From: Pararhizobium capsulatum DSM 1112
GTDB taxonomy: Bacteria > Pseudomonadota > Alphaproteobacteria > Rhizobiales > Rhizobiaceae
DNA: 64,000 bases
Direction of reading: 5' to 3'
Assembly (NCBI RefSeq): GCF_030814475.1
Contig: NZ_JAUSVF010000005.1
Location: 35,691-99,690 of the forward strand
In this document: positions 1-64,000 of the stretch, in pieces
How the letters are laid out: each line of letters starts with the position of its first letter
Numbering within the stretch: the first letter of the stretch is position 1
Made by a program: the position numbers and the translations under genes
Notes under the pieces: generated by a model
What the model was told of the DNA's origin: nothing
The model's database searches: none
The model's input: the letters and a program-made list of their open reading frames with translations, nothing else

Positions 1-60
1 GGCTTCATCGCTTTGAGCGCGTCCGAGCGGCACATGCGGGACGATCATTGCGATCAAAGT

Positions 61-169
61 CTAACAGGTTGCTACAAAACTCATTTGTTCACGAGACGTA
101 TCGGATGCGCAAAGGGTACAAATCGGAATCCAATCGTGTATGCCGTTCTATTTTGCAGCAACCTGTTAG
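61..169. repeat. MITE-like inverted repeat pair
   Basis: A 19-base sequence starting CTAACAGGTTGCT at 61-79 recurs in inverted orientation at 151-169 with one mismatch, bounding a 109-bp segment. A second inverted pair of 11 bases, GCGCAAAGGGT (107-117) and ACCCTTTGCGC (171-181), overlaps it, so the stretch could fold strongly. No gene is visible in 1-222. Size and ends suggest a miniature inverted-repeat element or a solo transposon end. No clear target-site duplication is seen, so this is tentative. Confidence 0.35.
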
Positions 170-222
170 GACCCTTTGCGCGTCGGATGTCATGGTCGCC
201 GTAATACCTGCACCTCATTTCG

Positions 223-3200
223 TTATTCCCCCGCCAAGGGCTGCGGGACGTTATCCGCCGCCGCGAGCGCCTGAAGCGCAAGGGAAACGTCCTCCGCCGA
301 GAAGGGTTTTTCCAGCAGGATAAACCCTGGCTCGTTTCCAGGCGCCATAGGATCGAGATTGGAGAGCGTTGCCCCGGTTACGGCGACGATCCGGCCCTTC
401 AGCTGCGGTTGCAGCGAAAGCGCCTGCCGGGCTAGATCGGCCCCGTCCAGGCCGGGCATGCGCAGATCGGTGAACATGGCGTCGAAACGTATTTCGCGCA
501 GTAACGCCAGCGCCTCGTGGGGGGAGGGCGTGATGGTGGTCGCGTGGCCTTCCCGCGCGATCAGCTCGGCGAGGCTCGCACCGACATCGGGTTCGTCATC
601 GACGACCAGCACGGTCATGGCCTTGCCTTTGGTCGTGGGCCGGGTCGGAGCGGCCTCGGCATGGGTGCGGGCGGCGGGCAGGGTGATCTCTATGCACGCG
701 CCGGGCAGCGCGCCTTGGGCCAGTGCGATGCTGCCGTCATGGGACTCGATGACGTTGCGGGAAATCGACAGGCCGATCCCTGTGCCGATATCGACGGACT
801 TGGTGGTAAAATAGGGCTCGAAGATCCGCTCGGCCAACTCCTTGGCGATGCCCGGACCGTTGTCCTGAAACCGGATGACGATCTCATCGGCTTCCGCCCG
901 CGCGGTCACCTGGATCAGACGCGACAAAGGTTGGCCGGTCAGCGCCTGCTGTGCATTGATCGCCAGATTGGCAAAGACCTGCCCCAGCAGGTCACGATCA
1001 CCCAGGACCGGCGGTAGGTCGTCGGGCAGGTCGAAAACGGTCTCGACCCCGGAACTGCGCAGACCATAGCCCACCACCTCAAATGCGTTGAGGATGACCT
1101 CGCCGATCGCCAGCAATTGCCGCTGCGGCGGCTTCTGCCGGGCCATGGCCAGAAAGCTTTTCACGATCCGGCCGCAGCGGTCGGCGGCGGCGCGGATGCG
1201 TTCGCCGCGCACCCGCATCTCGGTGTCGGCGGTTTTCTCGGCCAGAAGCGTCGCCTGCGCCACGACAATGGCCAAGGGGTTGTTCAACTCATGCGCGACC
1301 CCCGCCAGTAGCGAGCCCATGGCCGACAGCTTTTCGACCTGATAAAGCCGCTCCCGCCCCTCTTGCATCTGGCGTTCCAATTGCTTGGCCTCGGTCAGGT
1401 CGCGCAGATGCGACACGAACAGGCTCCGCCCGGTGGCCAGCCGCACCTCGGTCACCGTCAGTTCGATCGGCAGCAGCGTGCCCGTGCGGTTCCGGCCCTG
1501 CAGCTCAAGCCGCTTGCCGATCACGTGGGCGGCGCCGCCCTGCAGATAGCGGGTCAGGCCCTGTTCATGCGCGGTGCGGAACTGGTCGGGAACGATCAGC
1601 GCACCGACGCTCTGCCCGATCGCCTCTGAGGCCGAATAGCCAAAGATGCGCTCGGCGGCGGGGTTGAATTCCAGCACGATCCCCATTTCGTCCATGACGA
1701 TAATCGCGTCCAGCGCCGAGACGACGACCGAGCGATAGCGAGCCTCGCGCTCGGTCAGCGCGGCCAGATGGTTCTGCGCGGCCTCTTGCGTCTGGCGATG
1801 CTCGGTCAGGTCGAGGGTGAAGGTCAGAAAGCCGGGCAGTTGCGCTTCGCCGGCCTGATAGGGCAGGACCGAAACCTGAAGATAACGTCGCCCCTGGTGA
1901 ATATAGTCGATCCAGCCCTCGAAGCGGCCGAATTCGCTGCGCCGGATGGCGGGGGTCACCCGTTCATATTGCAGGACGACCTCAGGCCCCAGAATCTCGG
2001 CCACGTGGTGGCCGATGACCTGATCGCGTGTCAGCTCCAGAAAATTCAGGAATTCGACGTTCACGTCGCGATAGATCAGGCCCGCATCCAGATAGGCGAC
2101 CCGCAGCGGCACCCCATCGACCATCGCCCGCAGGTGGCTGGTCTGCGCGACATGGCTGCGCGCGGCTTCGCCGATCTTTTCGGCCAGCGTGCGAAAGGGC
2201 GCGGGCAGGCCCTGGGGCGGCGGGGCCGTGGCGGCCAGATCGGGCGGCATGGCGCCAAAATCGGCAAGCTGCACCACCGGACCGACAAAACGGCGGGTAA
2301 AGGCCCGCATGACCAGTGCCAAAAGCGCCGCAAGCCCCAGAAGCAGGATCGTAAAGGGCATCAGCCGCTCCAGCGCCATCCGGGTGACCGAGGCATCGGG
2401 GATGCTGACGATAAGCCGCCAGGGCGTCCCCGCAATGGGATTGGCTAGGACCAGATCCGCGCCGCGCCGGACAAAGCCGCTTTGGGTCAGCGACAGGTCG
2501 GTCGCGCCGAACATCTCGCGTGCGGGAACCGGAGCGGGTGCATGGGCGGCGCGGCCGTCGGCTGTGGCAATCAGGTTGCCGTGCTGGTCGACCACTGCGA
2601 ATTGGCCCGCGCTTTCGGGAAAGCCACCCAGCAGGGTCGAAAGATGCGACAGCAATACATCGGTGCCGACGACGCCGCGAAAGCGCTCGCCGCTCCAGAC
2701 CGGGGCGGCATAGGTGACCATCAGCCCGGCGCCGCCCGCATCGACATAGACCGGCGACCAATAGGCGGATTTTTCCGGGTCATTCCGGGGCAGGCCCAGC
2801 GTATAAAGCGGATAATCGAAATAGCCCTGCAAGGATTGGCGCGGCGTGTTCGGGTCGATCATCGCCGAGGGATCGCTCCACGGGTAGATGGCGACGAAGC
2901 CGCGACTCTCCGAGAAAAAATAACTCCAGCGCAGATAAGGGCGTGAGGCCTGCATCGCGCGGGCCAATGCGAAAAACGGGGTGACGGCGGTGATCTCGCG
3001 GCGGATCGACGGGGTCATGAGGGCGGGATCGCCCACGATCAATCCCCGCTCGGCGCCGGGCTGGCGAACTTCGGGAGGCCAATCCAGCGGCTCGGCATAT
3101 TCGGGCAGGGCTGCCTCGCGCGTCAGGTTTTGTGCGACGAAGGCGCGCATCGTGTCGATATGGGTATCGACGACATCGGCGATTTGCTCAAGCCCGGCCC

Positions 3201-3366
3201 GGCGCTGCACCTGCGCATTCTCAATATCTTTCAGGATCGTCGCACGGGCATTGCCGAATTCGCGCAGACCCAGAAACAGCACCGCGCCGAACAGCGGCAC
3301 GGCGGCGGCCAAAATCAACCAGCCAAATTGGCGACGCAGGCGTAGGGCGGGGCTTTTTGCGCTCAC
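223..3366 (-). CDS. Hybrid sensor histidine kinase (Cache-PAS-PAS-HK-REC)
   Basis: Membrane hybrid histidine kinase of 1047 residues. A transmembrane segment lies near residues 14-33, then a periplasmic Cache-like sensor region to about 330, and a second transmembrane helix near 335-355. Two PAS domains follow (about 415-660). The H-box GVAHELNNP puts the phospho-accepting histidine at residue 692; an N-box and G-boxes (NGPGI, GTGIGLS) complete the ATPase domain. A C-terminal receiver has its aspartate at 967 in FTDLRMPG. It starts with GTG and overlaps the upstream response regulator by 4 bp (GTGA), so the two are translationally coupled. The ligand is unknown. C4-dicarboxylate sensor kinases such as DctB share the sensor-plus-kinase layout. 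Confidence 0.9.
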   Translation of the reverse strand: MSAKSPALRLRRQFGWLILAAAVPLFGAVLFLGLREFGNARATILKDIENAQVQRRAGLEQIADVVDTHIDTMRAFVAQNLTREAALPEYAEPLDWPPEVRQPGAERGLIVGDPALMTPSIRREITAVTPFFALARAMQASRPYLRWSYFFSESRGFVAIYPWSDPSAMIDPNTPRQSLQGYFDYPLYTLGLPRNDPEKSAYWSPVYVDAGGAGLMVTYAAPVWSGERFRGVVGTDVLLSHLSTLLGGFPESAGQFAVVDQHGNLIATADGRAAHAPAPVPAREMFGATDLSLTQSGFVRRGADLVLANPIAGTPWRLIVSIPDASVTRMALERLMPFTILLLGLAALLALVMRAFTRRFVGPVVQLADFGAMPPDLAATAPPPQGLPAPFRTLAEKIGEAARSHVAQTSHLRAMVDGVPLRVAYLDAGLIYRDVNVEFLNFLELTRDQVIGHHVAEILGPEVVLQYERVTPAIRRSEFGRFEGWIDYIHQGRRYLQVSVLPYQAGEAQLPGFLTFTLDLTEHRQTQEAAQNHLAALTEREARYRSVVVSALDAIIVMDEMGIVLEFNPAAERIFGYSASEAIGQSVGALIVPDQFRTAHEQGLTRYLQGGAAHVIGKRLELQGRNRTGTLLPIELTVTEVRLATGRSLFVSHLRDLTEAKQLERQMQEGRERLYQVEKLSAMGSLLAGVAHELNNPLAIVVAQATLLAEKTADTEMRVRGERIRAAADRCGRIVKSFLAMARQKPPQRQLLAIGEVILNAFEVVGYGLRSSGVETVFDLPDDLPPVLGDRDLLGQVFANLAINAQQALTGQPLSRLIQVTARAEADEIVIRFQDNGPGIAKELAERIFEPYFTTKSVDIGTGIGLSISRNVIESHDGSIALAQGALPGACIEITLPAARTHAEAAPTRPTTKGKAMTVLVVDDEPDVGASLAELIAREGHATTITPSPHEALALLREIRFDAMFTDLRMPGLDGADLARQALSLQPQLKGRIVAVTGATLSNLDPMAPGNEPGFILLEKPFSAEDVSLALQALAAADNVPQPLAGE

Positions 3367-4094
3367 GGTCCACCGTTGGTTTCAAAGATATAGCCCAGGC
3401 CCCGGATCGTGCGGATATAGATCGGACGGTCGCTTTCGGGTTCGATCTTGCGGCGCAGGCGGGCGATGCGCACATCGATGCGCCGTTCGCTTTCACTGTC
3501 CATCGCGTCTTCGCCTAGCAATTCGATCAATTGCCCGCGCGGCAGGATGCGGTTCGGGCGCCGGGCCAACACGGCGAGCAGATCGAACTCGGCGGCAGTC
3601 AGGCCGATCTCGCCGCTTTCCGCGTGAAGCAGGCGCCTGGCGTCGAAGTCGATCCGATAGGGGCCGAAGCCGATCGGGCGGGCGGGCGGAGCCGCCGGGA
3701 CGGAGGGTGCAGGCGCAGCCGGGGGCGCGGCGTCCAGACGGCGCAACACGCTGCGGACCCGGGCCAGCAGTTCGCGCAGGTCATAGGGTTTCGCCATATA
3801 GTCGTCACCGCCGATTTCCAGCCCGACGATACGGTCCATCGGGCTGCCCGAGGCTGAGGCGAAGATGATCCCGGCGCGGCTCTGCCGTCGGAGCCAGCGC
3901 GCCAGCGACAGCCCGTCCTCACCCGGCATGGCGATATCCAGGATGGCGACGTCGATCGAGTTTTCCGCCGCCAGCGCGCGAAGCTCGGCGGCATTGATGG
4001 CGGTCACGACCTCATAGCCGTGGCCACGCAGATATTCGGCGACAGCCTCCAGAAGATCGATCTCGTCATCGGCGATGGCGACCCTGTAGACCAC
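3363..4094 (-). CDS. OmpR-family response regulator
   Basis: Two-component response regulator of 243 residues. The N-terminal receiver has an acidic pair (D9, D10), phospho-aspartate D53 in ILDIAMPGEDG and the conserved lysine in YMAKPYD. A C-terminal OmpR/PhoB winged helix ends in a typical RTIRGLGYIF motif. Translation starts at GTG with a strong AGGAG just upstream. The gene is first in an operon with the hybrid kinase at 223-3366 and is its likely partner. It is divergent from a second OmpR-type regulator at 4180, with a perfect palindrome between them. Targets are unknown; the RTX gene downstream of the second regulator is one candidate. Confidence 0.9.
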   Translation of the reverse strand: MVYRVAIADDEIDLLEAVAEYLRGHGYEVVTAINAAELRALAAENSIDVAILDIAMPGEDGLSLARWLRRQSRAGIIFASASGSPMDRIVGLEIGGDDYMAKPYDLRELLARVRSVLRRLDAAPPAAPAPSVPAAPPARPIGFGPYRIDFDARRLLHAESGEIGLTAAEFDLLAVLARRPNRILPRGQLIELLGEDAMDSESERRIDVRIARLRRKIEPESDRPIYIRTIRGLGYIFETNGGP

Positions 4095-4137
4095 GCTTCT
4101 CCTGCGGAACTGGACATTTGGTTGAGGGACTCATATC

Positions 4138-4159
4138 ATGGTCGTCCATAGACGACCAT
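4138..4159. promoter_or_regulatory. Perfect 9-bp palindrome between divergent regulators
   Basis: ATGGTCGTC and GACGACCAT flank a CATA spacer, giving a perfect inverted repeat in the 85-bp gap between two divergent response-regulator genes. It may be an operator bound by one of these regulators, or a 5' leader hairpin of the rightward gene. An ATG inside it (4138) is in frame with that gene, but the palindrome would then encode the N-terminus. Start 4180 therefore seems likelier. Confidence 0.45.
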
Positions 4160-4179
4160 TAATTTCGAGTGAATCGAGG

Positions 4180-4848
4180 ATGTTGCGGGCCCGTATCCTG
4201 ATTGCCGAGGATGAGGTGGATTTTGCCGCCCCCCTGGCCGAATTCCTGACTGAGCTTGGCTATGAAGTCGAGAACGTCGAGACTGCCATTGCGCTTGACG
4301 TGGCGCTGCGCGCCTGTCCGCGTGACCTGATTCTGCTGGATCTGAACCTGCCCGGTCAGAGCGGATTTGAATTTCTGGGTGACAGCGCGTTGATCGGCAA
4401 GGCGGCGGTCATCATACTGACCGGCAGTGCCTGCGCCATCGACAGAATCGTGGGGCTCGAGGCCGGGGCAGACGACTACCTGATCAAGCCGGTCGACCTG
4501 CGTGAACTTGCGGCGCGGATCGGCAGCGTGCTTGCCCGCCGGCTGGGCCGCCAGCGCAAGATCGTCAGCTTCGAGCGCGCCAGCGCCGACCTCAGCGCGG
4601 CGCGGATTCTTTATCCCGACGGGCAAACCGCGCCCCTCTCTGCCGGAGAGGTTGCGCTGATCCGCGCTTTCGCCGAAAACCCGCATCATGTGCTGGACCG
4701 CGGCCGGCTGCTGGAACTGGCTCCCGCCGAGACGGTCGAGGCGCTGGATGGCGCGATCGACAACCGCATCGCCCGACTGCGCCGCAAGCTTGGGACGGCA
4801 CAGATCGTGACGCTGCGGGGGCGGGGCTTTCGCTATCAGCCGGGCTAG
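4180..4848 (+). CDS. OmpR-family response regulator
   Basis: Second response regulator, 222 residues from ATG 4180 (an in-frame ATG at 4138 would add 14). The receiver starts RILIAEDEVDF, with phospho-aspartate D54 in LLDLNLPGQSG and the lysine in YLIKPVD. The C-terminal winged helix is compact and ends in TLRGRGFRYQPG. It is transcribed away from the kinase operon and faces the convergent RTX gene. No kinase of its own lies beside it, so it may share the hybrid kinase at 223-3366. The start is the main uncertainty, because the ribosome-binding site is weak at both candidates. Confidence 0.85.
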   Translation: MLRARILIAEDEVDFAAPLAEFLTELGYEVENVETAIALDVALRACPRDLILLDLNLPGQSGFEFLGDSALIGKAAVIILTGSACAIDRIVGLEAGADDYLIKPVDLRELAARIGSVLARRLGRQRKIVSFERASADLSAARILYPDGQTAPLSAGEVALIRAFAENPHHVLDRGRLLELAPAETVEALDGAIDNRIARLRRKLGTAQIVTLRGRGFRYQPG

Positions 4849-4876
4849 GGGTATTGGTAGCAAGCCGGGCATGAAA

Positions 4877-4898
4877 AACCCGCCCCAAGGGGCGGGTT
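4877..4898 (-). terminator. Intrinsic terminator, mainly for the RTX gene
   Basis: AACCCGCCCC and GGGGCGGGTT form a perfect 10-bp stem with an AA loop. On the minus strand it is followed by a run of T, so it best terminates leftward transcription from the RTX gene ending at 5023. It may also stop the convergent regulator ending at 4848, though the plus side has no T-run. Confidence 0.75.
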
Positions 4899-5022
4899 CG
4901 CAACGTTTGGGGGCCTGCGGCCAAAGCGTGTCGCGATCTTTCAGATTCGCTCGTACGCTTTTGGTCTTTGTTTCTACGCATGTTTTTTCGGGAAACCGGT
5001 TCCCACTTTTCCCTGACAAACT

Positions 5023-7818
5023 CTAGATGTAGAAAAGCTGGTCCATAACCTGCGCGCCAGTGGCGTTTTGCACGAGGACGACGAAATCATCCGCGCCCAG
5101 ATCGACATGCAGCTCGGTTCCACCAGCAACATCGGTGGTAGTGATATTGCCCTTATAGGCTGAATTGAATTGCAGCTGGTCGAACCCGTCCTGGAAGTCG
5201 GTGATCCGGTCCATCCCGCCGCCGGTGACGCCCGAGGTGAAGATGAATTGATCGATACCGTCGCCGCCCGTCAGCAGGTCGTTGCCCGCGCCGCCGTTCA
5301 GCTTGTCGTTACCTGCGCCGCCATTCAGCACATCCGCGCCGTCATTGCCGTTCAGCTTGTCGTTGCCGAGCCCGCCCGAAAGCAGGTCCGCCGCGTCGCG
5401 CCCCTTCAGCGTGTCATTGCCCGCCAAGCCGTAGAGGCTGCTGCCTGCCTGCGAGCCGGTCAGCTTGTCGCCGAAGGCCGAGCCGTAAAGCGATTCGATA
5501 TCCAGAAGCACGTCGCCCTGGGCATCACCGCCGGTGCCGGTGCCGAAATAGCCCTGCGTCGCAGTATCCGCAGTGCTGTCCAGTACCACCGTGACGGCAG
5601 CGGCCGAATCCGCATAGCTGGCAGTGTCGAAGCCGCCGTCTCCGTCCAGCCGATCCGCGCCGGCACCCCCGGTCAGCATGTCGTCGCCCGCGCCGCCGTT
5701 GAGGATGTTCGCCTCGGTCGAGCCAACGAGCTGGTCGGCGGCAATGCTGCCGATCACGTTCTCGAAGCCCGAAATCTTTTCACCCGCGGCATCGCTGCCG
5801 CCGACGAAATTGGTCTGCAGGTTTACGCCGATGCCATAGGCATTGGCGGCGAAGCTGACGGTGTCGTTGCCCGCGCCCCCGGTCATAGTGTCCACTCCCA
5901 CGCCGCCGAGGATCAGGTCGTTGCCCGCGCCCCCGTCCAGCACGTCATTGCCGCTGCCGCCGATCAGACGGTCATTGCCGTCCAGGCCCCACAGCGTGTC
6001 GTTGCCCATGCCGCCCGTCATAACGTTGTTCAGCGCATTGCCGCTGCCGAAGAAGCTGCCGGTACCCAGCTTCATCAGGTTCTCGACCTGGGCGCCCAGG
6101 ACATAGCTGCCGGTCCAGGTCCGCACCTCGTCGGTGCCGCCGCCCGCGGCCTCGATCACCTTGTCCGCGGTGGTGTCGACGATATAGACGTCATTGCCCA
6201 GTCCGCCGGTCATGCTGTCGGTGCCGGTGCCGCCATCCAGATAGTCCGCTCCGGCATCGCCGCGCAGGCTGTCTACACCCGCGCCGCCATAAAGCGAGTC
6301 GTTGCCGTCGCCGCCGAGGATCAGGTCATTGCCATCCATGCCGACGCCGACATCGTTGCCCGCGCCGCCATTAATGGTATCGGCATCGCCTTCGCCATTC
6401 AAATAGTCGTTGCCTGCCTCGCCGACCAGAAGGTCGATGCCCGTGCCGCCCCATAGGCTATCGTCGCCGTTGCCGCCGTTCAGAAGATCGTCGCCGGCAT
6501 CGCCGCGGACGGTGTCCTTGCCGTCGCCGCCCTGCGCGATGTCCTTGCCATCGCCGCCGGAGAGGGTGTCATTGCCGCCCATGCCGTAAAGAAAGTCTCG
6601 CCCAGCCAGGCCGCTCAGCACATTGTCCGTGGCTGAGCCTGTCATGCGGTTGTCGAGGGCGTTGCCGGTCCCGTTGGTGGCGGCGCCGTCGTTCAGCAGG
6701 ACGAGGTTTTCGACATTGGCCCCCAGCGTATGGGTGATCAGCGAACGCACGGTGTCATCGCCACCGGTGGTGGTCTCGACGATCACGGTGCTGGTCGAGC
6801 CGATCAGGTATGTGTCGTCACCGTTACCGCCCTCAAGCCGGTCGCCTAGGCCGCCGGTCAGGCTGTCATTGCCATCCTCACCGTAAAGCGTGTCCGATCC
6901 GCTGCCGCCGTCGATCTGGTCGTTGCCGGTGCCGCCCCGCAACGTGTCGTTGCCCGCCCCGCCCTCAAGCGTGTCATTGCCCGCTTCGCCGCGGATATTG
7001 TCGGCGCGCTTCGAACCGGTGATGACGTTGTTCAGTGCGTTCCCGGTCAGGTTGCTGCCGCCATCCGGTGTCTCGTAATAATATTTGTCATAGGCGTTGT
7101 TATCGACGCGCATATTCTCGATATTGGCGCCCAGCGTGTAGTCGTTGCCCAGAAGCACGACGACGGTGTCGGTGCCGCCATTGGCATTCTCGCTGATGAC
7201 CACGTCATGCGTCTGGTCGCTGCCGACGTTGATATAGGTATCGTTTCCGGTGCCGCCATAGGCGCGGAAGGTCGAGCCGGGGCTATAGTAGCTATCGACG
7301 CCGAAGGTAAAGGTGTCGTTGCCGGCATCGCCATAGGCGGTGATGTCGACGTCGATTATGTTCTCAGTCAGGAAGAACTGGTCATTGCCATTGCCGCCCC
7401 AGACCTTGGCATCGGCCTCGACGTACAAGATGTCGTCACCGTCCTCGCCATAGGCGGTGCCGTTGGGGCCGTCGATGTCGATCTGGTCGTTGCCGGTGCC
7501 GCCATAGATGAGCGCGGTATCAGCATGCGAGGTGATGTGGTCATCGCCCTGGCCGCCATAGACGGTGGCGTCGCCGGTGTCGTTATAGATGCCCTTGTCA
7601 CCGACCTCGATGGTATCGTTGCCGTCGCCGCCATAGACGATGTCTTCGCCATCACCCGAGATCAGGACATCGTTGCCCGCTCCGCCGTCCAGAATGTCGT
7701 CTCCACCCGCCGAGGTGATCGTATCGACAAGGTTGGTGCCGGTGACGTAATAGCTGCTATTGTCCGGGGCCTTCCAGGTATGGACCGAGCCGGTGAGGGT
7801 GATGTGGGTCTGTGACAT
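5023..7818 (-). CDS. Secreted RTX calcium-binding protein
   Basis: Acidic, glycine- and aspartate-rich protein of 931 residues, built mainly from GGxGxDxLx nonapeptides that form Ca-binding parallel beta-rolls outside the cell. There is no Sec signal peptide. The C-terminus has the IDQFIFTSG...DRITDFQDGFDQLQF pattern of the RTX C-terminal region, consistent with a type I secretion signal. Three copies of a spacer module (TLGANIENM, TLGANVENL and VLGAQVENL, each followed by GNALNN or GNALDN) separate the repeat blocks. No enzymatic domain is visible, so an adhesin, S-layer or biofilm role is possible. No type I secretion genes are in the window. A terminator follows at 4877-4898. Confidence 0.88.
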   Translation of the reverse strand: MSQTHITLTGSVHTWKAPDNSSYYVTGTNLVDTITSAGGDDILDGGAGNDVLISGDGEDIVYGGDGNDTIEVGDKGIYNDTGDATVYGGQGDDHITSHADTALIYGGTGNDQIDIDGPNGTAYGEDGDDILYVEADAKVWGGNGNDQFFLTENIIDVDITAYGDAGNDTFTFGVDSYYSPGSTFRAYGGTGNDTYINVGSDQTHDVVISENANGGTDTVVVLLGNDYTLGANIENMRVDNNAYDKYYYETPDGGSNLTGNALNNVITGSKRADNIRGEAGNDTLEGGAGNDTLRGGTGNDQIDGGSGSDTLYGEDGNDSLTGGLGDRLEGGNGDDTYLIGSTSTVIVETTTGGDDTVRSLITHTLGANVENLVLLNDGAATNGTGNALDNRMTGSATDNVLSGLAGRDFLYGMGGNDTLSGGDGKDIAQGGDGKDTVRGDAGDDLLNGGNGDDSLWGGTGIDLLVGEAGNDYLNGEGDADTINGGAGNDVGVGMDGNDLILGGDGNDSLYGGAGVDSLRGDAGADYLDGGTGTDSMTGGLGNDVYIVDTTADKVIEAAGGGTDEVRTWTGSYVLGAQVENLMKLGTGSFFGSGNALNNVMTGGMGNDTLWGLDGNDRLIGGSGNDVLDGGAGNDLILGGVGVDTMTGGAGNDTVSFAANAYGIGVNLQTNFVGGSDAAGEKISGFENVIGSIAADQLVGSTEANILNGGAGDDMLTGGAGADRLDGDGGFDTASYADSAAAVTVVLDSTADTATQGYFGTGTGGDAQGDVLLDIESLYGSAFGDKLTGSQAGSSLYGLAGNDTLKGRDAADLLSGGLGNDKLNGNDGADVLNGGAGNDKLNGGAGNDLLTGGDGIDQFIFTSGVTGGGMDRITDFQDGFDQLQFNSAYKGNITTTDVAGGTELHVDLGADDFVVLVQNATGAQVMDQLFYI

Positions 7819-8165
7819 AGTGCGTTCTCCGAATATCTGTGGGCGGGATTGCCCGAAAAGGATATGCGGAGAGTTCTGCGCCCTCAGTGTTGCAGGGCGG
7901 TGCCGGGGCGGCGGGGCGTATGTTACAGTTTTGTTTCACGGCTGTTCAACGCCAAAAAAGAATGCCTCGGGCTGTTTGGGTTAAGATTTTTGCGGTCGCT
8001 GCAAGCAGGATGCCATGGATATTCGAGTGATATCTTGCCAGCCCGCTTCCTGCCCCGAACCGGCCGTTGGTTTTGGTCCAAGGCGATGCTTTTTTAGACG
8101 GATCACCGGTTAGGTCTTGCCGGGCCGCAATTTTCTATTTCAATGCCATTGATGTCTTGGGGCAT
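7819..8165. other. Intergenic region upstream of the RTX gene
   Basis: About 350 bases without a convincing gene. It should carry the leftward promoter of the RTX gene starting at 7818 and the end of the LysR gene at 8166. I see no clear operator, RNA or repeat. Confidence 0.5.
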
Positions 8166-9056
8166 TCAAGGCATTGCGGCCTCCTCGATGAGCCAGTCGA
8201 TGAACGAGTTTACTTCGGCGGTCTCCCGTTTTGCTTCCGCACAAATGCAATAATAATTGTGAAGGGCCGGGACACTGAGTTGAAGCGGTTGCACAAGGCG
8301 CCCTTCATTGAGATCACGCGCGGAAACTACTTCATCGCTGAGCGCCACGCCAAAGCCATCTCGGGCGGCCTGGAGCACTATGCCAAAGTCGTCGAAGTGC
8401 ACATCGGACTCCCCGGCATAAGGGATGCCGGCTTCTGCCTGCCAACGCCGCCATTGCGAACCGTCGTCCTCATGCAGCAGTCGATGATAGGCGAGATCGG
8501 AGGGTTGGCGGATGGCGTTAGGTCCACGCAGGAGCTGGGGGCTGCAAACCGGGGTCATGCGGATTCCATGCAGCAGGCGCCACCAGAAGCCCGGCCATGG
8601 TGGCATGCCATAAACGATCGCGACATCGGTCTTGCGCCAGTCGACATCGTGAAAGCGGCTGGAGGTGAGAACCTTCAACTGAAAATTCGGGCTTTCCTCC
8701 ATAAAGGTGAAAAGTCGGGTGGCGAGCCAAGTAACGCCATGAACTTGAGGGATAGAGATGGTGAGCGCCCGCTTTGGTGCTCCGCCATATTGGTGCGTCG
8801 ATAGCTGGCGCACGCCAGTGTGGATCGCCTCCATGGCATTTGCCACCGAGCGCTGGAGCTGGCTTCCGCTTGGCGTCAAGCCCAGGTGCCGGCCGCGTTT
8901 TTGAAAGAGATCGACGCCGAGCGCTGCCTGAAGTGCGCGGATTTGCTGGCTGACCGCACCTGGTGTCACATGCAGTTCCGCCGCTGCCGCGCTGACATTG
9001 CCGAGCCGCGCGACGCTTTCGAAGACGCGGAAGGCATGAAGGTTTGGTAGCGCCAT
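8166..9056 (-). CDS. LysR-family regulator (GcvA-like)
   Basis: LysR-type transcriptional regulator of 296 residues. The N-terminal helix-turn-helix reads VFESVARLGNVSAAAAELHVTPGAVSQQIRAL, and the rest is the periplasmic-binding-like effector domain. The N-terminal pattern and the C-terminal FIDWLIEEA are typical of GcvA-like LysRs, which often control amino-acid or beta-lactamase genes. It lies 31 bp downstream of a second LysR gene on the same strand, and the two probably form one transcript. Both sit opposite the amidohydrolase/ABC unit starting at 10106, which they probably regulate. The effector is unknown. Confidence 0.88.
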   Translation of the reverse strand: MALPNLHAFRVFESVARLGNVSAAAAELHVTPGAVSQQIRALQAALGVDLFQKRGRHLGLTPSGSQLQRSVANAMEAIHTGVRQLSTHQYGGAPKRALTISIPQVHGVTWLATRLFTFMEESPNFQLKVLTSSRFHDVDWRKTDVAIVYGMPPWPGFWWRLLHGIRMTPVCSPQLLRGPNAIRQPSDLAYHRLLHEDDGSQWRRWQAEAGIPYAGESDVHFDDFGIVLQAARDGFGVALSDEVVSARDLNEGRLVQPLQLSVPALHNYYCICAEAKRETAEVNSFIDWLIEEAAMP

Positions 9057-9087
9057 TGGTTTCTTCCCTTAATTGGCGTTCAACGGA

Positions 9088-9996
9088 TTAGGAAGTCAGG
9101 TCGCGGCCGGGCCGTAACTGCTCGACCACGCGATCCGCCAGCGTGCGCAGGACCTGATCGTTTGCCCGGTCGACGGGGCATACGATGTAATATTCCCGGG
9201 CCGCGTTGATCGTCGTTGAGAACGGCTGGATGAGTCGTCCTTCGCTCAGATAGTTTCGTGTCAGGACATCCGAGACCAGCGCCACGCCGCGGCCTTGGAC
9301 GGCAGAGGCGATCGCCTGCGCCACGGAATTCACCCGCACGCGGGTGTTTCCCTCAAGGCTGATGCGCGCGGCGACGGACCATTTTGCCCATTCCCCGCCG
9401 TCGTCTTCGTGCAGCAGCGCCACGGCGCTCAGCTTCCTTTCGCGGTTTCGGAGGTCGAGCCGGGGGAACAGCGTCGGCGAGCATACGGCACAGAGCCGGA
9501 CCTCGCTGAGCGATCGCCAGTATTTCCCGGTGAAAGGCGGATTGTCGTAGACGATCGCTAGGTCGTTATTCTCCCAATCCACCTCCGCGGCGGTGATCGC
9601 CTCGTTGATGGTGAGATTGGAAATGCTGTGTGATTGCGCGAAATCGACGATCGTTGCGGTCAGCCAGGCGATTCCGAGCGCGGTAGGCACGGAGACCGAG
9701 AGTGATGCAGGTTGGTCGCCGGCGGTTATTTTCCGCGATGCCCGCGTGGCGCTGTCGAGCTGTCCCAGCGATATGGCGACTGCGTGCGAGAAATCTCCAC
9801 CCGCCTGAGTGAGGGCGACATTTCGGCCCGACTTCTGGAACAGGACGATGCCCGTCACATCGCTCAGCTTCTTGAGCTGCAACGAAATCGCGCTCGGACT
9901 GAGGTTAAGTTCCTCCGCGGCAAGCCGCACTCCGCCGAGGCGCGCGGTGGCTTCGAAAGCGGGAAGATATTGCAGGTAGGGAGGAAGGCGGCTCAT
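9088..9996 (-). CDS. LysR-family regulator
   Basis: LysR-type regulator of 302 residues. Its helix-turn-helix region is AFEATARLGGVRLAAEELNLSPSAISLQLKKL, followed by an effector-binding domain. It resembles its neighbour at 8166-9056 in architecture (the pair DLFQKRGRHL and VLFQKSGRNV falls at the same place), so they may be old paralogues. It is divergent from the isochorismatase-fold gene at 10106, the classical LysR arrangement, and is the best candidate for direct control of that unit. Confidence 0.88.
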   Translation of the reverse strand: MSRLPPYLQYLPAFEATARLGGVRLAAEELNLSPSAISLQLKKLSDVTGIVLFQKSGRNVALTQAGGDFSHAVAISLGQLDSATRASRKITAGDQPASLSVSVPTALGIAWLTATIVDFAQSHSISNLTINEAITAAEVDWENNDLAIVYDNPPFTGKYWRSLSEVRLCAVCSPTLFPRLDLRNRERKLSAVALLHEDDGGEWAKWSVAARISLEGNTRVRVNSVAQAIASAVQGRGVALVSDVLTRNYLSEGRLIQPFSTTINAAREYYIVCPVDRANDQVLRTLADRVVEQLRPGRDLTS

Positions 9997-10105
9997 CTGG
10001 ATATCCGGCTGATTGTTTACCTTTATAGAACGATATTGGTGATTTTAAATTGATTTTTTCAAACTGTTAAGAGTGTTATCCCATCGACAAACAGGAGCCC
10101 TTTTC
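9997..10105. promoter_or_regulatory. Divergent promoter between LysR and amidohydrolase unit
   Basis: This 109-bp, AT-rich gap separates the leftward LysR start from the rightward gene at 10106. It must hold both promoters and probably the LysR sites. The stretch around 10040-10065 (TTTTAAATTGATTTTTTC) is the most AT-rich part. No exact operator can be assigned by eye. AGGAG at 10093-10097 is the ribosome-binding site that fixes the start at 10106. Confidence 0.4.
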
Positions 10106-10780
10106 ATGATCTCGGCAACACCGTTCGACTACCCCTATGATGGCAATCTTGATGCGCACACGACGGCGCTTGTTATCATCGACCTCCAAGAAGATTTCCT
10201 CTCCACTACGGGTTATTTCGCCCTGCAGGGTTATGATCCCGCGCCGCTTCGCGCGATCCTTCCCGCGGTGAACCAGCTCATTGCCGCCTGCCGCGAGGCG
10301 GACATCCAGATCGTCCAAACGCGGCAGGGCTATCGCGCGGACCTTGCCGATATGACCCCTTATGAAAAATGGCGCCGGCAACGGTCCGGCCTCGAGGGAA
10401 CGACTGCGCTGCTGCGCTCCAGCCCCGGCTTCCAGCTCGTTCCCGAACTCGACGTGCGCCCGCAGGACATCATTGTCGACAAGACCTGCAACAGCGCTTT
10501 CACCTACACCGATTTCGAGCATGTCTTGCGCGCGCAGGGCATCACGCATTTGCTGTTTGCCGGTTGCACCACGGATGTCTGCGTCCACACGACGCTGCGC
10601 GAAGCCTGCGACCGGAATTTCCAGTGCCTGACAATCGCGGATGCCTGCGCGAGCGGTGATCAATATGCGCATGAGGCTGCCTTGCACATGGTCACTGTCG
10701 AGAACGGCATTTTCGGCGCGCTGACCGATACCGAAGCGGTGCTCAAAGGCCTGACAAATCTTGGAAAATTGACGAAATGA
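10106..10780 (+). CDS. Isochorismatase-fold amidohydrolase (biuret/ureidoacrylate type)
   Basis: Cysteine hydrolase of 224 residues. The catalytic triad of the family is visible: aspartate in IIDLQEDF, lysine in VDKTCNSAF and cysteine in AGCTTDVCVHTT. The N-terminal FDYPYDG...TTALVIID followed by RADLADMTPYEKWRRQRSG resembles biuret hydrolases and RutB-like ureidoacrylate amidohydrolases, which cleave a carbamoyl or ureido amide. ATG 10106 is chosen over an upstream ATG because AGGAG lies 8 bases before it. The stop overlaps the next gene by 4 bp (ATGA). With the ABC importer that follows, it probably hydrolyses an imported amide or ureide; the substrate is not known. Confidence 0.82.
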   Translation: MISATPFDYPYDGNLDAHTTALVIIDLQEDFLSTTGYFALQGYDPAPLRAILPAVNQLIAACREADIQIVQTRQGYRADLADMTPYEKWRRQRSGLEGTTALLRSSPGFQLVPELDVRPQDIIVDKTCNSAFTYTDFEHVLRAQGITHLLFAGCTTDVCVHTTLREACDRNFQCLTIADACASGDQYAHEAALHMVTVENGIFGALTDTEAVLKGLTNLGKLTK

Positions 10781-11079
10781 GCGAGACCCAGAAATATGTT
10801 TCGCTGATGCGCCTCACGCAGAAGGGGCTTGCCGAGCTGACCGACAGTGCCAAACGCCGGAAGATCAGCGAGGATCGCGTGGCCGCTCTCGGGGGTAGAT
10901 CGATCGCCTTCTACGCCCTGCTCGGGACCTATGATTTCATGCAGATCTTCGAAATGCCGAGCAATGAAGCGATGATGCAATACGTGCTCACGGCGCGCCG
11001 CGATGGCCATGTCGAGCCGCTCATCCTTCCGGCCTTTGATACCGAGATATACGGCCAGATCCTCAACGCGGTGGGCTAG
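10777..11079 (+). CDS. GYD-domain protein
   Basis: Small soluble protein of 100 residues. The pattern YVSLMRLTQKGL...YALLGTYDFMQIFEMPSNEAMMQYVLTARRDGHVEPLILPAF matches the GYD family (a ferredoxin-like fold named for a Gly-Tyr-Asp motif; here GTYD). The biochemical role of this family is not established. It overlaps the amidohydrolase by 4 bp, so the two are translationally coupled, and it may assist that enzyme or bind its product. Confidence 0.75.
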   Translation: MSETQKYVSLMRLTQKGLAELTDSAKRRKISEDRVAALGGRSIAFYALLGTYDFMQIFEMPSNEAMMQYVLTARRDGHVEPLILPAFDTEIYGQILNAVG

Positions 11080-11196
11080 CCAAATGGTTTAGTTTTTCTG
11101 CGTCTTTGTGGCGAAAACATTTAGCTTGTCTGCAAAACGCCTTCATATACGACTTCACAAAACGTCAATGTAAAAAGCCAAAAAAGGGAACACGCC

Positions 11197-12036
11197 ATGA
11201 CGAACGTAATACTGGGAATGAAAACGTCTCTTTTGGTGGGCGCAATGCTCACAAACCTGCTCGGCGCAGGCACTGCACTTTCCGCCGACCAGAAGCCGGA
11301 TTTCGTATCGGGCGGCGTCCTGAAAGTCTGCACCAGCGGAGAATTCCCGCCGATGGAATATTATGAAAATCCGGGCGATAAGGATCTCGTCGGCTTCGAG
11401 ATCGATGTCGTCGACGCGATCGCCAAGGCTTGGGGCGCGAAGGCGGAATATGTCGTCGGCGACTTCAAGGGCTTGCTGCCGTCGCTCGATTCCAAGCGCT
11501 GCGACCTGGTCGCCAGCGGCATCCTGATCACGCCGCCCCGCCTCGAAAAATACGACGGCATTCCGTATTTCGGGTCGCACATAGTGATGGTCACCTCCTC
11601 GAGCGACGCGGAGACGAAAGTGCCTGCCGATGTCAGCGGCAAGGTGATGGCGATCGAAGCCGGCACCTCCTACGAAAAGATGATTGCCGATCTCAATGCC
11701 GAGCTGGTAGCTGCCGGCAAAGAGCCGATCCAGGCACAGACATATCCCTCCGCCTCGGGCGTGATCGAGCAGATCCTCGTCGGCCGCGCCACCGCGACGA
11801 TCACGCAGGATACGACGGCCGCTTATCGCATGCTTCAGGTGCCGGGCCGGCTTGGCATTCCCTTTACCTACGAGCAAAGCGAAAGCTACGGCATCTACCT
11901 GCGCAAGAGCGATGGCGACCGACAGATGCTGAAGGACGCGATCGAGGCCCTGCAGGCGAGCGGCGAGATGAAAACGCTGCTCCAGAAATGGAAGCTGCCG
12001 GAAACCGCGACCGACGTTTCCCACGACGTCAACTGA
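11197..12036 (+). CDS. Polar amino-acid-type ABC substrate-binding protein
   Basis: Periplasmic binding protein of family 3, 279 residues, with a Sec signal peptide ending near ALSADQ. The mature domain contains LKVCTSGEFPPMEYYENPGDKDLVGFEIDVVDAIAKAWG, the family signature around the ligand pocket, and later TSYEKMIADLN and ATITQDTTAAY. It should capture a small polar nitrogen compound and deliver it to the permease at 12053 and ATPase at 12755. It follows the hydrolase/GYD pair by about 120 bp on the same strand, so the unit likely couples uptake with hydrolysis. The exact ligand cannot be read from the sequence. Confidence 0.85.
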   Translation: MTNVILGMKTSLLVGAMLTNLLGAGTALSADQKPDFVSGGVLKVCTSGEFPPMEYYENPGDKDLVGFEIDVVDAIAKAWGAKAEYVVGDFKGLLPSLDSKRCDLVASGILITPPRLEKYDGIPYFGSHIVMVTSSSDAETKVPADVSGKVMAIEAGTSYEKMIADLNAELVAAGKEPIQAQTYPSASGVIEQILVGRATATITQDTTAAYRMLQVPGRLGIPFTYEQSESYGIYLRKSDGDRQMLKDAIEALQASGEMKTLLQKWKLPETATDVSHDVN

Positions 12037-12052
12037 CGATAGGCGGTCTAAG

Positions 12053-12730
12053 TTGTTCCAGCTCGACCTCTTCCTCCAGGCGATCTTCAGTGCCCCCCTT
12101 TTCAAGGGGGCACTCCTGACGATCGGTCTGTCGCTTTGCGTCATGGCCGTGTCCCTCGTGCTCGGCATGGGGCTCGGTTCCATGGCGGGCTCGCCGCGGC
12201 GCTCTGTCCGGTGGCTGGTGACGCTCTATGTCTGGCTGTTCCGCGGCGCACCCGCACTGCTCGTGCTGCTCTTCGTGTGGAATGGCCTGCCGCAGATCAC
12301 CGAAATCTTTCGCGCCGGTTGGTTCACGCCCTTCGTCGCGGCCTTCCTGGCGTTGTCACTGATTCAGATCGCCTATCTGGCGGAAATCCTGCGCAGCGCC
12401 TTTGCCGCCGTGGGGCGTGGGCAGCAGGAGGGGGCGGCCGCGCTCGGCATGCACCGCTGGCAAATTTTTCTGGTCATCACCCTGCCGCAGGCGCTCAGGA
12501 TCGCGGTTCCTTCGTTGATGAACGAGTTCATCTCGCTATTGAAAACCACGTCGCTGGCGACCGTGATCTCGCTGAAGGAACTGATGACCGTCTCGCAGTT
12601 CGCGATCGCCACCAGCTTCCGGTTCCTCGAGTGGTATGGCGCAGCCCTCGTCTACTACCTCGTCATCGTCTCGGTGCTTACGCTCGCCCAGAATCGCATC
12701 GAATATGTGCTTTCGCGCGGCTATCGCTGA
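12053..12730 (+). CDS. Polar amino-acid-type ABC permease
   Basis: Inner-membrane permease of 225 residues, His/Glu/Gln/Arg/opine type. Several transmembrane segments are evident, and the conserved EAA-like loop for ATPase contact is QEGAAALGMHRWQIFLVITLPQALRIAVPSLMNEF. Translation starts at TTG 12053, preceded by AGGCGG at a good distance. It lies 16 bp after the binding-protein gene and 24 bp before the ATPase. Only one permease gene is present, so the channel is probably a homodimer. Confidence 0.88.
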   Translation: MFQLDLFLQAIFSAPLFKGALLTIGLSLCVMAVSLVLGMGLGSMAGSPRRSVRWLVTLYVWLFRGAPALLVLLFVWNGLPQITEIFRAGWFTPFVAAFLALSLIQIAYLAEILRSAFAAVGRGQQEGAAALGMHRWQIFLVITLPQALRIAVPSLMNEFISLLKTTSLATVISLKELMTVSQFAIATSFRFLEWYGAALVYYLVIVSVLTLAQNRIEYVLSRGYR

Positions 12731-12754
12731 TCGCCGCAAACCCACGGGTCGGAT

Positions 12755-13495
12755 ATGAACACGCAAACCGCAATTCAAGTTGCCGGCGTCAGTAAATGGT
12801 ACGGCGCCTTCCAGGTCCTCAAGGGCATCGATCTTACCGTGCGCAAGGGTGAGCGCATCGTCATCTGCGGGCCGTCCGGATCTGGCAAGTCGACGCTGAT
12901 CCGCTGCATGAACCGTCTGGAAGTGCACCAGGAAGGTTCGATCGTCGTCAACGGCATCGAACTCACCAACCAGCTCAAGCGCATTGATCGCGTTCGAAGC
13001 GACGTTGGCATGGTCTTCCAGCACTTCAACCTCTTCCCGCATCTGACAGTTCTGGAGAACTGCACGGTCGCCCAGCGCTGGGTGCGCAGGCTGCCGAAAA
13101 AGCAGGCGACCGAGATCGCCATGAAATACCTGGAACGGGTGCACATTCCGGAAAAGGCCGATAAATATCCTGGCCAGCTTTCCGGCGGCCAGCAGCAGCG
13201 CGTCGCTATCGCGCGCGCCCTTTGCATGAACCCCAGCATCATGCTGTTCGACGAGCCCACGTCGGCGCTTGATCCTGAAATGGTCAAAGAGGTCCTGGAC
13301 ACGATGATTTCGCTCGCCGCCGATGGCATAACGATGGTCTGCGTCACGCACGAGATGAATTTCGCGCGTGAGGTCGCCAGCGAAGTGGTTTTCATGGATG
13401 GCGGCCAGATCATTGAGCGCAACCAGCCTGATATCCTGTTTTCCGCGCCGACGCACGAGCGCACGAAGCGCTTCCTCGGCAAGCTGCTGCATTGA
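12755..13495 (+). CDS. Polar amino-acid-type ABC ATPase
   Basis: Cytoplasmic ATPase of 246 residues with Walker [11 protein letters not shown]-loop VFQHFNLF, signature LSGGQQQR, Walker [15 protein letters not shown] and the switch histidine in CVTHEM. It belongs to the GlnQ/AapP group and powers the importer made with 11197-12036 and 12053-12730. The protein is very similar in its central part to the ATPase at 48745-49518. Its TGA overlaps a TTG codon at which the next reading frame opens. Confidence 0.92.
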
Positions 13496-13506
13496 GCGAG
13501 GCTATC

Positions 13507-14229
13507 TTGAACAATACGGGTTGGTTTTCAAAGGAAGCGATCTCTGATCGGTTGACCCGGATCTGCGAGCCACATGTCCATAAATTCTTCCGGGCCAACA
13601 TGTTTCACGTCGTCGGCAAGGATGCCGACCTCGTCATTGATTTCGGCATGGGCCTCGTCAACCTAAGAAGCGAGTTGCATATCCCTCCAGGCAAACCCGT
13701 GCTTGCAGTGGCGACCCACGTTCATGTCGATCATGTCGGCTCGTTCCACGAATTCGAGACCCGGCTGGGTCACCTGGCTGAGGCCGAGGCCTTCGAACTC
13801 ATGCGGGATGCTGACACACTCGCCGACCATTTTCGCACCCAGCCGGGTGCCCTGACTGCGGCGGTGCCCACAGGCATCAAGCCGGACGCCTACAAAATCT
13901 CACCGGCAGCGCTCACCACGATCCTGGTGGAAAACGACGTCATCGACATCGGCGACGCGTGTTACACGGTTCTGCATCTTCCCGGCCATTCTCCAGGTTC
14001 CATTGGTCTGCTCGACCAGACGACGGGTGAGTTCTTTAGCGGGGACGCCATATACCAAGGTGGCCTTGTGGATGATTTGCCGGGATGCAACGTCGAAAGC
14101 TATAAAGGCACAATGAAGCGCTTGGCAGAGCTTGACGTCGAAGTCGTTCATGGCGGACACGGAACGAGGTTTGGTAAAGACCGGCTGCGCGAGATCGCCG
14201 TGAGCTACTTGCATTCGAAAGGATGCTGA
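13507..14229 (+). CDS. MBL-fold metallo-hydrolase
   Basis: Metallo-beta-lactamase-fold hydrolase of about 240 residues. Metal ligands are in place: THVHVDHVG, the histidine in LPGHSPGS, the aspartate in FFSGDAIY and the histidine in HGGHGTRF. A TTG at 13507 with GCGAGG just upstream is preferred; a TTG at 13492 overlapping the ATPase stop would add five residues. It is the last gene of the amidohydrolase/ABC unit. The family includes lactonases, thioesterases and amide hydrolases, so it may open or trim the imported compound. A hairpin follows directly. Confidence 0.78.
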   Translation: MNNTGWFSKEAISDRLTRICEPHVHKFFRANMFHVVGKDADLVIDFGMGLVNLRSELHIPPGKPVLAVATHVHVDHVGSFHEFETRLGHLAEAEAFELMRDADTLADHFRTQPGALTAAVPTGIKPDAYKISPAALTTILVENDVIDIGDACYTVLHLPGHSPGSIGLLDQTTGEFFSGDAIYQGGLVDDLPGCNVESYKGTMKRLAELDVEVVHGGHGTRFGKDRLREIAVSYLHSKGC

Positions 14230-14251
14230 AAAGCGGTCGGATGACCGCTTT
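14230..14251 (+). terminator. Hairpin after the MBL gene, terminator-like
   Basis: AAAGCGGTC and GACCGCTTT form a perfect 9-bp stem with a GGAT loop, immediately after the stop codon at 14227-14229. There is no long T-run (the tail is TCGCC), so termination would be weak or factor-assisted. Its placement at the end of a co-directional unit supports a transcript-end role. Confidence 0.5.
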
Positions 14252-14919
14252 CGCCACTTCAAGAGCGGCAGTCCGGAGACGGCCCAAACTAGACTTTCTC
14301 GACAGCCCAAATTTTTGGGAGGTTTATAAATTCCTCGCGAAGGGAAACTAGGCCGACGGTTCGGTTCCTTTCATGGGATGGCCCGCCCTTCCGAGAACAT
14401 CGAGTATGATGTCTCGTCATTGAAAGAAGGAAAGAACAGCTCCAGCGTTGTCGGAGTTGATGACAAAGGTGCGGTGATTGTCCGCCGAACGATGAGACGC
14501 CAGACTCTCTGACTATGACCCCTTTGCCGGAGGTTTCGCGCGTTGTTGCGGCGAGAAATGAGACGTCTATTGCGTCCGGCTTATTCTCCGTTATTCATAT
14601 ACAAACTATCTCCCCATACGTGCAGAGCGACGATGTTTCACGAACCCGATAGTTCAGCGGAGTTAACCGATCTAGTCCACGGGAAAAACTCGAGCCGAGA
14701 ATGCCATCCGCTCCCTGAGTGCGATATGGTTTCGAACTCTGACCGATAAAGAAATGGATCATCCGAGCTTTAGATCGTTTAACAGATTGCGGAAATAGCG
14801 CTAATTTTTCTACCGATCCTCGCTAGACGGTTCGAAGACGAGCGGGGATGAGGCTTTTTCAGCGGCCTTTTCGGTCCTTTTGTCGTCATCCGCCGTGTCT
14901 CGGCGGATTGCGGGCGCGA
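14252..14919. other. Non-coding stretch before the IS5-type element
   Basis: About 670 bases with only short, unconvincing reading frames and no RNA gene that I recognise. It ends at the transposase 3' end. The left terminus of the insertion sequence should lie somewhere in its last 100 bases, but no terminal inverted repeat could be matched by eye. Confidence 0.45.
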
Positions 14920-16044
14920 TTATGCCGTCGTCAGCAGCTTTGGCAGCCTCACCAGATTATAAGCCGTCGCTGTCAGGGTGAACATCCAACCGACGCGATC
15001 CTTTCCGCGATGGCGGGTCTTGCGCATTCCGCCGCTGGTCTTGGCCCAGCCGAATACCTCTTCGATGCGTTTTCGGATGCGCTGACTGACAGCGTAGCCG
15101 GGGTGATGGGTGGTACGACCATCGATGGCTGAGCGTCGGTTCGCCGTGTTCTGAGCAACGTGTGGCGTCACCTTGATATCCCGCAAGGCGGCAACGAAGT
15201 CTGCCGTATCGTAGGCTTTGTCTGCAGCCAATGTGATGCGATGACGACCATCCATGCGGCCCACCATATCCAGTGCAGCCTCGCGCTCTGCGGTTCCTGT
15301 CGCATGGGTCAGCGTGGCGTCGACAACCAGCCCGTTGCGGTTTTCCAGGGTGACGTGGCCCATGTGGCAAAGCTTGGCCGCCTGCCCACGGGCCTTCTTG
15401 TAAAGCCTGGCATCCGGGTCGGTGGTCGACGCGTGAGTTGCGTTGCTGCGCTTCTCGCCGTGGAAATCCCGCTCAGGGTTGCGTGCCGTAGCCTTTGCGG
15501 GCTTGTTCGCGTCAGCGCCGGAGCCGTTGTTGTCATCACCGTCACCATCAGTCTCGTCCTTGGGCTTGAAGCTCTTCATGCTGGCCCAGGCTTCGATCAA
15601 GGTGCCGTCCACCGAGAAGTGCTCGTCTGACAAGAGAGCCTTAACTCGCGGCTGGCTCAGCAATGCGGCCAGGAACTTGGCGGCGATGTCGCCAGCCAGG
15701 AGCCGCTCACGGTTCTTGGTGAACACGGTGACGTCCCAGATCGGCGCGTCCATCGACAAGCCGACGAACTATCGGAACAACAGATTGTAGTCCATCTGCT
15801 CCATGAGCTGGCGCTCCGAGCGGATCGTGTAGAAAGCCTGCAACAACAGGGCGCGCAGAAGCTTCTCCGGCGGGATCGACGGGCGGCCGATCGCTGAATA
15901 CATCGCCTCGAAATCAGGCGACAGAACTTCCAGTGCCTCGTCGACAATCGCGCGGATTGCCCGCAGCGGATGGCTTGTCGGAACGCGTGCTTCGCAGCTC
16001 ACATAAGAAAACAGACCCGCCGTCTGGATATCACTGCCCCGCAT
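14920..16044 (-). pseudogene. IS5-family transposase, split by one amber codon
   Basis: DDE transposase broken into two in-frame pieces. The N-terminal piece begins MRGSDIQTAGLFSYVS at ATG 16044 with AGGAG upstream and holds the InsH-type N-terminal domain (IPPEKLLRALLLQAFYTIRSERQLMEQ). The C-terminal piece carries the DDE domain (DEHFSVDGTLIEAWASMKSF, AADKAYDTADFV, RKRIEEVFGWAKTSGG). They are separated only by TAG at 15769-15771 after NLLFR, where family members usually have tryptophan before FVGLSMD; a single TGG-to-TAG change explains it. The element is probably dead or needs suppression. Ends of the insertion sequence were not resolved. Confidence 0.8.
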
Positions 16045-16223
16045 GTCCTGCTCCTGCCGGCCAATCACTCGGGCATGGAATCACGCCAGTCCGCTCGCAG
16101 CAAGCGCCTTTTTCCGCATCCTGTTAAAAGTGAGTAATTTGGCGGGGATGAGGGAACCGACCATCAGCCACAAAAACCACCGCCTTTCCTATGGTGTGCG
16201 ACGTAAAAGACCGACGCGGCGAC

Positions 16224-17132
16224 TTACGTACCGGCTTCCAGATGCGCCCCTTCAAAGGTCCTAATCATCGCAAGAATTGCCGCCGCATCAGACATCAGGC
16301 AGGCAGCCGTCGCGAGCGCATCTGCCATGGCCGCCGATGGCGCCGAGATCGTAACGGACTGCCAGGTCGCCGGCGCGGGCATCCCGGTCGTGGGATCGAG
16401 GATATGGCCGTCCTTTCCAGCCTGGTCGAAGGTCGTGCCAAGGGGGGAGGACGTGGCGAGCGCGCGCTGGCGCAGCGCAACGCGCTTGCCGGTCTTCAGC
16501 CGCACCGGCCAGTCGCCGCCCTCCGGCTTGCCGCCGAGCGCGCGCAATTCGCCGGTGTCAATCAGGATGTCGGTCAGCCCTTCGGTTTCCAGCAACGCGG
16601 CGATCCGGTCGGCAACATAGCCCTGACCGATCCCGTTCAGCGTCAGCGCCATGCCGGGCCGCAGGGCAATCGCGGCCGCGTCGAGCTCAACCTTGCCACA
16701 TCCGGTCTTGCTCAGCGCGTCTTCGATGGCGCGTGCGTCGGGCCGCCCGCCGCGGGGGGCGGATTCGGCCCAGAGCGCCCACAGCGGCTGCACGGTCGGA
16801 TCGAACCGCCCACCGCTCGCTCGATGCATGGCACCGGCCAGCGAAAAGCATTCCAACAGCTCGAAGGGCGGCTCGGCGAGGTATCACTCGCGGTTCAGCC
16901 GCGAAAGCGCGCTCTGCGGGCGGTACAGGCTAAGAAGGTTTTCCAGCCGGTCGATCTCCCCCATGACGCGGGCGGCGATGGCCTCGGCATCGGGGTGGTC
17001 AAGGCGGATCGAGGCGCGCGCGCCCATAGCCTGCCCGGTCCAAAGGTGCGCGGTTCTCCCATTGGCCTGGGCGGCGACGGGCAGGGCGGCCAGAGCGGCG
17101 GAAATCGCGATCAGGCGGCGGCGGGTCATCAT
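16224..17132 (-). pseudogene. nosX: nosX / ApbE-like FAD:protein FMN transferase, one stop
   Basis: ApbE-family flavinyl transferase with an N-terminal signal (TRRRLIAISAALAALPVAAQA). The body is MGARASIRLDHPDAEAIAARVMGEIDRLENLLSLYRPQSALSRLNRE, then a TGA at 16884-16886, then in the same frame YLAEPPFELLECFSLAGAMHRASGGRFDPTVQPLW to the end. Only one codon interrupts it, most simply GGA to TGA. NosX flavinylates NosR during N2O reductase maturation, and the nosL fragment just upstream supports nosX over a general ApbE. No nosRZDFY genes are present, so this is a relic. Confidence 0.78.
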
Positions 17133-17138
17133 CAAGGT

Positions 17139-17445
17139 TCAATCTCCGGCGGGGTGGGAAAGAGTGTGCAAACGCGAGCGGTAATCCTCGTCGTTGGCGC
17201 CAGGGTCGGCGCCGGCCTCGACCGGCGCGAGAACCATGTCATCGGTCATATCGGCGAGCACCAGTACGTGGCCGCCTTCGGCAAGGGAGAAGGCCTCGGC
17301 GCGCTCCCGGCTGGAAAAGGACGGTTTCCGGTGCGCCCATGCCGCCCTGGCGGGCAGATCCGACGACGTAGAAGGCGTTACTGGCGAGGATCCAGTTGCC
17401 GTTCCCCGGCCGCTCCCAGGTGGCGCCGACCGCGCCCATACTGCA
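17139..17445 (-). pseudogene. nosL: nosL remnant, 5'-truncated and frameshifted
   Basis: Reading leftward, MGAVGATWERPGNGNWILASNAFYVVGSARQGGMGAPETV matches the middle of NosL, the copper chaperone of N2O reductase. The frame then shifts around 17322-17330. In the next frame it continues with SSRERAEAFSLAEGGHVLVL and ends in a TGA at 17139-17141, a few bases before nosX. The N-terminal half, with the lipobox and metal-binding part, is missing upstream of about 17445. The order nosL-nosX is that of denitrification clusters, so this is the tail of a lost nos operon. Confidence 0.75.
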
Positions 17446-17776
17446 CCGTCCGACGGCGATTCACAAAGGAAAAACCTTGCTAACCGGGCCGTTCCACATA
17501 TGAGTCAGAGCCCCGTTACCAAGCCGATTGACAATGAATGAGGACGAACCGACCGTGTTCTGAAACCCGCAAATGCCCGCCATGTCTATAAGTCCCCGAT
17601 TCGCAGTCCGAATGGCCGCTCAGAAGTGACGGACGCGTACACAGGCGCCCGTAGATCAAGACTTTCACTGCAGCAATTCTGAGAAGTAGGGCCAAAAATT
17701 GCTGCTATTATAAACAGTTGCCTTTTTAAACAGCGTGCTGCACCATGCGCTTGGCGCTATCGGGGGTAGAGAACGC
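17446..17776. promoter_or_regulatory. Upstream region of the cbb3 oxidase operon
   Basis: About 330 bases between the nosL breakpoint and ccoN. The region around 17690-17735 is AT-rich (AAAAATTGCTGCTATTATAAACAG), and TATTATAAA could serve as a -10 box. I looked for an FNR/FixK box (TTGAT-N4-ATCAA), which normally controls such operons, and found no good match. Regulation is therefore uncertain. Confidence 0.35.
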
Positions 17777-19429
17777 ATGGGACAGCTTACGACAGGTGAA
17801 CGCGAGTTCGCATCGGTCATACTAGTGGTTCTGATGATCCTCGGCATCGCGATGGCGGTCGCCGGCCGGTTTGATCCGATGGGCGTCCACGGCGGCATGG
17901 TCTTCCTGTATTCAGGAGGGTTGTTCTGGTGGATACTGACCTCCTTCTTCGGCAAGGAGCCGGATGCGGTTCGGTTCTCCAGCTATTATGACGATCCCAT
18001 CAAGGTCGGCGTTGCCCTCACTTTGTTCTGGGCCGTTTTCGGGATGTTCTTCGGGGTCTGGGCAGCAGCTCAGCTTGCTTGGCCGAGCCTCAACTTCGAC
18101 ACCGCCTGGTCGAGCTTCGGCCGTATACGTCCGGTCCACACGACGGGGGTTATTTTCGGCTTCGGCGGCAACGCGCTGATCGCCACCTCCTTCCATGTTG
18201 TACAACGGACGTCGCGCGCCAGACTTGCCGATCAGTTGTCGCCTTGGTTCGTCGTTTTCGGCTACAATCTCTTTTGTCTGATCGCGGTCAGCGGCTACTT
18301 CATGGGTGTTACCCAATCGAAGGAATACGCCGAAGCGGAATGGTACGCCGACATCTGGCTCGTTGTCGTTTGGGTTGCCTATTTTGTGCTCTTTGTTCGC
18401 ACGCTGGCACGGCGCAAGGAACCTCACATCTACGTCGCCAACTGGTACTATCTCGCTTTTATCATCGTCGTCGCCATCCTTCACATCGTCAACAATCTCG
18501 CAGTGCCCGCCTCCTTCGGACATGCAAAGAGCTACACGGTATGGTCAGGGGTCCAGGATGCGATGGTACAGTGGTGGTACGGGCACAATGCGGTGGCGTT
18601 CTTCCTGACGGCAGGCTTTCTGGGGATGCTATATTACTACCTCCCAATCCGCGCCCAGCGTCCGATCTTCTCCTATCGGCTGTCCATCCTCAGCTTCTGG
18701 GGCATCACCTTTTTCTACATGTGGGCAGGTTCCCACCATCTCCATTACACCGCGCTACCCCTTTGGGTGCAGAACCTCGGAATGACCTTCTCGGTGATGC
18801 TGCTCGTTCCGTCCTGGGCATCGGCCGGAAACGCCTTGCTGACCTTGAACGGGGCCTGGCACCGGGTTCGCGACGACGCCACGCTCCGCTTCATCATGAT
18901 GGCGGCGTTCTTCTACGGGCTGTCGACATTCGAAGGCTCCTTCATGGCGATCCGAGCGGTCAACTCACTGTCCCACTATACCGACTGGACAGTGGGGCAC
19001 GTCCACGCTGGTGCGCTCGGCTGGGTCGCCATGATTACCTTCGGATCGTTCTACACGCTCGTTCCATCGATCTGGAAACGCGAGCGGATGTATTCTTCGA
19101 CGCTTGTCGAAGTGCACTTCTGGTTGGCTCTCATCGGCACACTGATCTACGTCTTCGCCATGTGGAACTCCGGGATTATCCAGGGCCTGATGTGGCGCAC
19201 GTATTCGCCCGACAACACCCTCGTCTACTCCTTCGTCGACAGCCTGCTGGCAATGTATCCCTACTACATCGCCCGCGCCTTCGGAGGGCTGCTATTTCTC
19301 CTCGGCGCAATCGTGGCCAGCTACAACATCTGGATGACCGTCCGGACGGTTCCCGCCACCGTAACTGCAACCTCCGACGCTCCGTTGCCCTCGGGCATCT
19401 ACGGTGCGGCACCTTCTCCGGCGGAGTGA
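17777..19429 (+). CDS. ccoN: cbb3-type cytochrome c oxidase subunit I
   Basis: CcoN/FixN, the catalytic haem-copper subunit of the high-affinity cbb3 oxidase, 550 residues from ATG 17777 (an ATG at 17735 adds 14 non-conserved residues). About twelve transmembrane helices are apparent. Haem and CuB ligand regions include RPVHTTGVIFGFGGNA, QWWYGHNAVAFFLTAGFLGMLYYYLP, FYMWAGSHHLHY and YTDWTVGHVHAGALGW. It reduces O2 to water and pumps protons under microaerobic conditions. It heads a tight operon ccoN-O-Q-P followed by assembly genes. Confidence 0.95.
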   Translation: MGQLTTGEREFASVILVVLMILGIAMAVAGRFDPMGVHGGMVFLYSGGLFWWILTSFFGKEPDAVRFSSYYDDPIKVGVALTLFWAVFGMFFGVWAAAQLAWPSLNFDTAWSSFGRIRPVHTTGVIFGFGGNALIATSFHVVQRTSRARLADQLSPWFVVFGYNLFCLIAVSGYFMGVTQSKEYAEAEWYADIWLVVVWVAYFVLFVRTLARRKEPHIYVANWYYLAFIIVVAILHIVNNLAVPASFGHAKSYTVWSGVQDAMVQWWYGHNAVAFFLTAGFLGMLYYYLPIRAQRPIFSYRLSILSFWGITFFYMWAGSHHLHYTALPLWVQNLGMTFSVMLLVPSWASAGNALLTLNGAWHRVRDDATLRFIMMAAFFYGLSTFEGSFMAIRAVNSLSHYTDWTVGHVHAGALGWVAMITFGSFYTLVPSIWKRERMYSSTLVEVHFWLALIGTLIYVFAMWNSGIIQGLMWRTYSPDNTLVYSFVDSLLAMYPYYIARAFGGLLFLLGAIVASYNIWMTVRTVPATVTATSDAPLPSGIYGAAPSPAE

Positions 19430-19433
19430 GATA

Positions 19434-20186
19434 ATGGGTGAGCGTCTGCACGGAAAACTGGAACGCACCGCAGTCGGTTTCATGCTGGCTATCGTCGTGG
19501 CCGGGAGCGTTGGCGGCATCGTTGAAATCGCCCCGCTCTTCACCATCCACGAGACGGTTGAAGATGCGCCCGACATGAGGCTCTACACCCCTCTCGAAAC
19601 GGCGGGCCGCGACATCTACGTCCGGGAAGGCTGTTATGCGTGCCATAGCCAGATGATCAGGACGTTGCGTGACGAGGTGGAGCGATACGGCCCATATTCG
19701 CTTGCAGTTGAATCCAAGTACGACCATCCAATGTTGTGGGGGTCGAAGCGCACGGGTCCCGATCTGGCGCGCATCGGCGGCAAGTACTCCGACCTCTGGC
19801 ACGTGGCCCATCTGATCAATCCTCGTGATGTCGTTCCCGAATCCAACATGCCGTCCTACCGCTGGCTGGCGACGACCCAGCTCGAGCTGTCCGATCTTGG
19901 CGGCCATCTCGCGGCGTTGAGAGCTGTCGGGGTTCCATACACGGACGAGATGATCGCCAGTGCGGCCGCGGACGCATACGGCCAGTCCAATCCGGACAGC
20001 GACCAGTCCTCCGGCGTCACGGAACGCTATGGCGACGCGACGGAGGTATCGGCGTTCGACGGCGTCAAGAACACCGTCACCGAAATGGACGCCCTGGTCG
20101 CTTATCTCCAGGTCGTGGGCCGTCTGACGAAAGCGGCCTACGAAAACACCGCGGCACCCGAGCAGATGCCGGACCCCAACAACTGA
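19434..20186 (+). CDS. ccoO: cbb3 oxidase monohaem cytochrome c subunit
   Basis: CcoO/FixO, 250 residues, with one N-terminal membrane anchor (VGFMLAIVVAGSVGGIVEIAPLF). The periplasmic haem c domain has the site YACHSQM in EGCYACHSQMIRTLRDE and a distal methionine in VPESNMPSYRWLA. It transfers electrons from CcoP to CcoN. It starts 4 bp after ccoN, at ATG 19434 rather than an earlier in-frame ATG at 19404 inside ccoN. Confidence 0.95.
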   Translation: MGERLHGKLERTAVGFMLAIVVAGSVGGIVEIAPLFTIHETVEDAPDMRLYTPLETAGRDIYVREGCYACHSQMIRTLRDEVERYGPYSLAVESKYDHPMLWGSKRTGPDLARIGGKYSDLWHVAHLINPRDVVPESNMPSYRWLATTQLELSDLGGHLAALRAVGVPYTDEMIASAAADAYGQSNPDSDQSSGVTERYGDATEVSAFDGVKNTVTEMDALVAYLQVVGRLTKAAYENTAAPEQMPDPNN

Positions 20187-20203
20187 GCGCGAAGGGGATT
20201 GAA

Positions 20204-20374
20204 ATGGACTTGACCCACGAGACCATGTTGGAACTCTCCAAGGTGTGGGGACTGCTGTATCTCATCCTGTTTTCGATCGGTGTGGTCGTCTACACGTTCT
20301 GGCCCTCCAACCGGACGCGCTTCAACCGGGCGGAAACGGAGATATTCGACAAGGACGACACCCCATGGCGATAG
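20204..20374 (+). CDS. ccoQ: cbb3 oxidase small subunit CcoQ
   Basis: A 56-residue protein, MDLTHETMLELSKVW then one transmembrane helix (LLYLILFSIGVVVYTFWPS), then a charged tail ending RAETEIFDKDDTPWR. This is the usual FixQ/CcoQ layout; the subunit stabilises the oxidase. AAGGGG lies 8 bases before the ATG. It overlaps the start of ccoP by 10 bp. Confidence 0.9.
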   Translation: MDLTHETMLELSKVWGLLYLILFSIGVVVYTFWPSNRTRFNRAETEIFDKDDTPWR

Positions 20375-21252
20375 AGGAAACCGAAACCGACCAGGTCACC
20401 GGCCGCCGGACGACGGGACACATCTGGAACGGCATCAAGGAACTGGACACGCCGATCCCGCGCGGCATCCTCATATTCCTCATCGTCACCCATCTGTTTG
20501 CCGCCCTTTGGTGGGTACTTCATCCTGCCTGGCCGCTCGGAACGACCTATACCAAAGGCCTGATCGGCGGCGACCAGAAACAGACGGTGGAGCGCAAGAT
20601 CGTCGAAGCAGTCGCCTCCCGCGTTCCGTGGACCGAACGGATCGAGAAGGACTCTTTTGATCAGATCAGAGCCGATGGTGAGTTGATGGCGAAGGTCAAC
20701 TCGAGCGGCCACCAGTTGTTCGGAGACAACTGTGCTGCCTGTCATGGCCGGGACGCAAAAGGCGGAAAGAACTATCCCGATCTGACCGACGACGACTGGC
20801 TCTGGGGCGGCGAACCGGAACGGATCGTCGAGACGATGACGGTGGGCGTCAATTCCCGGCACTCGAACAGCCGGGTCTCGCAGATGCCTGCGTTTGGAGC
20901 GGACGAGATGCTCGACCGAAAACAGGTGACCGATGTCGCGGCCTATGTTTACTCCCTGAGCAGCCAGGAGGCTTTAGACGGCGAAGGCCTCGGCGATATT
21001 GATGCTGGTCATCAGGTCTTCCTGGCAAGCTGCGCTTCCTGTCACGGTGAAAATGCCAAGGGCAAGGCCGACCTCGGCGCACCCAACCTGACGGACGGCC
21101 GCTGGATTTACGGTGGAACCATGAGCCGGATTATCGAAACGGTACATGGCGGTCGGCAGGGCCACATGCCCACCTGGGACGAACGCCTGACGCCCGCGGA
21201 AATCAAAATCGTCGCGCTTTATGTCAGCGGACTGGGCAGGCAGCAGCCATGA
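20365..21252 (+). CDS. ccoP: cbb3 oxidase dihaem cytochrome c subunit
   Basis: CcoP/FixP, 295 residues. After a cytoplasmic N-terminus there is one transmembrane helix (GILIFLIVTHLFAALWWVL) and then two c-type haem domains with CAACHGRDAKGG and CASCHGENAKGK. Distal methionines are likely in SQMPAFG and GHMPTWDE. It accepts electrons from the soluble or bc1-linked cytochrome c pool. ATG 20365 lies inside the end of ccoQ; the stop overlaps the next start (ATGA). Confidence 0.95.
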   Translation: MAIEETETDQVTGRRTTGHIWNGIKELDTPIPRGILIFLIVTHLFAALWWVLHPAWPLGTTYTKGLIGGDQKQTVERKIVEAVASRVPWTERIEKDSFDQIRADGELMAKVNSSGHQLFGDNCAACHGRDAKGGKNYPDLTDDDWLWGGEPERIVETMTVGVNSRHSNSRVSQMPAFGADEMLDRKQVTDVAAYVYSLSSQEALDGEGLGDIDAGHQVFLASCASCHGENAKGKADLGAPNLTDGRWIYGGTMSRIIETVHGGRQGHMPTWDERLTPAEIKIVALYVSGLGRQQP

Positions 21253-21440
21253 TCTCGGCAAGCAGGCCGTCGGCGAGAACCGTCATATGGCTGTTGGTCG
21301 GTCTGGTCAGCGTGACCTTCGTCGGTGCCAACGCGCATCTCGTCTACGTCGCGATCGCAAGCCAGCCGGCCTGCGTCGAACATATCAAGGAAAAGGGCCA
21401 GCAGCCCATGGAGTTCAGGGCCGCCGCGGCCGCTTGCTGA
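21249..21440 (+). CDS. Small single-pass membrane protein in cco operon
   Basis: A 63-residue protein overlapping ccoP by 4 bp. It has one transmembrane helix (TVIWLLVGLVSVTFVGANAHLVYVAIA) followed by a short periplasmic tail with two cysteines, SQPACVEHIKEKG...FRAAAAAC. No named family is recognised. It sits where fixG and fixH usually lie in fixNOQP-GHIS clusters, so a role in oxidase assembly or redox chemistry is possible; this is inference from position only. Confidence 0.7.
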   Translation: MISASRPSARTVIWLLVGLVSVTFVGANAHLVYVAIASQPACVEHIKEKGQQPMEFRAAAAAC

Positions 21441-21458
21441 ACGAAGGAGATGGATCAG

Positions 21459-22265
21459 ATGCCGCAGGATGACAACTCCGCCCGTTATCTGAGCGAGGTA
21501 TCCGGGATCGAGGAGACGATGAACCCGAAGCGGCAGCGGCATCTACCCGTCACCGCTCCTTTCGACTGGCTCCGTCTAGGCTGGCGTGACGTGCTCACCC
21601 AACCATTTTCAAGCCTGGTCTATGGCTTCGTCGTCTTCGTCCTCGCCTCGTCCGCTATAGTGACCCTGTACCGATCCGGCCTCGACTACCTGATCTTTCC
21701 CGTGATGGCGGGATTGCTGATCGTCGCGCCGTTCTTTGCCGCCGGGCTCTATGCCAAAAGTCGGACCGTGGCAGAGGGCGGGCGCATCACGCTTCATGAC
21801 ATGATTGGCGTGCGCCCGCTCGCGGGAAAGCAGGTGTTCTTTACGGGGATGGTGCTCTGCATGCTGATGCTGGTCTGGATGCGGGCTGCGGTGATCATTT
21901 ACGCGCTATTCTTCGGCGTGAACCCGTTTCCAGGTCTCGACGGCATAGTCAGCCTGTTGCTGACCACGCCTGAGGGATGGGGCATGCTCGTCGTGGGCTT
22001 TGCAGTGGGAGCACTGTTCGCAGGATTCGCCTTCGCCATCGGTGTCTTCTCGATACCGATGCTCCTCGACCAACGGGTGGACGCGTTCACGGCGATGGGC
22101 GTCAGTACCGCGATGGTCTGGAACAATCTGCGGCCGACGCTCGTCTGGGGAGCGATCGTCATGGTCCTGTTCGTCGCCAGCGTGTTGACGGGATTTGTCG
22201 GCCTGATCGTCGTCTTTCCACTGCTCGGGCACGCCACCTGGCATGCCTACACGGCGGTGAGGTAG
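21459..22265 (+). CDS. DUF2189-type multi-pass membrane protein
   Basis: Membrane protein of 268 residues with about six hydrophobic segments. The pattern PFDWLRLGWRDVLTQPFSSLVYGFVVFVLA near the N-terminus and FSIPMLLDQRVDAFTAMGVSTAMVWNNLRP later fit the DUF2189 family, often found beside respiratory oxidases. AAGGAG lies 9 bases before ATG 21459; an ATG at 21450 overlaps that site and is less likely. It precedes ccoI by 6 bp and is probably co-translated, which suggests a part in oxidase biogenesis. Function unproven. Confidence 0.75.
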   Translation: MPQDDNSARYLSEVSGIEETMNPKRQRHLPVTAPFDWLRLGWRDVLTQPFSSLVYGFVVFVLASSAIVTLYRSGLDYLIFPVMAGLLIVAPFFAAGLYAKSRTVAEGGRITLHDMIGVRPLAGKQVFFTGMVLCMLMLVWMRAAVIIYALFFGVNPFPGLDGIVSLLLTTPEGWGMLVVGFAVGALFAGFAFAIGVFSIPMLLDQRVDAFTAMGVSTAMVWNNLRPTLVWGAIVMVLFVASVLTGFVGLIVVFPLLGHATWHAYTAVR

Positions 22266-22271
22266 CGGCTG

Positions 22272-24542
22272 ATGACCTGCTGCGCGCCCACGGACCTGAC
22301 GCACGGCCACGACCCCAGACAGCGGAGCCCGGGGATCGACGAGGTCATGCTCGGCAGCCGCGACCTCGGCAATGGTCTCCGTCAGGTCGCGTTGTCGGTT
22401 CCCGACATGCGGTGCGGCGCGTGCATGATCCAGTTGGAGACGACCCTCGGCAGATTGCCTGACGTTCGCTCCGTGCGCGCCAACCTGACGACCAAGCGGG
22501 TGACCATCAACTGGCAGGCGGACAACGGCAATCCGCCGGACTTCGCCGCGTCGATCGGAGCGATCGGATATACGGCCGTCTTGCCGACGGACGCTGTCGA
22601 CCAACCCGGAGAGGAGATGTCCGGACTGTTGCGTGCCCTGGCGGTCGCGGGCTTTTGCTCGATGAACATCATGATTCTGTCCGTCTCCGTCTGGTCGGGC
22701 GCAGACCCGTCGACGCGACAAGCGCTTCACATGATGTCCGCCGCGCTCGCGCTGCCTGCCGTGATTTACTCGGGCGCAACATTCTACCGCTCGGCTTGGA
22801 GGGCGCTCGCACACGGCCGGGTCAACATGGATGTCCCGATCAGCATCGGCGTCCTGCTCTCGTTCGGTCTGAGCCTATACGACACGTTCATCGAGGGGCG
22901 GCAGGCCTACTTCGAGGCCAGCACATCGCTCCTGTTCGTCCTGCTTGTCGGCCGCACGCTCGATGAGATGATGCGCAAGCGGGCGCGATCGGCGGCGGCG
23001 TCCCTTGCCGATATGATGCCAAAGGGCGCAAATATCGTACGGGAAGATGGCCGGATTGACTATGTTCCGCTGAACGAGATCCGCCCCGGCACACGCACTC
23101 TGATTGCAGCCGGCGACAGAGTTCCGGCCGATGGGACCATCCTTTCCGGCATCTCTGAACTGGACCGGTCCATGCTCACCGGAGAAAGCCGCTGGGAGCG
23201 TGTCGCACCCGGCGCACAGGTCCGCGCCGGGGATTTGAACATCGGCCGTCCGCTGATGGTCGAGGCCACGGTCGCCCCGGAGGATTCCACGCTCGCCGAG
23301 TTGCACCGGATGCTGGAAGCCGTCGAGGACGGCCGCTCCGAATATCGGATGCTGATCGACAGGGCCGCACGCCTTTACGCCCCTGTCGTCCACGGACTGT
23401 CGGTGCTTGCGTTTCTCGCATGGTTCGCGTTCACACGGGACGTCCACCTGTCCCTGACGATTGCGATCTCGGTATTGATCATCGCCTGCCCCTGCGCGCT
23501 TGGACTGGCTGTTCCCATGGTGCAGGTCGTCGCGGCCCGCAGGCTGTTCAGGCACGGCGTCGTAGCACGGGACGGGTCGGCGTTGGAACGTCTGGCGGAA
23601 ATCGACACCGTCGTGTTCGACAAGACCGGGACGCTGACGCAGTACGATCCAGTGCTGGCGACGGTAACGTCGAAAGGACCGTTGGAGTTGTCGCTCGCGG
23701 TGTCGTTGGCGAGGTTCTCGAACCATCCGATGTCAAAGGCGATCGTCGACAACGCGTCGCGTGGCAACGGGGAGATCCTGTCACTCGAGGATATCCGGGA
23801 GGTGCCCGGACATGGTCTCGAAGCATCCTTCCGCGGTGAGCGCTACCTGCTTGGCCGGGCCGCGTGGGCAACGGGCGGAGACACGCCTGCTCCAACCGCA
23901 CCCTCCACGGTCGTACTCACCAAAGGCGGCGAGGTGCTGGCTTCCTTCCTCTTTGGAGAACGGGTCCGGGCCGGGTCGGCAAAGGCAGTGCGGTTCCTCA
24001 AGGATCGCGGTGTTGCCGTCCAGATGCTGACAGGCGATGTCCCGGAGGCAGCCAATGCCGTGGCGCGTGAGCTCGGGATCGACGACGTGAAGGCAACTGC
24101 GCTTCCCAAGGACAAGGCCGGGATCATCGAAGCGCTGCGGGATCGCGGACGCAAGGTGATGATGATTGGTGACGGGATAAACGACGCTGTCGCGCTGAAA
24201 ACCGCGCATGTCTCAATGGCCCCGGCATCCGGCAGCGACATTGGCTGTAGCGCCGCCGATTTCATTCTGCTCAACAGCGACATGGATGGAATAAGAATCG
24301 CGCTGACGACGGCCGGGCGTGCCGCCGCGCTGATCCGCCAGAACGTCGCTCTCGCCATCGTCTACAACGTGGTCAGCATACCCCTTGCGCTATCAGGCTA
24401 TGCGAGCCCCCTCATCGCAGCGGTGGCAATGTCAACGTCGTCTGTCCTGGTCGTCGCCAACGCGGTAAGGCTCGATATGGATGCGGATGTGCTATCTTGG
24501 CGGCGAAGGCCGACAGCCAGCCTGGCGGGAGCGGCCCAATGA
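22272..24542 (+). CDS. ccoI: Copper-transporting P1B-type ATPase for cbb3 assembly
   Basis: CcoI/FixI, 756 residues. An N-terminal cysteine pair and a heavy-metal-associated domain (VPDMRCGACMIQLE) precede eight expected transmembrane segments. The ion-path motif ACPCALGLAVP, phosphorylation site DKTGTLT, the TGES-like MLTGESR and the hinge GDGINDAVALK are all present. It exports copper across the inner membrane for insertion into CcoN. It sits between the DUF2189 gene and ccoS, with a 4-bp overlap to the latter. Confidence 0.93.
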   Translation: MTCCAPTDLTHGHDPRQRSPGIDEVMLGSRDLGNGLRQVALSVPDMRCGACMIQLETTLGRLPDVRSVRANLTTKRVTINWQADNGNPPDFAASIGAIGYTAVLPTDAVDQPGEEMSGLLRALAVAGFCSMNIMILSVSVWSGADPSTRQALHMMSAALALPAVIYSGATFYRSAWRALAHGRVNMDVPISIGVLLSFGLSLYDTFIEGRQAYFEASTSLLFVLLVGRTLDEMMRKRARSAAASLADMMPKGANIVREDGRIDYVPLNEIRPGTRTLIAAGDRVPADGTILSGISELDRSMLTGESRWERVAPGAQVRAGDLNIGRPLMVEATVAPEDSTLAELHRMLEAVEDGRSEYRMLIDRAARLYAPVVHGLSVLAFLAWFAFTRDVHLSLTIAISVLIIACPCALGLAVPMVQVVAARRLFRHGVVARDGSALERLAEIDTVVFDKTGTLTQYDPVLATVTSKGPLELSLAVSLARFSNHPMSKAIVDNASRGNGEILSLEDIREVPGHGLEASFRGERYLLGRAAWATGGDTPAPTAPSTVVLTKGGEVLASFLFGERVRAGSAKAVRFLKDRGVAVQMLTGDVPEAANAVARELGIDDVKATALPKDKAGIIEALRDRGRKVMMIGDGINDAVALKTAHVSMAPASGSDIGCSAADFILLNSDMDGIRIALTTAGRAAALIRQNVALAIVYNVVSIPLALSGYASPLIAAVAMSTSSVLVVANAVRLDMDADVLSWRRRPTASLAGAAQ

Positions 24543-24706
24543 GCACATTGTCGTTTTTGATACCCATAGCCGTACTAATGGGGATGGCGGGACTAGGCGC
24601 TTTTCTATGGTCGCTTCGCAACGGCCAGTACGAGGACATGGACGGTGCGGCGGAGCGCATACTCTACGAACACGACGATAAGCCGCTGGGCGGCGACCCG
24701 CACTGA
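24539..24706 (+). CDS. ccoS: cbb3 oxidase maturation protein CcoS
   Basis: A 55-residue protein starting MSTLSFLIPIAVLMGMAGLGAFLWSLRNGQYEDMDGAAERIL. One transmembrane helix followed by the RNGQYEDMDGAAERIL motif is diagnostic of CcoS/FixS, needed for cofactor insertion into the oxidase. The ATG overlaps the ccoI stop by 4 bp. It ends the recognisable cco genes. Confidence 0.93.
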   Translation: MSTLSFLIPIAVLMGMAGLGAFLWSLRNGQYEDMDGAAERILYEHDDKPLGGDPH

Positions 24707-24717
24707 AGGAGGTCCGA

Positions 24718-25029
24718 ATGGACGACGTTGAGAGCCAGTCTCCGATACCAGAACATGACGCCAGTCCGTCCTCACAAAGCCGTACTCTCGATCCCTCGGA
24801 GTCCGTGACGGGGGTCGGACTTGCCTTCGGTATCGTGGGAGCCATAATAGGTGTCGTTGCGACATTGATCATCGCTGATGCGTCCAGAGTTGTCGAATGG
24901 GTAACTTGCAGCCTGATCGGAGCTTTGGCGGGAGGGTCCGCGGGTGTAGTCGTCGGCGGGCTGGTCGGAGCGATCTTTGGGGTACTTAGGGGAGTGACGG
25001 TTCCTGCCGTTCGTGATCCCAACCGGTAG
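24718..25029 (+). CDS. Glycine-rich two-helix membrane protein, unknown
   Basis: A 103-residue protein with AAGGAGG at a good distance before the ATG, so it is almost certainly translated. A polar N-terminus of about 30 residues precedes two hydrophobic glycine-rich segments, GVGLAFGIVGAIIGVVATLIIA and LIGALAGGSAGVVVGGLVGAIFGVL, which resemble glycine-zipper membrane proteins. No family is recognised. It follows ccoS by 11 bp and may belong to the same transcript. Confidence 0.6.
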   Translation: MDDVESQSPIPEHDASPSSQSRTLDPSESVTGVGLAFGIVGAIIGVVATLIIADASRVVEWVTCSLIGALAGGSAGVVVGGLVGAIFGVLRGVTVPAVRDPNR

Positions 25030-25163
25030 AGGAACCGCTTCGCTGTTTCCGATTGCTGCTCTCGCAACGTATCAGCTTCGATAGAGGATGATTGTGCAAA
25101 GTTTGAGCCCACTTTTGACGGCGGGACGACAGTTGCACCCGGCAGAAGCAGGAGGAAAAAACG

Positions 25164-25319
25164 ATGGAAGAGACAGGCTATTGGCTCTCCATGGATAAGG
25201 CACCGAAAGACGGTAGCCGGATCTTGGTAACGATCCGCCCGTCCGAACAGGGGCCGGTGTTGCGCGCCAGCATGGCGGGGGTGCGATTTTACGCCCACAT
25301 CGGCCCGTCGCCTCGATGA
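25164..25319 (+). CDS. Small protein, possibly frameshifted
   Basis: A 51-residue frame with a strong GGAGG before its ATG: MEETGYWLSMDKAPKDGSRILVTIRPSEQGPVL. The W-x(3)-APKDGSRIL pattern resembles DUF551-like small proteins. It stops at 25317-25319, but the +1 frame stays open from there to 25464 and looks coding (DEKHVDASASCALPTYHPDP). The intact gene may therefore have been about 100 residues with one frameshift. Function unknown. Confidence 0.4.
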   Translation: MEETGYWLSMDKAPKDGSRILVTIRPSEQGPVLRASMAGVRFYAHIGPSPR

Positions 25320-25596
25320 GAAGCATGTCGACGCCTCCGCTTCCTGTGCGCTTCCGACCTATCATCCCGATCCAAGTCTTGACCCCGCGTGCATGGTGTC
25401 ACCTTACCCTCATAAGACGTGGCGGTTCAGGACTCGGTATGAAGATGCTTCCCTTCCCATATAAGATTTGCCACATGGGAGCGACCGATGGCGAAAATGC
25501 TTTTCTGCGTAAATGCCAACCGATACGTAGGAGGTCCCTTGACTGGCGGTCTGGCCTATCCGATCAGTTAAACCCAAGAACTAAGCGCGGGACCTG

Positions 25597-25959
25597 ATGC
25601 CTTTTTATCTTGTGACCCACACCAGCCTTATCGAAGCTGACAACGAGACGCATGCCGCTGAAAAGGCAGTTGATCTTATCAGAGGCGATGCACCGCTAAT
25701 GTTTAGCATCAAATCCGACGAGGAAACCATCAAGCGCATTACCGTAGCTGGGAAACCGGCCGATACAGACACGCATTCCGTAGAAGACTGTGGCAGCTTT
25801 TCAGAACCGGCACTTCAACCTTCTTCCGATATTCCAGAAAAGGCCGAAAATGCTTCTGGAGAAGTAAGGCGGCCGATCCGAAAAAACGGCCCCCTGTTGC
25901 AGTTAAGCCTGACGATAGGAGTGGTGGTCCTCCTGGTGGTTGTGTTTTTCACAGCTTGA
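25597..25959 (+). CDS. Small tail-anchored protein, unknown
   Basis: A 120-residue protein. An N-terminal soluble part (MPFYLVTHTSLIEADNETHAAEKAVDLIRG) is followed by a polar linker and a C-terminal transmembrane helix (LQLSLTIGVVVLLVVVFFTA), a tail-anchored layout. Similar small proteins occur in Rhizobiales, but I cannot assign a function. It is isolated: the next object on the strand is a truncated IS21 copy at 26460. Confidence 0.55.
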   Translation: MPFYLVTHTSLIEADNETHAAEKAVDLIRGDAPLMFSIKSDEETIKRITVAGKPADTDTHSVEDCGSFSEPALQPSSDIPEKAENASGEVRRPIRKNGPLLQLSLTIGVVVLLVVVFFTA

Positions 25960-26459
25960 CCGCAACAGACGTTGGGGGCGAACTCGACGTCAGGAAAGGG
26001 AGCACGAGGAATTGTATGAAATGGCGGCGTAACCAGTCATAGAGCGCACCGACGAACGCCGTGGCGGCCGAACCATTTGATCACAGCGCGTTCCCAGATC
26101 GACGGGTCACCGCAAAAAGCCGTCGCGGCCGAACTCCTCCCACCCGGCCAATGTCGAGCTTGGCTCGTTTGAGGTCGAAAGTGATATCGGCTCAGCATTC
26201 GAACGCTTTCAACGATCGGGTCAGCTTTGCCTTGAAGGCTGCCCGCCGTCGGTTCTCGCCTTCCTTGGGAGGGATAGGAAAGCGTCATTGCGGAAAAGGC
26301 TCCCATAGGTGACAACCGGGAGCGTTTTCTGTTTTTGATACTACGCCCCGGCCGCGCTCCCTCCTAATGCTCCCCACGTCTTGCAGCCCTCATGGCTGCA
26401 CCGATGCTCGAAATGCATTGGAGCCGTTAGTGCCATGCTCGTTGGTTCAACCGGCATCT
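25960..26459. other. Non-coding stretch before the truncated IS21 copy
   Basis: About 500 bases without a supportable gene. At 26299-26337 GCTCCC and GGGAGC form a short stem with a 13-base loop followed by GTTTTCTGTTTTT, a possible rightward terminator. At 26382-26400 TGCAGCC and GGCTGCA form another 7-bp hairpin. The right edge, about 26460, is the breakpoint where IS21 sequence begins abruptly inside istA. Confidence 0.4.
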
Positions 26460-27443
26460 TGAGATGGCGGACATACTCGCTCTTGTCCTTCATCACGACG
26501 AACAGGTCGTCCTCAGGGCTGTGGAACTGGCTTTGGATGCGGGGGTGGCGACCAAGACGCATGTGCTGAACCTGCTGCATCGGCTGATCGACGGCAAGAC
26601 AATCGATGGTCCCGACATCGATAGGCCACAGGCGCTGACCTTGCTGCGTGAACCCAAGGCCAACGTCGAACGCTATGATGGTGGCCTACGCGCCCGGATC
26701 GCAGGAGGTCGCCATGCGTCATGATCCTGCCAGTGCCGCCGTCGTCATCATGCTGCGTAGCCTGAAGATGTATGGCATGGCCCAAGCCGTCACAGACCTG
26801 ATCGAGCAAGGGGCTCCTGCCTTTGATGCGGCCGTGCCCATCCTGTCACAGTTGCTGAAGGCCGAGATGGCCGAGCGCGAGGTCCGCTCCATCGCCTATC
26901 ACATGAAGGCCGCTCGCTTTCCTGCGTACAAAGACATCTCCGGCTTCGACTTCGCTGACAGCGAAATCACCGAGGCTACCGTGCGCCAACTGCACCGATG
27001 CGAGTTTATGGATGGGGCGCAGAACGTTGTCCTAATCGGTGGCCCTGGCACTGGAAAAACGCATGTCGCGACCGCTCTTGGAATCCAAGCCATCGAGCAT
27101 CACCGCCGAAAGGTCCGCTTCTTCTCGACCATCGAACTGTTCAATGCGCTCGAGCAGGAGAAGGCCAAAGGCAAGGCGGGCCAGATCGCGGAGACCTTGG
27201 TCCGCCTCGATCTGCTCATCCTGGACGGGTTGGGATACCTGCCGTTCAGCGCCTCAGGCGGCGCACTACTCTTCCACCTTCTGAGCAAGCTCTACGAGCG
27301 CACCAGCGTCATCATCACAACCAATCTCAGCTTCAGCGAGTGGGCAACCGTCTTCGGCGACGCCAAGATGACGACCGCTCTGCTCGATCGTCTGACCCAT
27401 CGTTGCCACATCCTGGAAACCGGGAACGACAGCTTCCGCTTCA
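26460..27443 (+). mobile_element. Internal fragment of an IS21-type element
   Basis: This 984-bp block is nearly identical to 61343-62323 in the complete IS21 copy, in the same orientation. It covers the 3' end of istA and most of istB. It lacks both terminal repeats, the first three quarters of istA and the last part of istB, so it was not left by simple insertion. One 3-bp difference (GATGGTGGCC against GATGGCC) and scattered substitutions toward the 3' end separate the copies. Confidence 0.9.
26464..26724 (+). pseudogene. istA: istA transposase 3' fragment
   Basis: An 86-residue C-terminal remnant of the IS21 transposase ([41 protein letters not shown]). The DDE catalytic domain is absent, since the copy starts at the breakpoint near 26460. 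It has an extra glycine (YDGGLRA) relative to the complete copy at 61604. Its stop overlaps the istB start as in the intact element. Confidence 0.85.
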
Positions 27444-27463
27444 CTCCTGTCGCGCGACGATAG
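26714..27463 (+). pseudogene. istB: istB helper ATPase, truncated and mutated
   Basis: IS21 helper ATPase of the DnaC/IstB AAA+ type. Walker [13 protein letters not shown] is intact. Walker B reads [11 protein letters not shown] here against [11 protein letters not shown] in the complete copy, so the catalytic glutamate is a glycine. After NDSFRF the native C-terminus is replaced by TPVARR from flanking DNA. Both changes argue that this copy is inactive. The frame itself is open for 249 residues from ATG 26714. Confidence 0.82.
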
Positions 27464-27559
27464 GATAGACGGATATCTCCTTGATTGCCGCAGCGCACGC
27501 TACATAGAGCGTCACTGCTGTCACTATCTGACAGCAAGGCTAACTGATATAATCGGAAC

Positions 27560-28255
27560 ATGTCACGTTCTGAACGCCTTTTCGATCTTCTGCAGGTCTT
27601 GCGCCAGCACCGTCGCCCCGTCAGCGGGATGGTCTTGGCTGAGCAAACCGGTGTCAGCATCCGCACACTTTATCGCGACATTGCCAGCCTTCAATCGATG
27701 GGGGCGATGGTGGATGGGGAGCCAGGAATTGGATATGTCCTGAAGCCCGGTTTCATGCTTCCCCCGTTGATGTTTACGCCAGAGGAAATCGAAGCGATTG
27801 TGCTTGGATCACGATGGGTCGCTGAACGGACGGATAGCGGCCTGGGCAATGCAGCCCGTAGCGCGTTGACCCGCATAGCGTCGGTTTTACCATCCGATCT
27901 CCGAGATGACCTTGAGGCATCTACTTTGGTAATAGGCCCCAGCACAGCAATTCCTACCGATACCGTCGATGTGGGCTTGTTGCGCAAGGCCATTCGGGCT
28001 GAACGAAAGCTGACGCTCATCTATCGCGATGCGACCGGCACAGCATCCGAACGGATTATCTGGCCATTTGCTCTTTCCTTCTTTGACGCCGTACGGATGC
28101 TGCTGGGCTGGTGCGAAATGCGCCAGGGTTTCCGGCATTTTCGCACAGATCGGATTGTTTCGGCTCAAATGAGCGAGACGCGCTATCCTGAGCGTCGACA
28201 GGCCCTTTTCAGAAAATGGCGCGAAGCCGAGGGCATTACCAAAAGATTCGATTGA
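27560..28255 (+). CDS. YafY-type HTH/WYL transcriptional regulator
   Basis: DNA-binding regulator of 231 residues. An N-terminal HTH_11-type domain (RLFDLLQVLRQHRRPVSGMVLAEQTGVSIRTLYRDIASLQSMG) is followed by a WYL-type ligand domain (RKLTLIYRDATGTASERIIWPFALSFFDAVRMLLGWCEMRQGFRHFRTDRI). It heads a small unit with VOC and EVE proteins and may regulate them. The IS21 fragment ends only about 115 bp upstream, so the promoter region lies in that gap. Confidence 0.85.
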   Translation: MSRSERLFDLLQVLRQHRRPVSGMVLAEQTGVSIRTLYRDIASLQSMGAMVDGEPGIGYVLKPGFMLPPLMFTPEEIEAIVLGSRWVAERTDSGLGNAARSALTRIASVLPSDLRDDLEASTLVIGPSTAIPTDTVDVGLLRKAIRAERKLTLIYRDATGTASERIIWPFALSFFDAVRMLLGWCEMRQGFRHFRTDRIVSAQMSETRYPERRQALFRKWREAEGITKRFD

Positions 28256-28332
28256 TCATGGTAATACTGCCATAAACTGACAGTATGGTTTGCTAAAACC
28301 GCTTTAGTCCAATTCCGGACCGGAGCTTAAAG

Positions 28333-28704
28333 ATGACCAATTCCAATAGCCTTCTCCTCTATGTCGCTGATGTCCCCAATAGCGTTCAGTTTTATTCTAA
28401 TCTGCTGGGCCGCGCGCCAGTGGAAGCGAGCCCGACTTTCGCGCTTTTCATTTTACCTTCGGGTCTGGCGATAGGGTTGTGGGGGAAAGCTGGTGTTGTG
28501 CCGGCACCAACTGCAGCTGCCGGCGGCAGCGAACTTGGGTTCAAGATCGATGATGTGACCGAAGTCGACCGCATCCATGCCGACTGGCAATCCAAGGGTG
28601 CAACAATTGCCCTGCAGCCAACGGACCTCGACTTCGGGCGCAGCTTCGTTGCACTGGATCCCGATGGTCACCGTCTGCGCGTTTATGCGGTGGTGGAAGA
28701 ATAA
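28333..28704 (+). CDS. VOC-family (glyoxalase-like) protein
   Basis: A 123-residue protein of the vicinal-oxygen-chelate fold. It opens [38 protein letters not shown] and ends [16 protein letters not shown], the usual pair of beta-alpha-beta-beta-beta halves. Such proteins include metal-dependent glyoxalases and antibiotic-binding or -modifying proteins; the substrate is not evident. Its stop shares one base with the start of the EVE-domain gene (TAATG), implying coupled translation. Confidence 0.82.
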
Positions 28705-29162
28705 TGACTGCTAGCACCCGTTACTGGATCGCCGTTGCGTCGGCTGAGCATGTTGCGCTCGGTCGCACCCTCGGGTTCATGCAAGTCTGCCACGGAAAGG
28801 TCGCGCCTCTGCGCCGCCTTTTACCGGGAGACCGTGTGATCTATTATTCGCCCACAGCCAGTTTCGCAGGCAAGGATCGCCTGCAGGCATTTACTGCAGT
28901 AGGTACTGTGCATGAAGGACAGCCTTATCAGGTCGAAATGACTGCTACGTTCAATCCGTGGCGGCGAAACGTCGATTGGATTGAATCTCGCGAAGTGCTG
29001 ATCAGGCCGTTGCTCGATCGGTTGTCCTTTACCCAAGGCGGTGGAAGCTGGGGTTATAAGTTCAGATTCGGGTTGTTTGAGATCGTAGAAAGGGACGCCA
29101 ATATAATTACAAGCGCCATGAGCCTGAACTACAAGCCGTCAGCGGGTTTCACGGGAGAGTAA
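28704..29162 (+). CDS. EVE-domain protein
   Basis: A 152-residue protein with an EVE/PUA-like fold: [51 protein letters not shown], followed by [19 protein letters not shown] domains bind modified bases in RNA or DNA. It is coupled to the VOC gene. The 3' end overlaps the convergent recombinase remnant by 24 bp. Confidence 0.82.
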
Positions 29163-29757
29163 TTTTTCTCCATCCCGTCTGATCTGCCCGTCAGGTGTGA
29201 CGTAGCGGTATAATGTCTGCCTTATGATGCTGAGTTCGGCGCAGAGATCGGACACTTTGGTTTCCGGTTTGCCCATCGCGGCCTGGGCCAGGCGAAGCTT
29301 TGCAGGGGGCATCTTGAACGGAGCGCCACCATTTCGGCCACGGGCACGGGCAGCTGCCAGGCCTGCTTTTGTCCGCTCGATAATCAATGCCAGCTCGAAT
29401 TCCGCCAGCGCGGCGAAGACGCCAAACACCAATCGCCCGTTTGCTGTCGAGGTATCGATCGACGCGCCTTCGCCCGCTAGCACCTTCAGGCCAATGTTCC
29501 GCTTTGTCAGCTCATCGACCAGATTGACCAGATGACGAGGGTCACGGCCGAGGCGGTCGAGTTTCCAGACGTGTCGCCCTTGCGCAACGCTTTTATACAG
29601 GCCGCCAGACCGGGGCGTTCGTCCTTCTTCCCCGATGAAGCATCCTCATAGATTTTGTCGCTCTCGACCCAGCCCGCGCCAGCGCATAGCGCTGAAGGTC
29701 GTGCACCTGGCTCCCGTCAGCTTTCGAAACGAGCGGATATACGATCAAAGCCGTCAT
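29139..29757 (-). pseudogene. Serine recombinase (resolvase/invertase) remnant
   Basis: The C-terminal half is an open frame (29139-29483) with LAGEGASIDTSTANGRLVFGVFAALAEFELALIIERTKAGLAAARARGR and a helix-turn-helix end. Upstream, leftward reading from ATG 29757 gives MTALIVYPLVSKADGSQVHDLQR, then two frame changes before joining WKLDRLGRDPRHLVNLVDELT. The usual YxRxS catalytic start is YPLVS here, so the arginine is lost as well. The gene is dead and marks an old Tn3-like or integrative element. Confidence 0.8.
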
Positions 29758-29886
29758 TTAAACGTCCGTCTGCGTGACAATCGCCGAAATTTTCAGTGAG
29801 GATGGCGCGTCCGCTGACAAACTCGTTATCTAAACCACAGTTAGGACGAAACGGCAGAAGGATCTGGATCAAATGCATCGGATGGC

Positions 29887-30165
29887 TCACGCATCCGGCT
29901 TCGGTATGTGCCGCCCCGAGCTATCGGCGGAGTGATGCCGTCTGCCGTTAAGATCGCTGTCATCTTCCGCGGGATCAGGGTCGTGGTCGTACGCCAACGT
30001 TTGGTTTGTGACGATCTCTCCAAGAGCTTTCAATGTGGACTGGGTCGCCCAACCTGCTTGCGTCGCCTGGTCGACGAGAGCGAGGACAGCCAGTTGCAAG
30101 GCCTGCTGGCATTGGAAATCATATTCGGACTCGACGGGCGAACATGTGGGTGCTGCAATAATCAT
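29887..30165 (-). CDS. Small conserved hypothetical protein
   Basis: A 92-residue protein, MIIAAPTCSPVESEYDFQCQQALQLAVLALVDQATQAGWATQSTLKALGEIV, with TAGGAGG upstream of its ATG. The N-terminal half looks like a short helical domain; the tail is acidic and then basic. I believe similar small proteins occur in Rhizobiales, but no function is known to me. It is an orphan between the recombinase remnant and a small plus-strand gene. Confidence 0.55.
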   Translation of the reverse strand: MIIAAPTCSPVESEYDFQCQQALQLAVLALVDQATQAGWATQSTLKALGEIVTNQTLAYDHDPDPAEDDSDLNGRRHHSADSSGRHIPKPDA

Positions 30166-30338
30166 GATGGCCTCCTACACCGCAGAACCGGATGGGTGCA
30201 GGAATGTTCCGCGCAGAGGTCTAGCGAAGGTCGGTCCGGTCGTACCGCGATAACAAAAGCAACGCTATGTAAAAGTTTATTGCGCGATGTCATAGGATGA
30301 TGGATTCTTGGCCGAACCCTGCTGCCAAGGAAACGAAA

Positions 30339-30521
30339 ATGACGACCGAGACCAAGCGCAGGCCCAGAGGCGCGTCACCGCGAGGTGAGTTCGAGCAATC
30401 TAAGACCATAGCCCATGAAATCATTGACGAACGGCGTGAGGCCGACCGTCGAAAGTCCGAACGGCTGAAGTCCGCGCGGTTGGCGACGCTTAAGCCGGAA
30501 TCCTCTCACGAAGCATCATAG
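30339..30521 (+). CDS. Small charged protein, unknown
   Basis: A 60-residue, strongly charged frame (MTTETKRRPRGASPRGEFEQSKTIAHEIIDERREADRRKSERLKSARLATLK). AAGGA lies 9 bases before the ATG at 30339; an earlier ATG at 30297 has no good site. The central part is predicted helical. No family recognised, and coding status rests on the start context and composition only. Confidence 0.4.
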   Translation: MTTETKRRPRGASPRGEFEQSKTIAHEIIDERREADRRKSERLKSARLATLKPESSHEAS

Positions 30522-30960
30522 AAGGAAGATCCCGGCCATTGTGGTGCACCGACGGTGGGTGGCGCTTGCAAGCGCAAAAAAGCAAGCAAACTTATCGCCG
30601 CTTATCAAATATACATGAAGCCGTGGGCGGTATACACGGCACGCATGTCCCTTCGGCATGATTGCGACTGCGCCTTTCGAACCGGACATTGACGGGTCGT
30701 CGGAAGTCCAAACCTTGGACTGAGCGAACGCCCCGAACGACCTCATACAAGAGCGTGGCATCACCCAGCTAGGCTGCCGATGCAATCGTACCCAGCCGTT
30801 TCCAACCTGCACGGCTCACCGATTGGACAGCGGTTTCCACGGCGTGGGGCGTTGGTTCTGCCCCGAAACAACGAGCCCAACCCAAGTGAAAAATGTCATG
30901 TTTTTGCACTTTATTTAATCGATAGCCTCGTTAGAATGCACTTCAGAGTGGGAGGAACTC
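30522..30960. promoter_or_regulatory. Region upstream of the nap operon
   Basis: About 440 bases without a gene. The last 70 bases, AT-rich around 30890-30935, should contain the nap promoter. No FNR box (TTGAT-N4-ATCAA) was found by eye. GGAGG at 30951-30955 is the napE ribosome-binding site. Confidence 0.4.
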
Positions 30961-31152
30961 ATGTCCGAACCGATTAACGCGGAACTGGAGACCACGTCTG
31001 CGGATAAGCGAAAGCGCGCCGAGCAACTAACTTTCCTCGCACTCGCGTTTGGTATCTGGCCAATCATCGCTGTGGGCGTCGTGGGGGCCTACGGGTTTGC
31101 CGTCTGGATGTGGCAGATCGTCTTCGGCCCTCCCGGCCCGTTGGGGCACTAG
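30961..31152 (+). CDS. napE: Periplasmic nitrate reductase component NapE
   Basis: A 63-residue single-pass membrane protein: a charged N-terminus (SADKRKRAEQLTFLALAFGIWPIIAVGVVGAYGFAVWMWQIVFGPPGP). The RxEQLTFLALAFGIWPIxAVGxVGxYGFxVWMxQ pattern is typical of NapE in alphaproteobacteria. Its role is not well defined. It opens the napEFDABC operon, with GGAGG before the ATG. Confidence 0.92.
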   Translation: MSEPINAELETTSADKRKRAEQLTFLALAFGIWPIIAVGVVGAYGFAVWMWQIVFGPPGPLGH

Positions 31153-31155
31153 CGC

Positions 31156-31656
31156 ATGCGCGAGGATGCTCCCACAAGGCGTTCGTTCCTCCTTGGCAAG
31201 ACGTCTGAATATTCGCCCTCCATCCGCCCTCCCGGAACCACCCCAGCCACATTCCGGTCCTGCACCGGGTGCGGTCTCTGCGTCGAGCGCTGTCCTACCG
31301 GAGTGATTAAACTAGCGGATGCGCGACCCTTGCTCGATTTCGCCACGGCCGAATGCACCTTCTGCGGCGAATGCAGGCTGGCCTGCCCGGAACCCGTCTT
31401 CCTGCCTGAGGGCGCTCTCCGCTTCGATCATTTCGCATCGATAACCGATGTCTGTCTCGCGAAACGCGACGTCGCCTGCCAGTCGTGCGGCGAGAGCTGT
31501 TCCGAGAACGCGATCCGGTTCAAGCCGCGCCTCGGCGGACCCTTCCTGCCTGACCTCGACGAACATGCCTGCATCGGTTGCGGTGCCTGCGTGGGAGTTT
31601 GTCCTGTCAGCGCGATAACGGTGAAATCTCGACAATTGGAGGCTGCCGATGCCTGA
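31156..31656 (+). CDS. napF: Ferredoxin-type protein NapF
   Basis: Cytoplasmic iron-sulfur protein of 166 residues involved in assembly or iron-sulfur loading of NapA. Four cysteine clusters are visible: CTGCGLCVERCPTG, CTFCGECRLACPEP, CQSCGESCSENAI and CIGCGACVGVCPVS. The third is non-canonical for a full 4Fe-4S site (CxxCGExC), as usual for NapF. It starts 3 bp after napE and overlaps napD by 8 bp. Confidence 0.92.
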   Translation: MREDAPTRRSFLLGKTSEYSPSIRPPGTTPATFRSCTGCGLCVERCPTGVIKLADARPLLDFATAECTFCGECRLACPEPVFLPEGALRFDHFASITDVCLAKRDVACQSCGESCSENAIRFKPRLGGPFLPDLDEHACIGCGACVGVCPVSAITVKSRQLEAADA

Positions 31657-31915
31657 ACTGCAGTCCACCAACTTCCACATATCGAGCGCGGTCGTCGCCA
31701 CCATGCCCGCGGCCACCGACAAAGTCCTGGCGGAACTTGAACGGATGGAAAACGTCGAAGTCCACGGCTGCGAGCGCGGAAAGATCGTCCTGGTCATCGA
31801 GGGGACCAGTACCGGAATGATGGGCGATTGCCTGTCGAGGATATCCCTTCTTAACGGTGTCATCGCGGCAAACATGGTTTTCGAACATGTCGAAACGGAG
31901 AGCGCAGACAGATGA
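31649..31915 (+). CDS. napD: NapA maturation chaperone NapD
   Basis: An 88-residue cytoplasmic chaperone that binds the twin-arginine signal of NapA and delays export until cofactor insertion. Sequence features fit Nap[45 protein letters not shown] and the C-terminal [21 protein letters not shown]. It overlaps napF by 8 bp and napA by 4 bp (ATGA). Confidence 0.92.
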
Positions 31916-34419
31916 CCGAAGCACTGACGCGACGCCAGGTTTTGAAAGCACATGCCGCTGGCATCGCCGCGGCTACGGCTGGCATTTCACTTCCCGCCGC
32001 AGCCCAGCCAGTTCCCGGCGGGGTAGGGGCGCTGGAGATCAAATGGTCTAAGGCTCCCTGTCGCTTCTGTGGAACCGGGTGCGGGGTGATGGTCGGCGTG
32101 AAGGAAGGGCAGGTGGTCGCCACGCACGGCGACATGCAGGCGGAGGTCAACCGCGGCCTCAACTGCATCAAGGGCTACTTCCTTTCCAAGATCATGTACG
32201 GCGAGGACCGGTTGAAGACACCGCTGCTTCGCAAACGCAACGGCGTCTACGCCAAGGATGGCGAATTCGAACCCGTCGGCTGGGACGAAGCCTTCGACGC
32301 GATGGCGCAGCAGTGCAAGAAAGTGCTGAAGGAGAAAGGGCCAACAGCCGTCGGCATGTTCGGCTCCGGCCAGTGGACGATCTTCGAGGGCTATGCAGCA
32401 ACCAAGCTGATGCGGGCCGGATTCCGATCGAACAATCTCGATCCAAACGCCCGCCACTGCATGGCGTCGGCTGCCGTCGCTTTCATGCGGACCTTCGGCA
32501 TGGACGAGCCGATGGGCTGCTACGACGATTTCGAGAACGCGGATGCCTTCGTGCTCTGGGGATCGAACATGGCCGAGATGCACCCGATCCTTTGGACGCG
32601 GGTTGCCGATCGCCGACTTGGCCACGACCATGTTCGCGTCGCGGTCCTGTCAACCTTTACTCACCGTAGTATGGACCTGGCCGACGTTCCGATCATCTTC
32701 AAGCCGGGAACCGATCTTGCAATCCTCAACTACATCGCCAACCACATCATCCAGACCGATCGCGTCAATACGGCGTTCGTAGAGAAGCACACCAAGTTTG
32801 CCCGTGGCGTGACCGACATTGGATACGGACTGCGGCCTGACGATCCGAAAGAAGTGAACGCCGCCAATTCGGCCGATCCGGGTAAGACAGAGCCGATGGA
32901 TTTCGCGGCTTTCAAGGAGTTTGTCGCTGAATACACACTGGAGAAGACGGCCGAGTTGACGGGGGTCGAGCCGGAGTTTCTGGAACAACTGGCAGAGCTC
33001 TACGCCGACCCGAAGACCAAGGTAATGTCGCTCTGGACAATGGGGTTCAACCAGCATGTCCGCGGCGTCTGGGCAAACCAGATGGTCTACAACATTCACT
33101 TGCTGACGGGGAAGATATCCGAACCCGGCAACAGTCCTTTCTCGCTGACGGGCCAGCCCTCGGCCTGCGGCACGGCGCGGGAGGTCGGAACGTTCGCCCA
33201 CCGTCTGCCGGCAGACATGGTTGTAACCAATCCCGAGCATCGCAAGCATGCGGAGGAAATCTGGCGCATTCCCCACGGCATCATTCCCGAGAAGCCGGGA
33301 TACCATGCCGTTCAGCAGGACCGGATGCTGAAGGACGGCAAGCTCAATTTCTATTGGGTACAGTGTAACAACAACGTCCAGGCAGCACCCAACACCAGCA
33401 ACGAGACCTATCAGGGCTATCGTAATCCTGAGAACTTCATCGTCGTCTCCGACGCCTATCCGACAATCACCGCGATGAGTGCTGATCTCATTCTGCCAGC
33501 CGCCATGTGGGTGGAAAAAGAAGGCGCTTACGGCAACGCAGAACGCAGGACCCACGTCTGGCATCAGCTCGTCCAAGCGTCTGGTGATGCACGTTCTGAT
33601 CTCTGGCAGATGATGGAGTTCTCGAAGCGCTTCACCACGGAAGACGTCTGGCCGGCGGAGATGCTCGAGGCTAACCCCACCTATCGAGGCAAGAACCTCT
33701 TCGACGTGCTGTTCCGCAACGGCGAGGTCGATCGGTACCCGCTCAGCGAGATCAACGGCGAGTACGACAACAACGAGTCGAAGGACTTCGGCTTCTACGT
33801 CCAGAAAGGCCTGTTCGAGGAGTACGCATCGTTCGGGCGGGGCCACGGCCACGATCTTGCGCCCTATGACGCCTACCACGAAGTGCGTGGGCTGCGCTGG
33901 CCGGTCGTGGATGGGCAGGAAACGAAGTGGCGGTATCGGGAGGGGTACGATCCCTACGTGAAGCCGGGAGAGGGCGTGAAGTTCTACGGGCAAAAGGATG
34001 GCAAGGCGGTTATTCTGGCCGTGCCCTACGAGCCACCGGCAGAATCGCCCGATGAGGAGTTCGATTTCTGGCTCGTGACGGGGCGTGTTCTCGAACACTG
34101 GCATTCCGGCTCGATGACCATGCGGGTGCCCGAACTTTACAGGGCGTTTCCCGGTGCACGCTGTTTCATGAACGCCGACGACGCCCGAAAACGGGGACTA
34201 AATCAAGGAGCGGAAGTCCGCATCATTTCGCGCCGGGGCGAAATCCGCACCCGGATCGATACCCGTGGCCGCAACCGAATGCCCACGGGCGTCATCTTCA
34301 TTCCATGGTTCGACGCAAGCCAACTGATCAACAAGGTAACACTCGACGCCACCGATCCCATCTCCAAACAGACGGATTTCAAAAAATGCGCGGTCAAGAT
34401 TCTACCGGTCGTCGTCTGA
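31912..34419 (+). CDS. napA: Periplasmic nitrate reductase catalytic subunit NapA
   Basis: Molybdoenzyme of 835 residues reducing nitrate to nitrite in the periplasm. It has a Tat signal ([19 protein letters not shown]), a 4Fe-4S site with cysteines 50, 53 and 57 plus the one in GLNCIKGY, and the Mo-coordinating cysteine in [22 protein letters not shown]. The C-terminal molybdopterin domain ends [16 protein letters not shown], typical of NapA. It needs Mo-bis-MGD, linking it to moaA at 35783. Electrons come from NapC through NapB. Confidence 0.96.
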
Positions 34420-34889
34420 TGCGCCCCGAATGGACTGCACTCGCTGGCGGACTTCTCGTCTTCATCGCGACCGCGGCGATAGCCCAGGTGGCGACGCAGA
34501 ACGTCCCGCAGCTTCAGGGCCAGACCCATGCCATGGAATCGGGAGCAGCCGCGGTCCTTCCGAAATGGGTGATCGACGACAAACGGAAGATGCGCGCCTA
34601 TCCGGACCAGCCTCCGATTATCCCCCATTCGATCGAGGGCTACGAACTGTCGGTCAACGCCAACCGTTGCCTCACCTGTCACAAGCGCGAATTCACACAG
34701 GACTCGGGCGCGCCGATGATCAGCGTGACGCATTACATGACGCGCGAGGGACAGATGATCGCGGACGTTTCCCCGCGGCGGTACTTCTGTACGGCGTGCC
34801 ACGTCCCCCAGGCGGACGTCCAGCCGCTGGTACCCAGCACCTTCAAAGACATGAGCGAACTTGGGTTCAAGCCAGCGGGAAGCGAGTGA
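34419..34889 (+). CDS. napB: Dihaem cytochrome c subunit NapB
   Basis: Periplasmic dihaem cytochrome, 156 residues from ATG 34419, which shares one base with the napA stop (TGATG). It begins with a signal peptide ([23 protein letters not shown]) and has two haem sites, CLTCHKREF and CTACHVPQ. It transfers electrons from NapC to NapA. An ATG at 34386 inside napA would add 11 residues before the signal peptide and is less likely. Confidence 0.93.
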
Positions 34890-34893
34890 GACC

Positions 34894-35607
34894 ATGATCG
34901 CCTGGATCCGGAAAGTCGTGCTGTGGGCATGGGGTATCATGATCACGCCTGCCGTGACACTTGGGCTTGGGTTCCTGACGCTCGGCGGCTTCATCGGCGG
35001 CGTCATGTTCTGGGGCGCTTTCAACACGGCCCTCGAAGTGACCAATACGGAGAAGTTCTGCACCGGATGCCACGAGATGAAAGCGAACGTCTACGAGGAG
35101 CTGACGCGCACCATCCATTTCTCGAACCGTTCGGGGGTGCGCGCAAGTTGTCCCGATTGTCATGTGCCGCACCAGTGGACGGACAAGATCGCCCGCAAGA
35201 TGCAGGCGTCCAAGGAAGTGTGGGGCAAGCTGTTCGGGACGATCAATACGCGGTCGAAATTTCTCGAGCACCGTCTTGAGCTGGCTCAGCACGAATGGGC
35301 GCGCATGAAGGCCAACGACAGTCTGGAATGCCGCAACTGCCACTCTTCGGTCGCGATGGATTTGCAGAAGCAGACCCAGAGGGCGGCTGAAATCCACACG
35401 CGATATCTCCTTTCGGGAAAAGCCACCTGCATCGATTGCCACAAGGGCATAGCCCACGAGCTGCCGAACATGGAAGGCATCGATCCTGGCTGGAAAATGC
35501 CGAAAGAACTCGAGGGAAAAAAGATGGCCGACGGGACTCCGGATGGTAGCACTCCGGTCGAGGATCTTCGACGCGCTTTGGCCGAAGCTCATGCCGCGGC
35601 TTTCTGA
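34894..35607 (+). CDS. napC: Tetrahaem quinol dehydrogenase NapC
   Basis: Membrane-anchored tetrahaem cytochrome of the NapC/NirT family, 237 residues. One N-terminal helix ([33 protein letters not shown]) is followed by four haem sites: [24 protein letters not shown] and [13 protein letters not shown]. It oxidises ubiquinol and feeds NapB. It ends the nap operon; about 175 bases separate it from the convergent moaA end. Confidence 0.95.
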
Positions 35608-35782
35608 CATTTAGTTAGGCCATTTCCAGTCGGACATTGTGCCGACGTCGCTCATAGTTCCGCTAGCGGGCCAGTTCGGCTGGCTCGGATAGGCGACATC
35701 GCCAGCCGCCTGGCCCCCTTCAAGCCCCTAAAGTTCATGCAGGGCTTCAGCCACGGCGGGAAATGACGTGGTGATGGGTTCA

Positions 35783-36829
35783 CTATCCGCCTGTCACACT
35801 CATGTGCCGGGCCACGGCTGGCCTGCCCGTCCGGTCGATGACGAAGTCATGGCCCTTGGGTTTTCGGAAAATCGCTTCGTCGATCGCCGCTGAAAGAATT
35901 CCATCGTCAGGGCTGGCGCGCAGGGCGGCTCTGAGATCCGCCGCGTCGTTCTGTCCGAGGCACATGTAGAGGGTTCCGGTGCATGTCAGGCGAACGCGGT
36001 TGCAGCTCTCACAGAAATTGTGCGTCATCGGGGTTATGAAGCCAAGGCGGCCGCCCGTCTCCTCGACACGGACGTAGCGGGCAGGGCCTCCTGTGCGATG
36101 TCCGATATCGGTCAGCGTGAAATCTTTTTCGACATCCGCGCGAAGCCTGGACAAAGGCAGATACCGGTTCGTGCGGTCCTCATCGATTTCCCCCATGGGC
36201 ATCGTTTCGATCAGAGTAAGATCCATTCCGCGGCTATGAGCAAAGCGCAGCAGGTCGGGGATTTCGACGTCGTTGAAGTCCTTCAGAGCGACCGCGTTCA
36301 GCTTGACGTGGATGCCCGCTCTCAAGGCGCAATCGATCCCCTCCATCACCTTCCCAAGATCGCCCCAGCGGGTGATCTTGGTGAACTTGTCCGGATCGAG
36401 CGTGTCGAGCGAAACGTTGATCCGACGCACGCCGCAGTCATATAGCTCATCGGCATGGCGGGCGAGTTGCGAGCCGTTTGTTGTTATTGTGAGTTCGTCC
36501 AGCCCGGAACCGATCCTCTTGCCGAGTTGCCGTACCAGAACCATGACATTCTTGCGGACGAGGGGTTCGCCGCCCGTGAGCCTGATCTTGCGCACACCCT
36601 TATCGATGAAGACGGAGCACACACGCTCGAGCTCCTCCAGGGTCAGAAGGTCCTTCCTCGGCAAGAACTGCATGTTCTCAGCCATGCAGTAGGTGCAGCG
36701 GAAATCGCATCTGTCCGTGACGGAAACCCTCAGGTAGCTCACAGCCCTCCCGAAGGGATCGATCATCGGTGCGGCCTGCGAGGCGACGTTGTCGATGACT
36801 TGCTGGTATGGAGGGAAGGCGGCGTTCAT
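35783..36829 (-). CDS. moaA: GTP 3',8-cyclase MoaA
   Basis: Radical SAM enzyme for the first step of molybdenum cofactor synthesis, 348 residues from ATG 36829 (a GTG at 36856 would add nine). The SAM cluster motif is CDFRCTYC, and the C-terminal cluster lies in [23 protein letters not shown]. The protein ends in the GG dipeptide (SVTGG) that is functionally required in MoaA. It is convergent with napC, and no other moa gene is nearby. Its location suggests extra cofactor supply for NapA. Confidence 0.94.
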
Positions 36830-37595
36830 GTAAGTCTCACCCGATGCACGGACCACAGAGGCTCAATATGCACGAAACCGATTGTGAGTGCTTCTATATT
36901 TCTGGTACGTTCGAGCTTGCGGCATGGCCAGAACGGATCAGTCCGGTCGGATACCGGTGTCGGCAGGACCGGTCCAATCACGGACCGGCCGACGCGAGCC
37001 ATGGTCTTGAACCGATCGCGTTGGAAACTGCCATTCCCCTCTAATATGCAATCGCTCAGTGGAGCATCGCTCGCGACCGCTTACCGCTGACTCAGCGGGG
37101 GCACTCCTGCCAGAGCCAACCATTGACGCGAGGCAAGCCCATATGGATATATTCAGCCGCCGGTAGAAGTCGAACGCTCCGGCATTAGGGTCCTTGCGAA
37201 GATCAGCTGCAGGGGCCCTTTTTGATGTTCCGATTGCGCGCGATCATGCCTTGGTTACGATGGCCCCGGCGCGATTGAGCGTCAAACGGCATGACCTATA
37301 CCGCTGACTTCATCACTGAGCTTTTCCGCCCGCCGCAAATGCGGTCGAGAAGCTCACCCATGTCCGAGAAGGGCGGTTACTCCTGCGGGCCAACTATGTT
37401 CCATAAATCGCCTTACGCCCCTTCCACCATAATAAAAAACGCAGTACGCAAAGACCCGACCAGATAGACCATTGATTTTCTGAAGAGACCAAGCAAGGTG
37501 GTCGTCGGTTCAAGCGCTTGGTGTCGACGGCTTGATTTGCCTACCTGCATGTCGGCTATCCCCGCAGCCGCAATTGTGTAGCCTGCTGCCGTCGA
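36830..37595. other. Intergenic region with hairpin and a decayed small gene
   Basis: About 770 bases. CCGGTCC (36969-36975) and GGACCGG (36982-36988) form a hairpin upstream of moaA, of unknown role. At 37291-37406 a frame starting MTYTADFITELFR shifts by two bases and then reads AANAVEKLTHVREGRLLLRANYVP before a stop. This looks like the remnant of a small conserved protein. Nothing else is supportable. Confidence 0.3.
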
Positions 37596-38003
37596 CTAAG
37601 TCTGTTTGAAGCGGATCTCCTGAGCGCCCTCCCATAACACTTTCTTTCCGAGAGCCGGCAGAGACTCGAGACCCTCAATGATGGTCAGAAAGTGATTACC
37701 GGCCAGCTGGCCCATCTTGCTGGCGAAATTTACGCCGCCGTATGCGAGCAGGATTTCCGTCTCACTGAAACCGCCTGGATAGAGAATGAATTGGCCGGGC
37801 GCCGGGTAGCTCGTAGCGTTTTCGAAACCGAGTTCCAAATCGGTATCCCCGAGCGGGATCCAGCAGCCTTCGCCGCTCCAGCGCACATGAATGATGCGCT
37901 CACTATAGGGCAGCATATGGAGAAAGCGCGCACAGGTTTTCGGCGCAGCTTCGTTCTCAAGCTTTGCCTTGAAAGCAAAGCCTCCGGCCAGAATTTCAAT
38001 CAT
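37596..38003 (-). CDS. DUF3830 cyclophilin-like protein
   Basis: A 135-residue protein of the DUF3830 family: AAPKTCARFLHMLPYSERIIHVRWSGEGCWIPLGD and SYPAPGQFILYPGGFSETEILLAYGGVNFASKMGQLAGNHF. The family has a cyclophilin-like fold and tends to sit next to amidohydrolases and Asp/Glu-racemase enzymes, as here. It is the last gene of the leftward operon 45489-37596, 23 bp after the GntR gene. Substrate-modifying or binding roles are possible; none is proven. Confidence 0.78.
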   Translation of the reverse strand: MIEILAGGFAFKAKLENEAAPKTCARFLHMLPYSERIIHVRWSGEGCWIPLGDTDLELGFENATSYPAPGQFILYPGGFSETEILLAYGGVNFASKMGQLAGNHFLTIIEGLESLPALGKKVLWEGAQEIRFKQT

Positions 38004-38026
38004 GTATAGGATCCTTTGATCATCGC

Positions 38027-38764
38027 TTAGTCGTGCGGGCGTGATCGTTTCACGGTTGTTGAGGATGTCTGGATGGTGTTGAGCGCAGAGATCACCGCAT
38101 CGCAGGTGGCGCTGTTATGCTGCTCCAACCGCTCAGCGAAGTCGGCAGGATCGCCCCGGCGCAAAGCTTCCATGAAATCGATATGTTCCTTTAACGACTG
38201 GTCCCAGCGCTCATGTCCGTAATTGGCCATGGTGCGGGCGCGGTAGACTTTTTTCGAAAGGGCCTCGTAAGTATCTTGCAGCGATCGATTGCCGGTAAAC
38301 TCGGCCATGCGCCGGTGGATGTTCTGGTTGATCTTGAAATAGCTGACGCGATCTTCCGTCGCATGTCGGTGCGCCAGTTCGAGATGCATGGCGTCAAGTT
38401 CCTGGTGCTCGCTCGCCACGATACGTTCGACCAGAAGCCGGCCGATCAGGCGCTCAATGCCGCCCAGCAGCTCGAATACTTCCGCCACCTCCTTGACATT
38501 AACTTCGGAGACCCGAGCGCCGTGGTTAGCCCGCCAGACCAGCCAGCCGTCGGCGGCTAGAACCTTCAGCGCCTCACGCAGCGGTGTTCGGGACACCCCG
38601 AAATGTTCGCATAGCTGGATTTCAGGCATCCGACTTCCAGGCGGTAATTCACCCTCCTGGATCATTTCGGTTAGACGCGCGACGAGATCCTCGTGCAGGG
38701 TCGCGCGCTTAGTTGACAGGGGCTTCCAGGGAGCCGTCGCCTTCGTCTGGGTGTCATTCGGCAT
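38027..38764 (-). CDS. GntR-family regulator (FCD type)
   Basis: Regulator of 245 residues. The winged helix reads LHEDLVARLTEMIQEGELPPGSRMPEIQLCEHFGVSRTPLREALKVLAADGWL, followed by an all-helical FCD ligand domain (FELLGGIERLIGRLLVERI...NQNIHRRMAEFTGNRSL...HERWDQSLKEHIDFMEALRRGDPADFAERLEQHN). FCD regulators sense organic acids and usually repress their catabolic operon. It is inside the operon it probably controls; candidate operator repeats lie at 45545-45640. Confidence 0.88.
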   Translation of the reverse strand: MPNDTQTKATAPWKPLSTKRATLHEDLVARLTEMIQEGELPPGSRMPEIQLCEHFGVSRTPLREALKVLAADGWLVWRANHGARVSEVNVKEVAEVFELLGGIERLIGRLLVERIVASEHQELDAMHLELAHRHATEDRVSYFKINQNIHRRMAEFTGNRSLQDTYEALSKKVYRARTMANYGHERWDQSLKEHIDFMEALRRGDPADFAERLEQHNSATCDAVISALNTIQTSSTTVKRSRPHD

Positions 38765-38806
38765 GTATCACCAGTTCCAATCGGGTCACGGGCAGAGCGA
38801 TAGCAC

Positions 38807-40327
38807 TCAAGACAGGATATCCGGAAATTCGGTAGCAGCGGTAAGCCGGCTGTAAAAATCCGTAAGATGAGGTCTCAATTGGTCGGTGAAGGTCACATCC
38901 TCGGGACTTGTGGGAAGCCTTGCAGTCTTTGCCGCCGTACCAGCTTGTCGACCTGCCGCATCAATGTCGGCACCGACGAGCACCCCGTCGCGGTAGAGAA
39001 CCTGGCCGCCCACCATGGTCAGGCAGGCGTCGGCCCCCCGTGCTCGCGCCACCAGCGCGTCGACGATCGGCATGTCCTCATCGAGATAGGCGCCACGGGT
39101 CCTTCCCAGCGAAAATGCCGTCATATCAGCAAGCCAACCCTTTTCCAGTCGGCCGATGCGGCCGTCAAAGCCGGCGATCGCCGCGCCGGAGGTGGTCAGC
39201 ATCTCAATCACCTGACGCGCGGTCGGCTTCGGCGGTGAACTCCAGTTGCGCCGACCGGTCAGCATGGATGCGACCCTGGCCTCGGAAAACAAATCCTCAT
39301 CGTCCATGACACTGGAATTGTCGCTGCCGACGCCGACGCGCACGCCGCTAGCGATCAGCTTCGGCACCGGTGCGGTCGCATCGCAGAGCCGCAGATTGGA
39401 GCCAGGATTGGTGGCTACCATGGCATGACCTTCGGCCAGAACCGCAATGTCGTCGTCTGTCAGGAATACACCATGGGCGATGACGGTTTTCGGACCGATC
39501 GCACCAAGCGAAGCAAGATGCCGCATGGTACCCTCGGGATAAAGATGGAGGCAGGCAGCGTATTGCCCGGTCGTTTCCAGTGCGTGAATGTGCAGTCCGA
39601 TGCCGCGGCGGGCCGCATCGGCGGCGACGGACGCAAAGAGCGGATCCGTGACCCATTGCGGACCCGAGGGGCCGTAGCAGAACGACAGCTTGTCATCATC
39701 GCCGAAGTCGGCAAGCAGCCTGTCCAGCAAGGCTGAGGTCGTGGCGAAGTCTTTCTCGTAAGGCGGACTGTTACGCTCCTCCAGGCGCGCGGCGAGATCA
39801 GCAGGAAGACTTTTGAGAAACGCCGCCTCCATCTCCTGGGGAAAGACGATATTGCCCTGATCGCAGACGCCGATGGCAATGCAAGCGCGTAGGCCGCCTG
39901 CTGCGTAGCCGGCGATGCTGCTGCGCAGCTCCGATTCATAATCGCCAGTTCCATAGGCGAGATCGGCGTGGACTGCGCAGGTCACGCCATTGCGCAGCAT
40001 CTCCAGCGAGGCGAGCAGCCCGATCGCCTGAAGGTCTGGCGAGCCGCGTCCGCGGCGCTGCGCCATCCAAAGCTCCAGCCGCTGATCGGGATATCCGAGC
40101 TGGATCTGGCTGATGCCGCGTCCGTGCTGGTGGGCGTTGACCAATCCCGGCATCAAGATCGCGTCGGGCAGATCGATGATCTCTGCTTCGGGAAAGGCGG
40201 ATGCCAGCTCTGCGAAGGGTCCGGTCTTCGCGATGCGGTTTCCTTCGACCACCACGCCGTGCTCTTTCTCGAGCTGAGCGTCATGGGAGGTGAGCAGATA
40301 TTCGGGTTTTAGGAGGACGATGGCCAT
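38807..40327 (-). CDS. Amidohydrolase-family enzyme (TrzA/AtzB type)
   Basis: Metal-dependent amidohydrolase, 506 residues from ATG 40327. Metal sites are in MPGLVNAHQHGRG (H66, H68), GLHIHALETTG, VIAHGVFLTDDD and VGVGSDNSS, the subtype III pattern with a single metal. Such enzymes deaminate or dechlorinate N-heterocycles (cytosine, guanine, s-triazines). Protein N-terminal extensions upstream of 40327 overlap the preceding gene and are rejected. It follows the Asp/Glu-racemase-fold gene by 4 bp. Its C-terminal region resembles that of the amidohydrolase at 49825. Confidence 0.82.
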   Translation of the reverse strand: MAIVLLKPEYLLTSHDAQLEKEHGVVVEGNRIAKTGPFAELASAFPEAEIIDLPDAILMPGLVNAHQHGRGISQIQLGYPDQRLELWMAQRRGRGSPDLQAIGLLASLEMLRNGVTCAVHADLAYGTGDYESELRSSIAGYAAGGLRACIAIGVCDQGNIVFPQEMEAAFLKSLPADLAARLEERNSPPYEKDFATTSALLDRLLADFGDDDKLSFCYGPSGPQWVTDPLFASVAADAARRGIGLHIHALETTGQYAACLHLYPEGTMRHLASLGAIGPKTVIAHGVFLTDDDIAVLAEGHAMVATNPGSNLRLCDATAPVPKLIASGVRVGVGSDNSSVMDDEDLFSEARVASMLTGRRNWSSPPKPTARQVIEMLTTSGAAIAGFDGRIGRLEKGWLADMTAFSLGRTRGAYLDEDMPIVDALVARARGADACLTMVGGQVLYRDGVLVGADIDAAGRQAGTAAKTARLPTSPEDVTFTDQLRPHLTDFYSRLTAATEFPDILS

Positions 40328-40331
40328 GGGA

Positions 40332-41126
40332 TCAGTTTCCAATTTTGCTGTCGGCCGAGGAAAAGTCTTGGAAGAGACTGCCCCAGCCGTGGATGAGACC
40401 CGGCTCGACATTGGCCATTGATAGGGATTTCCAGACAACGGCGGCGATGCTGTCGTAGATCGGGATACCGGTTTCCCGCTCCAGCCTATCAACGATCGGG
40501 GCGGCCCGGAAATTCGTGCACATCACCATGATCGCATCCGGTTTCTTGGCTGCAACCTGGTAAATGAGGTCGGCGATCTGCTCTTCGCTCCACTGGGCAA
40601 AGCTGTAGTTGCCGGGATCGTTTAGATGGCGCTCGTTCGAGCAATCGATCCCCATTCCGGCATAGTTCTCGATGATCTTCTGCTGGACGTCGGCGGTATA
40701 GGGGGTCACCAGGCCGACCTTGCGGCGGCGGGTCCGGGACAGGATTTCGTTCATTGCCAGTACAGATGTTGTCGCTCGGATTCCCGTGCGCTCCAAAATC
40801 TCGGAACACAGCGCCTCGTCATAGGCCTGCCCGAGCCAACTGCCGGAAGTCCCGCTCCAGCCGATCACGTTGACCTTCGCGTCGGCCAGCAACTCGGCAG
40901 CTTGGACAATGTTTTCCGTCTCGAACTGCCCAAGATCGCCCGGATCCATCGAAATCCGCGTTACCCTGAAACGCTGGAAGTGGCTGCTCACCCGAGGGGC
41001 GCCGGCCGTCATCGCTACGGTCAACGGTTCCAGCACGGTATTCGAGGACGGAGTCAGCATACCCAGTCGGATTCTCGCCTCCAGTGGCTTTTCGGACGGG
41101 ATATGATGAATGGAGTCATTGAGCAT
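40332..41126 (-). CDS. Asp/Glu-racemase-fold enzyme (maleate isomerase/EutA-like)
   Basis: Protein of 264 residues in the superfamily of aspartate/hydantoin racemases, maleate isomerase, arylmalonate decarboxylase and EutA. Conserved blocks are LGMLTPSSNTVLEP, VIGWSGTSGSWLG, KVGLVTPYTADVQQKI and VMCTNFRAAPIVDRLERETGIPIYDS. The second catalytic cysteine (MCTNF) is present, but the first loop has GTSGS without cysteine, as in single-cysteine members. ATG 41126 lies inside the end of the upstream amidohydrolase (11-bp overlap). The substrate is probably the product of a flanking amidohydrolase. Confidence 0.8.
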   Translation of the reverse strand: MLNDSIHHIPSEKPLEARIRLGMLTPSSNTVLEPLTVAMTAGAPRVSSHFQRFRVTRISMDPGDLGQFETENIVQAAELLADAKVNVIGWSGTSGSWLGQAYDEALCSEILERTGIRATTSVLAMNEILSRTRRRKVGLVTPYTADVQQKIIENYAGMGIDCSNERHLNDPGNYSFAQWSEEQIADLIYQVAAKKPDAIMVMCTNFRAAPIVDRLERETGIPIYDSIAAVVWKSLSMANVEPGLIHGWGSLFQDFSSADSKIGN

Positions 41127-42657
41127 AAGGTGTCTTCCCTGGCATATTTTTGTCTGATGGCGTGCAGTCGAAACGCACCGGAAAGGTCTCCGAAGCGGTT
41201 GGATAGCAGAGGCAGCGGGCGTGGATGCGGCGGTATGGGGCCAGAAGCGGGCCGACGCTTGCCTCGACGGCCTCAAGAGTTGGCCCCAGCTCGCCATGGA
41301 TCGCCTGCGCCTCTCGCAGGATCGCCGCCTCGTCGATAAGGGTTAGCTGGCCGTCGCACAGGATGACCTTTCCGTCGACGATCGATAGCCGCAGGCCTGC
41401 GCCGGTTTCCCCATAGACCAGTTGGCGCAGCGGATCGTTTAGCGGCACGAAAGCGATCTGGTCGAGACTGTATCCGCACAGGTCGGCCTTCATTCCTATC
41501 TTGATCTCCCCGATCTGATTTTCCAGCCCAAGCGCAATGGCCCCGCCTTTGGTGGCCGCATGAAAAGCCTCCGGCGCGCCGATCCAGCGTTCGTGATCAT
41601 TGCCGCGCAGCTTCTGGAGATAGGCGGTATTGGAGACGGCGCGCAGCATGTCCGCAGTCTCGACCAGCCCGCACCCATCGGTGCCGAGGCTGACATTGAT
41701 TCCGGCGTCGAGCATTTCACGCATCGGCATCAGGCCGGAGCCGAGTTTCATGTTGACGGTCGGATTGTGCTGCACTGACGCTCCGGACGCGGCGATCAGT
41801 GCGATGTCGTCCGGCGTCAGCCAGACAGCGTGGATCAGCGCGGTCTTTGCCTTGAGGAAACCGAGCCGCGCCAGATGTGCGAACATGCTGGATCCATACA
41901 TCAACTGGCCGGTGACCGCCTGCAGGCGCGTTTCCTGGACATGGATCATCACCGGCAGCTCGAATTCGTCGGCAAGCGCCCGCGTCGCCATCAGGAAATC
42001 GTCGCTACAGCGCTGCGGCGCCGAAGGAGCAACGATATAGCCGACCCTGTGTTCGGCCGGATGGCGGGAACGGGCCATTTCGCGCGCGAGCGTCAGCACC
42101 TCGGCTGCAGGCGTCGGGTGGACGGCATCCAATTGTGCCAGCAGGTCGGCAGGAAATTCCTCTTCCACGAAGGGCATCGCCCGGAAGAACGGCCTGTCGA
42201 ACAGCGTGAAGCCGAGCAGGGCGCGGATGCCACAATCCTCATAGGCCTGTAACGCCGCCTCGACATGGCTGCGATCGAGCATCGGGCTGACATTCATATC
42301 ATCGACAAGTGTGGTGGCACCGGTGCGGATCGCCTGAATGGCACTGATCATCGTGCGAACATAGACCTGCCTTGCCGTCATCGGCACCGGCGTCAGCGGC
42401 CGGACGAAATTCATCACCAGTTCCAGTGGTTGGCCTTCGAAGCGACCTTTCAAGAAATTCTCGTGAGAATGATGGTGGCCGTCGATGAAGCCCGGCGATA
42501 TCAACAGCCGGCTGGCATCGATGACGATGCCCTCCGGCGGCCGCGCGCCCGCCTGCTGCAGGTCGGCGATCCTGTCGGCGGCGATGAAGATATCCATCGT
42601 CCGGCCGGCCGTGTCGCCGACCAGCGTCGCCGACGTCAGCGTGATCCTGTCCTGCAT
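41116..42657 (-). CDS. Amidohydrolase-family enzyme (TrzA/AtzB type)
   Basis: Second amidohydrolase of the operon, 513 residues. Ligand motifs: PGFIDGHHHSHENF (H61, H63), VMIHVQETR, LIHAVWLTPDD and VSLGTDGCGL. It shares architecture with 38807-40327 but is not closely similar, so the operon encodes two distinct ring- or amine-hydrolysing steps. The start is ATG 42657, sharing one base with the RidA stop (TGATG); a GTG at 42660 is also in frame. The C-terminus runs through the start of the racemase gene. Confidence 0.82.
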   Translation of the reverse strand: MQDRITLTSATLVGDTAGRTMDIFIAADRIADLQQAGARPPEGIVIDASRLLISPGFIDGHHHSHENFLKGRFEGQPLELVMNFVRPLTPVPMTARQVYVRTMISAIQAIRTGATTLVDDMNVSPMLDRSHVEAALQAYEDCGIRALLGFTLFDRPFFRAMPFVEEEFPADLLAQLDAVHPTPAAEVLTLAREMARSRHPAEHRVGYIVAPSAPQRCSDDFLMATRALADEFELPVMIHVQETRLQAVTGQLMYGSSMFAHLARLGFLKAKTALIHAVWLTPDDIALIAASGASVQHNPTVNMKLGSGLMPMREMLDAGINVSLGTDGCGLVETADMLRAVSNTAYLQKLRGNDHERWIGAPEAFHAATKGGAIALGLENQIGEIKIGMKADLCGYSLDQIAFVPLNDPLRQLVYGETGAGLRLSIVDGKVILCDGQLTLIDEAAILREAQAIHGELGPTLEAVEASVGPLLAPYRRIHARCLCYPTASETFPVRFDCTPSDKNMPGKTPYAQ

Positions 42658-43130
42658 CACGCCACCTCCATGATGCAGTCGACCTCAACGGAGGCGTTGA
42701 AGGACAGCCCGCCGATGCCGATGGCGAGGCGCGTATGGGTTCCAGCTTCACCCAGTGCCGCTATCAGCACGTCCGAACATCCGTTGAGCACCAAATGCTG
42801 TTCGGTAAATCCGGGCCCTGAATTGATATAGCCGGTCAGTCGGACGAGTTGGCGGATGCGGTTGAGATCGCCGAGCGCGGTATAAGCGCGATTCAGCAGG
42901 CCGGTCGCGCAGGACCGTGCGGCATCATATCCCTGCTCGACGCCAATCTGGCTGCCCAACTGTCCGGTGATCCCGCAGATCGCCCCATCATATTCCATCG
43001 CCGAGAGCTGGCCGGAAAAATATAGCAAATTGCCCGTCCGTATGACCGGCTTGTAGCGGCTGATCGGTTCGCGATAGCCATCCAGCACGATGCCCATCGC
43101 TGCCAGTCTCTCGGTAATCGTCTTGGACAT
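42657..43130 (-). CDS. RidA-family protein
   Basis: A 157-residue member of the RidA/YjgF/UK114 family: YLNSGPGF-like YINSGPGFTEQHLVLNGCSDVLIAALGEAGTHTRLAIGIGGLSFNASVEVDCIMEVA, with LLYFSGQLSAMEYDGAICGITGQLG earlier. RidA proteins hydrolyse reactive enamine/imine intermediates, and subfamily members act as amide hydrolases in pyrimidine breakdown. Its place between importer and amidohydrolases suggests handling of an imine formed in the pathway. ATG 43130 is chosen over an upstream ATG at 43145. Confidence 0.85.
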   Translation of the reverse strand: MSKTITERLAAMGIVLDGYREPISRYKPVIRTGNLLYFSGQLSAMEYDGAICGITGQLGSQIGVEQGYDAARSCATGLLNRAYTALGDLNRIRQLVRLTGYINSGPGFTEQHLVLNGCSDVLIAALGEAGTHTRLAIGIGGLSFNASVEVDCIMEVA

Positions 43131-43148
43131 GCTGATCACTCGCATCCA

Positions 43149-43931
43149 TCAGGTGTGGGAAAAGAAACGGAGGAACTGCTTTGTTTCCGGTTGTTGCGGA
43201 TTACGGAATAGTTCGTCTGGCGTTCCCGCCTCGCAAACGCGGCCATCGGCCATGAAGATGACTTGCGATCCAACGTCCGCAGCAAACCTCAGCTCATGGG
43301 TGACCACCACCATGGTCATGCCGGAACGGGCCAGATCGAGCATCACGTCCAGCACCTCGTGAACCAGCTCCGGATCCAGCGCCGAGGTCGGTTCGTCGAA
43401 CAGGATTACTTTCGGCTCCATGGCCAGCGACCGGGCGATCGCCACCCGTTGCTGCTGGCCGCCGGAGAGTTGTGACGGTCGCTTGTGCATGTGCTCGGAA
43501 AGATGGACACGCTCCAGCGCTGCCGCAGCCGTTTCGCGGGCAGCCACCTTTGTCATCCCGCGCACCCGCTGCGGCCCGATGGCAACATTGTCCAGCGCGG
43601 TCAGATGCGGGAAAAGGTTGAACCGCTGGAACACGAAACCGATATGCGTTCGCTGCGCTGCAATCGCTGCCTCAGTATCGGAAGCCCATTTGCCGCCGTC
43701 GCCAATAAAGCTGCCGCCCAGAGTTACCTCTTCGAGATAAACGACGCCGGAGGTCGGGGTTTCCAGATGGTTGAGGCAGCGCAGAAGCGTCGTTTTGCCG
43801 GAGCCGGAAGCGCCGAGTAAAACCACGGTGGACTGCCGCGGCACTAAAAGATCCACGCCTTTCAGCACGTCGTGCTTGCCGAAAGATTTCCGCAGGTTTT
43901 CTGTCCTAAGCATGGGAACTGTCGAGGTCAT
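43149..43931 (-). CDS. Polar amino-acid-type ABC ATPase
   Basis: ABC ATPase of 260 residues: Walker [21 protein letters not shown], signature LSGGQQQR, Walker [15 protein letters not shown] and VVTHEL. It powers the importer with the permease at 43936 (5-bp gap) and the binding protein at 44641. It is clearly different from the two AapP-like ATPases at 12755 and 48745, for example in the insert [22 protein letters not shown]. Confidence 0.92.
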
Positions 43932-43935
43932 CTAG

Positions 43936-44586
43936 TCACCACTTCGGCAGGGTTTTTTCGAGATAGCGAGACATGACGGTCAACACCTTAACGATCACGT
44001 AATAGTAAATCGCCAGCAGGCCGTAGATCTCCAGCGGGGCGAAATACATGGACACGAGGGATTGGCCGGAACGAGTAAGCTCGAACACCGATATGGCTGA
44101 AAGCAGCGATGTGTTCTTGGTGAGATTCACCACCTCGTTCGTCGCCGGCGGTACTATCTGGCGAAGCGTTTGCGGCAGCAGGATCCAGATCAGCGTTTGG
44201 CGCTCGCGCATGCCGATCGAGCGGGCCGCCTCCGATTGGCCCTTTTCGATGGAGCCAACTGCACCGCGGACGGTCTCGGAAATAAAGGCGGCACCGTTGA
44301 GCGACAGGGCGGCAACCCCGGCCCAGAATTCATTAAGTTCCAGGCCGAAGCCGGGCAGGACAAAATAGACGAAGAAGATCTGCACCAGCAATGGCGTACC
44401 GCGGATCACGTCAACATAGGCGTTGACCGGCAGGCGGATCAGCCGCGACTCCGACAGCGACATTAGTCCAAGCGCAATCCCCAGCGCGATCTCCGCGATG
44501 CCAGCCAAGATTGCGATCTCGATGGTCACGACCGAGGCCTTAGCCAGAAGCGGCATGGCCATCCAGACAATATTCCAGTCAATCAT
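43936..44586 (-). CDS. Polar amino-acid-type ABC permease
   Basis: Inner-membrane permease of 216 residues from ATG 44586 (MIDWNIVWMAMPLLAKASVVTIEIAIL). The loop GQSEAARSIGMRERQTLIWILLPQTLRQIVPPATNEVVNLTKNTSLLSAI contacts the ATPase. It is the single permease of this importer. An ATG at 44610 would add eight residues without a better ribosome site. Confidence 0.9.
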   Translation of the reverse strand: MIDWNIVWMAMPLLAKASVVTIEIAILAGIAEIALGIALGLMSLSESRLIRLPVNAYVDVIRGTPLLVQIFFVYFVLPGFGLELNEFWAGVAALSLNGAAFISETVRGAVGSIEKGQSEAARSIGMRERQTLIWILLPQTLRQIVPPATNEVVNLTKNTSLLSAISVFELTRSGQSLVSMYFAPLEIYGLLAIYYYVIVKVLTVMSRYLEKTLPKW

Positions 44587-44640
44587 ATGAATAACCTGCC
44601 GAGAGAGCATCCGGCGGCACTGTTGCCGCCGGACCGTAGA

Positions 44641-45489
44641 TCATTCCAGAACTGGAATTTCGGCGGGCATATCGAAGGCGACGCCAAACCACTTCTTTTG
44701 CAGCTCGGCGAGCTTGCCGCTTTTGGAGGCCGCCAGCAGCTGTTCATCGATATACTTGCGCAACTCTTCGTCGTCCTTGCGAATACCAATGCCTGCAAGG
44801 CTGCTGCCGGCGACCTTCTGCACCAGCGCATATTTTCCAGGAGCATTTTTGATAACGAGGCCGAGATTGGTCATGTTGCTGATCACCCCGTCGACCGTGC
44901 CCTGATTGAGGGCGAGGATCGACATCGGTTCGGAATCGAACACCTTGACCTCGCCGAATCCTTTGCCCTTGGCCTTTTCTACCTGCGCGTTGAATTTCGG
45001 CATCGAAGCCTCTTCCGGTGTCCCTGCCTTAATGGCGATCGGCTTCCCGGACATGTCGTCGAACGACTTGATTTTCCCATCGTCCTCGGCGCGCACCAGC
45101 ATGGCAAGCGAAGAGTCGGCGTAGGGAATGGAGAAGTTGACCTTTGCCATCCGCTCCTTGGTGTAGGACAGCGAGCTCATGATGATGTCGAACTTGCCAG
45201 CTAGCAGCGCCGGAACAATGCCCGACCACTGGGTATCGACGAAATCCGGCTTAACGCCGAGATCCTTGAACATCAGCTCCGCCAGATCGACGTCGTAGCC
45301 GACGATGACGCCGTTCTCCCGGTAGCTGAAAGGTGCAAAGACGCCTTCGACGCCAATCTTGATTGCCCCGTCCGATTTGATTGAAGCAAGCGTACGCTCG
45401 GCCGCCACGGCTGCAGATCCCAAACCTGCCATTATGGTGATGCCGACAGCGGTAGCGGTAAAAAGCATTCTGCGCGTGAATTTCTGCAT
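44641..45489 (-). CDS. Polar amino-acid-type ABC substrate-binding protein
   Basis: Periplasmic binding protein of 282 residues. The signal peptide is FTRRMLFTATAVGITIMAGLGSAAVAAE; the mature part has IKIGVEGVFAPFSYRENGVIVGYDVDLAELMFKDLGVKPDFVDTQWSGIVPALLAGKFDIIMSS, a family-3 signature. AAGGGGA lies 7 bases before the ATG. It is the first gene of the leftward operon and its upstream DNA is unusually AT-rich with repeats. The ligand is unknown. Confidence 0.9.
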   Translation of the reverse strand: MQKFTRRMLFTATAVGITIMAGLGSAAVAAERTLASIKSDGAIKIGVEGVFAPFSYRENGVIVGYDVDLAELMFKDLGVKPDFVDTQWSGIVPALLAGKFDIIMSSLSYTKERMAKVNFSIPYADSSLAMLVRAEDDGKIKSFDDMSGKPIAIKAGTPEEASMPKFNAQVEKAKGKGFGEVKVFDSEPMSILALNQGTVDGVISNMTNLGLVIKNAPGKYALVQKVAGSSLAGIGIRKDDEELRKYIDEQLLAASKSGKLAELQKKWFGVAFDMPAEIPVLE

Positions 45490-45544
45490 GACGTTCCCCT
45501 TTAATTATTGCCGGGACGAGCATCCCGGAGGCGCAACAATCATG

Positions 45545-45640
45545 TAATACATTATACAATGCAAGTAAACTGATAAAAAATAAGCATTAAAGTGATAAAA
45601 AATAGGCAGTATGAAGCATTTTTGTGCACACAATGTATAA
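45545..45640. promoter_or_regulatory. AT-rich direct repeats upstream of the catabolic operon
   Basis: TGATAAAAAATAAGCA (45571-45586) and TGATAAAAAATAGGCA (45593-45608) are direct repeats differing at one base and spaced 22 bp, about two helical turns. ACATTATACAATGC (45550-45562) and CACAATGTATAA (45629-45640) are related in inverted orientation around CATTGTAT-like half sites, similar in style to GntR/FCD operators. The whole region 45540-45780 is much more AT-rich than its surroundings. It probably holds the promoter and operators of the operon 45489-37596. Confidence 0.45.
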
Positions 45641-45989
45641 AAGTTCATACTATCGCAAACAAAATCAGCAACAATAGAATTGCATAAATATTTTATATGT
45701 ATATAATCATAATTGTTACTGACAGGAAATAATATGTTATAGATATATTGTCGCCGAGATTCATTACGTGGTTTTGAGTTTTAATGATGGGGCGCCGACC
45801 GTACTGGCGAGCTCGTCTTGCCACTCCACCGCGATACCGGTCATCCACACTTAGCCGCGCGCTTCAGATTCTCGACAAAGGGTAGGGTGGCTAGAACGCA
45901 GCCCCCTTCGCGAACTTAGTATGTACCGGTTGTCGAGGCGTCTTTCACGATCGGCTCATCGACAAGTGCGTAGGCGAGCCGCGAACCTG
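45641..45989. other. Non-coding stretch between catabolic operon and orphan gene
   Basis: About 350 bases; the left part continues the AT-rich promoter region and the right part returns to higher GC. No gene, RNA or clear repeat was seen. Confidence 0.4.
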
Positions 45990-46685
45990 TCAGCCGACAA
46001 CTTTAAAAGTCGACAGGCCGTCAACTAGCCAGGAATGCGCGTGTGCCGCTTGGAGGGAATGGATACCATAGTTGGATTCCGAGATTTCAATGCCGAACCA
46101 GTGATGCAAAGGCGATTGAAAATTGAATTCGAGACACACGAACTTAATGTCGTTTGTTTGCAGTGACGGATACCCGTCCAACTGCGCGCTCAATTGATCG
46201 TAGGTCGGAATCTCGTTTGTCGAACTGTTCCAGACCTCGACCACGTCACCTCGTTTCCACCAGTCGGTAATGCCGATTTCGATGTTGTCGAGGGTTCGGC
46301 ATAAAGCACTTTTCCCGATATGATCCTCAAGGGGCATTGCGTCTTCGAGGCGCGAGAGAAACTCTGGAAGGTCTCTCCAATCGTCGGCCCCGGCGCAGGC
46401 CAAAGCCCGACTGACGAATTCGAGTGTTCCACGATCATGCTCCAGACCGCGCCGTCGCTGACCGAAGAAGAAGTTTCTGCCGTCCGAGAGCTTGAAGCAG
46501 AATTCTACAGCTACGTCGGCCTCCCGTCCGGCCAGCGTCTTTTGTATGGCATCCGACGAGGGTAGCTCATCCGGAGCGAAGCGCCACGCTTCCATCCAAT
46601 TCGCATCGAAGGCGATTTGGACACGAAACGGCGGTCGAGTGACTGCATCGCAAAGCCTTTCAGGTAGGGAATATCCGAGCTTCAT
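45990..46685 (-). CDS. Hypothetical protein, orphan
   Basis: A 231-residue soluble protein from ATG 46685 (MKLGYSLPERLCDAVTRPPFRVQIAFDANWMEAWRF). No signal peptide or membrane segment. Tryptophan- and acidic-rich motifs include ITDWWKRGDVVEVWNSSTNEIPTYDQL and HHWFGIEISESNYGIHSLQAAHAHSWL. No family recognised. It is isolated between two catabolic regions and shows no operon partner. An upstream ATG at 46733 adds 16 residues. Confidence 0.5.
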   Translation of the reverse strand: MKLGYSLPERLCDAVTRPPFRVQIAFDANWMEAWRFAPDELPSSDAIQKTLAGREADVAVEFCFKLSDGRNFFFGQRRRGLEHDRGTLEFVSRALACAGADDWRDLPEFLSRLEDAMPLEDHIGKSALCRTLDNIEIGITDWWKRGDVVEVWNSSTNEIPTYDQLSAQLDGYPSLQTNDIKFVCLEFNFQSPLHHWFGIEISESNYGIHSLQAAHAHSWLVDGLSTFKVVG

Positions 46686-47066
46686 ATTTAGACATCTTTT
46701 TCTGAGGAGGGAGTTTCGGTTCGTCGCGGGCAATAATGATGAGGTGGGACCTCTGCAGAAGTAGCACCATATGGTGCGGGGCCAGAGGAGCCGATCGCCG
46801 ACAATATGACAGGAGGCCAGCTCCTAAAACAGCATACCATTCACCCGATGGTGCGGGGGATGGAAACAGTCCCACTCACATCGCCCATCCAGTACATTCC
46901 TCGTTACGTACAGCATAGATGTATTTGATCCTGGGTTCGACAGCATGATACCCATATCGATGTCAGTTTCATGAGGTCACACCTAGAGTTCGACACCTTC
47001 GCATTGTATCGAACGCGGCGAAAACTGAGATTAAACCTGCTACACCTCCAACGAAGGATTAAGCTC
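46686..47066. promoter_or_regulatory. Upstream region of the second importer
   Basis: About 380 bases with no convincing gene. It should hold the rightward promoter of the binding-protein gene at 47067, whose AAGGA site lies at 47055-47059. No clear operator or riboswitch was recognised. Confidence 0.35.
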
Positions 47067-47846
47067 ATGGAACCCAGTTTTCGCTCGCATGTAAAGCAGC
47101 TGTTCGGCGCGGCGGCCATCATCGTGCTGGCCACGGTATTGCCTGCCTCTGTCGCCTGGTCTGAGGACGCCAAAGAACTACTGTTCGCGACCGATCCCAC
47201 CTATCCGCCATTTGAATTCACCAAAAACGGGGTATTGACGGGCTTTGATATCGACCTGGTCGAGGCGATAGCCAAGGCTGAGGGTTTCAAGGTTAAGTTC
47301 GAGAACGTCCCGTTCGACGGGATTATCCCCGCACTCAAGGCAGGAACTTATGACGCAGCGGTCGCGGCAATGGTTGCGACGGAAGAGCGTGCGAAGTCCA
47401 TCGACTTTTCCGACCCCTACTTCAAAACGGGTCTGGTGATTATCGTCGGTTCCGCGGACAACACCATTCTTGGAGAGAAAGATCTCGCGGATAAGAGAAT
47501 TGCCGTGGAAGTGGGTTCTGTAGGCGCAGCTAAAGCCGCAAAGGTACCTGGTGCCCAAGTCAGCACGTTCAACGGCTCACCGCCGACTTTCATCGAACTC
47601 TCCAACGGAAACGTAGACGCTGTTATTGCGGATGGCGCTTCGTCGAACTACGCAGTGGCAACGGGCGCGGTGAAGGGGGTAAAGATACTACCTGATCCAC
47701 TTTCGACCGATGACTATGCGATCGGGTTTCCGAAAGACTCGGAGAACGCTGATCTTGTCAATGACGGCTTGAAGAAAGTCATGGCTAACGGCGAGTACAC
47801 CCGGATCTACAAGCAGTGGTTTGGCGTAGAGCCTCCAAAAAACTAA
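47067..47846 (+). CDS. Polar amino-acid-type ABC substrate-binding protein
   Basis: Periplasmic binding protein of 259 residues, from ATG 47067 with AAGGA upstream. Signal peptide SHVKQLFGAAAIIVLATVLPASVAWSED, then LLFATDPTYPPFEFTKNGVLTGFDIDLVEAIAKAEGFKVKFENVPFDGIIPALKAGTYDAAVA, a classical family-3 binding protein. It is the importer subunit next to the ammonia-lyase/urocanase/hydantoinase genes, so its ligand may be a histidine-like compound such as ergothioneine. That assignment is by context only. Confidence 0.88.
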   Translation: MEPSFRSHVKQLFGAAAIIVLATVLPASVAWSEDAKELLFATDPTYPPFEFTKNGVLTGFDIDLVEAIAKAEGFKVKFENVPFDGIIPALKAGTYDAAVAAMVATEERAKSIDFSDPYFKTGLVIIVGSADNTILGEKDLADKRIAVEVGSVGAAKAAKVPGAQVSTFNGSPPTFIELSNGNVDAVIADGASSNYAVATGAVKGVKILPDPLSTDDYAIGFPKDSENADLVNDGLKKVMANGEYTRIYKQWFGVEPPKN

Positions 47847-47940
47847 GATCGCTTCAACAATGTTCTCGTTCGGCTCAATTCACGAAATTGCCGGACGAGA
47901 ACACCCGTCGTCGCGGACGATATCGAAAAGATTGATCTTC

Positions 47941-48609
47941 ATGTCGCATTTCCAAACCATGTTCAACAGCTTCCCGATCCTTCTTTCAGCTGCGGGAATA
48001 ACTGTGCTTCTGGCATTTCTCGCGTATTGTGCGAGCCTGATCCTTGGAACGATTGTCGCCATAGCTCGGCTAAGCGAGATCAAAACGGTGAGGTTCCTGA
48101 CAATACTCTACGTGGATTTTTTCAGAGGGACGCCGCTGATCGTTCAATTGTTTATGATTTACTTCGGTATTCCATCGTTCATCCAGGAATTCGGCCTGTC
48201 TTTCCGCTTTGACAGGTTCTACGCCGCAATCCTCGCTCTCAGCCTTTATGGCTCTGCATATGTGGCCGAAGTCTTGAGGACGGGCATTCTGTCACTCGGA
48301 CTTGGTCAATGGGACGCGGCACGCGCATTAGGTTTGCGGACCTCGTTGGTTTGGCTCCTGGTTGTTCTGCCACAAACGTTTCGCCGTTCCATACCCTCTC
48401 TGGGCAATGAAGCAATTGGCATGCTCAAGAATACCAGTCTCGTGTCGATCATCGGCTATGAAGAATTGTTCCGTCGGGGTCAACTGATCGTCGCCGAAAG
48501 TTATCAGCCCTTCGAGATCTACACGGTGGTGGCTCTGATCTACCTGAGCCTCACGATACTGACGTCGATATTGAACCGAGCTCTGGAAAGCAGATTCAAA
48601 ACCATATGA
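47941..48609 (+). CDS. Polar amino-acid-type ABC permease
   Basis: Permease of 222 residues from ATG 47941 (MSHFQTMFNSFPILLSAAGITVLLAFLAYCASLILG). The ATPase-contact loop is GQWDAARALGLRTSLVWLLVVLPQTFRRSIPSLGNEAIGMLKNTSLVSIIG. It follows the binding protein by about 95 bp. It is a single permease subunit as in the other two importers of the window. Confidence 0.88.
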   Translation: MSHFQTMFNSFPILLSAAGITVLLAFLAYCASLILGTIVAIARLSEIKTVRFLTILYVDFFRGTPLIVQLFMIYFGIPSFIQEFGLSFRFDRFYAAILALSLYGSAYVAEVLRTGILSLGLGQWDAARALGLRTSLVWLLVVLPQTFRRSIPSLGNEAIGMLKNTSLVSIIGYEELFRRGQLIVAESYQPFEIYTVVALIYLSLTILTSILNRALESRFKTI

Positions 48610-48744
48610 GATCCAGGCGGAATTCCCTCCGTGGCAGGCTGCTGGTTCACTTTCGGTAGTTCCCCGATACTCATTTCGAGATCTTCAACCTTCTTAGAGA
48701 GCCAGCCGCACGCTGCTTCAAAAGTCGAAAAATAGGAAACAGCA

Positions 48745-49518
48745 ATGGCTGACGCCCAATTGAAAAAATTACAGGTTTCCACCACCGACGTTGCCGTCGA
48801 AATCGTAGGCGTCAATAAATGGTACGGCGACTTTCATGTTCTGCGGGACATCAATCTCAGAGTCATGCAGGGTGAGCGCATCGTGGTTGCCGGCCCGTCC
48901 GGCTCCGGCAAATCGACGATGATTCGCTGCATCAACCGTCTGGAGGAACATCAGAAGGGCAACATCATCGTCGACGGCATCGAGCTCACCAACGATCTGA
49001 AGAAGATCGACGAGGTGCGCCGCGAGGTCGGCATGGTATTTCAGCACTTCAATCTATTCCCGCACCTGACGATCCTGGAAAACTGTACGCTGGCGCCGAT
49101 CTGGGTTCGCAAGATGCCGAAGAAGCAGGCAGAAGAAGTCGCCATGCACTTTCTGAAGCGCGTCAAGATTCCCGAGCAGGCCAACAAATATCCGGGGCAG
49201 CTCTCCGGCGGCCAACAGCAGCGCGTGGCGATCGCCCGCTCGCTGTGCATGAACCCGCGCGTCATGCTGTTCGACGAGCCGACCTCGGCGCTCGACCCGG
49301 AAATGATCAAGGAAGTGCTCGACACGATGGTCGGCCTCGCCGAAGAAGGCATGACGATGATCTGCGTCACCCATGAAATGGGCTTTGCCCGCCAGGTCGC
49401 CAACCGGGTGATTTTCATGGACCAGGGCCAGATCGTCGAACAGAACGAACCGGCCGCCTTCTTCGACAATCCGCAACATGAGCGCACGAAGCTGTTCCTG
49501 AGCCAGATCCTGCACTGA
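48745..49518 (+). CDS. Polar amino-acid-type ABC ATPase (AapP-like)
   Basis: ATPase of 257 residues with [39 protein letters not shown] and CVTHEM. The central and C-terminal parts are very similar to the ATPase at 12755-13495 (both AapP/GlnQ type). The DNA from about 48880 on is more regular and GC-rich than the binding-protein and permease genes. The gene may therefore derive from a chromosomal aapP-like copy. It is 136 bp from the permease. Confidence 0.9.
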
Positions 49519-49824
49519 TCATTCTTGGCGAAGCGGCTCTTCGAGGCTGCCGCGGGCGGTCATCTCGTCACCTGTCTGTTCGACAAAAGGCTTAACCAGC
49601 GTAATCCAGCATTCTTCAGCCGGAACAAGGGTGGCGGACACCCCGCGGTATCGTCAGATAATCTCCTTCTGAGAGGTCTACTGGCCCCGTTTCAAACTTG
49701 TTGCGCAGTGCCCCTTTGACGACAAAAAAGTTCGCCTTCCACAGCGGGCACATGCCAGAGAAGGTCGTCCTTGAGGTTGCGGCTGATTAGCCTTCATCGT
49801 CCCAACCCGCGCAGCGACGCATTC
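49519..49824. other. Intergenic region between convergent genes
   Basis: About 305 bases between the end of the ATPase (49518) and the end of the convergent amidohydrolase (49825). No gene is supportable. It should contain terminators for both sides, but no strong stem with a T-run was identified. Confidence 0.4.
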
Positions 49825-51318
49825 CTACGACCTGTAGAATTCGCGGGCGTAAGGCAGGAGCGCGTTGCCCAGCCACTTTCCGGACTGTTCGGCCTCCGTC
49901 AGAGGGCGACGCATGTGCTCAGACAGGTTTTCGAGCAGAGCGCGATGATCGACCCTTGTAAACTGACCGTCCCTGTAAACGATCTCGCCGTCGACCATAA
50001 CGCCGTGAATATCCTGGGGCGTCGCACGGTGCATCACCGCATCAAGTACCGACGTGTTTCCGTCAAGGTAGGGATACGAAATCTTGTCTAGGTCAAACAT
50101 CACCAGGTCGGCACGACATCCAACTCTCAAGGAGCCGATCTTCTCGCCAAAAGGAGTTGTTCGAGCGCCCCCTAAAGTCGCCATAGTAAGTACTTCGTTC
50201 GTCGACGGAACGTCCGCGAGGTCCATTCCGGGTTGTCTGTGCGCGTTCAGCACGAGACGCATTTCCTGCAGCATGTCTCGATTGTCGTTGATACCTGCTT
50301 CGTCCATACCCAGGGCGACGTTTATCCCCCTTGAACGAAACTGATTTACAGGCGCTACACCGCTTCTCAATCGAAAATTGGAGCTGCAGTTGTGGCAGAT
50401 GTGCGTGCCTGTGTCGGCAACCATATCAAGGTCGCTTTCAGTCGCCCACACGCCATGTCCGATCGTGACACGCGGGCCGACTATTCCCAAAGACGCGATA
50501 TGTTCGAATGCTGATCGACCTGCGCGCTTGAACCCGTAGGCCTTCTGGTACTGCGTTTCCAGCAAATGGATGTGGATCGGCGCGTCATGCCTTTCGGAAA
50601 CATCTGCAAATTTTCTAAGGGTTTTATCCGAGCACCAATGCAGGTTCGCAGGAGCGAGCTGGATCCCCACCAGGCTGTCATCGGCGTAGTCAACGCGAAG
50701 CCTCTGGAACAGTGCGATGTATTCATCGACAGAGCCTTCGAACCTGGAGAGATGCCAGTTCGCCTTCGACCTCAGCTCCTCGGGTAGAGAGGCGACAAAG
50801 GCGGCATCGTCTCCGTAGACAAGGCGGTTCTGGTCGCGCACCGAGAAGCTTAGTGACACGCGCATGCCAATATCTTGATACGCCCGAATGATCTCACGCG
50901 CCGAAGCCTCCGATTGCTGGATTGAACCAATCGTGCCAGCACGAATATGCTGAACTGCGGTGACCCCAGAGGCCAGCATTTCGAAGGCTGAATAAACCGT
51001 GTCTAAATAGGGATCGACGTATCGCGCGCGCAGGCGATGGATCAGCCAGAGTTCCAAAGGAAGGTCCGGCGATCCGAGTTGCGTGGGCGTCAAACCCACA
51101 TGGTGGTGTCCGTTCACGAAGCCCGGCAACACGACGCTACGTTCGGATCCGAAGAGGGGCGCATCGGGGTGCGCCTCTCTGATTGCATCGTACGTTCCAA
51201 TTTCCTCGACAATACCGCCTCGTTGATAGATCGCCCCGCTCTCAAGCGGACGCCAACGACCGTCCAGCCCTGGAGCGCTATAGAGGTGCGACGCGCGAAC
51301 AATCGAAGCTTGGCTCAT
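49825..51318 (-). CDS. Amidohydrolase, candidate thiohydantoin desulfurase
   Basis: Metal-dependent hydrolase of 497 residues in the subtype III amidohydrolase group (as 8-oxoguanine deaminase, AtzB, HutF). Ligand motifs: LPGFVNGHHHVGLTP (H71, H73), APIHIHLLETQ, VTIGHGVWATESD and VALGMDEAGINDNRDM. It lies 27 bp downstream of the histidine-ammonia-lyase homologue on the same strand, so they are co-transcribed. If the cluster degrades ergothioneine, this is the candidate for replacing sulfur by oxygen on the thiohydantoin-propionate. A formiminoglutamate deiminase role (HutF) is an alternative. Confidence 0.78.
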   Translation of the reverse strand: MSQASIVRASHLYSAPGLDGRWRPLESGAIYQRGGIVEEIGTYDAIREAHPDAPLFGSERSVVLPGFVNGHHHVGLTPTQLGSPDLPLELWLIHRLRARYVDPYLDTVYSAFEMLASGVTAVQHIRAGTIGSIQQSEASAREIIRAYQDIGMRVSLSFSVRDQNRLVYGDDAAFVASLPEELRSKANWHLSRFEGSVDEYIALFQRLRVDYADDSLVGIQLAPANLHWCSDKTLRKFADVSERHDAPIHIHLLETQYQKAYGFKRAGRSAFEHIASLGIVGPRVTIGHGVWATESDLDMVADTGTHICHNCSSNFRLRSGVAPVNQFRSRGINVALGMDEAGINDNRDMLQEMRLVLNAHRQPGMDLADVPSTNEVLTMATLGGARTTPFGEKIGSLRVGCRADLVMFDLDKISYPYLDGNTSVLDAVMHRATPQDIHGVMVDGEIVYRDGQFTRVDHRALLENLSEHMRRPLTEAEQSGKWLGNALLPYAREFYRS

Positions 51319-51345
51319 GTCGATTCCCCGAAACTGAATGCCGTG

Positions 51346-52866
51346 TTAAATTTCAGGGAAGAAATCGTGTCCGACAGCGTCTATCAGGACGCCCTCACGG
51401 ACGAGCTTCAATGCGGCAGCGATATCAGGGCCCTGGCGTCGGTCCTCGTCCAGGTGGGCGACCACGGAGCGGAGACTGGCTCGCGCCCGCTCAAGCGGCT
51501 TCGACGAATCCAGCGGCTTATGGAAGTCGCATGCCTGTCCAGCAGTCATGAGTTCAATCGCCACAATGGTCTGTGTGTTCTGAGCCATTGCGAGCAAGCG
51601 TCGCGCGCCATGCGTTGCCATGGAGACGTGATCTTCTTGGTTGGCCGACGTGGGGATGGTGTCAATAACCGCAGGTGTCGCTTTCTGCTTGTTTTCGGAT
51701 GTCAGGGCGGCGGCTGTGATCTGTCCCATCATCAATCCGGAGTTCAGACCCGCGTCTTCCGTCAGGAATGGAGGAAGGCCGGACAGGGAGGTATCCAGCA
51801 ACAGACTGCTTCTGCGTTCCGACATGGAGCCGATTTCCACGGCCACAAGCGCAAGGTGGTCGGCTGCGAAGGCGACGGGTTCTGCATGGAAATTGCCGCC
51901 CGAGAGAACGTCCCCGTTATCGAATATAAGGGGATTGTCCGAGACGCTTTGCGCCTCGATCGCAAGAATGCCAGCTGCGTGTCGCATGGCGTCTAGGCAT
52001 GCCCCCATCACCTGCGGCATGCACCGTAGGCAGTAGGGATCCTGTACCTTGCTACAGTTGCGATGGCTCTCGCGAATTTCAGAGCCGTCAATGAGCGAAC
52101 GGTAGGTTTTCGCGACGTCTACCTGTCCAGGGTGGGGCCGGAGTGCATGAATGCGCGCGTCGAACGGAACGTCGGTCCCTTTTGCACCGTCAAGCGACAA
52201 AGCGCCCGTAACGAGGGCAGAGTGAAACGCGCGCTCGATCTCGAACAGTCCGGCGAGCGCCAGGCCCGTGGAGACCTGAGTGCCATTAAGAAGCGCCAAG
52301 CCTTCCTTTGGGGAAAGTGCCAAGGGCTCGACGTTGTTCGCGATCAGCACATCCATAGCTGGCGATGCCTTGCCATCGACCAGGAATTCGCCTTCACCCA
52401 TCATTGCGGCAACGAAATGCGCCAGCGGAGCCAGGTCGCCCGAAGCGCCGACCGATCCCTGTGCCGGAACCGCAGGGGTGAGGCCAAGAGCAATGATCTT
52501 TTCGATCATCAGCAAGGTCGCAAGCTGTGCGCCTGACGCGCCCTGTGAGAGGCTGGCGATCTTGAGTGCGCCGATGAGGCGTACGATCTGCGGCGCGAGG
52601 TAGTCGCCAACGCCGACTGAGTGTGACAGGACAAGGTTTCGCTGAAGCTGTGCGAGGTTGTCGTCGGAAATTCGAACCGACGCAAGTTTCCCGAAGCCCG
52701 TGTTGATACCGTAGACTGGCGCGCCGGACTTGATGATCGCCTCGACTGCCGCCGCGCCGGCGGAGATCTGCGGGTAGGCCCCTTTGTCGAGTTCGAACGA
52801 CTGGCCCCAGTAAATGCCGCGCCAATCCGCTAAAACGTTTTTACCCGGTGATATCGTGACGGTCAT
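51346..52866 (-). CDS. Histidine ammonia-lyase family enzyme (ergothionase candidate)
   Basis: MIO-dependent lyase of 506 residues. The MIO triad is A141-S142-G143 in [14 protein letters not shown]. Residues matching the HutH pocket are present: Y52, H82, N194 in ALLNGTQ, Y278 and R281 in [12 protein letters not shown]326 in GGNFHAEP and E411 in [11 protein letters not shown]. It eliminates ammonia from histidine, or trimethylamine if it is an ergothionase. The full HutH pocket makes histidine plausible, but the neighbours do not form a classical Hut pathway. It is divergent from the LysR gene at 53025. Confidence 0.85.
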
Positions 52867-52960
52867 TTGCTCCCAATCTCTATTCTGCGCTCGAATTTTA
52901 ACGCATCGTAGCGCGTCTCGCCCGAAATTTGCGTAGTCGTGTCTCCACGGATAGTTTCAT

Positions 52961-52983
52961 AATGGAGAAACGTTTTTTCCATT
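52961..52983. promoter_or_regulatory. Palindromic operator candidate, lyase/LysR promoter
   Basis: A 23-bp imperfect palindrome (AATGGAGAAAC, central G, TTTTTTCCATT; 9 of 11 pairs match) lies in the 158-bp gap between the leftward lyase start (52866) and the rightward LysR start (53025). Its position and symmetry are those of a LysR autoregulatory and activation site. Confidence 0.5.
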
Positions 52984-53024
52984 CTGCCGCCTAAGATGAA
53001 CCTATCGAAAGTTGGAGCGAGCCG

Positions 53025-53963
53025 ATGTCATCGAGCACTCAACGCATACCGCCGCTTCACGACGTGGACATTCGTCTACTGCGGATATTCAAGTCGGTTG
53101 TGGAATGTAAGGGTTTTTCGGCCGCGGAAGAAACACTTGGCGTCGGTCGGTCGACAATCAGTAAACATGTCGCCGATCTCGAGGAACGTCTACTCATCCG
53201 GCTCTGCGAGCGCGGGAGGTCTGGCTTCAATGTGACACCTCACGGGCAGATCGTCTACGAGGCGACGATTGAGCTGTTGGATTCGCTCGATCATTTTCGT
53301 TCACGAGTGGCGCTCGCCAAAGGCAGGCTTTCCGGATCGATCAATCTTTGGGTGATGGACAATACCCAGCTCGAACACGGCAATCCGCTCGCCGTCGCGC
53401 TCGAGGTCTTCAAACGACGCCCCGGAAGTGCAACGATCAACATCAATACGGCAGGCCCCGAAGCAGTGGAAGATGCTGTGTTGAACCGACTTGCAAACGT
53501 TGGCGTTACCATAGCGAACAGCGACTTGCCGGGCCTGACCTATCGTGCCGTCGGGGTCGAAACCAACGCGCTATACTGCTCGACGAGTAACGAAATAGCG
53601 CGCGCGCTCGACGGAAAGCGGATCGACGACGCTTTGCTCACCAAATGCGATTTTGTGACCAGAGGGTACCTTCGCAGCGTTCCGACCATACGGGGACGTC
53701 ATTGGAAATCGACGGCTGTCGCCTATCACGTGGAAGCGACGCTACAGCTTATACTCAGCGGTCAGTATCTTGGGATTTTACCTGATCACATTGCAAGGCC
53801 CTGGGTGGATAATGGGCGTATTATCAAGTTACCGATGCCAGAAGCCGAGGACAGCACGACGATATCTCTTGTGTTTCGGACAAAATCCAAGAGCCTTCCG
53901 CTCGTAACAGCCATGGGGGAAGACATCGCCGAGGCATACCGTCATACGAGAAAACAGCCTTAG
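53025..53963 (+). CDS. LysR-family regulator of the lyase/hydantoinase cluster
   Basis: LysR-type regulator of 312 residues. The helix-turn-helix is LLRIFKSVVECKGFSAAEETLGVGRSTISKHVADLEERL; the effector domain follows from about residue 100. GGAG lies 8 bases before the ATG. It is divergent from the lyase-amidohydrolase pair and convergent with the urocanase-like gene, so it sits in the middle of the cluster and is the obvious candidate activator. The effector may be a urocanate-like intermediate. Confidence 0.88.
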   Translation: MSSSTQRIPPLHDVDIRLLRIFKSVVECKGFSAAEETLGVGRSTISKHVADLEERLLIRLCERGRSGFNVTPHGQIVYEATIELLDSLDHFRSRVALAKGRLSGSINLWVMDNTQLEHGNPLAVALEVFKRRPGSATININTAGPEAVEDAVLNRLANVGVTIANSDLPGLTYRAVGVETNALYCSTSNEIARALDGKRIDDALLTKCDFVTRGYLRSVPTIRGRHWKSTAVAYHVEATLQLILSGQYLGILPDHIARPWVDNGRIIKLPMPEAEDSTTISLVFRTKSKSLPLVTAMGEDIAEAYRHTRKQP

Positions 53964-53987
53964 CGGCGTGGTGTGTCCCACGCCGCT
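53962..53987. terminator. Bidirectional hairpin terminator
   Basis: AGCGGCGTGG and CCACGCCGCT form a perfect 10-bp stem with a TGTGTC loop, between the convergent LysR gene (ends 53963) and urocanase-like gene (ends 53996). Only a T-rich tail (TTCTATCATT) follows on the plus side. It probably serves both directions. Confidence 0.65.
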
Positions 53988-53995
53988 GGCTTCTA

Positions 53996-55696
53996 TCATT
54001 TAGGACCGAACGTCGCCTCAGCCGTCCACCACAGCGGAATCTTGATCGCCTCGTTGGTCAGCGGGCCTTCGCCTCGGGCCACCTTCCGCGCCATCGGGTA
54101 TCCTGCCTGAGCATGGCGGACCACGCCGATACCCGAATCCGTCGTTAGGCATGCCTCCAATCTAAGCGCAGCTTCATCCGTCCCGTCGGCGATCATCGTA
54201 ACGCCAGTGTGTGCGGAAATGCCCATCGTGCCATTGGCCTGGATTGCCACCAGATCGGCCATCGCGGCGACGTTGAGCAGCGCGTTGATGTAGGGCCAGT
54301 CCGATATCGCGTCCGAGCCGTCGAGCATTCCTTCGGTTTCGAAGGCGGGGTTGGCGATCGACCCGCAATCGAGGTTGTCACGTGCGAAGGCCACGGGGCC
54401 TGATATCTCACCCGTGCGGACCAGCTCGTTCACCGCGAGTCCAAAGGCCTTTCGTTGACCAAAGCCGAGGAAGCATACGCGGGCGGGTAGACCTTCAAGG
54501 GGAAGTTTTGACGCCTTCGGGATCCATCTCTGGACGAGTTCGTCATCGGGAAACAAGTCCAGTGCAAGCTTGTCGAGCCGGACCTGGTCGCTTTTTTCAC
54601 CGGAGATGCAGGTCCACCGAAACGGACCGCGTCCCTGGAAGAACAGCGGGCGCACGTAACGCACGATGCAGCCTGGGAAACGATAGGCCTCTTCCTTGGG
54701 CATGCCAGCGTCAACGCACTCCTTGCGGATGAACGTGCCATATTCGAAAACGACGGAGCCGCGGTCCATTAGGATGTTGAGAGATTTGACCATTCTGAGC
54801 ATCGTAGCCCGGGACCGTGCCATGTACTCGTCCGGGTTCTGCGTTCGAAGGTCGACGGCGTCTCTCGGAGCCAGGCCCGAGGCAATCAAAGCGTATGGAT
54901 CGTGACACGGGCACATTTCCGTGACGATATCTGGCTTCCATTCGAGCGACACAGCCTCTTCGAGGACGTCGCACATGTTACCCGATACGATAATACTCAG
55001 AGCGCGCCGCTCTTTCTTGGCTTCTTCTGCCAGCGTAATGGCTTCTTTCAGCGAGTCGACACGCATGTCGGCATAACCCGACGCGATCCTCTGGTCGATT
55101 ATCTCTTCCCGGACCTCAACGCATACGGTAACGCCGCCGTGCATGCCCATCGCGAAGGGCTGCGACCTACCCATTCCGCCGAGACCCGCCGTAAAGAATA
55201 TCCGACCCGCCAGATCTCCCCCAAAATGTTCGTCGGCTACAAGTGCCAAGGTCTCGAAAGTACCTTCGACAACACCCTGGCTACCGATGTACTGCCACGG
55301 CCCAGCCGTGTAGGACGAATAAGTCGTGAGGTTCTTCGCCAGGAGCCCGTAGAACATCGGCCAGTCAGCCTTGATCACGTTGGTGTTGCCCATCACGACC
55401 CGCGGTGCCAGGCGATGCGTTTTGAAAATCGCAACGGGCATGCCCGCCTGGATCGCGAGCGTCTCGTCGTTCTCCAGGTTTTTCAGCGCTTCGACGATTG
55501 CATGAAAGCTTTCCCAGTTACGGGCCGCTTTGCCGATGCCACCGTAGACAACCAGGTTCTCGGCGCTCTCCGCGTTCTCGAGATTGTTCTCGAGCATTCG
55601 AAGAATGGATTCCTGTCGCCAGCCCTTGCAACGGAGGTGGCTGCCCCTTTGGGCTTTCACTGTCCGGAGGATCGGAGCCGCATTGGTTTTCAACAT
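53996..55696 (-). CDS. Divergent urocanase family protein (thiourocanate hydratase candidate)
   Basis: NAD-dependent hydratase of the urocanase family, 566 residues. Shared motifs include CKGWRQE, VVYGGIGKAARNWE, YIGSQGVVEGT, the Rossmann loop GLGGMG (171-176), GLPARVCFLGFGQR with C408, and DGSDAISDWP. Two canonical blocks are changed: the usual TDQTSAHDP is TEMCPCHDP (259-267), and the usual HHGGGVGMGxSQHSG is IQANGTMGISAHTG (485-498). Such differences suggest a substrate other than plain urocanate. It is third in the unit hydantoinase-carbamoylase-urocanase, 16 bp after the carbamoylase. Confidence 0.85.
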   Translation of the reverse strand: MLKTNAAPILRTVKAQRGSHLRCKGWRQESILRMLENNLENAESAENLVVYGGIGKAARNWESFHAIVEALKNLENDETLAIQAGMPVAIFKTHRLAPRVVMGNTNVIKADWPMFYGLLAKNLTTYSSYTAGPWQYIGSQGVVEGTFETLALVADEHFGGDLAGRIFFTAGLGGMGRSQPFAMGMHGGVTVCVEVREEIIDQRIASGYADMRVDSLKEAITLAEEAKKERRALSIIVSGNMCDVLEEAVSLEWKPDIVTEMCPCHDPYALIASGLAPRDAVDLRTQNPDEYMARSRATMLRMVKSLNILMDRGSVVFEYGTFIRKECVDAGMPKEEAYRFPGCIVRYVRPLFFQGRGPFRWTCISGEKSDQVRLDKLALDLFPDDELVQRWIPKASKLPLEGLPARVCFLGFGQRKAFGLAVNELVRTGEISGPVAFARDNLDCGSIANPAFETEGMLDGSDAISDWPYINALLNVAAMADLVAIQANGTMGISAHTGVTMIADGTDEAALRLEACLTTDSGIGVVRHAQAGYPMARKVARGEGPLTNEAIKIPLWWTAEATFGPK

Positions 55697-55712
55697 TTTG
55701 ATGTCCTGGTAT

Positions 55713-56975
55713 TTAGTGTCGGTTGCTGTCGAGAATGAGAATGGCGTCGAGAAGCGTCTGTGCTCCCCGTGCCATCTGATCCGTGGAAGCGAATTCTTCC
55801 GGGCAGTGACTTCGGCCGTCGAGACATGGAATGAAGATCATCCCGGACGGAGCGAGCAACGCTACGTGCGCGGCGTCGTGACCAGCCCCGCTGGGCATGG
55901 ATCGATACTTAAATTTGTGAGAAGCGGCGGCGTCGCAAATCGCCACCTGCACCGCCGGGTCCATTTCGATCGGCTCGCTTTTGCCGACAACCTTGCAGAC
56001 CAGATCGAGGCCGCGCTCCGAAGCGATCGACCCCGCATGCCACTGCGCCCATACAGCGAAACGCTGCAGTTGTTCGGCCGAGCTCGATCTGATCTCGAGG
56101 GTGAACCTCACCTGCCCAGGGACCACATTCGAAGCGTTTGGAAGGACTTGAAGCTTGCCAACGGTCGCGACCATAGCCGTCTCCTCGCCAAGAGCTCTGC
56201 TCTCGAAACCCACGATCATGGCCGATGCTCCAACCATAGCGTCCTTGCGCGTTCCCATGGGAGTTGTCCCGGAATGATCGGCTCGTCCGGTCACTTCGAA
56301 AACCATCCGCGTTATGCCGACAATCGCGGTAACCACGCCGACGTCGTCACCGGCAGACTCCAAAACTCGACCCTGCTCGATATGCATCTCGAGAAAGGCC
56401 TTGATTTCGCCCTTCATGCGGATAGGGGCACCCAGCTTGTGCGGGTCCCCGCCCATCAAGGCTATGCCCTCGGCAAGTGTGGTCCCGTCTGCGGCCCTGT
56501 GCGACAGCTGCGCGTCGGTAAGTTCACCCGCCATAGCGCGGCTGCCGATGCAAGACAGCTCGTACTTGTTTGGCTCCTCCGCCAGGAAATCGATAACCTC
56601 GAACGGATGCCGAAGCCTCTGACCTGCGTCCCGTAAGGTGCTAATTGCCTCGAGCGCGACTATGACCCCGGCGGCACCGTCAAAGCGACCGCCATCCGGA
56701 ACCGTGTCGCTGTGTGATCCCGAGGCAAGCGGCGGAAGATTGCCGGAGACCCCGGGAAGACGACCAATGAGATTTCCCCCTGCGTCAATCTCGACCGCCA
56801 TCCCCAGAGAACGCATCTCTTCAGTCAGCCACGCGCGGGCCTTCCGATGGTTTTCGCCGAACGCAATTCGCGACCAAGGCTTGTCTGGATCCGTAAATGT
56901 GGAAAGCTTGTCGATCCGGCCCTGAATTCTATCCGCGTTGACGATCGGTCCGGTAGTTTCTTTATGCATCTTCAT
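55713..56975 (-). CDS. N-carbamoyl-L-amino-acid / allantoate amidohydrolase
   Basis: M20/M28-type amidase of the hydantoinase/carbamoylase family, 420 residues. Metal-site motifs are GSHSDTVPDGGRFDG (H88, D99), LAEEPNKYELSCIGSRAMAG (E133/E134), MHIEQG (H198) and PSGAGHDAAHVA; GRADHSGTTPM is the dimerisation/substrate loop. It hydrolyses a carbamoyl amide to the free amino acid, CO2 and ammonia. Between hydantoinase and urocanase genes the natural substrate would be N-carbamoyl-L-glutamate. It starts 7 bp after the hydantoinase. Confidence 0.88.
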   Translation of the reverse strand: MKMHKETTGPIVNADRIQGRIDKLSTFTDPDKPWSRIAFGENHRKARAWLTEEMRSLGMAVEIDAGGNLIGRLPGVSGNLPPLASGSHSDTVPDGGRFDGAAGVIVALEAISTLRDAGQRLRHPFEVIDFLAEEPNKYELSCIGSRAMAGELTDAQLSHRAADGTTLAEGIALMGGDPHKLGAPIRMKGEIKAFLEMHIEQGRVLESAGDDVGVVTAIVGITRMVFEVTGRADHSGTTPMGTRKDAMVGASAMIVGFESRALGEETAMVATVGKLQVLPNASNVVPGQVRFTLEIRSSSAEQLQRFAVWAQWHAGSIASERGLDLVCKVVGKSEPIEMDPAVQVAICDAAASHKFKYRSMPSGAGHDAAHVALLAPSGMIFIPCLDGRSHCPEEFASTDQMARGAQTLLDAILILDSNRH

Positions 56976-56982
56976 TTTGATC

Positions 56983-58326
56983 TCACCACGCGAAGGGCTT
57001 TACGAAACGTCCGGCCCCCGGCTCATTGACTACGTTCTTTCCGTCCCAAATGGGCCTGCCTCGGAGATAGGTTTGCTTGATTTGTGGCAGCCACATTTCG
57101 TCGTAGAGGCTCCAGTCGGACACGGTCTGCGAACTCGCCACTCGCCACGGCGCTAGCGTGGGATCGATAATGCTGAAATCCGCGTCGCACCCTGTTTGAA
57201 GAGCCCCCTTGCTGGTCAGACGAAAGTGGCGCGCGGGGTTGAGCGCGAGCACGCGTGCGGCAACGGCGAGATCCACATCGCGGTCCACGCATCCCTTAAT
57301 TAGGGCCGGAACCAATACCTCGAGCGATGGGCCGCCCGACGCGTTCGCCAGCATGTCCGGATTGTTCTTTCGATCCAGGGACCATGCCACGTGGTCGGTC
57401 GAGACTATATCGATGGCACCTGCCGTCAGGAATTTCCATAGGCTCTCTCTCTCCGGCTGCGCGCGTATCGGAGGGTTGCCTTTTGCGAGACCAATCTTTT
57501 GTCGAACGGTGTTGTCTTCGTCGAACATGAGATAGTGAATGCAGACCTCTACAGAGCAGTCAAAACCTTGCCGCTTGTAGGTTTCACAGATCTCTATCCC
57601 ACGGCCCAGCGAGCAGTGCACAACATGTGCCCGACATCCGGTGAAGGCACCGATTTCGTAGATTTCGGCGATCGCGAGCAATTCGGATAACGGCGTGTGA
57701 GTTTCTCCGTGCGCGAGGTAATCGGTTCGTCCCGACGCCTTCATCTGAGTAATCAGCTTCTTGACGATTTCTTCGTTTTCGTTGTGCACGCCGGACGCCA
57801 GTCCAGACTTGGCAACTTCTGAGAAAGCCTGCGACATAAGCAGAGGGGAGATACGCGGGAAGCGCTCGGGATCAGTTCCGAACGTCGAAAACTTGAAAGC
57901 GCAGACACCAGCATCGACCTGTTCTGGTATCTTGCTGACGCCGTCAGAAGGCCTGATCGTTCCGTAGAGCGCCACATCTACGTGTGCTTGCGAGGCAATG
58001 TCAGAAGCTTTGCTCTCGACGCTTTCCCTATCGCAAACGAGGAGACCCTCGTCGTATGGCATATCGACAATCGTCGTCACGCCGCCTGCAGCTGCAGCTT
58101 TGGTCGAGAATTTGAAATCTTCCCGGTTCTTTTGGCTTCTTGAATGAACTTGGGCATCGATAGCACCCGGGAACACAAATGCGTCTTCAAAAAACAGTCG
58201 CTCGTGAGCTGTACCTGGATCATTTGCGCTCGTGCCAACTACTTTGCCAGCGGCTACGCTCAGATAGCCGCCCCGGATCACCCCGGCCGGGGTTACAAGA
58301 TTTCCTTTGACAACCAAGTCCAGCAT
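56983..58326 (-). CDS. Hydantoinase / dihydropyrimidinase-type cyclic amidohydrolase
   Basis: Cyclic amidohydrolase of 447 residues. Metal ligands: GAIDAQVHSRSQKNRED (Q59 where most have His; H61), carboxylated lysine K145 in CAFKFSTFG, H181, H237 in HVVHCSLG and D311 in STDHVAW. The Q-x-H variant also occurs in some dihydroorotase-like enzymes. It should open a five-membered cyclic imide such as hydantoin-5-propionate to N-carbamoylglutamate; allantoin or dihydropyrimidines are alternatives. GGAG lies 6 bases before ATG 58326. It is first in the leftward unit with carbamoylase and urocanase-like genes. Confidence 0.85.
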   Translation of the reverse strand: MLDLVVKGNLVTPAGVIRGGYLSVAAGKVVGTSANDPGTAHERLFFEDAFVFPGAIDAQVHSRSQKNREDFKFSTKAAAAGGVTTIVDMPYDEGLLVCDRESVESKASDIASQAHVDVALYGTIRPSDGVSKIPEQVDAGVCAFKFSTFGTDPERFPRISPLLMSQAFSEVAKSGLASGVHNENEEIVKKLITQMKASGRTDYLAHGETHTPLSELLAIAEIYEIGAFTGCRAHVVHCSLGRGIEICETYKRQGFDCSVEVCIHYLMFDEDNTVRQKIGLAKGNPPIRAQPERESLWKFLTAGAIDIVSTDHVAWSLDRKNNPDMLANASGGPSLEVLVPALIKGCVDRDVDLAVAARVLALNPARHFRLTSKGALQTGCDADFSIIDPTLAPWRVASSQTVSDWSLYDEMWLPQIKQTYLRGRPIWDGKNVVNEPGAGRFVKPFAW

Positions 58327-58948
58327 CTATGACTCCGATTATTTTCTTCGAAGTTGAAGATGACGCGGTGCGACCAAACTGTCGGCATGGGTTTTTGCAC
58401 CTAATGTTGGGGAATTTGGCAACCAGTCACTAAAGACGGAGCATCTTTGAGAAGAGGTTCCGAAGCGAATTGAGAAGCGAATGCGTAGGGTAACCCGAGG
58501 TCAGCCGCAGACCGAGCTTTTTTGCGTTAATCCGCCAACGAGGATCTGGGCCGTGTCCCGTTCACCGCTGTGGCAAACATCGCTGGAGTGCCTGCGATGC
58601 GGTTCCACTACACTTTCATCCGCCGACAGGTGTGCCCGGCGGGTCCCTGTTTATCGTCGGATCTGGCCAGGCACCTCTGCTGCTTTGATTTCGTAGGCAG
58701 GGGAGCGCGCTACCATGGCTGGTCGCCAACCGGTCGTCTCGGCTGGGATGAAGCGACTGTTGTGACACAAGAATGGCGATAGATTGGTTTGATGCAGAAC
58801 TCCTAGATGCGCCGAGGCGCTCTACAGGCGTGTCGGTTCACGCGCGGGATGCACCTCAGCGAATACGGTATAGTCAGTCGTGTACTTTGGCACTGTAATG
58901 CGGTCCCGTAGGACGAGCGTCGCAAGGAGCGCGGACATTTTAGACGCT
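58327..58948. other. Intergenic region between hydantoinase and Ldh2 genes
   Basis: About 620 bases. The right side ends at the Ldh2 stop; the left side must contain the promoter of the hydantoinase-carbamoylase-urocanase unit. Short frames are present but none is supportable. No terminator or operator was clear by eye. Confidence 0.4.
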
Positions 58949-60031
58949 TTATTGCAACGAAGTTGGAAATCTGATCGGCATTCCCCTCATGGCCTGCCGG
59001 ATGCGTTGAAAAACAATGGGACGAAGTAGAATGCCTCTCGGGTCCATCCGATTATTGCCGTCCAGACTTCCCTCTCCAGGTATACGGATATTTTTAGCGC
59101 CTTCTTCGAGCGTCACGTCTTTGACGTGACAAAGGAAGCGTTCAAGTTCTGCCGTGAACTCGTTCAAGCCCCGGAAGTGTTCTACGTCGAACGAAATCAG
59201 CAGAAAGGCCTGGTCTTCTGTTTCAGGGTTTTCGTTGGCTGTTCCGCCGCCCGTCAGTGCTCCGGCAAGCGCCTCTACAACGATGGCCAGGCCAAAACCC
59301 TTATGACCCCCGAAATGGCGCAAGACGCCGACGCTATTCACCCACTCCGCAGGGGGCTGCTCGCCACGGTCTATGGTTTCACTTAGCCGACCAAACGCCA
59401 CCGTGCTGGTCGACATGTCGAGAACCAGATGGGGCTTCGCCGCCCGGGGAATACCAAAAGCAAGCGGATTGGTTGACATCCGCGCCTCGATGCCTCCAGG
59501 CGGGGATACCTGCTGTCCACCGCCGGACTCGTTAGCGAAGAACATGGTCACCACTCCCACGTCGGCAGCACGCTCGCAATAGTCAGCGAGACGGCCGCCA
59601 GAATCGCACCCTTTAACCGCGATAATAGCTACGCCATGCTGTTTCGCGCGTGCGATTGCAATGTCGGTGGCATCCCGCATGACGATGTTACCGTACGCTC
59701 TTTGTCCGTCCGCGACGATGATTACTCCACTGTCCTTTTCTATTTTCAACTTGGCCGAGGGATTACAGAAACCCTCTTTCGCTCGGGAAATGTATTCCGG
59801 AAACCGCCTAACGCCATGACACTCGTGACCAGAGAGTTCCGAAGCGATAATGACGTCCGCCATGAAGTCGGCATCACCCGTCGGCATGCCTATGTGGGTG
59901 AACGCGCTCGATATGAACAATTGCATGTCGTCAGGCGGGCAAAAGCGGTTTTTTTCGTTTTTGGTTATCTGTTGGTTTTCACGCAGAACTGAGCCGGTTA
60001 GGCGCATAATTTCCATTGAGAATTGAGCCAT
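58949..60031 (-). CDS. Ldh2-type malate/lactate dehydrogenase, 5' end replaced by IS21
   Basis: NAD(P)-dependent oxidoreductase of the Ldh2/AllD/YbiC family (malate, lactate or ureidoglycolate dehydrogenase). Native sequence begins at about 59969 (ITKNEKNRFCPPDDMQLFISSAFTHIG) and shows SGHECHGVRRFPEYI, NPLAFGIPRAAKPHLVLDMSTSTVAFG and GGHKGFGLAIVVEALAG. The first 20 residues of the frame (MAQFSMEIMRLTGSVLRENQ) come from the IS21 end, so the original start and promoter are probably lost. It may be silent, or expressed from the insertion sequence. It lies upstream of the hydantoinase genes on the same strand and could have belonged to their pathway. Confidence 0.72.
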   Translation of the reverse strand: MAQFSMEIMRLTGSVLRENQQITKNEKNRFCPPDDMQLFISSAFTHIGMPTGDADFMADVIIASELSGHECHGVRRFPEYISRAKEGFCNPSAKLKIEKDSGVIIVADGQRAYGNIVMRDATDIAIARAKQHGVAIIAVKGCDSGGRLADYCERAADVGVVTMFFANESGGGQQVSPPGGIEARMSTNPLAFGIPRAAKPHLVLDMSTSTVAFGRLSETIDRGEQPPAEWVNSVGVLRHFGGHKGFGLAIVVEALAGALTGGGTANENPETEDQAFLLISFDVEHFRGLNEFTAELERFLCHVKDVTLEEGAKNIRIPGEGSLDGNNRMDPRGILLRPIVFQRIRQAMRGMPIRFPTSLQ

Positions 60032-60083
60032 GTGAACCTTTCCCCCCAACGCGGTGAGCGACGGGGGCAACGGAGTGATCCAC

Positions 60084-61604
60084 ATGGGACTTTTAAACAT
60101 CATCCGCCGGATGGCGCTGCGCGAGAAGCAGTCGATCCGGGAGATCAGTCGGCGCACGGGGCTGTCACGCAACACGATCGCGAAGTATTTGAGCGCTGGT
60201 ACGATCGAGCCGACGTTCGCGGTACCGGAGCGACCGAGCAAGCTTGATCCTTTCGCCGATAAGCTCTCTGGCTGGTTGAAGACCGAGGCCGGGAGGTCGC
60301 GCAAGCAGCGCCGAACGCTGAAGCAGCTTCATGCGGACTTGGTGGTTCTCGGCTTTACCGGCTCCTATGGTCGGGTCGCCGCATTCGCCCGTGACTGGCG
60401 GGCTGAGCAGCAGAAAGCGGGCCGCGGCATATTCGTTCCGCTATCCTTTCGCCCAGGCGAAGCATTCCAATTCGATTGGAGTGAAGATTATGCCGTGGTA
60501 GGCGGCGAGCGCACGAAGCTGCAGGTCGCACATATCAAGCTGTCGCACAGTCGGGCTTTTCTGGTCAGGGCCTACCTGCTGCAAACGCACGAGATGCTGT
60601 TCGATGCCCATTGGCACGGCTTCCGTGTGTTCGGCGGCGTACCTGGCCGTGGCATCTACGATAACATGAAGACGGCGGTCGATCGCGTAGGCCGGGGCAA
60701 GGAGCGGCAGGTCAACATCCGCTTCCTGGCGATGACGAACCATTATGTCTTTGCGCCCGAGTTCTGCAATCCAGCGGCAGGTTGGGAGAAAGGTCAGGTC
60801 GAGAAGAACGTCCAGGATGCCCGACCACGCTTGTGGCAACAGATGCCGGACTTTCCAGATTTGGCGGCGTTGAATGCCTGGCTGGAACAGCATTGCCAGG
60901 ACCTATGGAGGGAGACTGCGCATGGCACCTTGTCCGGCACGATCGCGGATGTCTGGGCTGATGAGCGGGCAGCATTGATGTCGCTCCCCGCCATGTTTGA
61001 CGGCTTCGTCGAGCAGAGCAAGCGCGTCTCGCCGACATGCCTGATCACCTTTGAGCGTAATCGTTACAGCGTGCCAGCATCGTTTGCGAACCGGCCCGTC
61101 AGCCTGCGGATTTATCCCGAGCGACTGGTCGTTGCGGCCGAGGGCAATGTCCTATGCGAGCATGAGCGGGTCATTGAACGCAGCCACGACAAACCGCCGA
61201 GGACGATTTATGACTGGCGACATTACCTTGCCGTCATCCAGCGCAAACCCGGTGCCCTGCGCAATGGTGCGCCCTTCCTGGAATTGCCGTTGGCCTTTCG
61301 ACAACTGCAAGACCAGATGCTTCGCCGCCCCGGCGGTGATCGTGAGATGGCGGACATACTCGCTCTTGTCCTTCATCACGACGAACAGGTCGTCCTCAGG
61401 GCTGTGGAACTGGCTTTGGATGCGGGGGTGGCGACCAAGACGCATGTGCTGAACCTGCTGCATCGGCTGATCGACGGCAAGACAATCGATGGTCCCGACA
61501 TCGATACGCCACAGGCGCTGACCTTGCTGCGTGAACCCAAGGCCAACGTCGAACGCTATGATGGCCTACGCGCCCGGATCGCAGGAGGTCGCCATGCGTC
61601 ATGA
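60084..61604 (+). CDS. istA: IS21 transposase IstA
   Basis: DDE transposase of 506 residues from ATG 60084 ([39 protein letters not shown]), with an N-terminal helix-turn-helix. The integrase core includes [72 protein letters not shown] and [25 protein letters not shown]. It is full length and apparently intact. Its stop overlaps the istB start by 11 bp. Confidence 0.92.
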
Positions 61605-62388
61605 TCCTGCCAGTGCCGCCGTCGTCATCATGCTGCGTAGCCTGAAGATGTATGGCATGGCCCAAGCCGTCACAGACCTGATCGAGCAAGGGGCTCCTGC
61701 CTTTGATGCGGCCGTGCCCATCCTGTCACAGTTGCTGAAGGCCGAGATGGCCGAGCGCGAGGTCCGCTCCATCGCCTATCACATGAAGGCCGCTCGCTTT
61801 CCTGCGTACAAAGACATCTCCGGCTTCGACTTCGCTGACAGCGAAATCAACGAGGCTACCGTGCGCCAACTGCACCGATGCGAGTTTATGGATGGGGCGC
61901 AGAACGTTGTCCTAATCGGTGGCCCTGGCACTGGAAAAACGCATGTCGCGACCGCTCTTGGAATCCAAGCCATCGAGCATCATCGCCGAAAGGTCCGCTT
62001 CTTCTCGACCATCGAACTGGTCAATGCTCTCGAGCAGGAGAAGGCCAAGGGCAAGGCGGGCCAGATCGCGGAGACCTTGGTGCGCCTCGATCTGCTCATC
62101 CTAGACGAGTTGGGATACCTGCCGTTCAGCGCCTCAGGCGGCGCACTACTCTTCCACCTTCTGAGCAAGCTCTACGAGCGCACCAGCGTCATCATCACAA
62201 CCAATCTCAGCTTCAGCGAGTGGGCAACCGTCTTCGGCGACGCCAAGATGACGACCGCTCTGCTCGATCGTCTGACCCACCGTTGTCATATCCTGGAAAC
62301 TGGAAATGACAGCTTCCGCTTCAAAGCCAGCTCGGCCGCCGCAGCCCAGAAGAAAGGAGAAAAAGCCAATCTCTTGACCAAACCCTGA
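61594..62388 (+). CDS. istB: IS21 helper ATPase IstB
   Basis: AAA+ ATPase of 264 residues that assists IstA in target selection. Walker [13 protein letters not shown], Walker [13 protein letters not shown] and sensor [15 protein letters not shown] are intact. ATG 61594 lies in the istA end, with AGGAGG upstream. The C-terminus ([20 protein letters not shown]) is complete, unlike the copy at 26714. Confidence 0.92.
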
Positions 62389-62460
62389 TCAGAAAACCAT
62401 ACTTAGAGGTGGCTCACTTCTCGGTGGAAAAACCGGCTCAGTTCCGCGTGAAAACCAACA

Positions 62461-63128
62461 GATGGATATCATCGCGCCCGGCCTTCCTGCTTCCAGTACG
62501 CGTACTCAGCAAACTGTTTCGACGACTATTCCTCACCCGGCTGGTCGCTCTGCACGACGCCGCGCGGCTCAGCTTTTTTGGCGCACTTGCTCACCTCGCC
62601 GAGCGGCGGGCATTCTTGCGGCATCTGTCGCCGGTCCGAAAGAAACGCTGGGTGGTCTATGCGAAGGCGCCGTTCGCGGGTCCTGAGGCGGTTCTTGCCT
62701 ATCTGTCGCGCTACACCCATCGGGTCGCGATCTCCAACAGCCGCCTGATCACCTTCAACGAATGTGGCGTTACCTTCCGCTACAAGGACTATCGTCGTGA
62801 CGGCTGCGACCGGCAGCAGGTCATGACGCTCGCGGTCGATGAGTTCATCCGCCGCTTTCTGCTCCATGTCTTGCCGCGCGGCTTCCACCGCATCCGGCAC
62901 TACGGCCTGCTCTCCGGCTCAGCCCGCAAGACCAGCCTCGCGCTCGCGCGCGTACTCCTCCACGCCGCCGCACCGGTCGATGACGGCGTGCCAGGCGAAA
63001 AGGATGACTTCCGCCCGCCATGCCCCTGCTGCGGCGGAAGAATGATCGTCATAGAGATGTTCGAACGCTGGAAGCAGCCGCGCGGACCGCCGGATGCGAC
63101 GGCGACGAACCGGGAGACGGCTTCATGA
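62461..63128 (+). pseudogene. IS91-family transposase, 5'-truncated by IS21
   Basis: The C-terminal part of an IS91-type Y2 transposase: AKAPFAGPEAVLAYLSRYTHRVAISNSRLITFNECGVTFRYKDYRRDG, then DEFIRRFLLHVLPRGFHRIRHYGLLSGSARKTSLALARVLL and a zinc-finger-like CPCCGG. The N-terminal zinc-binding and first catalytic regions are missing, cut at the IS21 right end (62460). The reading frame extends a little into IS21 at its 5' end, but that part is not native. It marks a second layer of insertion at this site. Confidence 0.82.
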
Positions 63129-63355
63129 CCCGGCATGGCATGGTCAAGACTTCAGTCGCAGGCGTCACGCCTCCGGCAACCGACCCGCATGCGTCCGTGG
63201 CGATCATTGCCGCCGACAGGGTCGCGGCGAGGCTGGGCCAGGCCCGGAAAGCCGCACGGGTGCGCAAAGAAGCGATCTGCCCGCCATCCATCATTCCACT
63301 CCCTGACTGCGATCTTGCTACCGCGCGCATGAGCCGCAGATTGAAATCTCCATAG
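63125..63355 (+). CDS. Small frame following the IS91-type transposase
   Basis: A 76-residue frame overlapping the transposase stop by 4 bp (ATGA): MTRHGMVKTSVAGVTPPATDPHASVAIIAADRVAARLGQARKAARVRKEA. It has no recognisable domain, and the region to 63600 has open frames on both strands without clear coding character. It may be part of the IS91-type element tail. Low confidence. Confidence 0.25.
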   Translation: MTRHGMVKTSVAGVTPPATDPHASVAIIAADRVAARLGQARKAARVRKEAICPPSIIPLPDCDLATARMSRRLKSP

Positions 63356-63599
63356 CCTTCTCGACTGGGGTCCGCGGGTTCCTTCCTCGGGGACTTTCGT
63401 ACGCCTCGCGGCGCCCGAAACTCTTCACGCGAGCAGACGGTCTGGTCCTGGAAACCGGGGATGACATAGCCGCCATAGAGCGGGGGGCGTTCCATGACCG
63501 CTCCGACACCACTGCAGACGTCAAAGAAACAACAGGGGGTTCCCACAAGCGGACATTCGGTGTGATAGTGAGCTCCGGGCGATTGGCTTGAAGACACCT

Positions 63600-64000
63600 T
63601 CAGAAAGGTCGGCGGCTTGCGGCTCTGCCTTTTGTCTCGGGCGAGATCAGGTCCGCGATTTCTTCAAGGAGGGGCTGCAATTTCTCATGGTCGGCTTGCG
63701 CCATGCCATGTTCGATCACCGACGACCAATGATCGTTTTGGCACGGTGAGGCGGCGTGCGCGCGAATCTCCAAGGCCGCGCGGTCACGAAGCTCTTTGTC
63801 AGGCAAACCTCCTGCCGTCATCCGCGCGCTTATTTCTTCCTTCAGTCGAATCTCCGAAACGGCGTCGCCAGCGAGAAGCGCGAGCGTCACGAGCCCGTAG
63901 ACCCCCCGTTCCAGAATCGCGCAACCGGTTTGGTATCGGCCTGCTTTGATTGTCCACGACAACAGCACTTTTCCGATGTAGTCCGCAAGCTCCGGGCAAC
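63600..64000 (-). CDS. Partial gene running off the window, unknown
   Basis: The frame is open from the right edge of the window (CPELADYIGKVLLSWTIKAGRYQTGCAILERGVYGLVTLALLAGDAVSE) to a stop at 63600, giving at least 132 residues. A GTG at 63968 is in frame, but the sequence upstream looks coding too, so the true start is probably outside. No family recognised. The C-terminal half is helical and charged (EKLQPLLEEIADLISPETKG). Confidence 0.5.
   Translation of the reverse strand, partial: CPELADYIGKVLLSWTIKAGRYQTGCAILERGVYGLVTLALLAGDAVSEIRLKEEISARMTAGGLPDKELRDRAALEIRAHAASPCQNDHWSSVIEHGMAQADHEKLQPLLEEIADLISPETKGRAASRRPF

Follow-up and report, generated by a model that had tools for sequence, protein, structure and literature searches.

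A conserved gene cassette in Pararhizobium capsulatum that seems to join a histidine-type first half to an ergothioneine-type second half

A five-step route for the degradation of ergothioneine has reportedly been established in an in vitro study. This pathway (ErtA to ErtE; models NF058530, NF058529, NF058538 and NF058540) runs through a lyase, a hydratase, a clean-up of C2, a hydantoinase and a carbamoylase. The cassette described here, which lies in a window of 64,000 nucleotides (the whole stretch of DNA that was analysed), follows the same logic and has the same ErtD and ErtE steps, but it differs in that its lyase carries the MIO triad, which the three ErtA-type examples lack, its hydratase belongs to a clade termed B2, and a TRZ/ATZ amidohydrolase replaces the desulfurase, so that its proposed third step corresponds to the job of ErtC. 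The S-methyl-thiourocanate variant (NF058531, NF058532; loci L117 and L118) likewise has ErtD and ErtE in common with the cassette, and L118 a HutH-type lyase as well, whereas its thio-type hydratase and DUF917-type desulfurase are both missing here. With the hut pathway the cassette shares the HutH-type lyase and a urocanase above the HutU cut-off; it differs from hut in lacking HutI, HutF and HutG, in having a hydratase outside the HutU clade and in its predicted end via a hydantoin. Finally, the TRZ/ATZ amidohydrolases, among them SAH/MTA deaminase, guanine deaminase and atrazine chlorohydrolase, agree with the cassette enzyme in family, metal and catalytic motifs.

Going by the genes present and their conservation, by family membership and catalytic motifs and by tree positions, the cassette seems to join a histidine-type first half to an ergothioneine-type second half and not to be the ergothioneine pathway itself. 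On annotation, its carriers would pass for degraders of histidine or of ergothioneine, yet the enzyme set fits neither. The conserved block (49825..58424), which extends from the amidohydrolase gene to just upstream of the ErtD gene, is collinear in a single blastn alignment with Mesorhizobium sp. LMG 17147 (L025:7274-15872; 76% DNA identity over 8,618 columns), so that a chance grouping of genes is not an issue. All genes named in an earlier sequence-only reading of this DNA were confirmed in position, strand and domain content.

Enzymes encoded by the cassette

The HutH-type MIO ammonia-lyase (51346..52866, reverse strand; 506 amino acids), the proposed enzyme of step 1, scores above the HutH cut-off (TIGR01225, 632 versus 539) and lies inside the HutH group, in a comparison where the clade-B1 loci are represented by every third lyase. 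It keeps every P. putida HAL residue examined (Y53, H83, ASG 142-144, N195, Q277, Y280, R283, F329, M382 and E414), which we take to be residues with functional roles in that enzyme, and thus may simply use histidine. The Ala-Ser-Gly of the MIO triad is missing from all three ErtA-type lyases examined (L006, L107, L108), which argues against ergothioneine; its presence here would point to a primary-amine substrate.

The urocanase homologue (53996..55696, reverse strand; 566 amino acids, with urocanase domains), to which we assign step 2, scores above the HutU cut-off (TIGR01228, 609 versus 375) yet branches outside the HutU clade, and we rejected the idea of a mere divergent HutU on the strength of the tree. 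In this tree, which like the residue comparisons covers the urocanases other than those of L020, L042 and L084, the protein falls in a separate clade B (support 100/100) and there in subclade B2 (100/99), apart from HutU and from both thio-urocanate hydratases. It also stays below the cut-offs for thiourocanate hydratase (NF058530, 567 versus 930) and S-methyl thiourocanate hydratase (NF058531, 616 versus 880); cut-offs and tree led us to reject the S-methyl variant. A grouping of the lyase with canonical HutH and of the urocanase with canonical HutU had been set against an ergothioneine route by the sequence-only reading; we find the former and, given the position in clade B, not the latter. 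B2 differs from its sister clade B1 at positions 128, 178, 322, 409, 451, 490 and 494 among others. It keeps the HutU residues G52, G53, C408 and H496, which are altered in both thio-urocanate hydratases compared, and by these residues the C2 of its substrate could be unsubstituted. Moreover, HutI-like genes, which belong to a C2-H pathway, accompany the B1 proteins (58 of the 81 loci hold one), and this counts against the C2-substituted model put forward below. With the cassette a further clade of urocanases is delineated, one whose substrate can be put to the test.

The ErtD-type hydantoin-5-propionate amidohydrolase (56983..58326, reverse strand; 447 amino acids; NF058538, 680 versus a cut-off of 600) and the ErtE-type N-carbamoyl-L-glutamate amidohydrolase (55713..56975, reverse strand; 420 amino acids; NF058540, 552 versus 520) would carry out steps 4 and 5. 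Both are above their curated cut-offs also in L025 and in Burkholderia ambifaria (L018), as is ErtD in L032. In the ErtD tree, which like that of ErtE carries long-branch warnings for L110, cassette and ergothioneine proteins mix. The ErtD of Burkholderia arboris L114, an ergothioneine cluster (hydratase 1050 versus 930, desulfurase 608 versus 440), nests within the Pseudomonas and Burkholderia cassette ErtDs (100/99 and 99/95); on the side of the six alphaproteobacterial ergothioneine ErtDs lie the cassette ErtDs of the rhizobia and of L032. This intermixing means that the substrate, hydantoin-5-propionate, is probably common to both. Scores and tree thus uphold the hydantoin-type end that had been proposed from the sequence, from hydantoin-5-propionate via N-carbamoyl-glutamate to glutamate. 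The cassette also shows this ending to be a module that can be reused behind different front ends.

But what would a TRZ/ATZ amidohydrolase do in such a pathway? The window enzyme (49825..51318, reverse strand; 497 amino acids; PF01979, E 4.9e-47; HxH, HxHxxE, H and D motifs) belongs to this family by its domain and its HxH, HxxE, H and D motifs, and among solved structures it comes closest to deaminases and chlorohydrolases. Its solved relatives take in the SAH/MTA, 8-oxoguanine and guanine deaminases and atrazine chlorohydrolase, enzymes that exchange a substituent on a ring for oxygen. Two database proteins stand close to it, at 79-81% identity, and the next does not exceed 63%. Rhizobial and Pseudomonas/Burkholderia cassettes carry forms of only 28-31% identity that occupy different tree regions and yet both keep the HxH/HxxE/H/D motifs; it is therefore probable that one type of enzyme was recruited to this step on more than one occasion. 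On four plasmids (L021-L024), members of the wider family have ABC importers of a different kind as neighbours and, in three of the four, a carbon-nitrogen hydrolase as well; we abandoned this family as a guide to the substrate, since neighbourhoods of no known function give a weak hint at most. Two metagenome-assembled genomes (MAGs), G638 and G639, encode a B2 urocanase at another place; in both, a TRZ/ATZ protein 52% identical to that of L032 is the immediate neighbour of an ErtD-like hydantoinase.

Distribution and related pathways in the host genomes

Among 81 loci, in a comparison for which 428 relatives were cut down to the best 80 (77 loci), the set of lyase, B2 urocanase, TRZ/ATZ amidohydrolase, ErtD, ErtE and LysR is complete in ten, from rhizobia, Burkholderiaceae and Pseudomonas (the window, L018, L019 and L025-L031), and partial in two more. 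L032 is partial in that a recognised lyase is absent nearby, L033 in that ErtD is missing and ErtE is reduced to a 126-residue fragment; the TRZ/ATZ gene is retained in all 12. The LysR regulator, encoded between the two transcription units (53025..53963, forward strand; 312 amino acids; PF00126/PF03466), is 90% identical to its L025 counterpart and 41-43% to those of L018 and L019, and relatives of it are encoded at 10 other cassette loci. Of seven additional MAG loci (L034-L037, L039, L040 and L042, the urocanase of L042 being untyped), none has ErtD or a motif-complete TRZ/ATZ gene nearby, and an ErtD match at E<=1e-40 is absent from two of these seven genomes. Their neighbours (MttB, formate-THF ligase, a PHB regulator, thiolase) share no evident theme and were dropped as a source of substrate clues. 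G637 has an ErtD-ErtE pair without a TRZ/ATZ gene beside it; like the seven loci, it tells against the pathway proposed below.

The genome that contains the window also has a separate ergothioneine cluster on contig C1 (thiourocanate hydratase 1043 versus 930, desulfurase 595 versus 440, ErtD 784 versus 600, ErtE 598 versus 520), which holds its only desulfurase over the cut-off. In tblastn searches at E<=1e-3 the genome's own ErtC found no thiohydantoin desulfurase in the window and, as a related query, no S-methyl thiohydantoin desulfurase either. The genome's own HutI and HutG-like proteins had no match in the window at the same threshold, and its HutF had a single one, at 25.6%, to an amidohydrolase at 41608-42648, outside 47067..58326. 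The statement that hutI, hutF and hutG are lacking thus holds for the window; it does not for the genome, as contig C2 has a hut cluster with hutF, hutI, hutH and hutU all over their cut-offs and, amid them, a hutG-like gene named from its sequence. Likewise, hutI over the cut-off and a further urocanase occur in all five additional cassette genomes from rhizobia, Pseudomonas and Burkholderia that both searches covered (G629-G632, G634), so that plain histidine is already covered there. In the L032 genome (G633, a MAG), by contrast, the B2 protein is the sole urocanase, and hutI over the cut-off is absent, which again tells against that pathway.

Proposed pathway and its alternatives

On balance we favour the reading that the cassette catabolises a C2-substituted histidine with a free alpha-amine to glutamate. 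The HutH-type lyase would take off ammonia to give a 2-X-urocanate, which the clade-B2 urocanase would hydrate to 2-X-imidazolone-5-propionate; the TRZ/ATZ amidohydrolase would then replace the hydrolysable C2 group X by oxygen to yield hydantoin-5-propionate, ErtD would open the ring to N-carbamoyl-L-glutamate, and ErtE would release L-glutamate, CO2 and ammonia. We infer every one of these reactions, their order and the nature of X from homology. Nitrogen is a likelier X than sulfur, which makes 2-aminohistidine the leading guess, although we put forward a dedicated 2-aminohistidine pathway quite tentatively and regard it as rather unlikely. On paper, 2-aminohistidine would be aromatised enduracididine and also the ring-closure product of gamma-oxo-arginine, so that glutamate could be reached by this route from plant or microbial amino acids of the hydroxyarginine type. 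We know of no C2-amino histidine that is a common natural product, and a search of one open-licence library found no paper on 2-aminohistidine catabolism or on this gene set. Should the substrate prove to be a C2-nitrogen histidine, this would hint at an amino acid so far overlooked in soil or plants.

The substrate may, however, carry hydrogen at C2. Histidine or N-methylhistidine would then be degraded by hydrolases that copy hut, three standing in for three: ErtD would open the ring in the role of HutI, the TRZ/ATZ enzyme would remove formimino ammonia or methylamine in that of HutF, and ErtE would deformylate in that of HutG. The canonical HAL residues of the lyase and the HutU-like residues of the hydratase fit this alternative, as does a Streptomyces relative of the window urocanase (L020) that sits with hutI (345 versus a cut-off of 298) and hutF (455 versus 413), and the solved structures related to the window amidohydrolase include that of HutF, if at a distance (3mdu, E 3.2e-15). 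We nevertheless judge it unlikely, since ErtD and ErtE are above hydantoin-specific cut-offs, ErtD is interleaved with ergothioneine ErtDs, both TRZ/ATZ forms are far from HutF in the tree and by model score (101 and 83 versus 413), and hutI is already present in the window's own genome as in all five such genomes. Plain or methylated histidine, which the sequence-only reading had named as an alternative, offers no account of the conserved TRZ/ATZ step other than that this step copies HutF.

That X is sulfur, in a 2-thiohistidine or its S-methyl form, with the TRZ/ATZ enzyme as desulfurase or methanethiol-releasing hydrolase in an otherwise identical scheme, strikes us as quite improbable. The closest known routes do process thio and S-methylthio groups, the S-methyl-type cluster L118 also has a HutH-type lyase with MIO, and TrzN, a TRZ/ATZ relative, removes methylthio groups; but DUF917/S-Me-THD desulfurases and thio-type hydratases, which serve in the sulfur clusters seen, are both absent here, and the residue changes that mark the two compared hydratases of the thio type do not occur in the window hydratase. 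There is still less to be said for a second, redundant histidine cassette in which the TRZ/ATZ enzyme has an upstream or unrelated substrate and imidazolonepropionate is oxidised to hydantoin-5-propionate without a cluster-encoded enzyme. This oxidation is known chemistry and the lyase residues are canonical, yet TRZ/ATZ is kept in every whole or partial cassette and, by their domains, the conserved block's six genes include no oxidase. Finally, the ergothioneine route originally proposed, with glutamate, trimethylamine, H2S, CO2 and ammonia as its products, is highly implausible even though ErtD and ErtE exceed their own cut-offs, in view of the MIO-bearing HutH-type lyase, the urocanase below the thiourocanate hydratase cut-off and outside that clade, the separate ert cluster on C1, and the absence of a desulfurase from the window and from all eight other cassette genomes searched (two of the eight have incomplete cassettes, and those of L018 and L019 lie outside this set).

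Flanking genes and sequence context

Upstream of the block, on the forward strand, lie the possible components of an importer: a family-3 amino-acid solute-binding protein (46971..47846; PF00497, E 5.7e-41), an ABC permease (47860..48609; PF00528, E 7e-18) and an ABC ATPase (48745..49518; PF00005, E 4.4e-38). The cassette had been credited with its own importer. The importer genes are indeed there, but all three are outside the block conserved with L025, except for an 81-base match of the ATPase gene elsewhere in that locus, so that ownership comes down to adjacency. In the Pseudomonas cassettes, too, solute-binding protein genes lie next to the cassette genes.

The cassette is probably mobile. 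GC content, taken in 4-kb steps, is 53-58% across 44-60 kb versus 57-65% in the rest of the window, without a sharp edge. A scan of 52800-54050 gave one promoter and no terminator site, which is not above shuffled sequence.

On the other side of the block is a gene for an Ldh_2-family dehydrogenase (58949..60304, reverse strand; PF02615, E 2.9e-77), a possible accessory enzyme. Over 338 columns it shares 72% identity with a gene next to the L025 ErtD, where the orientation relative to ErtD is opposite. In the 2-aminohistidine reading, the dehydrogenase, which adjoins both rhizobial cassettes, would be a candidate for a preceding oxidation. Its open reading frame as listed overlaps a transposase frame (60054-61604), and the true start is probably further downstream.

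Layout and distribution of the cassette

The cluster, which comprises a HutH-type lyase, a clade-B2 urocanase, a TRZ/ATZ amidohydrolase, ErtD, ErtE and a LysR regulator, is a new variant of hydantoin-type breakdown, predicted for histidine derivatives. It is not ergothioneine catabolism, as the sequence-only reading had proposed, since its lyase is of the HutH type, its urocanase lies outside the thio clades and contig C1 of the same genome carries separate ert genes. The cassette itself is real and well bounded: the genes named in that reading are all in place with the expected domains, and its statement that the window lacks hutI, hutF and hutG holds, with no relative of HutI or HutG in the window and for HutF a 25.6% match only. 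The conserved core (49825-58424) aligns in one piece with Mesorhizobium sp. LMG 17147 at 76% DNA identity, and the importer (46971-49518) lies outside it. With gaps of only 7-27 bases between the ErtD, ErtE and urocanase genes, and likewise between those of lyase and amidohydrolase, what look like two minus-strand transcription units flank the LysR gene. At the cassette edge an IstA/IstB-like pair of the IS21 type (60054-62388, plus strand), recognised by eye from translations, directly adjoins the Ldh_2 gene. The adjacent operon (37596-45489, minus strand) has an amino-acid importer of its own and also encodes a RidA-like protein, a GntR regulator, a DUF3830 protein, an arylmalonate-decarboxylase/Asp-Glu-hydantoin-racemase-like protein and two further TRZ/ATZ-like amidohydrolases, of which one shares 38% identity with the Burkholderia cassette enzyme; it probably serves another N-heterocycle route.

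A scan with one genome per species gave 428 urocanase relatives, the best 80 of which, mostly of clade B1, define 77 loci; with the window and three plasmid loci, 81 were compared. HutI-like genes occur in 58 of these and formiminotransferase-type genes in 25. The cassette is complete in ten: in its rhizobial form in the window and Mesorhizobium (L025), in Burkholderiaceae (L018, L019) and in Pseudomonas (L026-L031, with L027 and L031 two copies in one genome). In a gammaproteobacterial MAG (L032), urocanase, TRZ/ATZ, ErtD and ErtE are present and no lyase is recognised nearby; in a Burkholderia locus (L033), ErtD and the greater part of ErtE have been lost. An ACT-domain gene is also present in nine Burkholderia/Pseudomonas loci, eight of them with an amino-acid importer, and in Burkholderia ambifaria and Paraburkholderia graminis the cassette is located on plasmids. 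Among 249 genomes sampled from the window's order only the window genome has a B-type urocanase, the remaining matches (E<=1e-100) being at most 46% identical; the cassette is thus sporadic and probably mobile. On a plasmid of Rhizobium sp. NIBRBAC000502774 (L112:12001-12903), an ErtD matches that of the window at 76% identity, though over residues 1-264 only, and is perhaps a relic of the cassette.

Contig C5 (99,690 bases) ends with the window, which makes up its final 64 kb, and the genome has three related clusters, the others being on contigs C1 and C2. C1 encodes, in a row, thiourocanate hydratase (score 1043, cut-off 930), thiohydantoin desulfurase (595, 440), ErtE (598, 520), ErtD (784, 600) and a lyase which none of the equivalog models fits and which, by position and its missing MIO triad, we call a putative ErtA. 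C2 has hutF, hutI, hutH and hutU above their cut-offs and a hutG-like gene. Ergothioneine and histidine therefore appear to be served by separate genes. Near the C2 hut cluster, a HutH paralogue without the Ala-Ser-Gly MIO triad (L005:15973-17466, minus strand) adjoins ABC importer genes and is a candidate betaine lyase, for instance for hercynine.

Lyase and hydratase

The window lyase passes the HutH equivalog model (632, cut-off 539) and, aligned to Pseudomonas putida HAL, keeps every catalytic and binding residue considered, namely the Ala-Ser-Gly triad and Y53, H83, N195, Q277, Y280, R283, F329, M382 and E414. A 36-row tree joins rhizobial and Pseudomonas/Burkholderia lyases with two HutH proteins in a single group (99/100), which does not bear out the proposed ergothionase type; the ErtA-type lyases L006, L107 and L108, in contrast, all lack the triad. 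Expulsion of ammonia requires the MIO group, whose presence leads one to expect a primary amine, and the cassette substrate should accordingly bear one. In lyases adjoining B1-type urocanases, H83 is replaced in 14 of 14 rows, which are about a third of those found (for example at L045, L070, L074, L083 and L098), by D (11), C (2) or N (1). Nearby are HutI-like genes and in many cases formiminotransferase genes too, and these loci possibly represent a separate modified-histidine pathway.

The window urocanase scores 609 with the HutU model (cut-off 375) but stays below the cut-offs for S-methyl thiourocanate hydratase (616, 880) and thiourocanate hydratase (567, 930). In a midpoint-rooted tree of 41 rows these three types form one clade each. 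The window protein, for which the sequence-only reading had proposed a comparison with thiourocanate hydratase and HutU in a tree, joins neither and belongs to a further clade B (100/100), composed of B1 (99/97) and B2 (100/99), and within it to B2. B1 and B2 differ at positions 128, 178, 322, 409, 451, 490 and 494 among others and share G52, G53, C408 and H496 with HutU, whereas the single ErtB in the comparison carries A, A, A and S there and the single S-methyl hydratase M, N, G and S. Among 120 database relatives listed, the window protein included, 109 have the B2 residues F322 and S494 and 11 the B1 pattern.

The shared ending

Against NCBIfam cut-offs of 600 for ErtD and 520 for ErtE, both proteins pass in the window (680, 552), L025 (669, 553) and B. 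ambifaria (681, 617), as does ErtD of L032 (693). In the ErtD tree, that of the Burkholderia arboris ergothioneine cluster (L114) is nested within the Pseudomonas/Burkholderia cassette ErtDs (100/99, 99/95), and the rhizobial and L032 ErtDs stand with six alphaproteobacterial ergothioneine ErtDs across a 100/100 branch (90/88 with the long row L110 set apart). ErtD thus is shared between both pathway types, which argues for a single substrate, hydantoin-5-propionate. The ErtE tree is weaker on such exchange: 76% of bootstraps recover a single Pseudomonas/Burkholderia clade, next to which L114 is placed, and rhizobial ErtEs go with this group and not with the alphaproteobacterial ergothioneine ErtEs. 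No thiohydantoin desulfurase was found in the eight other cassette genomes searched, one of which, the MAG G633, may be incomplete, so that their ErtD is unlikely to serve ergothioneine.

ErtD and ErtE also occur in three stretches (L109, L119, L120) in which no urocanase was recognised, with UbiD/UbiX decarboxylase genes in L119 and L120 and a HutH-type lyase in L109 and L120, as an unexplained further front end. In Microvirga ossetica (L113:7758-11591) a thiohydantoin desulfurase (604, cut-off 440) accompanies ErtD and ErtE, and the stretch contains neither a lyase nor a hydratase.

The middle step and the substrate

With an imidazolone as product of the hydratase and a hydantoin as input of ErtD, ring carbon C2 would have to acquire oxygen. 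The only way for a hydrolase to achieve this is to displace a substituent that C2 already carries, and the TRZ/ATZ enzyme would be a fitting candidate. Both its forms and that of L032 keep HxH, HxxE, H and D; the HxxE glutamate is present in two HutF sequences as well but absent from two of HutI. Its relatives of solved structure are SAH/MTA, guanine and 8-oxoguanine deaminases together with atrazine/triazine hydrolases, with HutF a distant one of the window protein. The rhizobial and Pseudomonas/Burkholderia enzymes are 28-31% identical, and in the tree the former is nested within a broad family found in other contexts (100/100) and the latter lies outside, so that this type was probably recruited more than once. 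In two MAGs with a B2 urocanase elsewhere (G638, G639), a TRZ/ATZ enzyme sharing 52% identity with the L032 one directly adjoins an ErtD-like hydantoinase, followed in G639 by genes read from sequence as racemase-like and nitrilase-like; G637 has an ErtD-ErtE pair without a TRZ/ATZ gene.

Alternatively, the ring may be unsubstituted, with ErtD, TRZ/ATZ and ErtE as copies of HutI, HutF and HutG. The canonical lyase and the hydratase with its HutU-like residues could point that way, and the C2-substituted model accounts neither for the Streptomyces relative of the B2 urocanase that adjoins hutI and hutF, nor for the two of seven further MAGs with a similar urocanase that have no ErtD match, nor for G633, whose B2 protein is its sole urocanase and which has no hutI above cut-off. 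We nevertheless consider an unsubstituted ring unlikely, above all since ErtD and ErtE appear to be specific for hydantoins.

What group, then, would a substituted C2 carry? Sulfur is less likely, as the sulfur clusters seen rely on desulfurases of the DUF917 type together with thio-type hydratases. Nitrogen is in keeping with the deaminase family, and our guess at the simplest such substrate is 2-aminohistidine, on paper both an aromatised enduracididine and a ring-closed gamma-oxo-arginine; the open-licence literature searched does not name 2-aminohistidine. The S-methyl-type cluster of an Agrobacterium plasmid (L117:3076-8982) includes a gene of the glutathione-S-transferase family and one for a molybdopterin S/N-oxide reductase, which may serve a sulfoxide form.
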